Assembly (NCBI GenBank): GCA_944388965.1
Contig: CALXKL010000013.1
Location: 1 to 44,137, forward strand
Length of the DNA stretch: 44,137 nucleotides
Source: an uncultured Spirochaetales bacterium
Lineage (GTDB): Bacteria; Spirochaetota; Spirochaetia; Sphaerochaetales; Sphaerochaetaceae
Direction of reading: 5' to 3'
Shown here: positions 1-44,137 of the stretch, in pieces
Layout: every line of letters begins with the position of its first letter
How positions within the stretch are numbered: position 1 is the first letter of the stretch
Translations under genes and position numbers: made by a program
Notes under the pieces: model-generated
The model's input: the letters and a program-made list of their open reading frames with translations, nothing else
Told to the model about the DNA's origin: nothing
The model's database searches: none

Positions 1-16
1 GTAATGTCCCTCAGAA
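1..16. repeat. 16-bp direct repeat, copy A (possible recombination site)
   Basis: GTAATGTCCCTCAGAA is identical to 219-234 and is cut by the window edge, so it may be longer. On the minus strand it reads LRDIT in one frame. In the neighbouring frame it supplies the TGA stop (13-11) of the tail-fibre cassette to its right. Confidence 0.7.
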
Positions 17-235
17 TGAAATCAAAAGCGGCACAGTTGTAGCGAGTGGTCTATTTTCATTAGCTGTAGGAACAACGCATGCTGCATCAAAATAGAAACC
101 GGATCGACCATATGCGCCAGGAGCTTGAGCTGCCTGTAGACCACTTGACTGGTCAAAATCATTGAAACAGCCTGATATGTCCTGGAACACAAATGCACCA
201 GCCGCGCCTACATATCCAGTAATGTCCCTCAGAAA
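11..235 (-). pseudogene. Silent phage tail-fibre C-terminal cassette (no start of its own)
   Basis: The minus strand encodes about 74 residues, beginning FLRDITGYVGAAG inside repeat B and ending NRPLATTVPLLISF followed by TGA inside repeat A. The pattern DI(T/S)G, then GAYGRSGFYFDA, then VVPTANENRP resembles the C-terminal collar/tip segments of caudovirus tail fibres, where a YFDAs-r-VVPTA-ENRP stretch precedes the last beta strand. The upstream frame continues past 292 with no convincing start or Shine-Dalgarno site, so the segment is probably expressed only when joined to a fibre gene. It is bounded exactly by the two 16-bp repeats. The best explanation is a stored alternative tip from a shufflon; a decayed fibre gene end is the alternative. 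Recognition is by motif resemblance only. Confidence 0.5.
219..234. repeat. 16-bp direct repeat, copy B (possible recombination site)
   Basis: Identical to 1-16, 218 bp away in the same orientation. The minus strand reads F-L-R-D-I-T-G here in the frame of the tail-fibre cassette. The tail-fibre assembly gene starts 44 bp to the right on the plus strand. Confidence 0.7.
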
Positions 236-277
236 AATCGCTATGCAAGTCTCGTATCCTGTAATCAGGAGGATACC

Positions 278-832
278 ATGCTTGCATATCAATATGACCA
301 GAATGGAATCTACAGAGGAACAATCGAACGGCAGAAGAATCCATTGTCTCCGGATGACTATCTTCTACCGGCACATTCCACGCCCATAGAACCGCCTGAA
401 TGCTCATCGCCTTATCGGCCGCGATGGAACGGCACCGCCTGGGAATTGGTTGAGGACCATCGCAGATACCTTAATAGCCAGGGGCAACCGACTGGAGGTA
501 CTCCATATTGGCTTCCGGCAGAGGGAGATGACTGGAGGAGCGAGCCTAGATATATGAAAGAGCTTGGCCCGCTACCTGATGGTGCGGTGACAGAGAAGCC
601 AGAAAAACCAGAGTCCGAGATAGAGCGCGAAGAGATGATGGCGGATATCGCAGAAGCGAAGGCCTATCTCCAGCGTACAGACTATGCAGTGATAAAATGC
701 GCAGAGCAGGGGCTGGATCTCGATGAGGTCTACCCTGGGCTGAAGGAAGAAAGGCAGAGCAGACGTGACCTGATAAATCAAATCGAGGCTCAGGCTCTCT
801 CGAAAAATCTTTCCCTTGCCGCTACCATGTGA
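278..832 (+). CDS. Phage tail fibre assembly-like protein
   Basis: 184 residues. The start ATG has an AGGAGG Shine-Dalgarno site at 267-272. The N-terminal layout, Y-x-x-x-G-x-Y-R-G followed by P-L-x-P-x-x-Y-L-L-P, a Pro-rich linker and RWNGTAWELVEDHR (about residues 47-62), is typical of caudoviral tail fibre assembly/chaperone proteins. These act late in virion assembly and normally sit directly downstream of the fibre gene. The C-terminal part carries the L-x-x-T-D-Y-x-V-I-K helix followed by Y-x-x-x-x-x-x-R-Q-x-x-R, also common in these proteins. The gene follows the cassette region on the plus strand and converges with the recombinase gene, overlapping it by 11 bp. The fibre gene itself must lie left of the window. 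The family is reasonably sure; the exact subfamily is not. Confidence 0.7.
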   Translation: MLAYQYDQNGIYRGTIERQKNPLSPDDYLLPAHSTPIEPPECSSPYRPRWNGTAWELVEDHRRYLNSQGQPTGGTPYWLPAEGDDWRSEPRYMKELGPLPDGAVTEKPEKPESEIEREEMMADIAEAKAYLQRTDYAVIKCAEQGLDLDEVYPGLKEERQSRRDLINQIEAQALSKNLSLAATM

Positions 833-1601
833 CGATTCTCGAGACTCTTCTGCTGATACCCTTGCTTGTCTTGCGCAGATAGCGGACCGTCGTCTTGATA
901 TCTGCGTGACCAAGCAGATTCTGCAAGAATTTCAAATCCTTGCATCGCTCATAGACGTTCCTGGCATAGAATGCACGGAATTCATGAGGATGCATCGGCC
1001 CTATAGGGATTCCATATCGTCTGGCAAAAACATGCAGACGTTTTCTGATGACACCATCCGAGAAGGGGAGGATCAATCCATCCTCCTTGAAAGTGGACAA
1101 CACGCTCTGGCGGAGATTGGAAGGAAACCAAATTCTTCTGTATTTCGAGCCTTTTCCGCAGACGTCGACATATCCCACCTTGAGATCTTCCCGCCTGATC
1201 TGCAGGAACTCCGAGATCCTCACTCCGGTGCAGGCCAGGACCTTGATGGCCGTCCACCAGCGATATTCTCCATCATCGAGCAACCCTTTGAGAAGCCTCT
1301 GGTATTGTGACATCGTCAGCTGATGTTCAACGAAATGCTGTACCTGGATCTTGACCGGTTTCAACCTCCACCGGACCTTTGAGTATTCCGCACAGGCATT
1401 CATGGCATGCACTCGCAGATTGACTGTTGCGGGTTTTGAGCTCTGCATCGCGTTCTCTTTCCAAAGGCATGCGTCCTGGTAAGTCCATCTGTAACCGGAT
1501 CTGAAGTAGAGGTCGATAGCATTCACATAGCTCGTAATCGTGGACTTGCTTCTGCCCTTGTGCTTCAACCAAGCTCCAAATCGCCTGAGGTCGATTTCCA
1601 T
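822..1601 (-). CDS. Tyrosine recombinase (phage integrase or DNA invertase)
   Basis: 259 residues from ATG 1601, chosen because GGAGG (1609-1613) precedes it at the right spacing; an upstream ATG at 1625 has no such site. An N-terminal SAM-like core-binding domain covers about residues 1-90 and the catalytic domain the rest. All active-site residues are present: Arg128 (TGVRISEF), Lys150 (CGKGSK), His206-x-x-Arg209 (HPHEFRAFYA), His232 (LLGHADIKTT) and nucleophile Tyr241. The compact size and Xer-like C-terminus fit either a small prophage integrase or an Rci/invertase-type enzyme acting on the neighbouring tail-fibre repeats. The gene converges with the tail-fibre assembly gene. Immediately upstream lies a 285-bp tandem duplication that must hold its promoter. 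The family is certain; which DNA it recombines is inferred from position. Confidence 0.85.
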   Translation of the reverse strand: MEIDLRRFGAWLKHKGRSKSTITSYVNAIDLYFRSGYRWTYQDACLWKENAMQSSKPATVNLRVHAMNACAEYSKVRWRLKPVKIQVQHFVEHQLTMSQYQRLLKGLLDDGEYRWWTAIKVLACTGVRISEFLQIRREDLKVGYVDVCGKGSKYRRIWFPSNLRQSVLSTFKEDGLILPFSDGVIRKRLHVFARRYGIPIGPMHPHEFRAFYARNVYERCKDLKFLQNLLGHADIKTTVRYLRKTSKGISRRVSRIVTW

Positions 1602-1615
1602 TTGAATATCCTCCG

Positions 1616-1900
1616 AAACGTTCATTGAATGTTCTAGAATTCTTCAATGGGTAATCGGAGTTTTGAAGACGGATTCGACTTCTTTTGAACGCCCGTTCAA
1701 CGGAGAAGAGCTGGAAATTGTCAAAACGGCTGGAAAGTTCGCAATTTTCTCTTCAATTTGGTTCGCAATTCGCAATTTCAGGAGTACACAGGCCGTTTAT
1801 GGACTAATAAACGGGGCTAAAACGAGGGTTCTCCGCATGGATTGCGAACTGGATTGTCACAAATTCTGGACGAAACAGATTCAAACCAAATGGAATCGAC
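1616..1900. repeat. 285-bp tandem repeat, unit 1
   Basis: Read by eye, this unit is identical to 1901-2185. It starts 3 bp beyond the Shine-Dalgarno site of the recombinase and so includes that gene's presumed promoter. Inside are an inverted repeat CATTGAA-N13-TTCAATG (1623-1649), a hairpin CCGTTTAT-GGACTA-ATAAACGG (1793-1814) and several GTTCGCAATT-like short repeats. I see no convincing gene: the open plus frame exists only because 285 is a multiple of 3 and the unit is stop-free in that frame. Confidence 0.9.
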
Positions 1901-2185
1901 AAACGTTCATTGAATGTTCTAGAATTCTTCAATGGGTAATCGGAGTTTTGAAGACGGATTCGACTTCTTTTGAACGCCCGTTCAACGGAGAAGAGCTGGA
2001 AATTGTCAAAACGGCTGGAAAGTTCGCAATTTTCTCTTCAATTTGGTTCGCAATTCGCAATTTCAGGAGTACACAGGCCGTTTATGGACTAATAAACGGG
2101 GCTAAAACGAGGGTTCTCCGCATGGATTGCGAACTGGATTGTCACAAATTCTGGACGAAACAGATTCAAACCAAATGGAATCGAC
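1901..2185. repeat. 285-bp tandem repeat, unit 2
   Basis: Second perfect copy, directly abutting unit 1. The hairpin recurs at 2078-2099 and the inverted repeat at 1908-1934. Sequence beyond 2185 diverges at once. Perfect identity implies a recent duplication, recent gene conversion, or an assembly artefact at the end of a mobile element. Confidence 0.9.
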
Positions 2186-2200
2186 ATTTGAAAAACTAAG

Positions 2201-2231
2201 AGACAAGTCCTTGCATCGCAAGGACTTGTCT
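2201..2231. terminator. Strong hairpin, likely bidirectional terminator
   Basis: A perfect 14-bp stem (2201-2214 with 2218-2231) has a 3-nt loop ATC, A-rich sequence to the left (AAAAACTAAG) and TGTTAT to the right. It separates the mobile region from the mraZ operon. It could also be a recombination or attachment-site remnant. Confidence 0.6.
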
Positions 2232-2239
2232 TGTTATAC

Positions 2240-2328
2240 CCCTTATGCGCACACTTAAATTCAATTAAGTATTTCTTAATATATATGTTCATATGCGAGT
2301 CGCCTTCTCTGGATTAACCGGCCCCGAA
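2240..2328 (+). promoter_or_regulatory. AT-rich region probably carrying the mraZ operon promoter
   Basis: The stretch 2250-2295 is much more AT-rich than its surroundings. The best pair I see is TTCAAT (2260-2265), 16 bp, TATATG (2282-2287), a weak match to sigma-70. It would place transcription just upstream of the MraZ box array. The exact hexamers are uncertain. Confidence 0.35.
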
Positions 2329-2389
2329 AGTGGGGGATTTGGGGTAAGATAGTGGTAAAAAGTGGTAGAGCCTCCCAGAAAGTGGGAGA
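2329..2389 (+). promoter_or_regulatory. MraZ-type operator: GTGG repeats at helical spacing
   Basis: Repeated AGTGGGG/AGTGGTA motifs occur at 2329, about 2340 (TTGGGGTA), 2351, 2361 and 2381, at 10- or 20-bp phasing. MraZ proteins are known to autorepress their operon by binding TGGGN or GTGG direct repeats spaced about 10 bp. Position (29-90 bp upstream of the mraZ start) and spacing fit well. Confidence 0.7.
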
Positions 2390-2418
2390 TTCCGGAAAGT
2401 GCAGGAGAGTGCAGTAGG

Positions 2419-2883
2419 ATGCTGTTGACAGGCGAATACATCAACAAGGTCGATGACAAGGGCCGTCTCATGGTCCCTGCCAGACTGCGCTCTGCAATGA
2501 CGGGATCGCAGGTGGTCGCCACCAGAGGACTTGATGGATGCTGTATCGCCTTGTTTCCCCCTGAATATTTCGATAAGACCTTCTCTTTTGCAATTTCGGG
2601 CGATGACGGCATGCAGATCTTCTCACCTGCCGCGAGGATGTTCACAAGACGTTTCCTGTCTTCATCTCAGCAGTTGGACTTTGATTCCAGCGGAAGGGTG
2701 AATCTGCCGCAGTCCTTGAGGACCTATGCCGGGATTGACCTCAGAAGTGAGGTATCAATCCTCGGTATGGGCAATTACATCGAGATCTGGAACCCGGCCA
2801 AGTATGAAGAGCTCATGGCCGAGTCCGAAATGAGCATCTCCGATCTCGGGCAGCAGCTGATGAGGGAGAAGAGGGGGCAGTGA
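2419..2883 (+). CDS. mraZ: MraZ, transcriptional regulator of the division/cell-wall operon
   Basis: 154 residues from ATG 2419, which has an AGGAG site at 2403-2407; an upstream in-frame start at 2362 lies inside the operator repeats and is unlikely. The protein begins MLLTGEYINKVDDKGRLMVP and carries a second SpoVT/AbrB-like half around SSQQLDFDSSGRVNLPQSLR, the two swapped-hairpin domains of MraZ. The C-terminal Y-I-E-I-W-N-P-x-K-Y is the usual family ending. MraZ forms ring oligomers that bind the GTGG repeats in its own promoter. First gene of the dcw operon; its TGA overlaps the ATG of rsmH. Confidence 0.95.
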   Translation: MLLTGEYINKVDDKGRLMVPARLRSAMTGSQVVATRGLDGCCIALFPPEYFDKTFSFAISGDDGMQIFSPAARMFTRRFLSSSQQLDFDSSGRVNLPQSLRTYAGIDLRSEVSILGMGNYIEIWNPAKYEELMAESEMSISDLGQQLMREKRGQ

Positions 2884-3767
2884 TGGAGATAGTGCACACA
2901 CCCGTGATGAAGGATGAAGTGCTATCGTTCCTTGCTCCTGTCTCCGGTTCCCCGCTGATGATCGACTGCACCACAGGCGAAGGTGGTCATACGGAGGCCT
3001 TCCTGGAAAGGTACGACGAGCTGAAGGTCATCGGCCTGGACAGGGATGCCGCCATCCAGAGAAAGGCGGTCGAGAGACTACAGAGGTTCAAGGAGCGGTT
3101 CACTCCTGTCAACTGCTGGTTCGACGAGTATCTGAAAGGTGTGGATGACGAGTCGGCCGACATGATTCTCTTCGACCTGGGAATAAGCGTCTTCCACTAT
3201 GTGGAGTCACAGCGCGGTTTCAGCTTCAGAGGTGACGAGAAGCTGGACATGAGGCTCGATGCCGGCCAGAGGCTGTCGGCGGAGACGGTGGTGAACGAGT
3301 ATCCGGAAGATGAGCTTGCGGATCTGATCTACCACTATTCCGAGGAGCGCTACTCCAGACGCATCGCCAGAAGGATAGTGGAGGAGAGGGCGAAGGAGCG
3401 CATAGAGACGGCATCCCGGCTTGCCGAGATCGTCGCCTCGGCGGTTCCGTCCCAGTACAGGTACGGCAGGATATCTCCTGCCACGAGGACCTTCCAGGCG
3501 ATCCGCATCGAGGTCAACGGAGAACTCGAGCGGATAACGCCGGCGCTGGAGCAGGCGGTACGTGTGCTCAGGAAGGGCGGTCGCATCGCGGTGATCACCT
3601 TCCATTCCCTGGAGGACCGTCCGGTCAAGTGGTTCTTCAAGGACCTCGCCTCTCAGGGGAGGGTGAAGATCCTCACGAAGCATCCGGTGGTTGCAAGTGA
3701 GGAGGAATGCAGGGTGAACCCGCCATCTAGAAGCGCGAAGCTTAGAGTGGTGGAGAAGTGTTTTTGA
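2883..3767 (+). CDS. rsmH: 16S rRNA (cytosine1402-N4)-methyltransferase RsmH
   Basis: 294 residues from ATG 2883 (TGATG overlap with the mraZ stop; GTG 2880 is an alternative). RsmH methylates N4 of C1402 in the ribosomal P site using S-adenosylmethionine. The SAM-binding loop DCTTGEGGHTEAFL (about residues 23-36) is clear, followed by VIGLDRD and FDLGIS. The central substrate domain includes QRGFSFRGDEKLDMRLD, and the C-terminal part has the family motif RTFQAIRIEVNGEL and ITFHSLEDRPVKWFF. Second gene of the dcw operon, as in most bacteria. Confidence 0.95.
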   Translation: MEIVHTPVMKDEVLSFLAPVSGSPLMIDCTTGEGGHTEAFLERYDELKVIGLDRDAAIQRKAVERLQRFKERFTPVNCWFDEYLKGVDDESADMILFDLGISVFHYVESQRGFSFRGDEKLDMRLDAGQRLSAETVVNEYPEDELADLIYHYSEERYSRRIARRIVEERAKERIETASRLAEIVASAVPSQYRYGRISPATRTFQAIRIEVNGELERITPALEQAVRVLRKGGRIAVITFHSLEDRPVKWFFKDLASQGRVKILTKHPVVASEEECRVNPPSRSAKLRVVEKCF

Positions 3768-3778
3768 GGGATATGTAT

Positions 3779-4081
3779 ATGACAAGAGGAAGAAGATTCT
3801 CCATGACGATGACGACCAAGGCGATGGTCCTGACGGCGATTGTCTTCATCTTTCTCATGATGATGGTGCCTGTCTACCAGATCGGACAGAATCATGAGTA
3901 CCGCATAAGAATCGCGGCAAGCCAGGAGAAGATCAGACAGCTTGAGGACATCCAGCGCACGCTCGAGAGCGAGATCTCGATCGCCCGCAGTCCAGAGGCC
4001 CTGATCGACAACGTCGTCCAGCACAGTCTCGAGTACAACGAGATCGACGCATCAAGAACAGTACTTGTCGCAAAGGTGTGA
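3779..4081 (+). CDS. ftsL: FtsL-like bitopic division protein
   Basis: About 100 residues from ATG 3779, preceded by GAGGG at 3766-3770; GTG 3758 and ATG 3773 are less well placed. A short basic N-terminus (TRGRRFSMTMTTK) precedes one transmembrane segment (AMVLTAIVFIFLMMMVP) and then a coiled-coil stretch of about 35 residues (ASQEKIRQLEDIQRTLESEI). This is the FtsL/DivIC architecture; FtsL partners FtsQ and FtsB at the divisome and activates FtsWI. Sequence conservation in this family is low, so the call rests on topology and the rsmH-ftsL-murF position. Confidence 0.8.
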   Translation: MTRGRRFSMTMTTKAMVLTAIVFIFLMMMVPVYQIGQNHEYRIRIAASQEKIRQLEDIQRTLESEISIARSPEALIDNVVQHSLEYNEIDASRTVLVAKV

Positions 4082-4082
4082 C

Positions 4083-5429
4083 ATGAGGTTCACGAGCCGG
4101 CGCTTCGCCTGTCTATCCTCATCCATACATCATGGTGATGAAACCGTCATCACCGGCATCAGCTATGATTCGAGGACAGTCTCCAAAGGCTTCCTCTATA
4201 TCGCTATCAAAGGGTCAAGGGTGGATGGAAACGACTTCATCCCCGAAGCTGTCGCATCTGGCGCCTCCGCAGTCCTGGTGGACAGAGATCACGAGGCTGT
4301 TGCCTGCAGACGTTGTCTGCCATGTGGCGTCGCCGTAATCGCGGGCGACGATCCTGCCGGTGCGCTTTCGCGCTTCTCCTCGATACAGATCCTGTCGAAC
4401 AGGAAGTTCACAGGCATCGCCGTCACCGGCAGCTGCGGCAAGACCACTACAAAGGAGATGATCGCATCGATTCTCTCCACGCGCTTTCGTGTAGCCAGGA
4501 CGCCGGGCAATCTCAACAGCACGCTCGGGCTTCCACTGGCTGTGCTTACCATGGATGACGAAGCCGACTTCGGCGTATTCGAGATGGGTGTCGACCATTA
4601 CGGCGAGATGGATGCGATGACACGCATCATCCAGCCGGAGCTCGCCGTCCTGACCAATATCGGAATAAGCCATCTGGAGAACTTCGGCACCAGAGAGGGC
4701 ATCGCACGTGAGAAGGGCAGGATATTCCTTCCGCAGACACAGGGCTTCATCCTTGACGACAACGACATGAAGGAGACCCTGTATTCCATGAGTCCTGGAA
4801 TCAGAACCGTCTCCTGTCCCTTCGAAGACGTCGAGATGCTCGGTCTGGATGGAATCGCGATGAGCCTGGGTTCCAGACGTTTCGTCATGCCGACCGTCGG
4901 CATGCACAATGTCAAGGACGCATCCCTTGCAGTGGCGCTAGCTCGTCATGTCGGCATGAGGGATGATGAGATAATCGATGGCCTTTCATCCCTCAAGCCC
5001 CTGTTCGGCCGCAGTCGGGTGGTGCACCAGGGAAGCCTCACCGTCATCGAGGACTGCTACAATGCGACGCTCGACAGCGTCGACGATGCGATAAGGACCG
5101 TCAGCGGTCTGGAATGGAAGGCCGACAAGCTCATTGTCCTGGGCGACATGAGGGAGCTTGGAAGCGCATCCCGAGACGCCCACCGCCAGGTCGGGCGCAG
5201 TCTGTGCACTGCCCGGTGCGACCATATCCTCCTGTACGGTGACGAGATGGAGGAGGCATACAGGGTCCTCTACGACAGCGGAAGAAGGGACGTCGTCTAT
5301 ACCCGGCGTTTCGACGTGCTCTCGTCATCACTGAGGAAGAAGGCATCTTCAGGCGACCTCGTGCTTCTCAAGGGCTCACGTGCCATGGCAATGGAGCGGC
5401 TTTTCGAGACGCTGAAGGAGGTCGGCTGA
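4083..5429 (+). CDS. murF: UDP-N-acetylmuramoyl-tripeptide-D-alanyl-D-alanine ligase MurF
   Basis: 448 residues from ATG 4083, one base after the ftsL stop. MurF adds D-Ala-D-Ala to UDP-MurNAc-tripeptide in the last cytoplasmic precursor step. The N-terminal domain has TGISYDSRTVSKGFLYIAIKG (about 24-44). The ATP loop TGSCGKTTTKEM spans 115-126, followed by TPGNLNSTLGLPLAVL, the Mur-ligase central H-x-E-N-F region (ISHLENFGTREGIAREK) and the C-terminal domain with DCYNATLDSVDDAI and VLGDMRELG. MurE, MurD, MurC and Ddl, which often flank MurF in dcw clusters, are not in this window. Confidence 0.95.
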   Translation: MRFTSRRFACLSSSIHHGDETVITGISYDSRTVSKGFLYIAIKGSRVDGNDFIPEAVASGASAVLVDRDHEAVACRRCLPCGVAVIAGDDPAGALSRFSSIQILSNRKFTGIAVTGSCGKTTTKEMIASILSTRFRVARTPGNLNSTLGLPLAVLTMDDEADFGVFEMGVDHYGEMDAMTRIIQPELAVLTNIGISHLENFGTREGIAREKGRIFLPQTQGFILDDNDMKETLYSMSPGIRTVSCPFEDVEMLGLDGIAMSLGSRRFVMPTVGMHNVKDASLAVALARHVGMRDDEIIDGLSSLKPLFGRSRVVHQGSLTVIEDCYNATLDSVDDAIRTVSGLEWKADKLIVLGDMRELGSASRDAHRQVGRSLCTARCDHILLYGDEMEEAYRVLYDSGRRDVVYTRRFDVLSSSLRKKASSGDLVLLKGSRAMAMERLFETLKEVG

Positions 5430-5432
5430 CCA

Positions 5433-6317
5433 ATGCCCTATGTAATCGCGTTCATCCTTGCACTTGCAACAACCCCTGCCATCGCCAAGATGGCAGGCGG
5501 TTTCAATTCGCCGATCAAGGACGAGCTCATGGTCACACAGAGCGGCAAGGCCGGCACCTGCTCGCTTGGATCGGTCGCAATCGTCCTGTCGACAGGCGTC
5601 GCCGCACTGGTGTCGGGGGATGTAGAGGCAATACGTCTCGTTGCACTGGCGATTCCCTTCTTCCTCATCGGCCTTGCCGACGACATCATGAAGATTGTCC
5701 ATGACAGTGGAGACGGCTTCCCGAGCCTGGTGAAGCTGGCACTGCAGCTGGTCGCATGTGCACTCGATGCTTACATCGTGAAGGGCATCGCCTTCCAGAC
5801 GACGGATGTGCTCGTGTATTACCCGTGCGCAATCCTCTTCATCGCGACCACCGTGAACGCGCTCAATATAACCGACGGTCTTGACGGACTGGCCACGAAG
5901 GTCTCGATGCCTCCCGTCCTGCTCGCTGCGATTGCACTTCCTTCGCTCAGAAGCGGGAATCTCATACTGCTGATGGTCCTTGCCGGGTACCTCGTGTACA
6001 ACACGGGCAGAGCAAGCATCTTCATGGGGGACGGAGGCAGCCATTTCATCGGAGCGTTCCTGGCAATGGATGCGCTCTTGTCGCTTCATCCAGTCGCAAT
6101 CGCGTTCTCGGCCGCAGTGATCTATGTGGAGCTTCTCTCGTCGTTCATCCAGATCGTGTCGATCAGATGCTTCTCGCGCAAGGTGTTCCTGATCGCGCCG
6201 CTCCATCATGACTTCGAGCAGAGGGGATACGCCGAAGGCAAGATAGTCGACACCTTCTTCTCCGTCACTGTATTCACCTCGCTTGTTTCTGCTATAGTCT
6301 TCTTCAGGGTGGTGTGA
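5433..6317 (+). CDS. mraY: Phospho-N-acetylmuramoyl-pentapeptide-transferase MraY
   Basis: 294 residues; AAGGAGG (5416-5422) lies upstream of ATG 5433. MraY transfers phospho-MurNAc-pentapeptide to undecaprenyl phosphate, making lipid I at the inner membrane. About ten hydrophobic segments are visible. Catalytic motifs are Asp83-Asp84 (GLADDIMK), NITDGLDGLA (145-154), MGDGGSHFIGAF with Asp200, and PLHHDFEQRGYAE (257-268). The last motif has HHD where most MraY proteins have HHH. The protein is shorter than the usual 320-360 residues, mostly through a shorter N-terminus. Three bases separate it from murF and one from ftsW. Confidence 0.93.
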   Translation: MPYVIAFILALATTPAIAKMAGGFNSPIKDELMVTQSGKAGTCSLGSVAIVLSTGVAALVSGDVEAIRLVALAIPFFLIGLADDIMKIVHDSGDGFPSLVKLALQLVACALDAYIVKGIAFQTTDVLVYYPCAILFIATTVNALNITDGLDGLATKVSMPPVLLAAIALPSLRSGNLILLMVLAGYLVYNTGRASIFMGDGGSHFIGAFLAMDALLSLHPVAIAFSAAVIYVELLSSFIQIVSIRCFSRKVFLIAPLHHDFEQRGYAEGKIVDTFFSVTVFTSLVSAIVFFRVV

Positions 6318-6318
6318 A

Positions 6319-7494
6319 ATGGCGCAGCGGGACTACAGCGACTACTACAACAGCCTTGAAGGAGAGATCGATTCCGGCTCCTCCGGGTCTCTCGCCCCCT
6401 TCACGTTCATATGCGTGGTCGTGATCCTTGTCATGACGGGTCTTGTCATGCTCTACAGTTCGAGCTACGCCGAGGCGACGATGAACGGACTGGACCACTA
6501 CTACTATGTGCTGCGTCAGGGCATCTTCGCGATTCTGGGCTTCGTGTGTGCAATCGTCATCAACCTCGTACCCGTAAAGTGGATAAGACTAGCTGCGATT
6601 CCGCTTGTGGTCATCGCCCTCGTCTCCATGCTTATGACTCTATTCACCCCCTATGGCGTGACCGTCATGGGGGCACGCCGCTGGCTGGCCCTTCCGCTCG
6701 TGCCGCAGTTCCAGCCAAGCGAGGTTGTCAAGCTTTCGACGATTGTGTTCCTTGCCTGGTGGCTTACCAGCCCCTCGACGAGGAGATACCTGGGATGGTA
6801 CTACGTCGTACCGTTCATAATGATTGTCGGCTTCACGCTTCTGATCGTGGTGCAGCGGGCCTACACGACGAGCATTCACTACCTCATACTGGCCCTTGCC
6901 ATCTGTGTCGCCGCAAGGCTGAAGCTCAGATACATCTTCATCGCCTGTGCATTCATCAGCGTACCCGGCATTCTCTATATGCTCAGCGAAAGCTACAGGG
7001 TGAAGAGGATTGCAAGCTTCGTCTTTCCATCTCTGGATCCGCAGGGGCTGAACTGGCAGGTGAACATGTCGCTCGGTGCGATCGCGGAGGGAGGGCTTAC
7101 CGGAAAGGGAATAGGAAATGGCACATACAAGCTCGGTCTTCTTCCCGAGGTCCAGAACGACTTCATCCTCTCGTCGATCATAGAGGAGACGGGACTGGTC
7201 GGTTTTGCATTCATCGCGATGATGTTCATCATGTTCGCGATTCTCGGCTACAGGGCTTCCGTGCGGCTCTGGCCAAGGGACAGGTTCCATGCTCTGCTTT
7301 CGGTCGGCATAACGACTATGATCATCAGTCAGGTGGCTCTGAACATAGCGGTCATAACAGGCCTTCTGCCTCCTACGGGAATACCTCTGCCTTTCTTCAG
7401 CCAAGGCGGCACGAACCTCTTCGTCATCATTGTCGAGTGCGGACTGCTGTACAGGGCGATCGTCCTGTCGTCCAAGGAGGGAGGCGATGAGTGA
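6319..7494 (+). CDS. ftsW: FtsW, SEDS-family septal peptidoglycan glycosyltransferase
   Basis: 391 residues with about ten membrane segments. FtsW polymerises lipid II at the septum together with the transpeptidase FtsI. Diagnostic stretches are GARRWLALP-x-x-P-x-F-QPSEVVKLS (about 113-139), the large extracytoplasmic loop with LPEVQNDFILSSIIEETGLVG holding the catalytic-type Asp of NDFI, and the terminal GLLPPTGIPLPFFSQGG. A hydrophilic N-terminus of about 27 residues precedes the first helix. The start is one base after mraY; the 3' end overlaps ftsQ by 8 bp. FtsW is favoured over RodA by the dcw context. Confidence 0.93.
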   Translation: MAQRDYSDYYNSLEGEIDSGSSGSLAPFTFICVVVILVMTGLVMLYSSSYAEATMNGLDHYYYVLRQGIFAILGFVCAIVINLVPVKWIRLAAIPLVVIALVSMLMTLFTPYGVTVMGARRWLALPLVPQFQPSEVVKLSTIVFLAWWLTSPSTRRYLGWYYVVPFIMIVGFTLLIVVQRAYTTSIHYLILALAICVAARLKLRYIFIACAFISVPGILYMLSESYRVKRIASFVFPSLDPQGLNWQVNMSLGAIAEGGLTGKGIGNGTYKLGLLPEVQNDFILSSIIEETGLVGFAFIAMMFIMFAILGYRASVRLWPRDRFHALLSVGITTMIISQVALNIAVITGLLPPTGIPLPFFSQGGTNLFVIIVECGLLYRAIVLSSKEGGDE

Positions 7495-8254
7495 GAGGAG
7501 GGTCTATCTTTCCATCGTCGTCCTGATTGGCCTGGCACTCGTCGTGGTGACGGTCTCATACGCACTGCGCTACATGGACGCGTTCGCCGTGGACAGGATA
7601 ACGGTCGTCGGCATGGAGCGCATCCCCGACAGCGTCAGCCGTATCCTGGCCGCCTGCTATGGAGTCAACCGCTTCCGTCTGGATGTGGACGCTCTGGTCT
7701 CCTCGGTCGAGGAGAACCCTCTTGTCGACCAGTGCATCGTATCATGGTCGCTTCCGGCCCATATGGAGGTCACTCTGATTCCAAGCGACGAGAAGTGTCT
7801 GCTGTACGACGGCGAGAAATACTATCTCATGGACGAAGGAAGGCCCGTCGCCCTCTCTGGCGAGGACAGTGCCGCATACGCGGCGGAGATGTGCACCGTG
7901 GATGTCTCGACAAGCCTGATCGGGTACATGCAACGCTACTCGTCTCCGTCGTCTTTCGACCAGGTCCTTGACCTCATCGAACGGGTCAACGAAACCAGCA
8001 GCTGGTTGATAACGCGGATAAAATACGATAATAATACAACAAGCGGATTCGGACAGATCGTCCTTACGCTCGAGCCCCTGAACTCTCGACTCTACGTGCG
8101 TGAACGCGTTTCCGCCCAGCGCATCGGGGACAGCATCAGGGTGATACAGGCCAGCATCGAAGACGATCCTGCCGGCGCCTTGAGAATCGGCATGAGACGG
8201 TGGGACCTGTACAGCGACGCGCTTGTCAGAAGGGATGTGGAGAAAGATGGCTAG
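7487..8254 (+). CDS. ftsQ: FtsQ/DivIB-like cell division protein
   Basis: 255 residues from ATG 7487, with AAGGAGGGAGG just upstream and 8 bp of overlap with ftsW. A short N-terminus is followed by one transmembrane helix (VYLSIVVLIGLALVVVTVSY) and a POTRA-like domain: FAVDRITVVGMERIPDSV, then NRFRLDVDALVSSVEENPLVDQCIVSWSLP, where the L-V-x-x-x-x-V-x-W-x-x-P-x-x-x-x-V-x-L pattern is typical. FtsQ links FtsL/FtsB to the divisome. Called from topology, the POTRA pattern and position between ftsW and ftsA; overall sequence is divergent. Confidence 0.85.
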   Translation: MSERRVYLSIVVLIGLALVVVTVSYALRYMDAFAVDRITVVGMERIPDSVSRILAACYGVNRFRLDVDALVSSVEENPLVDQCIVSWSLPAHMEVTLIPSDEKCLLYDGEKYYLMDEGRPVALSGEDSAAYAAEMCTVDVSTSLIGYMQRYSSPSSFDQVLDLIERVNETSSWLITRIKYDNNTTSGFGQIVLTLEPLNSRLYVRERVSAQRIGDSIRVIQASIEDDPAGALRIGMRRWDLYSDALVRRDVEKDG

Positions 8255-9482
8255 TGACAGGATAATGATGGGACTTGATATAGGGTCGAGCTGGACGCGG
8301 GCCGTGATCGGATCCGTCAACAGGGAAGGGGCCCTCATGGTCGACGCCCTGTGCGAGAAGCAGACCGAAGGCGTACGCTCCGGTTCCATCGTCAACATCG
8401 AGCAGACCCTCAGGACCATCAACTCGGTGATCTCCGATGCCGAGCTGCAGGCCGGATGCGAGATCCATTCCGCCATCCTCGGAGTGGGCGGCGACCATAT
8501 CCAGGGCATCCAGAGCACCGGCGTCGTCGGAATCAACTCCAAGGAGCAGGAGATCAAGAGGGAGGACATCTACCGTTCGCTGGATGTCGCCCGGGCCAGG
8601 GAGCTTCCCCAGGACAGGGAGTTCCTCCACACGCTCGTCCAGGACTTCCAAGTTGACTCAAGGACAGGTATCAAGGATCCGATCGACATGCTCGGACACA
8701 GACTTGAAAGCCGTGTGCTCCTCGTGACCGGATCATCCTCCATCTGCCAGAACCAGCGCAAGTGCGTCCAGAAGGCCGGACTCCAGGTCCAGCGCATGAT
8801 GCTCCAGACGGTTGCGGACTGCGAGGTCGTCCTGTCTCTCGAGGAGAAGGAGATGGGCACCATCCTGATCAACATCGGCTACGGGACGACCAACATGATC
8901 GCCTATAGCCAGGGAAGCCCGATCTACACCGGCGGCGTCGCCTTCGGAGGCGACAGCATAACAAACGACCTGGCCTACATCCTCAACAAGCCCAAGCAGG
9001 TCGCGGAGCAGATCAAGTGCGAGAGCGGAAGCTGCTATGTACCCAGCGTCCCGTCATCCGACATGATCCTCATACCACAGGTGGGAGGCATGCCCAGCAT
9101 AAGGATGCCGCGCCGTTCCCTGTGCGAGATCATAGAGCCGCGCATGGCCGAGATCTTCACGCTCCTTGCCATGGAGCTCGAGAAGGTCGAGCACCAGGGC
9201 TCGTTCGGAGGCGGAGTCGTGCTCGTCGGAGGCGGTTCGCTGCTTTCCGGAGTCACGGAGCTTGCAAGCGAGATCTTCAAGCTTCCTGCACGCATCGGCT
9301 TCCCCGAGGCCCTTCCCGGACTCGACAGGAGCTATATAAACCCGAAATACACCACTGTCCTCGGTCTGCTCAAGAGCGAGGCCAAGAAGATAGCCACATC
9401 CTCTTCCTCGAGTGGCCGGAGCGAGAGGGAGAAGTCTTCCCTGGGCGGCAGGCTCAAGGGGTTCTTCGGCAAGCTGTTTTAG
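8247..9482 (+). CDS. ftsA: Cell division protein FtsA
   Basis: 411 residues from ATG 8247, overlapping the ftsQ stop by 8 bp. FtsA is the actin-like ATPase that anchors FtsZ to the membrane. Visible motifs are the phosphate-1 loop MMGLDIGSSWTRAVIG, the inserted 1C/SHS2 segment (HSAILGVGGDHIQGIQSTG), phosphate-2 ILINIGYGTTNMIAY, and the adenosine motif GVVLVGGGSLLSGV. The last residues GGRLKGFFGKLF form the expected amphipathic membrane-targeting helix. FtsZ follows 12 bp later. Confidence 0.95.
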   Translation: MASDRIMMGLDIGSSWTRAVIGSVNREGALMVDALCEKQTEGVRSGSIVNIEQTLRTINSVISDAELQAGCEIHSAILGVGGDHIQGIQSTGVVGINSKEQEIKREDIYRSLDVARARELPQDREFLHTLVQDFQVDSRTGIKDPIDMLGHRLESRVLLVTGSSSICQNQRKCVQKAGLQVQRMMLQTVADCEVVLSLEEKEMGTILINIGYGTTNMIAYSQGSPIYTGGVAFGGDSITNDLAYILNKPKQVAEQIKCESGSCYVPSVPSSDMILIPQVGGMPSIRMPRRSLCEIIEPRMAEIFTLLAMELEKVEHQGSFGGGVVLVGGGSLLSGVTELASEIFKLPARIGFPEALPGLDRSYINPKYTTVLGLLKSEAKKIATSSSSSGRSEREKSSLGGRLKGFFGKLF

Positions 9483-9494
9483 GAGATGAGACGT

Positions 9495-10793
9495 ATGGGA
9501 TTCGGAATTTTCGACATTGAAGACACGACGACAGGAGAGCAGGCAACCCCGACGATCATAAAGGTCGTAGGCGTCGGCGGTGCCGGCGGGAACGCGGTCA
9601 ACAGGATGATCGCATCCGGACTCAAGAAGGTTTCCTTCGTCGCTCTGAACACAGACGTCCAGGCCCTTCAGCGCTCCAATGCACAGACCAGGATAGCGAT
9701 CGGCAAGGAGCTGACCGGCGGTCTCGGTGCAGGTGGACAGCCCGAGATCGGAGAGAAGGCTGCGCTCGAGAGCAAAGAGGAGATCAAGGCGGAGCTGGAG
9801 AACACCGACATGGTCTTCATCACCGCAGGAATGGGTGGTGGAACCGGAACCGGTGCCGCAGCCGTGGTTGCGGAGATCGCCAAGAGCTGCAACGCGCTCA
9901 CCGTCGCCGTCGTCACCACGCCGTTCGCCTTCGAGGGCAAGAAGAAGTTCGAGCTTGCGCAGCAGGGTATCGAGAGACTCCGCAAGCAGGTCGACACCCT
10001 CATCCTGATCCCGAACCAGTACCTTCTGAAGGTCGTCGAGAACAACACCCCGATCAAGCAGGCGTTCCTCATCGCCGACGACGTGCTCTACCAGGGCGTC
10101 CAGGGCATAAGCGAGCTCATCACCGAACCCGGTGAGATCAACATCGACTTCGCCGACGTCAAGACCGTCATGAAGGGCAAGGGAGATGCCTTGATGGGTA
10201 TCGGCTTCGGCGAAGGAGCCAACAGGGCGGTTGATGCGGCCAAGGAGGCCATCAGCAACCCGCTTCTCGAAAACGCTTCGATTGACGGAGCCAAGAGCGT
10301 CCTGGTCAATCTTGCAGGAAGCGACAACCTGACACTACAGGAGTACCAGGACGTCGTCGAGCTCATCACGGCAAACTGCGCCGAGGATGCGCTGATCATC
10401 GCCGGTCAGGCGTTCAACCCCGAACTGGGCGACAGGATCAAGGTCACCGTAGTCGCCACCGGCTTCCAGAACAAGGCCGAGGTCACCGGCGGAGAGGTCG
10501 ACAGCGAGTCCGCTCTCAGGCGCTTCGTCAATCCGGAGCCTCGCCAGGAGAGCCCGCTTCACCAGATGCAGAGCCAGCATCAGGCCGCTACTGCCGCTGC
10601 ACAGCCCAGCGCTCCACAACAGCCTGCCGCCCCCTCCAGACCGGCTCCCACGGATGCCGACGCAATCACCGTGAACCGCTGGCAGGACCTTCAGCAGCAG
10701 CTTGGCAAGAGAAGCCAGAGCAACGACTACTCCATTCCTGCGGTCATGCGCTACCGTCAGGGAGAGGAAGATGAAGGCAAGGACAGAAGGTGA
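9495..10793 (+). CDS. ftsZ: Cell division GTPase FtsZ
   Basis: 432 residues from ATG 9495; AGGAG (9481-9485) is well spaced for this start but would touch the alternative ATG at 9486. FtsZ polymerises into the Z ring. Motifs: VVGVGGAGGNAVNRM, the tubulin signature GMGGGTGTGAA, the synergy/T7 loop INIDFADVKTVM and VVATGF near the end of the core. A Gln/Pro/Ala-rich linker of about 60 residues follows (around QHQAATAAAQPSAPQQPAAP). The conserved FtsA-binding tail YSIPAVMRYR ends the protein. The 3' end overlaps the next gene by 23 bp. Confidence 0.97.
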   Translation: MGFGIFDIEDTTTGEQATPTIIKVVGVGGAGGNAVNRMIASGLKKVSFVALNTDVQALQRSNAQTRIAIGKELTGGLGAGGQPEIGEKAALESKEEIKAELENTDMVFITAGMGGGTGTGAAAVVAEIAKSCNALTVAVVTTPFAFEGKKKFELAQQGIERLRKQVDTLILIPNQYLLKVVENNTPIKQAFLIADDVLYQGVQGISELITEPGEINIDFADVKTVMKGKGDALMGIGFGEGANRAVDAAKEAISNPLLENASIDGAKSVLVNLAGSDNLTLQEYQDVVELITANCAEDALIIAGQAFNPELGDRIKVTVVATGFQNKAEVTGGEVDSESALRRFVNPEPRQESPLHQMQSQHQAATAAAQPSAPQQPAAPSRPAPTDADAITVNRWQDLQQQLGKRSQSNDYSIPAVMRYRQGEEDEGKDRR

Positions 10794-11742
10794 GTCCGGC
10801 CTCGATGCCGAACTGCTGAGAAACTACGAGGACTATCTCGAGAACGAAGCCCAGCTTTCCAAGGGGACCCGCGAGGTCTATCTCAGGGAGGCGGGCTTCC
10901 TGCTTTCCCATCTTCGAAGTGCCGGTCTCGATATATCCACGATCTCCCTTGCAGATCTGGATTCCTATCTTCAGAACCGTGATGCTTCTCTCGACGCACG
11001 TACCGTGTCACGCATCAACTCATCTCTCAGAAGCCTGTTCACCTATCTGGTCAAGGATGGAATCCGCAAGGACAACATCGCCCTGCTGTTGGAGAAGCCG
11101 AAGATGGACGAGTATCTGCCTCATGCCCTGTCCATCGATGAGGTTGACTCCATCCTGGACGAGATGAAGAGACAGGCTGATGAAGACATCCTCTTCGTGC
11201 GCGACTATACGTTCTTCGAGCTCATTTACTCCTGTGGACTCAGGATAAGCGAGGCCGTGAACCTCAAGGTCTCGTCCTACAACAGGGATGAGCGCACTCT
11301 GATAGTCTTCGGAAAGAGAAGCAAGGAGCGGCTGGTGTTCGTCGGCCAGATCGCCTCCGACGCGCTTGACAGGTATCTGGCTGAAGTGAGACCCGTTCTG
11401 GCCTCGGCCAACAGGAGGAGGGCCAGAAGGACCGCAAAGGACCGTGACAGCACCGATGCCATGTTCCTCGGCAGAAGAGGTGAGAGCCTCACCCGCCAGG
11501 CAATGCACAAGCGTTACCACAGGATCGTCGAGAGCCTGGGCATAGACGCCACGGTGCATGCCCTGAGGCACAGCTATGCCACACATCTTCTCAAAGGCGG
11601 TGCGAACATCCGCCAGGTGCAGATGCTGCTCGGCCATGCCGATATAAAGACCACGCAGATATACACGCATCTGGATACGGACGACCTTCTTGCCACATTC
11701 GACAAGTACTTCCCGCTCAGCAAGTATGACGCTTCACGTTGA
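10771..11742 (+). CDS. xerD: Tyrosine recombinase, XerD-like
   Basis: 323 residues from ATG 10771, inside the last 23 bp of ftsZ. The N-terminal core-binding domain (about 10-105) and catalytic domain are complete: Arg158 (SCGLRISEA), Lys182, His263-x-x-Arg266 (HALRHSYATHLL), His289 (LLGHADIKTTQIYTH) and Tyr298. XerC and XerD act together at dif to resolve chromosome dimers during division, which fits placement beside ftsZ. A basic insertion of about 15 residues (ANRRRARRTAKDRD) precedes MFLGRRG and is unusual. The XerD assignment is by elimination, because the second Xer gene (16952) has the XerC ending and codV-hslVU context; a private function is possible. Confidence 0.8.
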   Translation: MKARTEGESGLDAELLRNYEDYLENEAQLSKGTREVYLREAGFLLSHLRSAGLDISTISLADLDSYLQNRDASLDARTVSRINSSLRSLFTYLVKDGIRKDNIALLLEKPKMDEYLPHALSIDEVDSILDEMKRQADEDILFVRDYTFFELIYSCGLRISEAVNLKVSSYNRDERTLIVFGKRSKERLVFVGQIASDALDRYLAEVRPVLASANRRRARRTAKDRDSTDAMFLGRRGESLTRQAMHKRYHRIVESLGIDATVHALRHSYATHLLKGGANIRQVQMLLGHADIKTTQIYTHLDTDDLLATFDKYFPLSKYDASR

Positions 11743-11769
11743 AAAGGCCCTTTCACTCAGTTGAAAATG

Positions 11770-11797
11770 ATTCGAGGCGGGAAATCCCGCCTCGAAT
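11770..11797. terminator. Hairpin terminator between convergent genes
   Basis: A 13-bp GC-rich stem (11770-11782 with 11785-11797) with a two-base gap that would open to an AAAT-type loop. It lies between the ends of the xerD-like gene and the giant lipoprotein gene. Read on the minus strand it is followed by TCATTTTC, so it best serves the lipoprotein transcript. Confidence 0.65.
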
Positions 11798-11825
11798 GGA
11801 AAGGAACCAAAAGAATTTGTCTGTT

Positions 11826-14800
11826 TCAGCCTCCTACCTTCTTCCAGGTACCATCTGACCATATTCCACCAGAAATCGATTCTGTTGTCATGCTGTACTC
11901 AATGTCAAAATAGTACTTTTCCCCATCGACTATCACAGGACCGAGAAGTGACATGGAATCATAAGTTGCACAATACCTCAAGCCAGGCGAGCTGACAGAA
12001 TATGTCTCACCTGTTTCATTTGAAATCATCGAACAATTTAACATTGAGATGACGAAATCGATAGTCTTTTCTGAGTAACTAAGACTGGAAGCATTGAAGT
12101 AGGCATCAGTGAAATCGACCTTAATGTCTTTTCCAAGACTTTGTACTCCAAGATCAGGAGATTCGATGATTGACATGGATACATACATCGAGAACATTCC
12201 AAAAATCTGTTCTGCGATCATTCTCATCTCATTTGTCACGGCTATCTCGTTGATTCCGTCGAATGTAATATCACTGACTTGAGAAGATGCGGTCTGTCTG
12301 ATATTGACTGTATAGATATAATCATCAAGCAGATATTTGATTTTTCCATCTACATTTTCGAAAGAAGGCGAAGATAGACTGCTTCCAGAAAGAAGTGTTG
12401 CTTGGCTAGGTGTTCCATACTCATCATAGATAGGAATATCGATTCCTGTATTACCCACCGTTTCAGGATAAGATGCTTCGAAGCTCATGGCATCTCCGTC
12501 AATACTGATGATGAACGGTCCAACTTCCATGTTAGTGCAGTTGTTGTTGTAGATAACACCAACCATAGGAATCTGAGTGATATTCTCACTGACAGCCGAG
12601 TACACTTTCATCAGATTATCATCTACATAGTCCGTCATTGACTCCGGAGCATGTACTACAGGCTCCACAGGTGCACTGAGTTCGGTGTAGTCGGGAATAA
12701 GCGGTGTGTCAGGATATTCTCCAGTCGATACAGTGAAGTCGATGTTCTGTGTCTCTCCATCAGAAGTCAAGTAGTAGACATGGATTCCGTTTTCAATCCG
12801 ATCGATCTCGTATTCGATGGTGAATCCATTGAGCGGATTTTCAAGAGATGCTTCCCACCATCCTTCATTGATGCTTCCTCTCTGGCTGACGATGTCGCAG
12901 TTGCCATACAGCTCGAAGAAACTCATGGAACCCATTCCGGGAACATTCAGGATGAAGTCCGACGAGCTGATATCAAGAGTGACGGGTCCACTGTATTCTC
13001 CATATACGATGTCGCCTTCATATTGGCCATGCATCCAGTCAAGGAATACCAGGAAATCTGTTCCAAGGTCATATGGGTCAGATTCAGCTTCCTCGGAACA
13101 GTCAACTCCGTTCAGACTAGCTTCTAAGTATGACGGAGTTATCTTCCAGTATATCGAGAAGACGTTGCCTTCCGCATCCCGAACAATCAAATCAATCTCA
13201 TTGTTCATCATATCGGAAGTCATTTGGATTCTTCCCCAGATGGTATAACCGTTTTCACCCTGGTATCCTGTCATGTCATATATGGTCAAGGAATCTATTT
13301 GACTTGTTTCGACTCCAGGAGCTGTGCTATCTGGCAAATCAGGCATTGATTCCATCAACACTGTAGTGATGAATTCAAATTTGTCCTGAGACGTCGATCC
13401 ACCGAAGTCGGGATTGTCAGCGGTGTTCACCTGCGGAGCTTCTGAAATACTTTCGATGATGAGTTCAACGTCATTGAAGTAATAGGTCTCTCCTTGTCTT
13501 CTTATCTTGAACGCCTGTTCTGAACTGTTCTGGACCGTCAATTCGAATCCATTTTCGTTGGCATTGCCCCAGAACATGTATTCACTGCTGGTGTATCCTT
13601 TGTAGGTGATTTCTCCATTGGCGTTCCTGACAAACGACTGATCAAGATTGACCATGTCGCCACCTTGGATTTCATAAAGTCTCTCTGGTTCTATAATCGA
13701 TTTGACAAGAGAATTGATGAATTCAATCTTCGTTTCCGCCGTCTCACCGGCTTCTTCGATTTCAACGAGCTCTGTCGGTGCTTCAGAAGTCGTTGCTGCG
13801 ACTATGCTGATTGTACCAATATCTCCTTTCCAGGACTCATCATTGTATGCGATGCTCCATGTAATAGGAATGCTCTCGCCCGCCTCGATTCCAGCAAGAA
13901 GGAGCCTGTCTCCATCAAGAAGATCCCAACTGTTTCCGTTAACGAGGAAAGTGAACTCGGCATCCTGCGGTGCTCCGATGCTGATGTCTTTAATCGCAAG
14001 ATATGCGTTTTGTGGAAGCTCTGTATCTTCAATGGATGCAGACACAGTAGGGGAGACAGTTATTTTGGAAGAATACTCTGCACTGACACCGTTTTTGCTT
14101 GCGGTGACTGCAACAGGGATGTCTGATCCGATTTCATTGGCGGTGTATGTATTTCTTTCGATATCGGCTCCAGCGACATTCCATGTGAATTCAGTTCCTG
14201 CAGGGAACTCTCCTGTGATTGAGAATGTCAGCTGTTCGTCGTATGAAGCAGATGCGTTAGGCGTAACAGAAATCGTGACTGAATCCCGGCTGGGCATCGT
14301 GACAGACGAATTGACAGTCAATTCGACGGATTCGCTCCAGATGACACTCGCGTTCGAAACGAACAGTGTAAGGCGCAACTTGCTGCCTGCAAGCGCTGTT
14401 CCATCCAGTTCGTAGATCAGAGTGTCGTCAGTAGCTGTGCTTTCTATCTTTTTGGCGTCCAGTGTCCAGGTGAGAACAGGATCGGCAATACCGCTGATAT
14501 GAGGAACCGCGACGATTGTGCCATTCGATGCAATCTCTGCGCCGGAAGACAGATTGATTTCTATTGTCGGGGTGACGATGATTTCGTTAACAATAGTGAC
14601 TGCAAGGCTTTCTCCACTGTATGCTGCATTGTACTGGGTCGTGATTCCAGCATAGATGCGAACCGAATCATCGTGTGCTATCTCATTGTCACCGGATGTG
14701 ATGACGATTCTGTATGTTCCATTATCCAGAAAAATGTCGCCGATGAACTTGTTGCTTTCCTCATCTCTTTCAAGGGTGATCGTATGAATCGGAGTGGGCG

Positions 14801-15284
14801 ATGAAACATCTTCATAAATCGATGCCGTCATGGAAGCTATCTGCCCGGTGGTATCCTCTATGTTGAAATTGACTTGTCCTTTGCCGGTCTTCTCGGCAAT
14901 CTTCACAGAGCACGGGGTAATGCTGCCAGCATGAACTGCAACTGAATTCGAACCGCTGCCTATCTCTAGACCGCTTGAGTTCAATGCGGCGACATTAACC
15001 GTCCATGTACCAGGTATGACTGACGCCTCATAAGATGTGATTCCGGTTATCTCTATAGGGCCAAGGACTGCATTTTCAGGGCCTGTTGCACTGATTCTGT
15101 ATTTTGCGACCTCCATGCCCTGAGGCTCTACACCTCTGCTGTCAGGATCTACCCCCCCCATGGTTGGATTTTCTATGACAACTCTCAGCGTGCCGTTTGC
15201 AGTTGGCTGAGGTGTATCTCCCTGACAGGCAGGGAAGAGAAGAACTGCCAAGCTCAAAAGAAAAATGAAAAGTCTACCTTTCAT
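11826..15284 (-). CDS. Giant surface lipoprotein with Ig-like repeats and an internal G8 tract
   Basis: 1152 residues; AGGAGG precedes the ATG. The signal peptide ends in the lipobox L-F-P-A-Cys20. The N-terminal two thirds consist of beta-rich modules of about 80-110 residues resembling bacterial Ig-like folds (for example VTISVTPNASASYDEQLTFSI, then GTEFTWNVAGADIE). Later modules carry a W-G motif: SSEYMFWGNANENGFEL near 13570 and GYTIWGRIQMTSDMM near 13240. These resemble the small lipoprotein at 15531. Codon 42 onward is ATG-GGG-GGG-GTA, a G8 run on the coding strand at 15152-15159; a 1- or 2-base slip would truncate the protein just past the signal. The gene is more AT-rich than its neighbours. 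I do not recognise the family; a host- or matrix-interacting surface protein is a guess. Confidence 0.85.
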   Translation of the reverse strand: MKGRLFIFLLSLAVLLFPACQGDTPQPTANGTLRVVIENPTMGGVDPDSRGVEPQGMEVAKYRISATGPENAVLGPIEITGITSYEASVIPGTWTVNVAALNSSGLEIGSGSNSVAVHAGSITPCSVKIAEKTGKGQVNFNIEDTTGQIASMTASIYEDVSSPTPIHTITLERDEESNKFIGDIFLDNGTYRIVITSGDNEIAHDDSVRIYAGITTQYNAAYSGESLAVTIVNEIIVTPTIEINLSSGAEIASNGTIVAVPHISGIADPVLTWTLDAKKIESTATDDTLIYELDGTALAGSKLRLTLFVSNASVIWSESVELTVNSSVTMPSRDSVTISVTPNASASYDEQLTFSITGEFPAGTEFTWNVAGADIERNTYTANEIGSDIPVAVTASKNGVSAEYSSKITVSPTVSASIEDTELPQNAYLAIKDISIGAPQDAEFTFLVNGNSWDLLDGDRLLLAGIEAGESIPITWSIAYNDESWKGDIGTISIVAATTSEAPTELVEIEEAGETAETKIEFINSLVKSIIEPERLYEIQGGDMVNLDQSFVRNANGEITYKGYTSSEYMFWGNANENGFELTVQNSSEQAFKIRRQGETYYFNDVELIIESISEAPQVNTADNPDFGGSTSQDKFEFITTVLMESMPDLPDSTAPGVETSQIDSLTIYDMTGYQGENGYTIWGRIQMTSDMMNNEIDLIVRDAEGNVFSIYWKITPSYLEASLNGVDCSEEAESDPYDLGTDFLVFLDWMHGQYEGDIVYGEYSGPVTLDISSSDFILNVPGMGSMSFFELYGNCDIVSQRGSINEGWWEASLENPLNGFTIEYEIDRIENGIHVYYLTSDGETQNIDFTVSTGEYPDTPLIPDYTELSAPVEPVVHAPESMTDYVDDNLMKVYSAVSENITQIPMVGVIYNNNCTNMEVGPFIISIDGDAMSFEASYPETVGNTGIDIPIYDEYGTPSQATLLSGSSLSSPSFENVDGKIKYLLDDYIYTVNIRQTASSQVSDITFDGINEIAVTNEMRMIAEQIFGMFSMYVSMSIIESPDLGVQSLGKDIKVDFTDAYFNASSLSYSEKTIDFVISMLNCSMISNETGETYSVSSPGLRYCATYDSMSLLGPVIVDGEKYYFDIEYSMTTESISGGIWSDGTWKKVGG
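15152..15159 (-). repeat. Homopolymeric G8 tract inside the lipoprotein coding region
   Basis: Eight consecutive C on the plus strand, G8 in the coding sense, at codons 42-45 of the giant lipoprotein. In the present length the frame is open. Such tracts are known slipped-strand phase-variation sites in spirochaetes and other pathogens and commensals. Confidence 0.8.
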
Positions 15285-15421
15285 AATTTCCCTCCTTTTT
15301 ATGTAGATAGTGTGAAGTTGGTGGCTCCACAGGTCAACATTTTAGGGTGTCGTCATTTTGAAAATTGAGAACAAATGTCATTTTTGTAATTTCTGCCACG
15401 GATAGATGCTTTTCCCTTGAC

Positions 15422-15429
15422 GGGGGGGG
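15422..15429 (+). repeat. Intergenic G8 tract next to a TTGAC element
   Basis: Eight G directly after TTGAC (15417-15421), about 100 bp upstream of the small lipoprotein and 138 bp upstream of the giant one. Length changes here would alter promoter spacing rather than a reading frame. Confidence 0.75.
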
Positions 15430-15480
15430 TAATGGGATACCCTCATGTCGAGAGGGAAACAGATAGCTGATGAACCATCT

Positions 15481-15522
15481 CCCTCTCTGCATCCTTGGAT
15501 GCAAGAACAACAGAAGAGAGGG
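15481..15522 (+). promoter_or_regulatory. 5' leader hairpin that can cover the Shine-Dalgarno site
   Basis: CCCTCTCT (15481-15488) is perfectly complementary to AGAGAGGG (15515-15522), which contains the best-spaced Shine-Dalgarno sequence (GAGGG, 8 nt before ATG 15531). A small inner stem GCATCC/GGATGC (15489-15502) stacks inside. Confidence 0.45.
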
Positions 15523-15530
15523 AAAGAAGG

Positions 15531-16055
15531 ATGAAGAAGGCGTTTCTGCTTGTTTTAAGCGTACTCGTGGTATTTGCGTTTGCTTCGTGTAGTGGAGACA
15601 ATCCTGCACCTAGTGGTGGAAGCGGGTCATCATTAGACGATCCGTTCGCATCTGCACCTGAGGTCAGTTCGAACAAGAGCGCGGATGAACTTTTTCCGAT
15701 TGGAATGAGTGTTAACTATGCATTGTCAGATGTATTCGACATTTATGCAGATCTGGCTCCAGGCGATGTGGAATACAACAGCGACAGGACCCTTGCGGTG
15801 ACAATTGGAAGCAATGGGGCACCTCATTTCAGTTTCTATGGTTACAATGTGACTGCAGAGGGGCAGAAATACCAGATCTGGGGAACTCTTCAGACCGGGG
15901 CTGTCGAATATGAGATGTCCGAAACGCTTCTTGTGAAGTTCGATGGAACAAATGAAGGATTCAGGTTCGAACTTTCTATGACCGGCTCAATGGATTCCAT
16001 GGTTGTCAAGATAAATGGTGTTACCTATGAGAATGCTGCTTATCCGAACATCTGA
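15531..16055 (+). CDS. Small lipoprotein related to modules of the giant lipoprotein
   Basis: 174 residues from ATG 15531. The signal peptide ends in the lipobox F-A-S-Cys20, followed by a Gly/Ser/Pro-rich linker (SGDNPAPSGGSGSS). The folded part has KYQIWGTLQTGAVEYEMSE, then EGFRFELSMTGSMDSMVVKINGV. This parallels GYTIWGRIQMTSDMMNNE ... SIYWKI ... LEASLNGV in the giant neighbour, so the two probably share a repeated outer-membrane module of unknown function. It is transcribed divergently from that gene, with a G8 tract and an SD-covering hairpin in its upstream region. A terminator follows. Confidence 0.8.
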   Translation: MKKAFLLVLSVLVVFAFASCSGDNPAPSGGSGSSLDDPFASAPEVSSNKSADELFPIGMSVNYALSDVFDIYADLAPGDVEYNSDRTLAVTIGSNGAPHFSFYGYNVTAEGQKYQIWGTLQTGAVEYEMSETLLVKFDGTNEGFRFELSMTGSMDSMVVKINGVTYENAAYPNI

Positions 16056-16091
16056 GCTGTTGTCAATCTGACATTTTGCAATGAATCACCT

Positions 16092-16124
16092 GGCGTGGGC
16101 CGACGACCCACGCCTTCTTCTTTT
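16092..16124 (+). terminator. Rho-independent terminator after the small lipoprotein
   Basis: Perfect 8-bp stem GGCGTGGG/CCCACGCC (16092-16099 with 16107-16114), 7-nt loop, then TTCTTCTTTT. Confidence 0.85.
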
Positions 16125-16162
16125 GTGAACCTTGATGCCATATTTCCTTGTCAGATGGTGCA

Positions 16163-16191
16163 TTAGCCAAAACCTCATGTTCCTGTATATG
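16163..16191 (+). promoter_or_regulatory. Candidate promoter immediately before dprA
   Basis: TTAGCC (16163-16168), 17 bp, TATATG (16186-16191), then only 6 nt to ATG 16198. No Shine-Dalgarno site is present. This suggests a leaderless mRNA. Confidence 0.4.
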
Positions 16192-16197
16192 TCTTGC

Positions 16198-16971
16198 ATG
16201 GAAAAGGAAAGAATTTTATCTGTTGGAAACTACAGGAGGCTCTGGCCTCAGGCATGGGAGAAGCATGTCGGCTTCATCGAACGCGGCGAGAACGGCTTTC
16301 CGCTGATGGAAGGATGCGATGATGTGGATGTGTTTACGCTATTCGGAGAACCGTTCGAATGCGACACGGCACTCATGTGTGCATCCATTTCGGACGACAG
16401 GCTGGAAGATGAGGCGTACCGTTTCGGCCTGGAGCTTGCATTGAACGGCTGGCCCGTCTCATCAGGCGGAAGGTCGGGGGGAATAGAGAAGGCGTTCCGG
16501 GCAGGATTTCTGGATGGGGATGGAAGGCTTGAATGCTTTCTGTCAGATGGAATCATGAGTGTGTTTTCCAACAGGAGGCTCAGAAGGCTCTCAAGCGTCG
16601 TCCTGGCAAACGACGGAGCCGTGTATTCGTGCTATGAGCCGGATGTATCGGACAGGGAAGGCAGGGGAAGGCGGATGCTGTTCAAGGAATACCTTGCAAC
16701 CCGTAAGCGCAGAATCGTGGTCCTTGGTCTGTCCAAGTCCGGCAAGGACATCGTCGAGCAGGCCCTGATGAGCGGGAGCGAGGTGTATGTCCATACTTCT
16801 TTCATGTCTTCACAGTGTGCTAGAATGCTTGCCGAGGATGGAGCCCAGCTCGTCGATTCGGCGGCACACTTCATCCTTCTGCAAGGAGGTCGTGTCACAA
16901 GCCGTGTCTACCCGGATGGAAGAGGACAGCATTTCTACGAAGGAAGAGGCTATGGAGTCTTCAGTTCATGA
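16198..16971 (+). CDS. dprA: Divergent DprA/Smf-like protein
   Basis: About 257 residues from ATG 16198. DprA loads RecA on incoming single-stranded DNA in transformation. The Rossmann-fold core is recognisable but worn. GRSGGIEKAFRAGF stands where the family has G-x-A-x-G-I-D-x-x-A-H. YLATRKRRIVVLGLSKSGKDIVEQALMSG corresponds to the R-N-R-I-I-A-G-L-S ... S-G-S-L-x-T-A region, and YVHTSFMSSQC replaces the usual VFAVPG-x. Neither an N-terminal SAM domain nor a C-terminal winged helix is visible. The position before xerC-hslV-hslU matches the Firmicutes dprA-(topA)-codV-hslVU order. Competence function is doubtful. The start is uncertain because no ribosome site precedes any candidate. Confidence 0.7.
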   Translation: MEKERILSVGNYRRLWPQAWEKHVGFIERGENGFPLMEGCDDVDVFTLFGEPFECDTALMCASISDDRLEDEAYRFGLELALNGWPVSSGGRSGGIEKAFRAGFLDGDGRLECFLSDGIMSVFSNRRLRRLSSVVLANDGAVYSCYEPDVSDREGRGRRMLFKEYLATRKRRIVVLGLSKSGKDIVEQALMSGSEVYVHTSFMSSQCARMLAEDGAQLVDSAAHFILLQGGRVTSRVYPDGRGQHFYEGRGYGVFSS

Positions 16972-17878
16972 CGACGACTGTCTTGCACTGTTCCTCTCGT
17001 ATATCTCAAGCGAGAGGAAGCTCTCACAGCACACTGTGACCGCATACGGAAGCGACATCGAGGAGTTCATGCAGTACATGGCGCTTCGCGGCCTCACGTA
17101 TGAAGACTTCAGCCTGCATGACGCAAGAGACTACGTTCGTACTCTCAAGCTTGAGTGGGCCGAGAAGTCGGTCAAGCGCAAGATATCGGCAGTGCGCACC
17201 TTCTTCGGCTTCCTTCTGCGGCGTGGCATCGTCGCGGACAACGTCTTTTCCTCGATCTCGCTTTCGCAGGGCTCGTTCCATCTGCCCTCCGTGCTCAGCG
17301 AGAGCGAGGTAGGTGAGCTTCTCTCATACATGGGCAAGGGCTTCGACGGAGAACGCGACCACTTCCTCTTCATGTTCCTCTACAACACGGGGGCAAGAAT
17401 CAGCGAGGCGCTGGGCGTCGATGTCGACATGATAGAGAAGGGCCAGAGGCGCATACGCATCCGCGGCAAGGGTGGCAAGGTCCGCTACATCTTCCTGTCC
17501 CCGGTGACGATGGATGCTCTTGAGGAGTATCTGAAGGCGAGGGCCAAGGTGCTGGAGGCAAAGGGGAATGCGCAGGAGAAGGCCCTGTTCATATCCAGCA
17601 GGGGCAACAGGTTGCCCTTTTCCAGCGCTCACGTTATTTTTACTGAGGTCGGGGATGCGCTGGGCTGGCAGAAGGAGTTCACTCCGCATACGCTCAGGCA
17701 TACCTACGCGACGCACCTTCTCGACAACGGTGCGGACATAAGGGTGGTGCAGGCCCTGCTCGGGCACGAAAGCATTTCCACCACCCAGATCTATACGCAT
17801 GTGTCGCGCTCGGGACTCCACAAGGTCTATGACGAGTGCCATCCACATGCAAGAGGGGAGAGTGATGAGCAGTCTTGA
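16952..17878 (+). CDS. xerC: Tyrosine recombinase XerC (CodV)
   Basis: 308 residues from ATG 16952, with a GGAAGAGG site upstream and 20 bp of overlap with dprA. Core-binding domain about 5-105. Catalytic residues: Arg149 (NTGARISEA), Lys173 (GKGGKVR), His246-x-x-Arg249 ([14 protein letters not shown]), His272 ([15 protein letters not shown]) and Tyr281. The ending [12 protein letters not shown] matches the XerC type. XerC cleaves dif together with XerD. Placement directly before hslV and hslU reproduces the codV-clpQ-clpY arrangement. Overlaps hslV by 14 bp. Confidence 0.9.
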
Positions 17879-18413
17879 TCTCAAGGGGACGACTATTGTC
17901 GCAGTGAGAAAGGATGGAAGGATCGCCATCGCAGGTGACGGACAGGTCACCGGCGGGCAGAGCTATGTTGTGAAGGGAAACGCCCGGAAGGTCAGGCGCA
18001 TCTACGACGGCAAGGTCGTCATAGGATTCGCCGGGACGACTGCGGATGCCATCACGCTGTACGAGCTGTTCGAGCAGAAGCTCAACGCCGACAATGGGGA
18101 CCTCACCCGTGCTGCGGTCGATCTCGCAAAGCAGTGGAGGATGGACAAGCAGCTGAGGAACCTCGAGGCCGTGATGCTTGCAAGCGACGGACGCAGGATG
18201 TTCTACATCTCGGGAACCGGCGATGTGCTGGAGCCTGAGGAGGACTGCATGGCCATCGGCTCTGGGGGGAACTACGCCCTGGCTGCGGCCAAGGCATACC
18301 TCGACAGCAAAGTGGACCTCGATGCCGAGGAGATCGCGAGAAGATGCATAAGGATAGCCAGCACGATCTGCGTATACACGAACGACAACATAATCTGCGA
18401 GGTCGTCGGCTGA
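17865..18413 (+). CDS. hslV: ATP-dependent protease subunit HslV (ClpQ)
   Basis: 182 residues from ATG 17865, preceded by AGAGGGGAG. HslV is the proteasome-like dodecameric peptidase that pairs with HslU. The N-terminus [20 protein letters not shown] carries a short propeptide; Thr9 of the TT pair should be the exposed nucleophile after processing. AGDGQVT and [17 protein letters not shown] are typical, as is [16 protein letters not shown] near the C-terminus. Overlaps xerC by 14 bp. Confidence 0.95.
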
Positions 18414-18432
18414 CATGGGAGAGGAGAGGACA

Positions 18433-19776
18433 ATGACGAAGACGCTTGACGAGATGTTCCCCAGCGAGATTGTGGCATCTCTGGACAAGTATATTATCGG
18501 ACAGGCGGAGGCGAAGAAGATGATCGCCATCGCCATCAGGAACAGGACACGGCGCAACAAGCTGGATGATCAGATGCGTGAGGAGGTCACACCCAAGAAC
18601 ATCCTCATGATAGGTCCCACCGGCGTCGGAAAGACCGAGATCGCAAGGCGCATAGCGAAGCTGGCCAACGCGCCATTCATCAAGGTCGAGGCCACCAAGT
18701 ACACCGAGGTCGGCTATGTGGGACGCGATGTCGAATCCATGGTGAAGGACCTCATGGCCAGTGCGGTCACCATGGTGTCCGATGAGATGGCGCGTCTCAA
18801 GGAGGCCGATGTCAACAGGGCCGTCGACGAGAGGCTCCTCGACCTGCTCCTTCCTCAGGTGAAGAAGGAGGCGGGCAGCGAATCGGTACAGTCGTCCGAC
18901 GACTCTACACGCGAGCAGTTCCGCGAGATGCTCCACAAGGGTGTCTTCGAGGACAAGACCGTCGAGATGGTGGTCTCTCCGGCTTCCCGTGTCGAGATCG
19001 GCGTAATGGGAAGCGGGAACTCCATGGACGAAATCCAGGAGGCGATGAACAACATAGGCTCCATCTTCCAGAAGCCGCGCAAGAGGCGCATGACGATCCA
19101 TCGTGCACGCGAGATCCTGCGCGAGGAGGAGACTGGAAAGGCCGTCGACAAGGAGAAGGTCGTCGAGGAGGCCAAGGCCCGTACGGAGCAGATGGGCATC
19201 ATCTTCATCGACGAGATAGACAAGATCGCAGGAGGCAACAGCGCCAGCCGCGGAGAGGTGTCCCGTGAAGGTGTTCAGAGGGACATCCTTCCCATCGTCG
19301 AGGGCACCAGGGTGAACACGAAGTGGGGCGTCGTCGACACGACCAACATCCTGTTCATTGCATCCGGCGCCTTCTCGTTCTCGAAGCCGAGCGACCTGAT
19401 TCCGGAGCTCCAGGGCCGCTTCCCCATCCGTGTGGAACTTGATGCGCTGACCAGCGACGACTTCTACAGGATACTCACCGAACCCGAGAACGCCCTTACG
19501 AAGCAGTATGCCGCGCTTCTGGCGACCGAGGACGTCACGCTCGATTTCACCGACGACGGACTGAGAAGGATCGCCGAGACGGCATACCGCGTCAACAGCG
19601 ACACCGACAACATCGGAGCAAGAAGACTGCATACGGTCATGGAGAAGCTTCTTGAGGATGTCAGCTTCAAGGCGGAGGAATATGCAGGCAGCACCGTCAC
19701 GATCGACGGGGCCTATGTCGACCAGAAGCTTGGAGACATCGCATCCAGCCAAGATGTCTCGAGATACATCCTCTAG
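18433..19776 (+). CDS. hslU: HslU (ClpY), AAA+ unfoldase of the HslUV protease
   Basis: 447 residues from ATG 18433, preferred over ATG 18415 because GAGGAGAGG lies between them at the right spacing. HslU unfolds substrates and feeds them to HslV. N-domain to about residue 50; P-loop GPTGVGKTE (61-69); pore loop TEVGYVGRDVESMV (91-104) with the GYVG motif; intermediate I-domain roughly 110-235; Walker B GIIFIDEIDKIA; sensor and arginine-finger region SFSKPSDLIPELQGRFPIRVEL; C-terminal tail ending SRYIL, which docks into HslV. Confidence 0.96.
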   Translation: MTKTLDEMFPSEIVASLDKYIIGQAEAKKMIAIAIRNRTRRNKLDDQMREEVTPKNILMIGPTGVGKTEIARRIAKLANAPFIKVEATKYTEVGYVGRDVESMVKDLMASAVTMVSDEMARLKEADVNRAVDERLLDLLLPQVKKEAGSESVQSSDDSTREQFREMLHKGVFEDKTVEMVVSPASRVEIGVMGSGNSMDEIQEAMNNIGSIFQKPRKRRMTIHRAREILREEETGKAVDKEKVVEEAKARTEQMGIIFIDEIDKIAGGNSASRGEVSREGVQRDILPIVEGTRVNTKWGVVDTTNILFIASGAFSFSKPSDLIPELQGRFPIRVELDALTSDDFYRILTEPENALTKQYAALLATEDVTLDFTDDGLRRIAETAYRVNSDTDNIGARRLHTVMEKLLEDVSFKAEEYAGSTVTIDGAYVDQKLGDIASSQDVSRYIL

Positions 19777-19787
19777 GAGGATCAGGG

Positions 19788-20885
19788 ATGGAGTACATCA
19801 CCATCGTCTCCGACACCTATGAAAAGGCGCTGGAGGAGGCAAGGAGAAGATACGGGGATGCATTGAGGGTCCACTCCCGACGCGAATACACCGTCGGGGG
19901 CGGACTGTTCACGCGAAAGAGACGCAAGTGCGAGATCACCTGCTATCTTTCCAATGCCAGGGCTGAGGAGAAGGAAAAGAGGCCTTCCGTGACCAGCCAG
20001 GACCTCGCCGAGTTCGAGAAGGAGGCCCAGACGCCGGACCCGAGCAGTCTGACCGAGGCCGAGAGGCTCGATACAGGTCAGCCTGCCCGTCAGCTCGAAT
20101 CGCGCAAGCGTGTCGATGAAATACTCGACCTCAACGGCATAGGGATGAAACTGCGTGAGCGCATAGTCGACGGTTTCGAGCCGGGAGACGATCTGGAGCT
20201 CGCCCTGAGCGACCGCATCATATCATCGATTGCGATCGACCATGAGAACCAGGCCCATCCCAGGAAGTACCAGATCTTCCTGGGCCCGACGGGAAGTGGA
20301 AAGACCACGACCCTTGCCAAGATAGCCTCTCTCTACAAGACTGTCGGCAAGGACGTCGGGATAATCTGCCTTGACAGCTACAGGGTCGGGGCATACGACC
20401 AGGTCAAGGCCTTCGCCGACGCCTTCTCGATTCCATCCATCCTCGTCGAGGACGAGGATGCGGTCATCCTTGCCAAGGACAGTCTGCGCGACAAGGACCT
20501 CGTGCTTGTCGACACGATGGGGCTCAGTCCGAACGACATCCCTCTCAACCTCAAGCTCAGAGGGCTTCTGTCGCTCTTCGAGGAGCAGGATACGAGCTAT
20601 CTGCTGACATGCCCTGCAACGATGAAGACACAGGACATGCTGAAGCAGTGGAGGCATTACACCCAGTTCGTCAAGGTCACTTCCCTGATCGTGACCAAGC
20701 TCGACGAGAGCCAGAGCATCGGAAGCTTTCTGACGTTCGCCTACGAGGTCGGCCTTCCGGTTGCCTTCTGCACGAACGGGCAGGGCGTTCCGGATGACCT
20801 GAAGAAGGCCTCCACTCTTGTTCTCATGGAATACCTGGACGGATTCGACATGGAGATCCGGCCCATCATCGGTCAGTTGACCTGA
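19788..20885 (+). CDS. flhF: FlhF-like SRP-family GTPase
   Basis: 365 residues; AGGAGGATCAGGG precedes the ATG. FlhF normally places polar flagella. The basic B-domain is about 1-60 (YGDALRVHSRREYTVGGGLFTRKRRK), then a linker and an NG domain: G1 GPTGSGKTTT (166-175), DSYRVGAYDQ (196-205), G3 DTMGLSPND (242-250) where DTAG is usual, and G4 TKLDE (303-307). No other flagellar gene lies in the window; it follows hslU with 11 bp between. If the organism is non-motile, as described for Sphaerochaeta, this would be an FlhF with another job. Plain Ffh and FtsY are excluded by the B-domain, the absence of an M-domain and the short N-domain. The 3' end overlaps ftsI by 13 bp, tail to tail. Confidence 0.82.
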   Translation: MEYITIVSDTYEKALEEARRRYGDALRVHSRREYTVGGGLFTRKRRKCEITCYLSNARAEEKEKRPSVTSQDLAEFEKEAQTPDPSSLTEAERLDTGQPARQLESRKRVDEILDLNGIGMKLRERIVDGFEPGDDLELALSDRIISSIAIDHENQAHPRKYQIFLGPTGSGKTTTLAKIASLYKTVGKDVGIICLDSYRVGAYDQVKAFADAFSIPSILVEDEDAVILAKDSLRDKDLVLVDTMGLSPNDIPLNLKLRGLLSLFEEQDTSYLLTCPATMKTQDMLKQWRHYTQFVKVTSLIVTKLDESQSIGSFLTFAYEVGLPVAFCTNGQGVPDDLKKASTLVLMEYLDGFDMEIRPIIGQLT

Positions 20886-22537
20886 ATCGTCATCTGGTCG
20901 CTTGTCGAGAGCCTTCCCTGGCGAGCAAGTCCTTCTATGATCGCCGAGCATGCCGGTGCGGCTATGTCCGCACCCCAGACGCTGTTTCCCTTCGGTGCGG
21001 ATATCGCGTAGTAGACGATGTATTCCGGATCCTTGGCAGGTGCCAGAGCGAGAGTCGAGGCGAGGTTGGTGCCCTCCGCGTAGCTTCCGGTCTCCGGGTT
21101 GATGATCTCTGCAGTGCCGGTCTTCGCCGCGACGCGGATGCCGTCAAGGCCCGCCTTCTTGGCGGTCCCTTCCTCGACAGCACTCTCCATGTACGAGAGA
21201 ATGGCCGCCACGGTCTCGGCGCTCATCACGCGTGTGCCCTCGGCCGGCGCACTTTCCCAGACAACCGTCCCGTCATGTCTCCTGATCTCGTGGATCACGT
21301 TGAGCGGAATCTCCACTCCACCGTTTGCAAGAGCACTCGCCGCGGCGACGATCTGCAGCGCATTCACGTTGATCTCCTGGCCGAATGCGAGCGTGGCCTT
21401 CGTCCTGCTGCTCCAGTTCTCGGGTGAGGACAGGAAGCCGGAGGTGAGCGCTGGAATCTGGAGGTCGGGCTTCGAGCCGAATCCGAGCGACCTGAGGTAT
21501 TCGTAGAAGACATCGTCTCCTAGCTGCAGACACCATGACGCGATCGCGCCGTTGCAGCTCTGGGCGATCATCTGCCTTCCGTCGACCTCGCCATGCGGCG
21601 TATGGCAGCCGATGGTGAACGAATTCCCGTCCACGGTGAAGGTCTCGCTGCCGTCGCAGATGAATGGGGTGGTGGTGTCGATGCCCTCATCCATGCACTT
21701 GGCCAGAGTGAAGACCTTGAAGACGCTTCCCGGTTCGTAGTTGTATGCTGCGCACCTGTTGAGCCTCTCGTCCGCACTTGAGACGTTGTAGTGGTTCAGG
21801 TCGTACCATGGGTATGACGACATGGCGAGTATGTCGCCCGTCTTCGCGTCGGCGACGATGGCCATTATGTAGTCGGGGTCGTGCTCGTATGCGATGTTCT
21901 GCACCTGGACGTCGACCAGGTACTGGATGTCGAGGTCGATCGTCAGCAGTATGTCGTCACCGTAAGTGACGCTCTCGTCGAGCCCGGGATAGGGGGAGAG
22001 CACATCGTCGAACATGTATTCGATACCTTCGGATCCGACTCCCTCCCTGTTGACGAACCCTATCAGCTGGCCTGCGTGGAAGTGTGAGGCGTAGCTCCTG
22101 GTCTGCTGGCGCGTCACGTCGATCTGCGCCTGCAGCCCTGCGTCCTCTATCGCCGCCTCGACCTCGTCCGCCTGGGCCATGGTCATGCCGTCCTTTATCA
22201 GGGCGTAGGTCGTGTACTGCGATGCCTTGTCCAGTATCTCGTCGACCATCATTCCGATGTATGGACTGACGGCCAGTGCGGCGTATTCGATGTCGTCCAT
22301 TGCGGAAAGCCTGAAATGAAGCGTCCAGGTGCTCGTCTGGCTTGCCAGGATGTTTCCATTCCGGTCGCCTATGCTTCCTCTCACGACGCTTGAGGCGACT
22401 ACGGGGTCGTCGTAGCTCCTGCGTCCGTCCTTCTCCATGACAATGATATATGCTATTCTTGCAGTGAAGATGAGGAATAGCGTTATCACGATGCCGAGAA
22501 AGACGTATGGAATCCTGTTCCTGGAATCTTGAGCCAT
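20873..22537 (-). CDS. ftsI: Penicillin-binding protein FtsI (septal transpeptidase)
   Basis: 554 residues. FtsI crosslinks septal peptidoglycan made by FtsW. One N-terminal membrane anchor (YVFLGIVITLFLIFTARIAYIIV, 11-33), a pedestal domain with RGSIGDRNGNILA (53-65), and a complete class B transpeptidase domain: SxxK at Ser271-V-F-Lys274 (EPGSVFK), SxN at Ser327-C-Asn329, KTG at 472-474 (AAKTGTAE). Its place outside the dcw cluster is unusual; in many genomes it lies between ftsL and murE/F. The start has no Shine-Dalgarno site, and a TATAAT box ends 8 nt before it. A bona fide PBP contrasts with reports that cultured Sphaerochaeta lack PBPs. Confidence 0.93.
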   Translation of the reverse strand: MAQDSRNRIPYVFLGIVITLFLIFTARIAYIIVMEKDGRRSYDDPVVASSVVRGSIGDRNGNILASQTSTWTLHFRLSAMDDIEYAALAVSPYIGMMVDEILDKASQYTTYALIKDGMTMAQADEVEAAIEDAGLQAQIDVTRQQTRSYASHFHAGQLIGFVNREGVGSEGIEYMFDDVLSPYPGLDESVTYGDDILLTIDLDIQYLVDVQVQNIAYEHDPDYIMAIVADAKTGDILAMSSYPWYDLNHYNVSSADERLNRCAAYNYEPGSVFKVFTLAKCMDEGIDTTTPFICDGSETFTVDGNSFTIGCHTPHGEVDGRQMIAQSCNGAIASWCLQLGDDVFYEYLRSLGFGSKPDLQIPALTSGFLSSPENWSSRTKATLAFGQEINVNALQIVAAASALANGGVEIPLNVIHEIRRHDGTVVWESAPAEGTRVMSAETVAAILSYMESAVEEGTAKKAGLDGIRVAAKTGTAEIINPETGSYAEGTNLASTLALAPAKDPEYIVYYAISAPKGNSVWGADIAAPACSAIIEGLARQGRLSTSDQMTIQVN

Positions 22538-22545
22538 TGTGGAGT

Positions 22546-22575
22546 ATTATAGGAAAGAGGTAAGGGTAAAGTAAA
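22546..22575 (-). promoter_or_regulatory. ftsI promoter, TATAAT adjacent to the start codon
   Basis: On the minus strand: TTTACT, 18-bp spacer, perfect TATAAT (plus 22546-22551), then 8 nt to the ftsI ATG. It fills the 37-bp gap to the divergent gene and suggests a leaderless or very short-leader mRNA. Confidence 0.6.
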
Positions 22576-23726
22576 TGGGACGCGACAGTTACGATGACAT
22601 GGTCTCTCCGGACCGCCAGCGCAGAGGCAGAGGCACGAACAGGATCACGGGTCTCATCGTGGTCTTCGGCATTCTCATCTGCGCCATAGCCCTGCTTGTC
22701 TTCATGATACTCTCTCCACAGGATGCCGGCACCTCGTCTGTCGAGACCCAGACCCCTGTGACTGTCGAGATCAGACAGCCGGAGACGCTTGCCTCGAGTG
22801 TTGCCACAACACCGGCTGAAGATGATGCACCCGTGTCGGATCAGGCATCCGGCAGCGTGCAGGACGAGCAGCCTGAAGTCCCGGCTCAGGATGAGGCGGT
22901 CATCTCCCAGTCCGTCCGCCCTGCAGCGGATCAGACGGCAGGTCGTGTGAGTGCGATCGATCTCGTGAGCGCACAGAACATCGCCAACTTCGACGACTCG
23001 GATGTGCTTCTCTACATGCCTTATGTGCTCCAGGAGGGCGACAGCCTGGATTCAGTCGCACAGCGCTTCGGTCTGACCGTCGACACCCTCGTGTCGGTCA
23101 ACGGAATACGCAACATAGCGGCCATCGGTCCGGGTGTCGAGCTCCAGATACCCAACATGAACGGTCAGCTGTATGTCGTTCAGGAAGGCGACATGCTTTC
23201 CACGATCGCCCACAGGTTCAACCCCGACCTCGGCTGGAAGACCCTGATGGACATCAACGGACTCAAGAGCGAGAGCATCAGGGTGGGGCAGAAGCTGTTC
23301 ATCCCGGACATGGACTCTGGACAGGAGTCCTCTTCAATCCAGCAGGTATCGCTCTCCTTCTCGATGCCGGTAGATGGAACCGTATACGGCTCCTATGGCC
23401 AGTATGTGGATGGACAGAACCTCCAGGGCGTGCTGATCGGAGCCGGAGCCGGTTCCGCCGTCCGTGCCGCCGCCGATGGAATCGTCGTCGATGCCGGACG
23501 TGTCGACGGCGATAGCGGAAGATTCCTGGTGATCCAGCATGACCAGGGCTACAAGACGACCTACTCCAATCTGGAGACGGTCGTGAGCAGCGTCGTCGGA
23601 AGCGAGGTCACGGCAGGCCAGGTCATCGGAACGATCGGCTCGGCAGGGGGATCCTACACGAGGCCGACCCTCTATTTCCAGATAGAGCAGGGCGGAATCC
23701 TCCTCAATCCCCAGATGTTCATCTGA
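22575..23726 (+). CDS. Membrane-anchored double-LysM protein with degenerate M23 (LytM) domain
   Basis: 383 residues. Cytoplasmic N-terminus, one transmembrane segment (about 24-47), an acidic/Pro linker to about 140, LysM1 (YVLQEGDSLDSVAQRFGLTV..., 150-195), LysM2 (YVVQEGDMLSTIAHRF..., 200-246) and an M23-like domain (262-383). LysM domains bind glycan, so the protein should sit in the periplasm on peptidoglycan. The M23 zinc ligands are missing: GVLIGAGAGSAVRAAADG lacks the H-x-x-x-D of the active enzymes, and the final H-x-H is replaced by TLYFQI. It therefore resembles EnvC/NlpD-type non-catalytic LytM factors that activate amidases. Divergence from ftsI across 37 bp supports a role in division. 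Confidence 0.85.
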   Translation: MGRDSYDDMVSPDRQRRGRGTNRITGLIVVFGILICAIALLVFMILSPQDAGTSSVETQTPVTVEIRQPETLASSVATTPAEDDAPVSDQASGSVQDEQPEVPAQDEAVISQSVRPAADQTAGRVSAIDLVSAQNIANFDDSDVLLYMPYVLQEGDSLDSVAQRFGLTVDTLVSVNGIRNIAAIGPGVELQIPNMNGQLYVVQEGDMLSTIAHRFNPDLGWKTLMDINGLKSESIRVGQKLFIPDMDSGQESSSIQQVSLSFSMPVDGTVYGSYGQYVDGQNLQGVLIGAGAGSAVRAAADGIVVDAGRVDGDSGRFLVIQHDQGYKTTYSNLETVVSSVVGSEVTAGQVIGTIGSAGGSYTRPTLYFQIEQGGILLNPQMFI

Positions 23727-23926
23727 CAGGAAGACAGGGCTTTTCCCGATCGATCCGTTCCATTCATGTAGATTCGCCCATCTGATCCATGAAGCGTCAA
23801 TGGTGATGAATGCAGTATGGTAGGGCAGGCCTTCTACAGGTCCTCATGCAGCCATGTGCACAGAAGGCGGGTTTTCATCATCCGTCTATCCTTTTCTGAC
23901 ATAGAGGCATCAGCCCATATATGAAA
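23727..23926. other. Gene-free stretch with a weak hairpin
   Basis: I find no gene here. A 7-bp stem GCCTTCT/AGAAGGC (23829-23835 with 23862-23868) enclosing a small CATG/CATG stem, followed by CGGGTTTTC, could end the LysM gene transcript or an unrecognised small RNA. Confidence 0.35.
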
Positions 23927-23959
23927 CAGGCGGACATCCTGTCTGGGGATATCCGCCTG
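23927..23959 (-). terminator. Terminator of secA
   Basis: 13-bp stem with one mismatch (23927-23939 with 23947-23959), followed on the minus strand by TTTCAT. It lies 19 bp after the secA stop. Confidence 0.7.
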
Positions 23960-23978
23960 ATGTATGATCGGGAAGCGC

Positions 23979-26756
23979 CTAGGCGTTTCTACCGCAGCAG
24001 TTCTTGTACTTCTTTCCGCTTCCGCAGGGGCAGGGGTCGTTGCGTCCGACCTTCGGAGTCGACCTGACGACCGTGGTCGTGTTCATCGCGCTTGCCGTGA
24101 CTGGCTTCTCGTTCCTCTGAGGGGCTGTCGGCTGACCGGCACCTGGCTTCGAGAGCACCAGCTTCTGGTGGGAAGGCGAGCGGTTGGCCGCCTTGAGGAC
24201 GAACTTCGCGGCGACGGCCATGCGGCAGACGTTCTCGCTTATCTCCTCAAGCATCCTGTCGTAGGCGTCGGAGGCCTCGTTCTTGTACTCGATCAGCGGG
24301 TTCTTCTGGGCGTAGCTCTTCAGCTGGCTTGCATCCTTTAGTTCGTCAAGGACATCCAGATGATCGATCCAGCGCCTGTCGATGTTCCTGAGGTACACCG
24401 AGCGCAGGAAGAGGTTGAAGTTGGCCTTGCCGATCAGCTTCTCCTTGTCCTCGATGATCTTGTCGATCCTCTGGCATACGGTGTCGACAGGCTTCGTTTC
24501 ATACTCTTCGTCCGTAAGGTCGAAGTTCGTGGTGAACGTATGCTGCAATGCCTCCCTGAAGCGGGATGCGCCGTCCTTCTGCGTCTCTTCGTAGAGCGAC
24601 TGGGTGAATATCCTGCAGTTCTCCCTGATGCGTCCCGACAGGTCGTCGCTGGAGAGGATCTCGTCCCTCTGTTCGTAGATGTAGTTCCTCTCCTCGTTGA
24701 GCACGTCGTCGTAGTCGAGCAGGCGCTTTCTTATCTCGAAGTTGCGCTCCTCGACACGCATCTGGGCCTTCTCGATGGCGTTCGTCAGCATCTTGTTCTC
24801 TATGGGGGAGCCGTCCGACATCCCCAGCCGTCCCACGAGGGAGCGTACCGTATCCGAGGCGAACAGCCTCATCAGGGAATCCTCCATCGAGACGAAGAAC
24901 CTCGACGAGCCCGGGTCTCCCTGACGTCCGGAGCGGCCGCGAAGCTGGTTGTCGATGCGTCTGGACTCGTGGCGTTCGCTTCCGATGATGTAAAGGCCTC
25001 CGAGTGCCTTGACCTCCTCGTAGTTCTTCCTCCACTGCGGCATTATCTCCTGCACGGCGGCCCTGAGCTCCTCGGGGGCCGCCTCGCTGCCGACCTTCTT
25101 GAGGGCCATATGCTCAGGCGATCCGCCAAGCTTTATGTCGGTACCGCGTCCCGCCATGTTTGTGGAGATGGTGACAGCACCCTTGCTTCCCGCCTCGCCG
25201 ATGATGAAGGCCTCGCGCGCATGGTTCTTGGCGTTCAGGACCTCGTGCTGGATCCCCGCACGGCGGAAGAGCTTCGATAGGGCCTCCGACTTCTCGATGG
25301 AGACCGTGCCGACGAGCACAGGCTGTCCTGTGGCATGTATCCTCTTGACCTCCTCGACGATGGCGTTGAACTTCATCTCCTCGTTGTAGTAGATGAGGTC
25401 CGGAAGGTCCTTCCTCTGGACCGGCCTGTTGGTCGGAACGACCACGACATCCAGGTCGTAAATCTGCTTGAACTCGTTGGCCTCGGTGTCGGCGGTGCCT
25501 GTCATGCCGGAGAGCTTCGAGTACATCCTGAAGAAGTTCTGGAAGGTTATCGTGGCGAAGGTCTTGGACTGGCCCAGGATCTTCACTCCTTCCTTGGCCT
25601 CGATCGCCTGGTGGAGACCGCCGGAGTAGCGGCGTCCGGGAAGTACGCGTCCGGTGAACTGGTCGACGATCTCGACCTGGCCGTCGTTGACGACGTAGTC
25701 GACGTCCCTCTCGTACAGCCTGTGGGCGACCACCGCCTCGGTGCAGTAGTGGATCATCTCGAAGTTGCCGTCGTCGTAGATGCTGGTCACGTCATTGCCT
25801 TCCTCGTCTGTGGAGGTGACCAGAAGACCCTGCTGTCTGAGGATCCTCTCCAGGTTGTCGATTCCCTGCTTGGTGAACGTGACGTTCTTGCTCTTCTCGT
25901 CGATCCTGTAGTCGCCGCGCTCGTCGAAGGCCTCGACGGTCCTCCTGTCGAGCATCTCCATCTTCGTCAGCTCGTAGTATTCTCCGGTCTCGGGGTTCTT
26001 CTCGCACTCCTTGAGGAACTTGACGATTCCATCCGCAGCCTTGACCTGCTTCGAGTCGTCCTCGGCCTGACCCGAGATGATCAGGGGGGTGCGGGCCTCG
26101 TCTATGAGGATCGAGTCGATCTCGTCGACTATGCAGTAGGCATGTCCCCTCTGGACCTTCTGGTCGAGACTCCACGACATGTTGTCGCGAAGATAGTCGA
26201 AGCCCAGTTCGTTGTTGGTACCGTATGTGATGTCGCACTGGTAGGCCTTCCTCTTGCTCATCACGTCCTGGTTGGACATGACGACACCCGTTGTCAGCCC
26301 CAGATACTCGTACACCGGTCCCATCCATGAGGCGTCTCTGGCTGCCAGGTACTCGTTGACCGTGACGACGTGGACCCCCTTTCCGGGAAGGGCGTTCAGG
26401 TATGCGGCGGGGACGCAGGTGAGGGTCTTTCCCTCGCCGGTCTTCATCTCGAGGATGTCTCCCTGGTGGAGCACGATCGCACCCATTATCTGGACATCGA
26501 AGTGGCGCTCGCCAAGGACCCGCCAGCTGGCCTCGCGTGCCATGGCGAAGGCCTGGGGCAGAATCCGGTCGAGACTGGTCGTCCCTTCACATAGCTGACG
26601 TCTCCATTCCATGGTCTGTGCGACCATGTCGTCTCTGGTGAGCCCTTCGGCCCAGGATGACTGCGCGTTCACGCTCTCCACGATAGGCTGGAGACGCCTC
26701 ATGTCCTTGTCGTGCTTTGTGCCGCCGAACAGGGCGGCTAATAGATTCTTGGCCAT
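23979..26756 (-). CDS. secA: SecA, preprotein translocase motor ATPase
   Basis: 925 residues from ATG 26756 ([19 protein letters not shown], the usual family N-terminus); an upstream in-frame start at 26798 is unlikely. SecA drives secretory proteins through SecYEG. Walker [41 protein letters not shown] (DEAD-like), the preprotein-crosslinking domain, [13 protein letters not shown], and [22 protein letters not shown] of the second RecA fold are all present. The C-terminal zinc finger [17 protein letters not shown] is intact. No Shine-Dalgarno site is visible before the start. Divergent from murG. Confidence 0.97.
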
Positions 26757-26837
26757 AACAGGTCGAATAGTAACGAAAAACGGCGAAAGAGGAAACAACG
26801 GACGAAGGAAGGGTCAAATGGAAACAGCTGTATCCAA

Positions 26838-26867
26838 TTGACACGGTCATGGCGCGGAGAGTACTTT
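26838..26867 (+). promoter_or_regulatory. murG promoter close to the start codon
   Basis: Perfect TTGACA (26838-26843), 18 bp, TACTTT (26862-26867), then 6 nt to the murG ATG. No clear Shine-Dalgarno site fits between, again suggesting a leaderless message for the operon. Confidence 0.55.
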
Positions 26868-26873
26868 GGAAAC

Positions 26874-27947
26874 ATGAAAGTCGCTCTCACCGGAGGTGGC
26901 ACCCTCGGCCATGTGATTCCAGCCCTCAGCGTCTATGACGAGATCAGGAGGCTGGATCCGTCCGTCGAGGCGTTCTTCATAGGCGGCATCTTTGACAGGG
27001 AGCGTATGGTCGTCGAACGCACCGGCCTGTGCTTTCTTCCCATATCGACAGGCAAGCTGAGACGGTATTTCACGCCGAAGAACATAAGCGACATGCTCCG
27101 CGTGGTCAAAGGCTATTTCCAGGCCAGGAGGATTCTGGCTGAAAGAAGGCCTGATGTGCTCTTCTCCAAGGGCGGCTTCGTCTCCGTTCCCGTTGTGGCG
27201 GCGGCTTCGTCCCTCGGCATCCGGATCGTCACGCACGAGAGCGACTTCTCGATGGGCCTTGCAAACAGGCTGAACGCCCGCCTGTCCGATGTCGTGTGCC
27301 TGTCCTTCCCCTCAGACAAGGTGGACGGACTCAGGTATGTCCTCACAGGCAATCCCGTCAGGAGGGATGTGGCTGCGCTTGCAGGAAGGCACGTCGAACA
27401 GGAGCGGGACCTCGTCCTGGTCCTGGGCGGCAGCCAGGGGGCGAGCCAGATCAACGACCTCGTGTACAGTGGACTCGAACGGCTGTGCCCGCGCTACAGC
27501 GTCGTGCACCAGTGCGGCTCTCATGGGGACATGACCAGGATTGCGGTGCGCTATCGCCAGGTGGAGTTCATCGACGAAGATCTGCCGGATCTCATGGCAA
27601 GGGCCAGGGTCGTGGTGAGCAGGGCGGGGGCCAATGCGATCGCCGAGATCTGCACGCTGGGCAAATGCTCCCTTCTGGTTCCGCTGACCCATGCCACACG
27701 CGGCGACCAGGTCGAGAACGCCGCCGCCCTCGAGAGCCGTGGCGCGTGTCGTGTGTACAGGGACGGTGACGATTTCGTCGACCTTGTCGTATCATTGATG
27801 GAGGACGATGCCCTGAACGAAGGCATCTCGAAGGCCGCAATCGCCGAAGGACGTGGCGACGCGGCCGGACACATCGCACGTATCGTCCTGGGAGTTGCAA
27901 ATGGACAGCGTAATACAGATAGGCTCGCTGAGCCTTTCACCCGTTGA
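26874..27947 (+). CDS. murG: MurG, lipid I N-acetylglucosaminyltransferase
   Basis: 357 residues from ATG 26874. MurG adds GlcNAc to lipid I to make lipid II on the inner leaflet. N-domain: KVALTGGGTLGHVIPALSVYDE (G-G-T-x-G-H loop), VLFSKGGFVSVPVVAAA and THESDFSMGLANR. C-domain: LVLGGSQGASQIND, the UDP-GlcNAc-binding SRAGANAIAEICTLGKCSLLVPL and ATRGDQVENA. First gene of an operon murG-cvpA-holB-HK-RR-dinG; it overlaps cvpA by 47 bp. The same murG-cvpA-kinase-regulator neighbourhood is known from Treponema and Borrelia. Confidence 0.95.
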   Translation: MKVALTGGGTLGHVIPALSVYDEIRRLDPSVEAFFIGGIFDRERMVVERTGLCFLPISTGKLRRYFTPKNISDMLRVVKGYFQARRILAERRPDVLFSKGGFVSVPVVAAASSLGIRIVTHESDFSMGLANRLNARLSDVVCLSFPSDKVDGLRYVLTGNPVRRDVAALAGRHVEQERDLVLVLGGSQGASQINDLVYSGLERLCPRYSVVHQCGSHGDMTRIAVRYRQVEFIDEDLPDLMARARVVVSRAGANAIAEICTLGKCSLLVPLTHATRGDQVENAAALESRGACRVYRDGDDFVDLVVSLMEDDALNEGISKAAIAEGRGDAAGHIARIVLGVANGQRNTDRLAEPFTR

Positions 27948-28464
27948 CATAGTCATATTCGTCATCTGCATGATCAGTGCGGTCTTCTGCTGCATCAGAG
28001 GATTCGTCATGGAACTGTCGAAGTGGATGGGAATCTTCATCGGACTGCTGAGCGCGATCATGTTCACGCCGCTTGCAAAGGGGACCGCCGCGACGCTGCT
28101 GCCAAACGCGTTTCCGGCATTCGCCGTGACTCTGGTGACCTTCCTCGTGCTCTGGCTGGCCGGCTTTCTCGTGGTGCTCCTGCTGGGGCTCATGCTCAGG
28201 AGGATCGTCGAGACGTTCAACCTCGGCGCTCTCGACAACATCCTGGGCTTTGCATGGGGCGTCGTCGTCAGCCTGATGGCCGTCAGCGTCGTGGTCTATC
28301 TCCTTACACTGCAGAATCTCTTCGACCTGAGTCCTTATTTCTCCTCCTCAGTGATCATTTCCCGGATCATCCAGCCGCTGCTGCCTGCGACCATCGGCAC
28401 GATAGAGACCCTGACGCAGGAGGGGATGAGGACCTTGCAGGAGGCTTCCCATGCCGCTGTCTAG
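27901..28464 (+). CDS. cvpA: CvpA-family membrane protein
   Basis: 187 residues from ATG 27901, with GGGAG 8-12 nt upstream, inside murG. Four hydrophobic segments: SPVDIVIFVICMISAVFCCIRG, WMGIFIGLLSAIMF, FAVTLVTFLVLWLAGFLVVLLLG and LGFAWGVVVSLMAVSVVVYLL. The pattern D-I-V-I ... R-G-F-x-x-E-L-x-x-W-x-G and L-G-x-x-D-x-x-L-G-x-x-W-G is the CvpA (colicin V production) signature. The biochemical role is poorly defined; CvpA has been tied to envelope homeostasis and bile tolerance in enterobacteria. Overlaps holB by 14 bp. Confidence 0.85.
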   Translation: MDSVIQIGSLSLSPVDIVIFVICMISAVFCCIRGFVMELSKWMGIFIGLLSAIMFTPLAKGTAATLLPNAFPAFAVTLVTFLVLWLAGFLVVLLLGLMLRRIVETFNLGALDNILGFAWGVVVSLMAVSVVVYLLTLQNLFDLSPYFSSSVIISRIIQPLLPATIGTIETLTQEGMRTLQEASHAAV

Positions 28465-29581
28465 GCTTTCCGCAGTCCAGCCGTCGATCGCCTCCAGGCT
28501 GTCTGAGGAACTATCCTCGGCAAGCCTTCCACAGTCGCTTCTCTTCCATGGCCCATCCTACAGCGGCAGGATGAGCGCCGCCATAGAGCTTGCCGTGCAT
28601 CTGACAGGTGCACAGGATGCATACGCCCGGCTTGAATGCACCGACATAGTCATCGTCCCCAGCCGGGACGTCACGCTGCGCATCAGGGCCATGAGAAACC
28701 TCTTCGAACGTCAGCGCAGAGGCTTTCTGCTGGATGCGATGATCCATGAGACGAGAATCGCCCTCTCTCCGTTCCATGAGGTCTTCTACAGCGGAGGGGA
28801 GAAGGAGGCATTCTCTGCAGCCGGCGAGCTTTCGGACGTACTGTACGAGACGCCGAAGGAGTTCGACGACGGAAGCATCCAGGAGTTCCTTTCAAGGTAT
28901 GACTCCGCACTGGAGAGATTCCTCTCCAGACGCAGGCGCACCGGAGCCTTCACAATCGACCAGATAAGAGCGATACAGGCTTTTCTCCAGCAGAACGCGT
29001 CCCAGGCCAAGGTCGTCATCCTTGAGAACATAGAGGACGTGACCGTCGGTGCCATGAACTCCATCCTCAAGCTTCTCGAGGAGCCGCCCGAGGGTGCATA
29101 CATCATCCTCGTCTCACATGATGCGGGTCGCATACTCGCCACGATACTCTCCCGTGTCAGGCAGTACGCCTTCCCCCAGATACCATCCCCGCTGCAGGCC
29201 CGTCTCATCAGGGACGTCTATCGTGTCCAGGACCAGACGAGTCTTCATGACTTCATCTGCGCATCCAGCGGACTTGACATGACGGCCCTGGAGGTGAAGG
29301 CCGAGGACTTCGTCCACCGGGTCGTGACGAAGAGGTCGATCTGTGACGGTCCCTCGCTCGGCGATCTGTGCTCGTTCCTGGACCAGTGGGATGCATACGA
29401 CATCTTCCTGGACAAGGTCGTCGCGATCATCGAGGACGGCTTTCTTCAGGACCATATAGAGATGAGACGTGCCCAGGTCATGCTTGACACGCTCTCCTCA
29501 TGCAGGAGGGAGGCGACGACGTTCAGCCAGAACAGGCGCACGATGATGGAACGCATAGACAGGAGGCTTTCCGCACTATGA
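28451..29581 (+). CDS. holB: DNA polymerase III delta'-like subunit
   Basis: 376 residues from ATG 28451; GCAGGAGGC lies upstream, inside cvpA. Delta' is part of the clamp loader. The N-terminal AAA+ fold has LLFHGPSYSGRMSAAIELA, where the P-loop lacks the Lys-Thr of G-x-x-G-x-G-K-T, in keeping with delta' being a non-hydrolysing subunit. The hallmark NSILKLLEEPPEGAYIILVSHDAGRILATILSRVR contains the SRC/SRV-type arginine motif. A roughly 100-residue insertion (about 50-150) lies before TIDQIRAIQAFL. I see no zinc-binding cysteines. Overlaps the kinase gene by 4 bp (ATGA). Confidence 0.8.
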   Translation: MPLSRLSAVQPSIASRLSEELSSASLPQSLLFHGPSYSGRMSAAIELAVHLTGAQDAYARLECTDIVIVPSRDVTLRIRAMRNLFERQRRGFLLDAMIHETRIALSPFHEVFYSGGEKEAFSAAGELSDVLYETPKEFDDGSIQEFLSRYDSALERFLSRRRRTGAFTIDQIRAIQAFLQQNASQAKVVILENIEDVTVGAMNSILKLLEEPPEGAYIILVSHDAGRILATILSRVRQYAFPQIPSPLQARLIRDVYRVQDQTSLHDFICASSGLDMTALEVKAEDFVHRVVTKRSICDGPSLGDLCSFLDQWDAYDIFLDKVVAIIEDGFLQDHIEMRRAQVMLDTLSSCRREATTFSQNRRTMMERIDRRLSAL

Positions 29582-30774
29582 CGGACAGGATACTCAGAAA
29601 GGCCATAGAGAAGATCGACGGGATGCCGCGTCAGGAGCTGAAGAGGATAATGGTCTCCCAGCTCATGACGAGCGACCTTCTGCAGAGCCTTCTGGAGAAC
29701 AGCAGGGAAGGGCACTGCGTGCTTCAGGATGGGCTCATACGATACGCCAACGTGTCCTTCGGAACGATGATCCCCACGAACCGTCTCTACCTTTCGCGAA
29801 GCGAAGGCCATCACCTCGACGAGATCGTGACGGACGAGCAGGTCCTCGACTATCTCATGGGACTGGATGTGGACGACGAGGAGACCAGCCGCGAGTTCTC
29901 CTTCCAGCAGGGAAGCGAGGTGCGCATCATCAGCATCGTCAACCGACGTCTGGAGGTGCAGGACGCCGTCTATCTGGACATCGTCACCAGGGACGTCACC
30001 TCCGCCAGAAGGGACCAGGCCCGTCTCAGGCGCAGCGAGTCCCTCGCCGCGATGACGACGATGGCGGCAGGCGTGGCGCATGAGATAAAGAACCCGCTTG
30101 CGGCCATGCAGATACACATCCAGCTTCTTAGAAAGGCCTTCCAGAGGAAGAGCAGTCTGACGCTTGAGGATGCCGAGCGCTATCTTGGCGTGCTCGAAGA
30201 GGAGATAGGCCACCTGAACGGAATCGCGGTCGACTTCCTCTTCGCCGTGCGGCCGATGAACCTCTCGCCCAGCAAGCAGAGGATCGATGGCGTGATCTCC
30301 TCGCTGGAGGATTTCGTCCGTCCTGAGCTCGAGGAGCATGGCATAAGGTTCGTCGTCAACGTCCAGCCGTTCCTGCCGCAGCTGATGATCGATTCGAACT
30401 ATCTGCGCCAGGCCCTGTTGAACATCGTCAAGAACGCAATGAACGCGATGGAGAATGGAGGACGCCTGGACATCGACGTCTGGTGTGAAGGCGACTATGT
30501 CAAGATCGCCGTCAAGGACACCGGCTGCGGAATAGACGCGGAGCATCTGGGCAAGATATTCGAACCCTATTTCACGACGAAGGCCTCCGGCACCGGACTG
30601 GGCCTGACCGTCGTGTACAAGATCGTCAAGGAGCATGACGGCGACATCTCGGTGGAGTCGACCGTCGGCAAGGGCACGACATTCACCATTTCGCTGCCCG
30701 TGCCAAGCGACGAGAGGATGGCGATAGAGAACATCGAGGAGGTCGGCGATGGCCACGATACTGGTGGTAGATGA
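29578..30774 (+). CDS. PAS-domain sensor histidine kinase (NtrB/AtoS-like)
   Basis: 398 residues from ATG 29578 (ATGA overlap with holB). PAS-like sensor about 30-145 (ENSREGHCVLQDGLIRYANVSF); no membrane segment, so it is cytoplasmic. H-box with His168 (GVAHEIKNPLAAMQIH), N-box NIVKNAMNAMENGG, G1 DTGCGID, F-box KIFEPYFTTK and G2 GTGLGL are all present, so it should be an active kinase. It is paired with the NtrC-type regulator that overlaps it by 26 bp. By context it corresponds to treponemal AtoS and Borrelia Hk2; the signal is unknown. Confidence 0.92.
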   Translation: MTDRILRKAIEKIDGMPRQELKRIMVSQLMTSDLLQSLLENSREGHCVLQDGLIRYANVSFGTMIPTNRLYLSRSEGHHLDEIVTDEQVLDYLMGLDVDDEETSREFSFQQGSEVRIISIVNRRLEVQDAVYLDIVTRDVTSARRDQARLRRSESLAAMTTMAAGVAHEIKNPLAAMQIHIQLLRKAFQRKSSLTLEDAERYLGVLEEEIGHLNGIAVDFLFAVRPMNLSPSKQRIDGVISSLEDFVRPELEEHGIRFVVNVQPFLPQLMIDSNYLRQALLNIVKNAMNAMENGGRLDIDVWCEGDYVKIAVKDTGCGIDAEHLGKIFEPYFTTKASGTGLGLTVVYKIVKEHDGDISVESTVGKGTTFTISLPVPSDERMAIENIEEVGDGHDTGGR

Positions 30775-32104
30775 CGAGAGGAACATACGATCCGGACTTT
30801 GCATCGCGTTCGAGGACGAAGGCTACGACACCCTGGAGGCCGCGGACGGACAGGAGGCATGGAACATCGTGAACAGGAAGTCGGTGGACCTGGTGGTCAC
30901 CGACCTGAGGATGCCCGTGATGAGCGGCTACGACCTGCTGAAGAAGATCGCCTCGTCCTATCCGACGCTGCCCGTGATCGTGCTCACCGGCCATGGCTCC
31001 ATAGAGGATGCGGTGCAGGCCATGAGGGACGGAGCCGTCGACTTCTTCACCAAGCCGGTGGATCTGGACCACCTCATCCTCACAGTTGGCAAGGCCCTGC
31101 ACAACAGGACCATAAGCGAGCAGAACACGAGACTCAAGGCCGAGATCGACACGCTCAGGAAGCGTCAGGGCTACGACGGAATCATAGGAAAGAGCTCGGC
31201 CGTGACACGGATGATGGAGGTCATCCAGCAGGTCGCTCCTTCCAAGGCCTCCGTCCTGGTCACCGGTGAGAGCGGAACGGGCAAGGAGCTCGTGGCCGAT
31301 GCAATACACAGTCTGTCCAACCGCAGCAAAGGCCCTTTCATCAAGGTCAACTGCGCTTCCCTGTCGCCCACGCTTCTCGAAAGCGAGCTGTTTGGACATG
31401 AGAAGGGCGCCTTCACAGGGGCCGTGGGACAGAAGAAGGGCCGCTTCGAGCTTGCCGACGGAGGGACGATCTTCCTTGACGAGATCGGCGAGATAGACCA
31501 GAACACCCAGGTCAAGATACTCCGTGTCCTCCAGGAGCGCAGCTTCGAGCGTGTGGGAGGGGAGGAGACCCTCCATGTCGATGTGCGCATCGTCGCCGCA
31601 ACGAACCGCGACCTGGAGGAGGAGATCAGGAAGGGCAGCTTCCGCGAGGACCTCTACTACAGGCTCAACGTCGTGCACATCAGCGTCCCACCCCTGCGCG
31701 AGCGCAAGGAGGACATCCCCCTCTTGATCGCCTCGTTCGTCAAGACATTCAACGAGGAGGACGGCAGGTCGGTCGAGGGCTTCACTCCCGCCGCCAGGAA
31801 GGCTCTTCTCGCATATTCCTGGCCCGGAAACGTCAGGGAGCTGAGGAACACCGTGGAAAGCTGCGTCGTCATGGCGCGTGGAAAGAACATCGACGTCGAC
31901 GATCTTCCTCCGCACATCGTCGACTCGGCTCCCGGCGAGTCCGTCAGCGTGAGGATCGGAACCCGGCTCGAGGATGCCGAGAGGATGATCATACTCTCTA
32001 CGATCGACCACTGCAAGGGAAACAAGACACGCGCCGCCGAAATCCTCGGAATCGGGCGGAAGACGCTTCACCGCAAGCTCGATGAATACGGGAGCGCGAA
32101 GTGA
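30749..32104 (+). CDS. NtrC-family sigma-54 activator / response regulator
   Basis: 451 residues. Receiver domain 1-120 with acidic pocket VVDDE, phosphoacceptor Asp52 (VVTDLRMP), Thr80 and Lys102. AAA+ domain about 145-375 with Walker A GESGTGKE (173-180), the sigma-54-contacting loop ELFGHEKGAFTGA (213-225), Walker B GGTIFLDEIGEI and the R-finger region FREDLYYRLNVV. Fis-type helix-turn-helix at the C-terminus (KTRAAEILGIGRKTLHRKLDEYG). It should bind distant DNA sites and open sigma-54 promoters when phosphorylated by the adjacent kinase. A consensus -24/-12 promoter lies 7 kb downstream, before the RpoS-like gene. Equivalent in type to Borrelia Rrp2 and treponemal AtoC. Overlaps dinG by 4 bp. 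Confidence 0.95.
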   Translation: MATILVVDDERNIRSGLCIAFEDEGYDTLEAADGQEAWNIVNRKSVDLVVTDLRMPVMSGYDLLKKIASSYPTLPVIVLTGHGSIEDAVQAMRDGAVDFFTKPVDLDHLILTVGKALHNRTISEQNTRLKAEIDTLRKRQGYDGIIGKSSAVTRMMEVIQQVAPSKASVLVTGESGTGKELVADAIHSLSNRSKGPFIKVNCASLSPTLLESELFGHEKGAFTGAVGQKKGRFELADGGTIFLDEIGEIDQNTQVKILRVLQERSFERVGGEETLHVDVRIVAATNRDLEEEIRKGSFREDLYYRLNVVHISVPPLRERKEDIPLLIASFVKTFNEEDGRSVEGFTPAARKALLAYSWPGNVRELRNTVESCVVMARGKNIDVDDLPPHIVDSAPGESVSVRIGTRLEDAERMIILSTIDHCKGNKTRAAEILGIGRKTLHRKLDEYGSAK

Positions 32105-34224
32105 TAGAGGAGACACAGCTCGAGGACATATTCGCCCGCGGAGGCATCCTGGACAAGGGCCTGGAGAACTTCGAGAAGAGGGACGACCAGCTTCTCATGG
32201 CTCAGGACGTCGCGCGCTGCTACAACGAGGACACTGTCGGCGTCATCGAGGCGGGCACCGGCATCGGCAAGAGCTATGCCTATCTTTCGGTCGCGATCCT
32301 GGCCGCACTGGAGGACGGTGACGAAAGGACCGTCGTCGCCACGAGCAACGTCGCCCTCCAGCAGCAGCTGATCAACAAGGACCTTCCCACGCTGGAGCGA
32401 CTGATGGAGGTCGATGTCTCGTACGCGCTTCTGCTCGGGCGCGGCCGCTACGTCTGTTTTTCGAAGATGACCGGCGCCGTGAACTCGTACAGGCAGAAGA
32501 CGGGCGACATGCTCTTCAAGGACGAGGAGAGCGACGAGGAGCGCATATACCAGTGGTTCCGCAACACAACCACGGGCATCGTGGAGGAGCTTGAGCACAG
32601 GCTCCTTGCAAGTCCCTTCATCGCAAGGGTGCGCAGCGACAAGGACACGTGCATGAAGCAGAAGTGCCCCCATTTCACCCGCTGCTTCTACTACAACGCC
32701 CTGCAGAAGGCCAGGAACAGCAGGATCATAGTGACCAACCATGCACTGCTTTTCATAGACTCGTCCATCCGTGCCGAAGCAGGCGAGGACTACGACGAGA
32801 GCGTCATCATCCCGCCATACAACCGGCTGGTGATCGACGAATGCCACAACATCGACAGGGCGGCCACGGAGTTCTTCAGCACATACATGGACCGCAAGTG
32901 GATCCTCGAGACTCACCGCAGGCTATTCCAGGCCACACACAAGGCCAGAAACGGCATGACGCTTGCCGACATCGTCTCCACGCTCAGGAAGGACGCCGTC
33001 GTCGAGGACGCAGGGCGCTTCGAGACTCTTGCACTACAGTTCAACCAGGAGTCCGCGACGCTTCTGGGCTCAATACTCAGCGACGAGGACAGGATGGCGT
33101 TCACCTCGCAGTGCCTTATCGGCGACACCCGCATCCCGTTCGACCAGGGGCTGCGCTCACGCTGCGCCTCTCTTTCGTCCACTCTCGAGGCCTTCCTGAA
33201 GACGTTCGACTTCCTGCTCGACGTAAAGGACGTCGCCGAGGAGGATGAGATGTATGTGCGCATGGCCACGACCATACGCGACACCTACCGTAGCTGGAAG
33301 CACCTGCTGGATTGCTTCGTCGACCATGCATCGCATCCGGATCTCGTCTTCCACTACCAGTGGAGCACTCGAGGCGGCGATGTGTCCATGGTCGTCAGCC
33401 CGCTGTCCGTCGCCGACAGAATGCGTCACGACATCTTCGACAAGCTCCAGAGCGTCGTGTGCACATCTGCGACCATCAAGGCCGGCAAGGACTTCTCGTA
33501 CTTCCTTTCGCAGATCGGGCTGGAGGGCAGGGAGAATCTTGTAACCGGATTCTACTCGTCGCCGTTCGACTATTCCCATAACGCCATGCTTCTGTACCCG
33601 GCCAGGGAGGACGGAATGAACTTCAACGTCTCCTCCAGAAGGGAGTACGCCCACTACCTTGCACAGATGATCGTGGATGTCGTGAGAAGCAGCGAGGGCG
33701 GTGCGCTCGTCCTCTTCACCAGCGCCGAGATGATGAACCTCGTCTACGAGGAGGCCAGGGACGGAATTTCCCAGACGCTGCTGGTGCAGAAGAGGGGGAC
33801 GAGCACGGAGAAGCTTCGCCGGCAGTTCTGCCAGGACGTGGGCAGCGTGCTGTTCGGTCTCAGGTCGTTCTGGGAGGGCATTGACGTACCGGGGGAGTCG
33901 CTGAAGCTCCTCGTCATAACCCAGCTGCCGTTCACCCATGTGGAGGACCCGATCAGACGATCGCGCTCGATGGCGCTGGCCAGAGACGGGAAGAACCCGT
34001 ACATGCTCATCGACCTTCCCGAGATGCTGATAACGCTCAAACAGGGGATCGGACGTCTCATCAGGAGCGAAAGCGACAGAGGGGTGGTGGTCATCGCCGA
34101 TGCCAGGGCCAGGCGCTACATACAGCTGATCCGCTCCTGCATCCCTCCGTACTACGTTCCGGACGACGAGGGCCTGACGGTCTCGTCGTTTGGCCAGAGG
34201 GTCGAGGACTTCCTCTTTTCATGA
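32101..34224 (+). CDS. dinG: DinG-family iron-sulfur DNA helicase
   Basis: 707 residues starting at GTG 32101, which overlaps the regulator's TGA (GTGA) and has GGGAG upstream. An XPD/DinG superfamily 2 helicase that unwinds DNA 5' to 3', including D-loops and R-loops. Walker A AGTGIGKS (51-58); iron-sulfur cysteines at 119, 184, 189 and 195 (CMKQKCPHFTRC); DECH box 246-249; C-terminal RecA fold with VLFTSAEMMNLVY, FGLRSFWEGIDVPGESL and QGIGRLIR. Unlike long DinG/YoaA variants from Gram-positives it has no N-terminal exonuclease domain. Last gene of the murG operon; a terminator follows. Confidence 0.9.
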   Translation: MIEETQLEDIFARGGILDKGLENFEKRDDQLLMAQDVARCYNEDTVGVIEAGTGIGKSYAYLSVAILAALEDGDERTVVATSNVALQQQLINKDLPTLERLMEVDVSYALLLGRGRYVCFSKMTGAVNSYRQKTGDMLFKDEESDEERIYQWFRNTTTGIVEELEHRLLASPFIARVRSDKDTCMKQKCPHFTRCFYYNALQKARNSRIIVTNHALLFIDSSIRAEAGEDYDESVIIPPYNRLVIDECHNIDRAATEFFSTYMDRKWILETHRRLFQATHKARNGMTLADIVSTLRKDAVVEDAGRFETLALQFNQESATLLGSILSDEDRMAFTSQCLIGDTRIPFDQGLRSRCASLSSTLEAFLKTFDFLLDVKDVAEEDEMYVRMATTIRDTYRSWKHLLDCFVDHASHPDLVFHYQWSTRGGDVSMVVSPLSVADRMRHDIFDKLQSVVCTSATIKAGKDFSYFLSQIGLEGRENLVTGFYSSPFDYSHNAMLLYPAREDGMNFNVSSRREYAHYLAQMIVDVVRSSEGGALVLFTSAEMMNLVYEEARDGISQTLLVQKRGTSTEKLRRQFCQDVGSVLFGLRSFWEGIDVPGESLKLLVITQLPFTHVEDPIRRSRSMALARDGKNPYMLIDLPEMLITLKQGIGRLIRSESDRGVVVIADARARRYIQLIRSCIPPYYVPDDEGLTVSSFGQRVEDFLFS

Positions 34225-34226
34225 GA

Positions 34227-34256
34227 AAAGGGCACCCGGTAAAACGGATGCCCTTT
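34227..34256. terminator. Bidirectional terminator between dinG and groES
   Basis: 12-bp stem with one mismatch (34227-34238 with 34245-34256), 6-nt loop, A-run on the left and TTT on the right; it can serve both converging transcripts. Confidence 0.8.
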
Positions 34257-34281
34257 CCAGTGGAGGTCCCTGGACAGGACC

Positions 34282-34545
34282 CTACTCGATGACGGCCAGG
34301 ATGTCTGCAGCCGCGAGGATGAGGTAGTCGACGCCATCCGCCTTGACTGCCGTTCCGGCATACTTGTCATGGAGGATCTTCTGGCCAGCCTTGACCTTGA
34401 TGTCCTCGCTGTCGCCGATTGCGATGACCTCGGCGATCTGTGTCTTCTCCTGGCTGGTCTGCGGGATATAGAGACCGCTTGCGGTCTTCTCCTCAGCCTC
34501 TGCGCTTCTCACCAGGACCCTGTCGTTCAAAGGAATGATCTTCAT
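34282..34545 (-). CDS. groES: Co-chaperonin GroES
   Basis: 87 residues from the ATG at 34545, with GGAGGAG upstream. GroES caps the GroEL cage. The N-terminal IIPLNDRVLVR, mobile loop EEKTASGLYIPQTSQEKTQIAEVIAIG, and LHDKYAGTAVKADGVDYLILAAADILAVIE match the family. GroEL is not adjacent (the other side is dinG); separate groES and groEL are known in treponemes. A strong palindrome lies between promoter and start. Confidence 0.95.
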   Translation of the reverse strand: MKIIPLNDRVLVRSAEAEEKTASGLYIPQTSQEKTQIAEVIAIGDSEDIKVKAGQKILHDKYAGTAVKADGVDYLILAAADILAVIE

Positions 34546-34587
34546 ATGTGTCTCTCTCCTCCATTGATTGTAGTTGCACTCGGATGC

Positions 34588-34604
34588 CGGGACGTGTCGT
34601 CCCG
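34588..34604. promoter_or_regulatory. 17-bp palindrome in the groES leader
   Basis: CGGGACG-TGT-CGTCCCG, perfect 7-bp arms, 43-59 bp upstream of the groES ATG and just downstream of the promoter. It is not a CIRCE element. Possible repressor site or RNA hairpin. Confidence 0.5.
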
Positions 34605-34616
34605 ACAACATTGTGT

Positions 34617-34646
34617 AATATAGCCAAAGGTGAGGGGAATCGGCAA
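34617..34646 (-). promoter_or_regulatory. groES promoter
   Basis: Minus strand TTGCCG (34646-34641), 18-bp spacer, TATATT (34622-34617). It is a housekeeping-type promoter about 70 bp upstream of the start. Confidence 0.6.
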
Positions 34647-34667
34647 GATGGCTCAGGGCTACATCGC

Positions 34668-35660
34668 CTAGCTCGACTCCCTCTCGACGAGCGTCGAGCG
34701 GAAGACCAGCTTCTTGACACTGCGCTTCCCGTCGCCCGATTCGATGTCCCGGATCATGAGGTCGATGGCCTCCCTGCCGATTTCGGCGGCAGGAACCTCC
34801 ATGCTGGTCATTGTCGTCTCCAGGTATGAACCCAGGCTTATCCCCGTCAGCGAGATGAGCCTGATGTCCTGGGGGACATTGCGGCCCATCAGCTTAAGCG
34901 TTCTGAGAACACCCATCCCCTGGATGTCCAGCGAAGCAAGGATGCCGTCGATGGCGGAATTCTCCTCCAGAAGCCTCTTCGTGCATTCAGCCCCGTAGTC
35001 GAAGGTGCTGGGGTCGGACTCGGCCATTGCTACGACCGGTTCCAGCCCCAGCTCTCTTATCGCCTTCTGGTAGCCGTTGTAGCGCTCCATGTACGGATGT
35101 ATGAACAGGTTGCCTATTATCAGCCCGATGTTTCTGCATCCCTTCGAATAGAGGTGATGGACCGCATCATAGGCGTTGGCATGGTAGTCCGCGACTATGC
35201 TGGACAGCGTATCCTCCTGATTCCTTATGGCCTGAAGAATGTGTATGCCTTCAGCATCCATGTCCTTCAGGATCCGGTTGTTCCTTCCGGTGCTCGTTAT
35301 GATGATGCCGTCGACGACCCCTCCCCTGAGACGGGATAGGATCTCGCGCTCGGTCGACTCGTCATCGTCGCTGGTACAGATCAGACACTGGTAGTCACGG
35401 CTGCGTGCTCCGTCGCAGATCGCCGGAATCATGTCCGCATAGACCGCATCCGCGAACCGCGGGACCACGATGGCGATGGTCCTCCTCTTGCCATGTCTAA
35501 GCCCCTGTGCAAGCACATTCGGGTGATAGCTCAGCTTCGCCACAGCGTCGAAGATCCTCTTTCTCGTCTCAGGGTGTACATAGGACTTGTTGTTGAGAGC
35601 CCTCGAGACAGTGCTGACATCCACATTGGCCAGTCTGGCCACGTCCTTCAGTGTCGCCAT
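34668..35660 (-). CDS. LacI-family transcriptional regulator
   Basis: 330 residues from ATG 35660, with GGAGG 8-12 nt upstream. The N-terminal helix-turn-helix (TLKDVARLANVDVSTVSRAL) and hinge (HPNVLAQGLRHGKRRTIAIVVP) are typical, followed by a periplasmic-binding-protein-like sensor domain (ADMIPAICDGARSRDYQCLI, VDGIIITSTG, RNIGLIIGN, AIDGILASLDIQGMGVLRTL, TTMTSMEVPAAEIGREAIDLMI). The same frame stays open far upstream, but that extension runs across the divergent gene and is not coding. Divergent from a DapA-family gene with three palindromes between, so it most likely controls that gene and the transporter after it. The effector is probably a sugar or sugar acid. Confidence 0.93.
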   Translation of the reverse strand: MATLKDVARLANVDVSTVSRALNNKSYVHPETRKRIFDAVAKLSYHPNVLAQGLRHGKRRTIAIVVPRFADAVYADMIPAICDGARSRDYQCLICTSDDDESTEREILSRLRGGVVDGIIITSTGRNNRILKDMDAEGIHILQAIRNQEDTLSSIVADYHANAYDAVHHLYSKGCRNIGLIIGNLFIHPYMERYNGYQKAIRELGLEPVVAMAESDPSTFDYGAECTKRLLEENSAIDGILASLDIQGMGVLRTLKLMGRNVPQDIRLISLTGISLGSYLETTMTSMEVPAAEIGREAIDLMIRDIESGDGKRSVKKLVFRSTLVERESS

Positions 35661-35683
35661 ATGATCCTCCGAAGGAAATTGTA

Positions 35684-35697
35684 TGCAATATTTTGCA
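35684..35697. promoter_or_regulatory. Palindromic operator candidate 1
   Basis: TGCAA-TATT-TTGCA, 24 bp before the lacI-family start codon. Same half-sites as candidate 2; a likely autoregulatory site. Confidence 0.5.
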
Positions 35698-35723
35698 GAA
35701 AAGCAAAGATCGGATCGTGACAT

Positions 35724-35739
35724 CTGCAACACCTTGCAG
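35724..35739. promoter_or_regulatory. Palindromic operator candidate 2
   Basis: CTGCAA-CACC-TTGCAG, perfect 6-bp arms in the middle of the divergent region. It matches candidate 1 at TGCAA-N4-TTGCA. Confidence 0.5.
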
Positions 35740-35752
35740 GTTTTCAAATTCG

Positions 35753-35768
35753 TTTGCGCATTCGCAAA
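35753..35768. promoter_or_regulatory. Palindrome TTTGCG-CATT-CGCAAA
   Basis: Perfect 6-bp arms, 41 bp from candidate 1 and 29 bp from candidate 2 roughly centre to centre. It has different half-site order from the other two but the usual 4-bp centre, so it may be a second site type or bind another regulator. Confidence 0.4.
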
Positions 35769-35864
35769 TGAGGATTGAATATGAAAACGTCGAAAGACAA
35801 ACGATTGCAGAAGGCAGTGCGCAGGCCGGATGCGACGGACAAGACAAGAAAGGAGAAAACACTT

Positions 35865-36839
35865 ATGGCCAAGACAAAGAACTTCAAGACGATCTTCCCT
35901 GCAGTATCGGTTCCTCTCAACGAGGACTATTCGATCAACGAAGAGGAGTTCAGGGTCTACCTCAGATGGATCAAGAGCTTCTATGACCAGGGCATCCAGG
36001 GCATCGTCGTCAACGGACATACCGGTGAGATCACCGGCCTGAGAAGGGCCGAGAGGAAGCGCGTCATCGAAATCGCTAACGAGGAGGTCGGTGACAAGAT
36101 GACAATCGTCAGCGGCATAAACTGCGAGAACACCATCGAGTCGATCGAGATGGCTGCCGAGGCCAAGGCCGCCGGGGCCGATGCAATCCTGCTTATGCCT
36201 CCACACATGTGGCTTCGTTTCGGCATGAACCCGAATGCTCCATTCGAATACGTCAAGGAAGTCGCGGAGGGGGCCGACATAGACATCGTCATCCACCTCT
36301 ATCCTGCAACAAGCAAGGCGTTCTATCCCGTCGAGACACTGATCAAGATGTGCAAGGAGATCGACCACGTAAAGTGCATCAAGATGGGTACCCGCGTCAC
36401 CTCGATCTACGAGCATGACGTCAGACTGCTTCGCCAGGAGTGTCCGGACATCTCCCTGATCACATGCCACGACGAGACGCTGTGCGTCAGCTGGTTCCCC
36501 GGAATGGACGGTGCCCTCATCGGATTCGCAGGCTGTGTACCTGAGCTCATCTGCCCGGCATGGGAGGTCTTCAGGAATCCCGACAAGCACACACTCAAGG
36601 AGGCCCAGGACTGGTCCAACAGGATCTACTACATCTCCCAGGCCATATACGGTGGCGGTCAGCCCTCCGGCGAGGCCCATGCAAGACTCAAGGAGGCCCT
36701 CTACCAGAGAGGAGTGTTCTCCAACGCCATCATGAGGAAGCCGGTCCTTCCGCTCGACGACGAGGAGAAGGCATGGGTCGCCCTCGGACTGGAGAAGAGC
36801 CAGCTCGGCAAGGTAGACATGAGCAAGTACGCAAAGTAA
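35865..36839 (+). CDS. Dihydrodipicolinate synthase/N-acetylneuraminate lyase family protein
   Basis: 324 residues from ATG 35865 (AAGGAG upstream). An earlier in-frame ATG at 35781 would add 28 basic, non-conserved residues. A class I aldolase TIM barrel: GHTGE (51-55) replaces the family's GTTGE, Tyr146 lies in IVIHLYPATS and the Schiff-base Lys173 in VKCIKMGTR. Family members make or cleave 2-keto acids (DapA, NanA, KDG aldolase, KDGDH and others). Regulation by a LacI-type protein and linkage to a transporter favour a catabolic substrate over lysine synthesis. The exact substrate cannot be read from sequence. A hairpin terminator follows before the transporter gene, so the latter may be expressed by read-through. 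Confidence 0.85.
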   Translation: MAKTKNFKTIFPAVSVPLNEDYSINEEEFRVYLRWIKSFYDQGIQGIVVNGHTGEITGLRRAERKRVIEIANEEVGDKMTIVSGINCENTIESIEMAAEAKAAGADAILLMPPHMWLRFGMNPNAPFEYVKEVAEGADIDIVIHLYPATSKAFYPVETLIKMCKEIDHVKCIKMGTRVTSIYEHDVRLLRQECPDISLITCHDETLCVSWFPGMDGALIGFAGCVPELICPAWEVFRNPDKHTLKEAQDWSNRIYYISQAIYGGGQPSGEAHARLKEALYQRGVFSNAIMRKPVLPLDDEEKAWVALGLEKSQLGKVDMSKYAK

Positions 36840-36867
36840 ATCGTCATCGGTTGTGAATAGTCGAATC

Positions 36868-36912
36868 CGGCACCCTGATCGAGAACCTGTCTTCCTGTCA
36901 GGGTGCCGTTTT
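36868..36912 (+). terminator. Intra-operon terminator before the Nramp-like gene
   Basis: Perfect 11-bp stem (36868-36878 with 36898-36908), 19-nt loop, then TTTT. It would lower expression of the transporter relative to the DapA-family gene. Confidence 0.75.
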
Positions 36913-36936
36913 CATCCCTTAAAGGAGGCTGGCATA

Positions 36937-38220
36937 ATGTCAGAAGAGAGAATGGAAGAGAAAAGGATTAACGAGGAGTCCTTCGATCCGTCACAGGTCA
37001 GGAAGCTCTCCTTCGTCGAGATAATGAAGAAGATAGGTCCGGGCATCATACTCAGCGGAATCGTCATCGGACCCGGTGCCATCACGACCGCGGCGAATCT
37101 CGGTGCATCGTATGGCTATTCTCTGATGTGGATGTACATACTTGTGGCGTTCATGGGATCGGTCTACGTGATGACGACCTACAGACTGTCGATGCTCACC
37201 GGCATGCCGACGCTGCATGCGATCAGGAAGTACTACGGAAAGGGAGCGGCCGCCTTCACCGGAGTCGCACTGTTCCTGACATGCCTGTTCTTCACCATGG
37301 GCAACATCTCCGGTTCCGGTACCGGACTGCAACTGCTGTTCGGCATCAACTGGAAGCTCGGCTCCGTCATTATGCTTGCGGTGCTTTTCGCCCTGTATTT
37401 CGCAAAGAACGTCTACTCGAAGATAGAGAAGGGTGTCACGATCTGCATCTTCGCAATGATCATCGCGTTCTATGTGACCCTGGTCGGTGTGGGTGGACCG
37501 GAGTGGGGGCCTTTCGCAAAGGGCGTGGTCACGATCGGAAACTTCCCTGAGGGAAGCGTCGTCGCCGCCCTGGGCTTCCTGTCCACGCATGCGGCAATCA
37601 CGACTGGCATATACGGAACATACCTGGGAAAGGAGAAGAAGTTGACCAGGGCCGACCTGTTCAACGGAGCGATGAAGGCCGATGCAATCGCGCACGTCGT
37701 GTGTGTCATCCTCATAAGCGCCGCGATCATGCTCGTCGGTGCGATCGTCCTCCATCCGCAGGGCATCTCGATCAGCCAGCCGGCACAGCTTGCAGACCTT
37801 CTGTCTCCGGTGTTCGGAAGAGCCGCATATGTCATCATGGGCATAGCGCTGTTGGGAGCTGCGTTCTCCTCGCTGCTTGGCAATACGCAGAGGGGACTCG
37901 TCCTTCTGAATGCAGGCTTCGACAAGCCGACGCAGCTCGACAGCAGGTTCATCAAGTACGGTTCGGTCATTGTTCTTGTTGCGTGCACTGCCATATGCTT
38001 CATCTACAACGGATCACCGGTCCAGCTGATCCTGATCGCCAACTACGCGACATGCATCGCGACGCCTGTCGCGGGAGCCTTCGTCACACTGATGCTCTGG
38101 AGAAAGGACACCACCGGCGGTCTCAAGGCACCGACGGCCCTGCGCGTCTGCATGACGATCTGTTACGTCGTCTGTCTGATTCTTACCGGCTTCTCGCTAT
38201 ATGACCTGATCCTTGGCTGA
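36937..38220 (+). CDS. Nramp-fold transporter lacking canonical metal-binding residues
   Basis: 427 residues from ATG 36937, which has AAAGGAGG upstream. Eleven or so hydrophobic segments and overall Nramp (MntH/SLC11) similarity: IGPGIILSGIVIGPGAITTAANLGASYGYSLMW aligns with the TM1 region of MntH. There the DPGN metal-ligand motif is replaced by GPGA (45-48), and in TM6 the M-P-H ligand motif becomes S-T-H (AALGFLSTHAAITTG). True Mn/Fe transporters need the Asp, Asn and Met. The substrate is therefore probably something other than Mn2+, perhaps another cation or the organic acid handled by the linked DapA-family enzyme. Called Nramp-like by fold only. Confidence 0.8.
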   Translation: MSEERMEEKRINEESFDPSQVRKLSFVEIMKKIGPGIILSGIVIGPGAITTAANLGASYGYSLMWMYILVAFMGSVYVMTTYRLSMLTGMPTLHAIRKYYGKGAAAFTGVALFLTCLFFTMGNISGSGTGLQLLFGINWKLGSVIMLAVLFALYFAKNVYSKIEKGVTICIFAMIIAFYVTLVGVGGPEWGPFAKGVVTIGNFPEGSVVAALGFLSTHAAITTGIYGTYLGKEKKLTRADLFNGAMKADAIAHVVCVILISAAIMLVGAIVLHPQGISISQPAQLADLLSPVFGRAAYVIMGIALLGAAFSSLLGNTQRGLVLLNAGFDKPTQLDSRFIKYGSVIVLVACTAICFIYNGSPVQLILIANYATCIATPVAGAFVTLMLWRKDTTGGLKAPTALRVCMTICYVVCLILTGFSLYDLILG

Positions 38221-38247
38221 GGTGACGGAATTCTCCTTGAGAGCCTT

Positions 38248-38276
38248 GGGATGCCTGGAGACGGGCATCCCTTTTC
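38248..38276 (+). terminator. Terminator after the Nramp-like gene
   Basis: GGGATGCC/GGCATCCC 8-bp stem (38248-38255 with 38264-38271), 8-nt loop, TTTTCC tail. Confidence 0.85.
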
Positions 38277-38305
38277 CGTGTTCAGGTGAGAAAAAAGGTA
38301 ACAGT

Positions 38306-38761
38306 GTGAAGAAATTCTGCTTCGCCCTCTTGCCGTTCGACGATTGCGTTGTTATCTCTAGGGCAAGGAAGCTGGACAGGAACATGGACATGAGAAGGAT
38401 GAACAGTCTCATCTACCTGAAGAGGGCGAGACAGGCGGCCGAAAGGGGCGACCTGGAATGTTGTATCTCCAGCTATGTCAAGGGTTTCTACCTGAGGTGC
38501 ACCGCAAGCGGCTTCTTCGACATAGAGTTCTCAAGCTTCTTCGACTACCAGTTCAGGGTGTATCTCACGGGTCGACGCGACTTCTCGATTCCCCTTTGCG
38601 AAGGCGACGAGGTCTGTTCTTTAATAAAGGACACCTTCGAGCAGATGAAGATATCCCTGTCGCATAGTCCTTTCGACATCCAGGCGGACGGGGAATGGAA
38701 CCTCCTGAAGGACCTCAGAATCGATTTCAGGGAGAAAAGGACACCTTTCCTGAGTGCATGA
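38306..38761 (+). CDS. Hypothetical protein, about 150 residues
   Basis: Not recognised. The start is taken as GTG 38306 with AAGG a few bases upstream; ATG 38384 is the alternative and would give about 125 residues. No signal peptide or membrane segment. The N-terminal half is basic and helical (MNSLIYLKRARQAAERGDLECCISSYVKGFYLRC), reminiscent of a single TPR-like helix pair; the rest is mixed (FDIEFSSFFDYQFRVYL, then SLIKDTFEQMKISL). It sits alone between a terminator and the regulatory region of the sigma factor gene. Base usage resembles its neighbours. Confidence 0.55.
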   Translation: MKKFCFALLPFDDCVVISRARKLDRNMDMRRMNSLIYLKRARQAAERGDLECCISSYVKGFYLRCTASGFFDIEFSSFFDYQFRVYLTGRRDFSIPLCEGDEVCSLIKDTFEQMKISLSHSPFDIQADGEWNLLKDLRIDFREKRTPFLSA

Positions 38762-38771
38762 AGAGCGGGTG

Positions 38772-38788
38772 CGTGTCAAATCGACACG
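38772..38788. promoter_or_regulatory. Upstream activator site candidate 1 (CGTGTC-N5-GACACG)
   Basis: CGTGTC-AAATC-GACACG, perfect 6-bp arms, centred about 149 bp before the expected transcription start of the sigma-54 promoter at 38903. Shares GTGTC-N5-GACAC with candidate 2, exactly 40 bp away. Confidence 0.6.
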
Positions 38789-38812
38789 GAAAATCCGGTT
38801 CCGCATACGTGT

Positions 38813-38827
38813 GTGTCGTAATGACAC
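38813..38827. promoter_or_regulatory. Upstream activator site candidate 2 (GTGTC-N5-GACAC)
   Basis: GTGTC-GTAAT-GACAC, centred about 109 bp before the expected start. Paired palindromes at -100 to -150 are the usual layout for NtrC-class activators. Confidence 0.6.
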
Positions 38828-38902
38828 GTAGTTTAGCAGATTTCGACTGATTCACCCCTGTTTCCGACGTCATTTTCAATGCAAATCATTGTGGGTGCAT
38901 GT

Positions 38903-38918
38903 TGGCACGTCTATTGCT
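38903..38918 (+). promoter_or_regulatory. Sigma-54 (-24/-12) promoter
   Basis: TGGCACG-TCTA-TTGCT is a full match to the sigma-54 consensus TGGCACR-N4-TTGCW, with the invariant GG (38904-38905) and GC (38916-38917) exactly 10 bp apart. Transcription should begin near 38929, 16 bp before the ATG of the sigma factor gene and just upstream of its AGGAG site. Confidence 0.85.
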
Positions 38919-38944
38919 TGTCAAATGGCATAGGAGAAATGGAG

Positions 38945-39820
38945 ATGTCAAGGAAAATGCTCAACGACACGATTGAAATGGAAGACGAGAAGGATGTCCT
39001 GTCCATATATCTCAAGGAGATCAACAGGGTTCCTCTTCTCGACCATGACGAGGAGTATGACCTGGCAGTCAGGGCCCAGAAGGGCGACGAGAAGGCAAGA
39101 GAGAGACTGGTCAGCGCCAACCTCCGCTTTGTCGTGGCGGTTGCGAAGAAATACCAGGGACAGGGGCTGCCTCTGGAGGACCTCATAGACGAGGGCAACA
39201 TCGGTCTGCTGATAGCGATGGACAAGTTCGAGCCCGAAAAGGGATACCACTTCATCTCCTACGCCGTCTGGTGGATCAGACAGTCGATCATGAAGGCGAT
39301 CTGCGAGAAGAGCAGGGCGGTGAGACTGCCCCTCAACAGGGCCAATGAGCTGTTCCAGATACAGAAGGCGCAGAAGAACCTGATGCACGCTTCGGCAGGT
39401 GGAGAGGTGTCAATCGAGGAGATCGCCAAGGAGGCGGGACTCGAACCCGCGCTTGTCGGCGAGCTTCTTTCGATCTCGCGCGAGACGGTCTCGTTCGACA
39501 CCCCGGTGGGCAACGGATCGGACTCCTCGTCCAGCAGGTTGGGCGACTTCATCGAAGACGACGGTTTCGGACCCGAGGAGCTGGCGATGCAGAAGTGCCT
39601 CAGGGAGGATATCGACAAGGTGCTCTCCACGCTCAGCGAGAAGGAGCGCGACATCATCACGCTGCGCTTCGGTCTGAACGATACGGCACCTATGAGCCTC
39701 AAGGAGATAGGCGAGATGTACAACCTGACAAAGGAGAGGATCCGCCAGATCGAGAAGAGGGCGCTCGAGCGCCTGAAGCAGCCCGGACGGGCGAAGATGC
39801 TCGAAAGCTATACCGCCTGA
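38945..39820 (+). CDS. rpoS: RpoS-like (group 2) sigma-70 family factor
   Basis: 291 residues from ATG 38945; AGGAG (38932-38936) favours it over ATG 38939. Region 1.2 (VLSIYLKEINRVPLL), region 2 (RERLVSANLRFVVAVAKKY, DLIDEGNIGLLIAMDKFEPEKGYHFISYAVWWIRQSIMKAI), region 3 (SIEEIAKEAGL) and region 4 (LKEIGEMYNLTKERIRQIEKRALERL) are all present. Region 1.1 and the long non-conserved insert of a housekeeping RpoD are absent, which makes it an alternative factor of RpoS size. It stands alone behind a consensus sigma-54 promoter with two upstream palindromes, so its synthesis should depend on RpoN and an NtrC-type activator. A true RpoD of a reduced type is the alternative, but sigma-54 control argues against it. 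Confidence 0.85.
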   Translation: MSRKMLNDTIEMEDEKDVLSIYLKEINRVPLLDHDEEYDLAVRAQKGDEKARERLVSANLRFVVAVAKKYQGQGLPLEDLIDEGNIGLLIAMDKFEPEKGYHFISYAVWWIRQSIMKAICEKSRAVRLPLNRANELFQIQKAQKNLMHASAGGEVSIEEIAKEAGLEPALVGELLSISRETVSFDTPVGNGSDSSSSRLGDFIEDDGFGPEELAMQKCLREDIDKVLSTLSEKERDIITLRFGLNDTAPMSLKEIGEMYNLTKERIRQIEKRALERLKQPGRAKMLESYTA

Positions 39821-39849
39821 CGGAATATCCGCCGGCGACTTTCATGCAG

Positions 39850-39891
39850 ACCGGATGCATGGGTGGATGACGCCCGTGTGTCCGGTTTTTC
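39850..39891 (+). terminator. Terminator of the sigma factor gene
   Basis: ACCGGA/TCCGGT outer stem (39850-39855 with 39881-39886) with further GGG/CCC pairing inside and TTTTT at 39887-39891. Confidence 0.7.
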
Positions 39892-39999
39892 ATTGTTTTG
39901 AAAATGAAACCAGATTCCATTATTGCAAATGCCAAGGCTAACTGCTTCACCCCCAAGGACTTACATCCGCACAGTCTTTCATAGGAATCTTGTAAGTGC

Positions 40000-40014
40000 T
40001 TGCTTGGTAAGCAA
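40000..40014. promoter_or_regulatory. Palindrome abutting the ppdK -35 box
   Basis: TTGCTT-GGT-AAGCAA, perfect 6-bp arms ending one base before TTGACT. The position fits an activator or repressor site. Confidence 0.45.
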
Positions 40015-40042
40015 TTGACTATCTGACAGGATTTGATAGAAT
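40015..40042 (+). promoter_or_regulatory. ppdK promoter
   Basis: TTGACT (40015-40020), 16 bp, TAGAAT (40037-40042). This gives a leader of about 90 nt that contains a short ORF. The rest of the gap from 39892 holds nothing else I can name. Confidence 0.65.
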
Positions 40043-40107
40043 GAATCTGTTGAGCATGTTTCTATCATGCCTTTCGACACAGGAAAAAACTATCAAAGGA
40101 GGACAGC

Positions 40108-40143
40108 ATGGCAGGTGTGCCATGCGTCGTGATTCGAAGATGA
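40108..40143 (+). CDS. 11-codon upstream ORF coupled to ppdK
   Basis: ATG 40108 has the strongest ribosome site in the area (AAAGGAGG at 40096-40103). It encodes MAGVPCVVIRR and stops at TGA 40141-40143, which overlaps the ppdK ATG (ATGA). Its start codon lies in a perfect hairpin ATGGCA-GGTG-TGCCAT (40108-40123). It is likely a leader peptide for translational coupling; a sequencing or real frameshift at the ppdK 5' end is the alternative. Confidence 0.5.
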   Translation: MAGVPCVVIRR

Positions 40144-42851
40144 AGAAAGAAAAAGCGAAGTATGTCTATTTCTTCGGTGCAGGTCAGACCGAGGGCCGTG
40201 CCGACATGAAGCATCTGCTTGGTGGAAAGGGTGCCAACCTTGCCGACATGACGAGCATCGGGCTTCCCGTTCCTCCCGGCTTCACGATCACCACGGAGGC
40301 CTGCGCCTATTTCGACTCCCACAAGGGCGCCTATCCCGAAGGTCTCAGGGAGGAGGTCCTCGAGAACCTCTCCAGGCTCGAGAAGCTCATGGGTGCAAAG
40401 CTTGGCGACAAGAAGAATCCTCTTCTGGTATCCGTGCGTTCCGGTGCAGCGCAGTCCATGCCGGGCATGATGGACACCGTGCTCAACCTCGGTCTCAACC
40501 CCGATTCCCTCGAGGCGCTCATCCAGAAGACGGGCAACGAGAGGTTCGCATGGGACAGCTACCGCCGCTTCATCCAGATGTTCGGCGATGTCGTCATGGG
40601 CGTTCCCCATGCCGAGTTCGAGCGCGTCCTGCAGTCCGTCAAGGACGAGAACGGCAAGGTCTTCGACACAGAGCTCGACGTCGACAACCTCAAGGAGGTC
40701 ATCAAGCGCTACAAGATCGTCTACAGGAAGTTCACGGGCGAGGAGTTCCCCACCGATCCTGAATACCAGCTGTTCAAGACGATCGACGCCGTGTTCAACT
40801 CCTGGAACAACGAAAGGGCCATCAAGTACCGCCTCATGAACGATATCCGCGGTCTTCTGGGAACCGCCGTCAACGTCCAGTCCATGGTCTTCGGCAATAT
40901 GGGTGACACATCCGGAACAGGTGTTGCGTTCACCCGCGACCCGTCCAGCGGAGAGAACAGGTTCTTCGGCGAGTTCCTCATGAACGCTCAGGGCGAGGAC
41001 GTCGTCGCCGGAATCAGGACACCTCAGTCCATCGAGACTCTTGCAAAGATCAACCCCGAGGTCTACAAGCAGCTTTGCGACATCCGCCAGACCCTCGAGA
41101 AGCACTATCATGACATGCAGGACATCGAGTTCACCATCCAGGAAGGCAAGCTCTTCATGCTCCAGACCAGGAGCGGCAAGAGGACGATCTTCTCCTGGCT
41201 CAGGAGCCAGGTCGAGATGGTCGACGAAGGCCTCATCGACAAGGAGACGGCAGTCTCCAGGGTCCCTGCTCAGGAGTTCAACAAGCTCTTCGCCCCGATT
41301 CTCGACAACAAGATCATCCGTGACCTTGGCTACAAGGTCGCCACGACCGGCCTGGCAGCCAGCCCCGGTGGTGCATGCGGCCAGATCTACTTCACCGCGA
41401 AGGCGGCCGAGGAGGCTTCAGCTGAAGGAAAGGACGTCATCCTCGTCAGAGAGGAGACCAGCCCCGAGGACATCGGTGGAATGGCGGTCAGCCGTGGTGT
41501 CGTGACCTGCCGCGGCGGCATGACGAGCCATGCGGCGGTCGTCGCCCGTGGCATGGGCTGCCCCTGCGTCTCCGGATGCGGCGAGATCCATGTAAACGAG
41601 CTCCAGAAGACCCTCGAGGTCAACGGCGTGAAGCTCAAGGAAGGCGACTACATGGCCATCGACGGCTTCACCGGTGCCGTCTACACCCAGAAGATCCCCG
41701 TCAAGCCCAGTGAGATCATGCAGGTTCTTGATGGAACCATGAGGGAGAGCGAGAGCCTTCTGTATCAGAACTACAAGAAATTCATGGGCTATGTGAACGA
41801 GATCAAGACCATGGGCGTCAGGACCAATGCAGACACCCCGAAGGATGCCCACTACGCAGTGCTCCTCGGAGCCGAAGGCATCGGACTGTGCCGCACTGAG
41901 CACATGTTCTTCGGCGGCAACAGGATCCTTTCCATGAGGAAGATGATCCTCGCGGACACCCTCGGCGCCAGGGAGCAGGCCCTTGCCGAGCTGTTGCCGA
42001 TGCAGCGGGGCGACTTCTACGAGATCTTCAAGGCGCTCAACGGACTTCCCGTCACGATCCGTCTGCTCGATCCGCCTCTGCACGAGTTCCTGCCCAACGA
42101 CAGCACGACCCGTCACGAGACCGCGCTCCAGCTTGGAATGAGCGTCGAGGAGCTCAGCCAGAAGATCGCAAAGCATCATGAGTTCAACCCGATGCTCGGC
42201 TTCCGCGGCTGCCGTCTCGCAGTCGTCTATCCTGAGATTCTCGAGATGCAGGTCAGGGCGATCATCGAGGCGGCCATCCAGGCGAAGAGGGAGGGCTACG
42301 ATGTGAAGCCCGAGATCATGATCCCTCTCGTGGGCATCGACAAGGAGTTCATCTTCTGCAAGGAGAAGGCCCTCAAGGTCATCGACAAGGTCTTCGAGGA
42401 GCAGAGCCTCAAGATCGAGTACAAGATCGGAACGATGATCGAGGTCCCGCGTGCCGCTATCACCGCCGACGAGATCGCCAAGGAGGCCGAGTTCTTCAGC
42501 TTCGGCACCAACGACCTGACGCAGATGACCTGCGGCTTCTCGCGTGACGATGCAGCAAGCTTCCTGACGCATTACGTCAACGACCCCGACAAGCAGTTCT
42601 ATGAGTACGACCCCTTCGCCACGATCGATGTCGGTGGCGTCGGAAAGCTCGTCAAGATGGCAGCACAGCTCGGCCGCTCCGTCAGACCCGACATCAAGCT
42701 TGGAATCTGCGGAGAGCATGGTGGCGACCCGAAGACGATCAGGTTCTGTCAGGAGATCCCTCTCAACTACGTCTCCTGCTCGCCGTTCAGGGTGCCTATC
42801 GCACGCCTTGCCGCCGCCCAGGCCGCAATCGCTGCGAAGAAGGAGAAATAA
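40140..42851 (+). CDS. ppdK: Pyruvate, phosphate dikinase
   Basis: 903 residues from ATG 40140 (MKKEKAKYVYFFGAGQTEG, the expected N-terminus); ATG 40122 is an alternative. It interconverts pyruvate + ATP + Pi and phosphoenolpyruvate + AMP + PPi, used for PPi-linked glycolysis or gluconeogenesis in many anaerobes. The ATP-grasp nucleotide domain has LLGGKGANLADMTSIGLPVPPGFTI, SVRSGAAQSMPGMMDTVLNLG and GNMGDTSGTGVAFTRDPSSG. The phosphohistidine domain is GGMTSHAAVVARGMGCPC with His464. The C-terminal PEP barrel has GLCRTEHMFF, FSFGTNDLTQMTCGFSRDD and catalytic Cys857 in GICGEHGG. Monocistronic, with its own promoter and terminator. Confidence 0.97.
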   Translation: MKKEKAKYVYFFGAGQTEGRADMKHLLGGKGANLADMTSIGLPVPPGFTITTEACAYFDSHKGAYPEGLREEVLENLSRLEKLMGAKLGDKKNPLLVSVRSGAAQSMPGMMDTVLNLGLNPDSLEALIQKTGNERFAWDSYRRFIQMFGDVVMGVPHAEFERVLQSVKDENGKVFDTELDVDNLKEVIKRYKIVYRKFTGEEFPTDPEYQLFKTIDAVFNSWNNERAIKYRLMNDIRGLLGTAVNVQSMVFGNMGDTSGTGVAFTRDPSSGENRFFGEFLMNAQGEDVVAGIRTPQSIETLAKINPEVYKQLCDIRQTLEKHYHDMQDIEFTIQEGKLFMLQTRSGKRTIFSWLRSQVEMVDEGLIDKETAVSRVPAQEFNKLFAPILDNKIIRDLGYKVATTGLAASPGGACGQIYFTAKAAEEASAEGKDVILVREETSPEDIGGMAVSRGVVTCRGGMTSHAAVVARGMGCPCVSGCGEIHVNELQKTLEVNGVKLKEGDYMAIDGFTGAVYTQKIPVKPSEIMQVLDGTMRESESLLYQNYKKFMGYVNEIKTMGVRTNADTPKDAHYAVLLGAEGIGLCRTEHMFFGGNRILSMRKMILADTLGAREQALAELLPMQRGDFYEIFKALNGLPVTIRLLDPPLHEFLPNDSTTRHETALQLGMSVEELSQKIAKHHEFNPMLGFRGCRLAVVYPEILEMQVRAIIEAAIQAKREGYDVKPEIMIPLVGIDKEFIFCKEKALKVIDKVFEEQSLKIEYKIGTMIEVPRAAITADEIAKEAEFFSFGTNDLTQMTCGFSRDDAASFLTHYVNDPDKQFYEYDPFATIDVGGVGKLVKMAAQLGRSVRPDIKLGICGEHGGDPKTIRFCQEIPLNYVSCSPFRVPIARLAAAQAAIAAKKEK

Positions 42852-42877
42852 GGGTAATTCCTCCTCATTTTGGATGT

Positions 42878-42911
42878 GGACGTATCGGACGGCCTCCGAT
42901 ACGTCCTTTTT
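42878..42911 (+). terminator. Terminator of ppdK
   Basis: Perfect 12-bp stem (42878-42889 with 42895-42906), loop CGGCC, then TTTTT. Confidence 0.92.
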
Positions 42912-42934
42912 ACAATCCAGCGGGTCAAACGAAA

Positions 42935-42965
42935 TTGACAAAACTTTCAAAGAGCAATTTACTTC
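42935..42965 (+). promoter_or_regulatory. Promoter before the XRE regulator
   Basis: Perfect TTGACA (42935-42940) followed by TTTACT or TACTTC (17 or 19 bp spacer), ending 5-7 nt before ATG 42971. Looks leaderless, much like murG. Confidence 0.45.
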
Positions 42966-42970
42966 TATGC

Positions 42971-43222
42971 ATGAACAACCTCGTCAAGGCACTTAGAATC
43001 AAGAGAAGGATGACGCAGAGCGAGCTTGCATATTGCTGCGGCGTCAGCAGGCAGACGATCATCTCGATAGAGAAGGGCGTGTTCTCGCCATCGCTGTCTC
43101 TGGCTTACAAGCTTTCCAGGGTCCTGGATTTCGGCATGGAGGACATGTATGACTTCTCCCCGCTGGACAAGGAGATCAGGACTCTTGACGATCTTTATGA
43201 GGAAAAGGCCTCGAAAGTCTGA
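42971..43222 (+). CDS. Small XRE-family helix-turn-helix regulator
   Basis: 83 residues from ATG 42971. Almost the whole protein is a Cro/CI-type domain: LVKALRIKRRMTQSELAYCCGVSRQTIISIEKGVFSPSLSLAYKLSRVL, then a short acidic tail (DMYDFSPLDKEIRTLDDLYEE). The R-x-x-x-x-T-Q-x-x-L-A ... S-R-Q-T-I-x-x-I-E-x-G pattern is the class usually annotated as YozG/YgzD-like transcriptional regulators, often found with membrane-protein genes. No obvious operator is visible. The next gene, a lipoprotein, has its own promoter 20 bp later. Confidence 0.85.
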   Translation: MNNLVKALRIKRRMTQSELAYCCGVSRQTIISIEKGVFSPSLSLAYKLSRVLDFGMEDMYDFSPLDKEIRTLDDLYEEKASKV

Positions 43223-43241
43223 CAAAAGCCCCGGGGGAGGC

Positions 43242-43269
43242 TTATCAGCACGAGGGATTGTGCTATAAT
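43242..43269 (+). promoter_or_regulatory. Promoter of the downstream lipoprotein
   Basis: TTATCA (43242-43247), 16 bp, perfect TATAAT (43264-43269), 21 nt before the ATG; GGAGAAGG serves as ribosome site. Confidence 0.7.
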
Positions 43270-43290
43270 CGCAAATCATTGGAGAAGGTT

Positions 43291-44070
43291 ATGAAGAGAA
43301 AGGTATCCGTAATACTCGGCATCTGCATACTCATGCTGATCGCCCTTTCGTCATGCTCGCTGGATGACCTTCAGGGAAACCTGTATGAGAAGATGGGCCT
43401 TATCGATATCGAGAACCCGTCTGCGCAGAAGGTCTCCGAGCTCGTCGATTCCATCGAGACTGCAATGCAGGAGCAAGGGAAGGAATGGGTAAGTGGAGAA
43501 GGTGATCAGCAGACGTTAAATGTTGCGAATATTGAAGGGTTCAAGGATATCGCAGACGCAATTGAGAGCATTGGCAAAGACTCAGGAACTGATACTGAGG
43601 ATCTGAAGATTACTATCGATTCAAATACTGCTAAGCTGATTACCGAAAATGGCATTCTGAAGCCGCAGGACAAGGAAAAGGAGGAGCTCTACGCGAGTCT
43701 TGGAAGCGCTCTCGGCAGTACATCCGGCACCAAGAACCTTGTCGATTCGATGTCACAGGAGGCTCCCCAGGAGCAGAGTGATGCTGCGAAAGGTACGATG
43801 GCTCTGACCAATTCTCTTATCAGCAAGATAACAGATAGTATGAGAGGCGATGGCGAAGACTCTGAAATGCCTGCTGAGATCAAGGACGTTCTTGATACAT
43901 TGAAGGAAGAATTGGCATCCAAGTCCAAACAGACCGAATCCCTGTCAAAGGCCGAGGTCCTGCAGGTACAGATGGTCACCAATCTGGTATCCTCCGTCGC
44001 GAATGCCGCCAACGTGCTCAAGGAGAATGAGAATGAGGACATGAGCGAACTCATGAAGAATGATACCTGA
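43291..44070 (+). CDS. Lipoprotein of unknown function
   Basis: 259 residues from ATG 43291. The signal peptide (KRKVSVILGICILMLIALSS) ends in the lipobox L-S-S-Cys22. The mature protein is acidic, lacks further cysteines, and is predicted mostly helical (VSELVDSIETAMQEQ, then LTNSLISKITDSM, then VTNLVSSVANAANVLKE). I do not recognise a domain. Codon use becomes more AT-rich from about 43490 to 43960 than in flanking parts, which may mark recombination or a different origin. The remaining 67 bp of the window after it are AT-rich and hold no gene I can see. Confidence 0.8.
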   Translation: MKRKVSVILGICILMLIALSSCSLDDLQGNLYEKMGLIDIENPSAQKVSELVDSIETAMQEQGKEWVSGEGDQQTLNVANIEGFKDIADAIESIGKDSGTDTEDLKITIDSNTAKLITENGILKPQDKEKEELYASLGSALGSTSGTKNLVDSMSQEAPQEQSDAAKGTMALTNSLISKITDSMRGDGEDSEMPAEIKDVLDTLKEELASKSKQTESLSKAEVLQVQMVTNLVSSVANAANVLKENENEDMSELMKNDT

Positions 44071-44137
44071 CTTTAGGAGCAGAAACGCGCAATAATCCAA
44101 TATAAAATCTTAGGCCACAAGAAATTGATTCAAGTGG

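What the first reader, a model, noticed from the sequence alone, without database searches (positions are those of the whole stretch)
1..1601. Possible tail-fibre shufflon: cassette between direct repeats next to a tyrosine recombinase
A start-less tail-fibre C-terminal cassette on the minus strand (11-235) is bounded by two identical 16-bp repeats. The repeat does double duty: one frame enters the next cassette (LRDIT) and the other frame supplies the stop (TGA) of the preceding one. A tail-fibre assembly gene on the opposite strand and a complete Rci-like tyrosine recombinase follow. This is what one expects at the edge of a multi-cassette system that swaps phage receptor-binding tips. The repeats in view are direct, so inverted copies would have to lie to the left.
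Basis: partly seen in the sequence, partly recalled or inferred. Interest (0 to 1): 0.75.

Follow-up and report, generated by a model that had tools for sequence, protein, structure and literature searches.

The report
Edge of a phage tail-tip shufflon
The start of this contig is one end of a prophage gene array that lets a tailed phage of an uncultured spirochaete swap the tips of its host-binding tail fibre; a sister array in the same genome carries 21 interchangeable tips, and the assembly holds junctions of two of its arrangements at once.

Summary
Two exact 16-bp repeats (1-16, 219-234) bound a start-less, tail-fibre-like cassette. A Tfa-like gene (278-832, +) and an intact XerC/D-like tyrosine recombinase (822-1625, -) follow. 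The contig ends at base 1, so this array cannot be followed further, but the rest of the genome and its relatives explain it. A paralogous recombinase on contig C3 borders 21 cassettes of 67-85 codons, separated by TGAGGCATTW sites in both orientations. The constant fibre gene lies at the end of contig C5, fused in frame to one cassette. C3 and C5 end in 77-nt assembly overlaps exactly at sites, implying two arrangements that differ by one inversion. C13 (the window) also starts exactly at a site. Relatives carry complete loci: constant collar-domain fibre, 7-12 cassettes, often a tfa gene inside the array, and a recombinase whose stop codon abuts a site. In relative G005 a transposase gene was recombined exactly at a chance copy of the core. 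The window cassette is silent: its upstream half-site is antisense to the tfa leader. This is a shufflon of the Rin kind known from Bifidobacterium and Eggerthella prophages, unusually large and in a spirochaete: a new variant of a known kind.

The parts
1..16 (-). Recombination site (TTCTGAGGGACATTAC on the minus strand) closing the cassette; supplies its TGA stop. The contig begins exactly at its boundary
   Evidence: branch signature
11..235 (-). Silent tail-fibre C-terminal cassette (F-LRDITG...VVPTANENRPLATTVPLLISF*), no start codon of its own
   Evidence: shares the D-I-T-G start and the F-x-S/A-x-x-V-V-P-x-x-x-E-x-x-P end with cassettes of relatives
219..234 (-). Recombination site at the entry of the cassette; its upstream half is antisense to the tfa leader, so no fibre gene feeds it here
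   Evidence: same layout at L093:6673 and L094:1685
278..832 (+). Tail-fibre assembly (Tfa-like) gene; relatives carry it inside the array in either orientation
   Evidence: phrog_105, E 9e-10; 39-47% identity to tfa genes inside arrays of G072, G110, G082, G075
822..1625 (-). XerC/D-like tyrosine recombinase, 267 aa, intact catalytic residues; predicted shufflon invertase

Best explanation
The feature is one end of a prophage-borne tail-fibre shufflon. A constant fibre gene with a collar domain ends at a half-site that reads R-D/G-I. Beyond it lie promoterless, start-less cassettes of about 70 codons in both orientations, each beginning with the other half of the site (DITG/GITG) and ending with its stop codon inside the next site. 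The neighbouring XerC/D-like tyrosine recombinase inverts DNA between oppositely oriented sites, so a different cassette becomes the 3' end of the fibre gene and the phage displays a different tip. In the window we see the recombinase, a Tfa-like gene and the last, silent cassette; the fibre gene and the rest of the array lie beyond the contig end. Shown: the anatomy, the in-frame constant-variable fusion in the sister array, the coexistence of alternative junctions in one assembly, and a past crossover inside the core (split IS). Inferred: that this recombinase acts on these sites, that inversion is preferred over excision, and that the tips set host range.
For: Same genome: C3 holds a 73-75% identical recombinase beside 21 cassettes, 5 in one orientation and 16 in the other. 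C5 begins with the constant fibre reading ...KGQLDAQ-RGI-RGLLHGT..., an in-frame fusion to the cassette at C3 3111-2885. C5:1-77 equals C3:3043-3119, and C3:1-77 is the reverse complement of C3:3112-3188. Other contig ends of this assembly overlap by exactly 77 nt, so junctions fibre|3111, 78|3112 and 3111|3112 were all assembled. Relatives: complete loci in G005, G110, G075 and G072. In 12 loci besides the window the recombinase ends in a Trp codon plus stop flush with a site, against 1 of 37 more distant viral relatives, that one a chance palindrome. In G005 an IS transposase is split at GAGACATT; a 97-98% identical intact copy sits on another contig. Cassettes vary (mean identity 25%) between a fixed start and end. 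Their profile matches a solved short tail fibre, 9cuy (E 1.6e-4), and a relative's fibre matches the P1/P7 fibre S, including P7's invertible C segment.
Against: In the window itself only two sites, both in the same orientation, and one cassette are visible, and the fibre gene of this array was not found in the assembly. The fourth junction expected from the C3 inversion (fibre|78) is not among the contigs, so the alternative junctions could in principle come from duplicated cassettes or from two strains. No reads were available. The window recombinase is not flush with a site, unlike its relatives, so this array may be partly degraded.
Confidence: 0.88

Rival explanations
1. The window end is a decayed remnant: the array left of base 1 is gone or frozen, and only an orphan cassette, a tfa gene and a recombinase remain beside mraZ.
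For: Only two sites are in the assembly. The recombinase-side site found in relatives is missing and tfa abuts the recombinase tail to tail. The congener G015 keeps only a recombinase relic with 2 TGA stops at this place.
Against: The recombinase and cassette frames are intact, the two 16-bp sites are identical, and the contig breaks exactly at a site, the same signature as the sister array.
Confidence: 0.1
2. Integron-like cassette array: the recombinase mainly excises and re-inserts cassettes as circles between direct sites rather than inverting segments.
For: Long head-to-tail runs of promoterless cassettes next to a tyrosine recombinase. The IS-split arrangement in G005 could also arise by excision of four cassettes as a circle and re-insertion.
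Against: The alternative junctions in G000 fit one inversion; sites occur in both orientations in every complete locus; runs of 16 direct sites persist; two inversions also explain the G005 arrangement.
Confidence: 0.07
3. Ordinary repeated tail-fibre domains or gene duplicates, with a phage integrase next door and no programmed recombination.
For: Cassettes are homologous domains; tyrosine recombinases are common in prophages (general knowledge).
Against: The identity is concentrated in short sites that carry stop and entry codons, cassettes lie in both orientations without starts, G072 has a separate integrase (419 aa), an IS was cut exactly at the core, and contig ends fall in register with sites in three genomes.
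Confidence: 0.02

Closest known systems
Rin shufflon of Bifidobacterium prophages (PMC6109161), also reported in Eggerthella lenta prophages (PMC8778435)
   Same: Phage-borne; XerD-like tyrosine recombinase without arm domain at one end; constant receptor-binding-protein N-terminus at the other; small variable C-terminal cassettes separated by short asymmetric sites (11 bp there); inversion swaps the C-terminus.
   Different: Spirochaete host; 21 cassettes in one array against 5; fibres are P1/Mu S-like collar fibres instead of TP901-1-like RBPs; the site lies in the RDITG codons and supplies the stop of the previous cassette; the recombinase stop abuts a site; a tfa gene often sits inside the array. 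Homology of the two recombinases was not tested.
R64 shufflon with Rci (PilV tips of IncI plasmids)
   Same: Tyrosine recombinase, multiple inversions, alternative C-termini of an adhesin tip.
   Different: Plasmid pilus rather than phage fibre; from general knowledge 19-bp sites and 7 C-termini. The recombinase here gave XerA/XerC as best profiles.
Gin/Cin/Min inversion of Mu, P1/P7 and p15B tail fibres
   Same: Same target: the 3' end of an S-type fibre gene with partner tfa. A relative's fibre (G072) matches P1/P7 S over its shared part.
   Different: Those use serine recombinases and few segments; here a tyrosine recombinase and many single cassettes.
Integron gene cassettes
   Same: Array of promoterless cassettes beside a tyrosine recombinase; weak match to the integron integrase profile.
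   Different: Sites of about 9-13 bp in both orientations; cassettes are C-terminal segments rather than whole genes; the evidence points to inversion.

Membership tests
Rin-type phage tyrosine-recombinase shufflon | Tyrosine recombinase without arm-type domain next to the array | tested here: met
   267 aa, catalytic residues present, XerC/D-like profiles
Rin-type phage tyrosine-recombinase shufflon | Constant fibre or RBP N-terminus fused in frame to one variable cassette | tested here: met
   Met in the sister array C5/C3 and in G072 L093; not visible in the window
Rin-type phage tyrosine-recombinase shufflon | Several C-terminal cassettes separated by short asymmetric sites in both orientations | tested here: met
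   Met in C3, G005, G072, G110, G082, G075; the window shows one cassette and two direct sites only
Rin-type phage tyrosine-recombinase shufflon | Alternative arrangements in one population | tested here: met
   By assembly junctions only: three junctions that cannot share one non-duplicated molecule. No reads; shown for the sister array, not for the window
Rin-type phage tyrosine-recombinase shufflon | Recombinase homologous to Rin | not tested
   The Rin sequence was not retrieved
R64 shufflon / Rci | Recombinase of the Rci subfamily acting on 19-bp sfx sites | tested here: inconclusive
   Best NCBIfam profiles are XerA and XerC below cut-off; no direct comparison with Rci
Gin/Cin/Min serine invertase systems | Serine recombinase | tested here: not met
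   The enzyme is a tyrosine recombinase
Integron | attC-type palindromic sites and excision/insertion of free cassettes | tested here: inconclusive
   Sites are short and asymmetric; excision was neither shown nor excluded

The most novel reading that the evidence does not exclude
A family of very large phage tail-tip shufflons in this spirochaete family. The recombination site is embedded in the fibre's RDITG codons and doubles as stop signal for every cassette, for the recombinase and in places for the tfa gene, so that tips, and the fibre chaperone with them, can be dealt among more than 20 states without ever breaking a reading frame.
Probability: 0.6. Interest if true: 0.65.

Novelty: new variant of a known kind. 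Interest (0 to 1): 0.55.

Why it matters
It extends tyrosine-recombinase tail-fibre shufflons, reported in prophages of Bifidobacterium and Eggerthella, to prophages of uncultured spirochaetes. It shows an array of 21 alternative tips, several times larger than the five of Rin. Natural variation in cassette, site and recombinase, including an IS cut at a chance site, defines a minimal core (GAGACATT or GAGGCATT) that can be tested directly. Such arrays also break short-read assemblies, so they are probably under-counted.

Tried and rejected
Extending C13 leftwards: impossible, it is a contig end, and no other copy of the 16-mer is in the assembly. A fibre gene for the window's own array: not found; the only close fibre is C5's, which joins the C3 array. 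C12 carries a Mu-like module whose last genes resemble those of G005's mraZ prophage, so it may be the other side, but this is unproven. An AlphaFold model of the cassette had mean pLDDT 51 and was not searched. The first viral-contig scan found no relative; a wider alignment found 58 loci, of which the 37 examined showed distant recombinases without flush sites. I first thought a single tail-to-tail centre was a rule for all arrays; G110, G072, G075 and G082 have two, separated by tfa, so I dropped it. I considered that the conserved final Trp of the recombinase came from the site; distant relatives without sites share it, so it does not. G097's contig end near its recombinase lies 98 nt from the site, not 77, so I do not count it.

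Full report
**What was claimed and what is there.** The window is contig C13 of a 17-contig, 2.1-Mb assembly, from its first base. The exact 16-mer GTAATGTCCCTCAGAA stands at 1-16 and 219-234 and nowhere else in the assembly. Between them the minus strand encodes a start-less cassette, FLRDITG...VVPTANENRPLATTVPLLISF*, whose stop TGA lies in the left repeat and whose entry codons lie in the right repeat in another frame. A Tfa-like gene (278-832, +) and an intact tyrosine recombinase (822-1625, -) follow, then mraZ and cell-division genes (gene names from the translations).

**The same genome holds a complete sister system.** A recombinase 73-75% identical to the window's lies at C3:4948-5703. 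Left of it, C3:69-4940 holds 21 cassettes of 67-85 codons, five reading right and sixteen reading left. They are separated by TGAGGCATTW, a site that gives the stop of one cassette and the GI(T/S)G start of the next. The constant part of the fibre is the first gene of contig C5: a collar-domain protein (PF07484) ending KGQLDAQ-RGI and running in frame into the cassette at C3 3111-2885. Upstream of it on C5 are tail, tape-measure, major head and portal genes, so this is a prophage.

**Evidence that the array moves.** Contig ends of this assembly overlap by exactly 77 nt again and again, so the assembler's word was 77. C5:1-77 equals C3:3043-3119 up to the end of the shared core, and C3:1-77 is the reverse complement of C3:3112-3188. 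The assembly therefore contains three junctions: fibre|3111, 78|3112 and 3111|3112. The first two belong to an arrangement in which C3:78-3111 is inverted; the third belongs to the uninverted one. They cannot all lie in one molecule unless cassettes are duplicated. The partner junction fibre|78 was not assembled, which is the main gap. C13 begins exactly at the site boundary, the same sign of a branch.

Other genomes repeat it. G072:C6 and G093:C24 end exactly 77 nt beyond the first shared base of a site, and the last 77 nt of G072:C6 are the terminal 77 nt of G072:C18, which carries more cassettes.

**A natural experiment.** The relative G005 (an uncultured Spirochaetales MAG) has the homologous locus at the same place beside mraZ: recombinase, array, fibre ending KLDAQ-RDI, and tail genes. 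Its array contains a transposase gene in two pieces. One piece reads GAACTTGATGAGACATT then a cassette. The other follows the fibre's GCGCAAAGAGACATT with TGTCGAGTCC. An intact copy, 97-98% identical, on another contig reads GAACTTGATGAGACATTTGTCGAGTCC. The element was thus recombined exactly within the eight bases GAGACATT that its coding sequence happens to share with the site. Two inversions, or one excision and re-insertion, would explain the present order (inference).

**Family-wide anatomy.** Of 139 genomes of the family, 15 carry a close recombinase, in two genera. Complete or partial arrays occur in G072, G110, G075, G082, G070, G030, G084 and G093. Sites are GAGACATTA, GGGACATT, GGAACATTA, or, in another tail-fibre type (EGYVTLP), GAGGGGTA and relatives. 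In twelve loci the recombinase ends in Trp-stop flush with a site. Among 37 distant viral recombinases only one had a nearby repeated word, a chance palindrome, although nearly all share the final Trp. So the flush site is specific to these arrays. In G072, G110, G082 and G075 a tfa gene 39-47% identical to the window's sits inside the array between outward-pointing sites, in either orientation. The window matches this: the upstream half of its 219-234 site is the antisense of the tfa leader. Its cassette is therefore silent in the assembled state. The block expected between tfa and recombinase is missing in the window, so this array may be somewhat reduced.

**What the cassettes encode.** Thirty-three cassettes from C3, G005 and the window average 25% identity, with a fixed start (D/G-I-T/S-G) and fixed end (F-x-S-S-x-V-V-P-x-x-x-E-x-x-P...L-L-R-I) around a hypervariable middle. 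Their profile matches the solved short tail fibre 9cuy (E 1.6e-4). The full fibre of G072 matches the shared part of the P1 and P7 fibre S, in P7 including the start of the segment annotated as invertible. A role as receptor-binding tips follows from these relatives; host range was not tested.

**Place among known systems.** The closest described system is the Rin shufflon of Bifidobacterium prophages: an armless tyrosine recombinase, a constant RBP N-terminus, five variable C-termini of 95-100 residues, and 11-bp sites, with read evidence of inversion (PMC6109161); it was also reported in Eggerthella lenta prophages (PMC8778435). The present system works the same way. It differs in host phylum, size, fibre family, the embedding of stop and entry codons in the site, the recombinase-flush site and the tfa island. 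Homology of the recombinases to Rin was not tested. The serine-invertase systems Gin, Cin and Min act on the same kind of fibre but with another enzyme.

Noticed in passing
window 1616-2186: Perfect 285-bp tandem duplication (2.0 copies, 100% match) between the recombinase start and mraZ; because 285 is a multiple of three, an open frame (1663-2199, +) runs through both copies.
   Followed up: partly
L016 12437-14498 (G005:C1): Transposase gene split into two pieces at GAGACATT inside its coding sequence by the array's recombination; intact copy at G005:C9 (L029).
   Followed up: yes
L017 11489-12109 (G015:C19): Recombinase relic with two in-frame TGA stops at the same chromosomal place beside mraZ, without array.
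   Followed up: partly
L020 (G059) 6237-13161: A 36% identical recombinase sits among type I restriction specificity-like genes with short repeats in both orientations, i.e. the same enzyme family probably shuffles hsdS there.
   Followed up: no
L018, L099, L101, L102, L103: A second class of arrays with another tail-fibre type (cassettes of L103 start EGYVTLP..., end WIAIG) and sites such as GTAGCGGTTA or GAGGGGTA, also flush with the recombinase stop.
   Followed up: partly
L066 (G000:C12) 1-17000: Mu-like prophage structural module (Mu portal, Mu F-like) whose last genes resemble those of the G005 mraZ prophage and which ends inside a repetitive fibre-associated gene; perhaps the other side of the window's prophage.
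   Followed up: partly
L093 7279-7926 (G072:C31): Recombinase gene truncated (ORF of 215 aa, C-terminal part out of frame) beside an otherwise intact array, while the same genome has an intact recombinase on C6.
   Followed up: no
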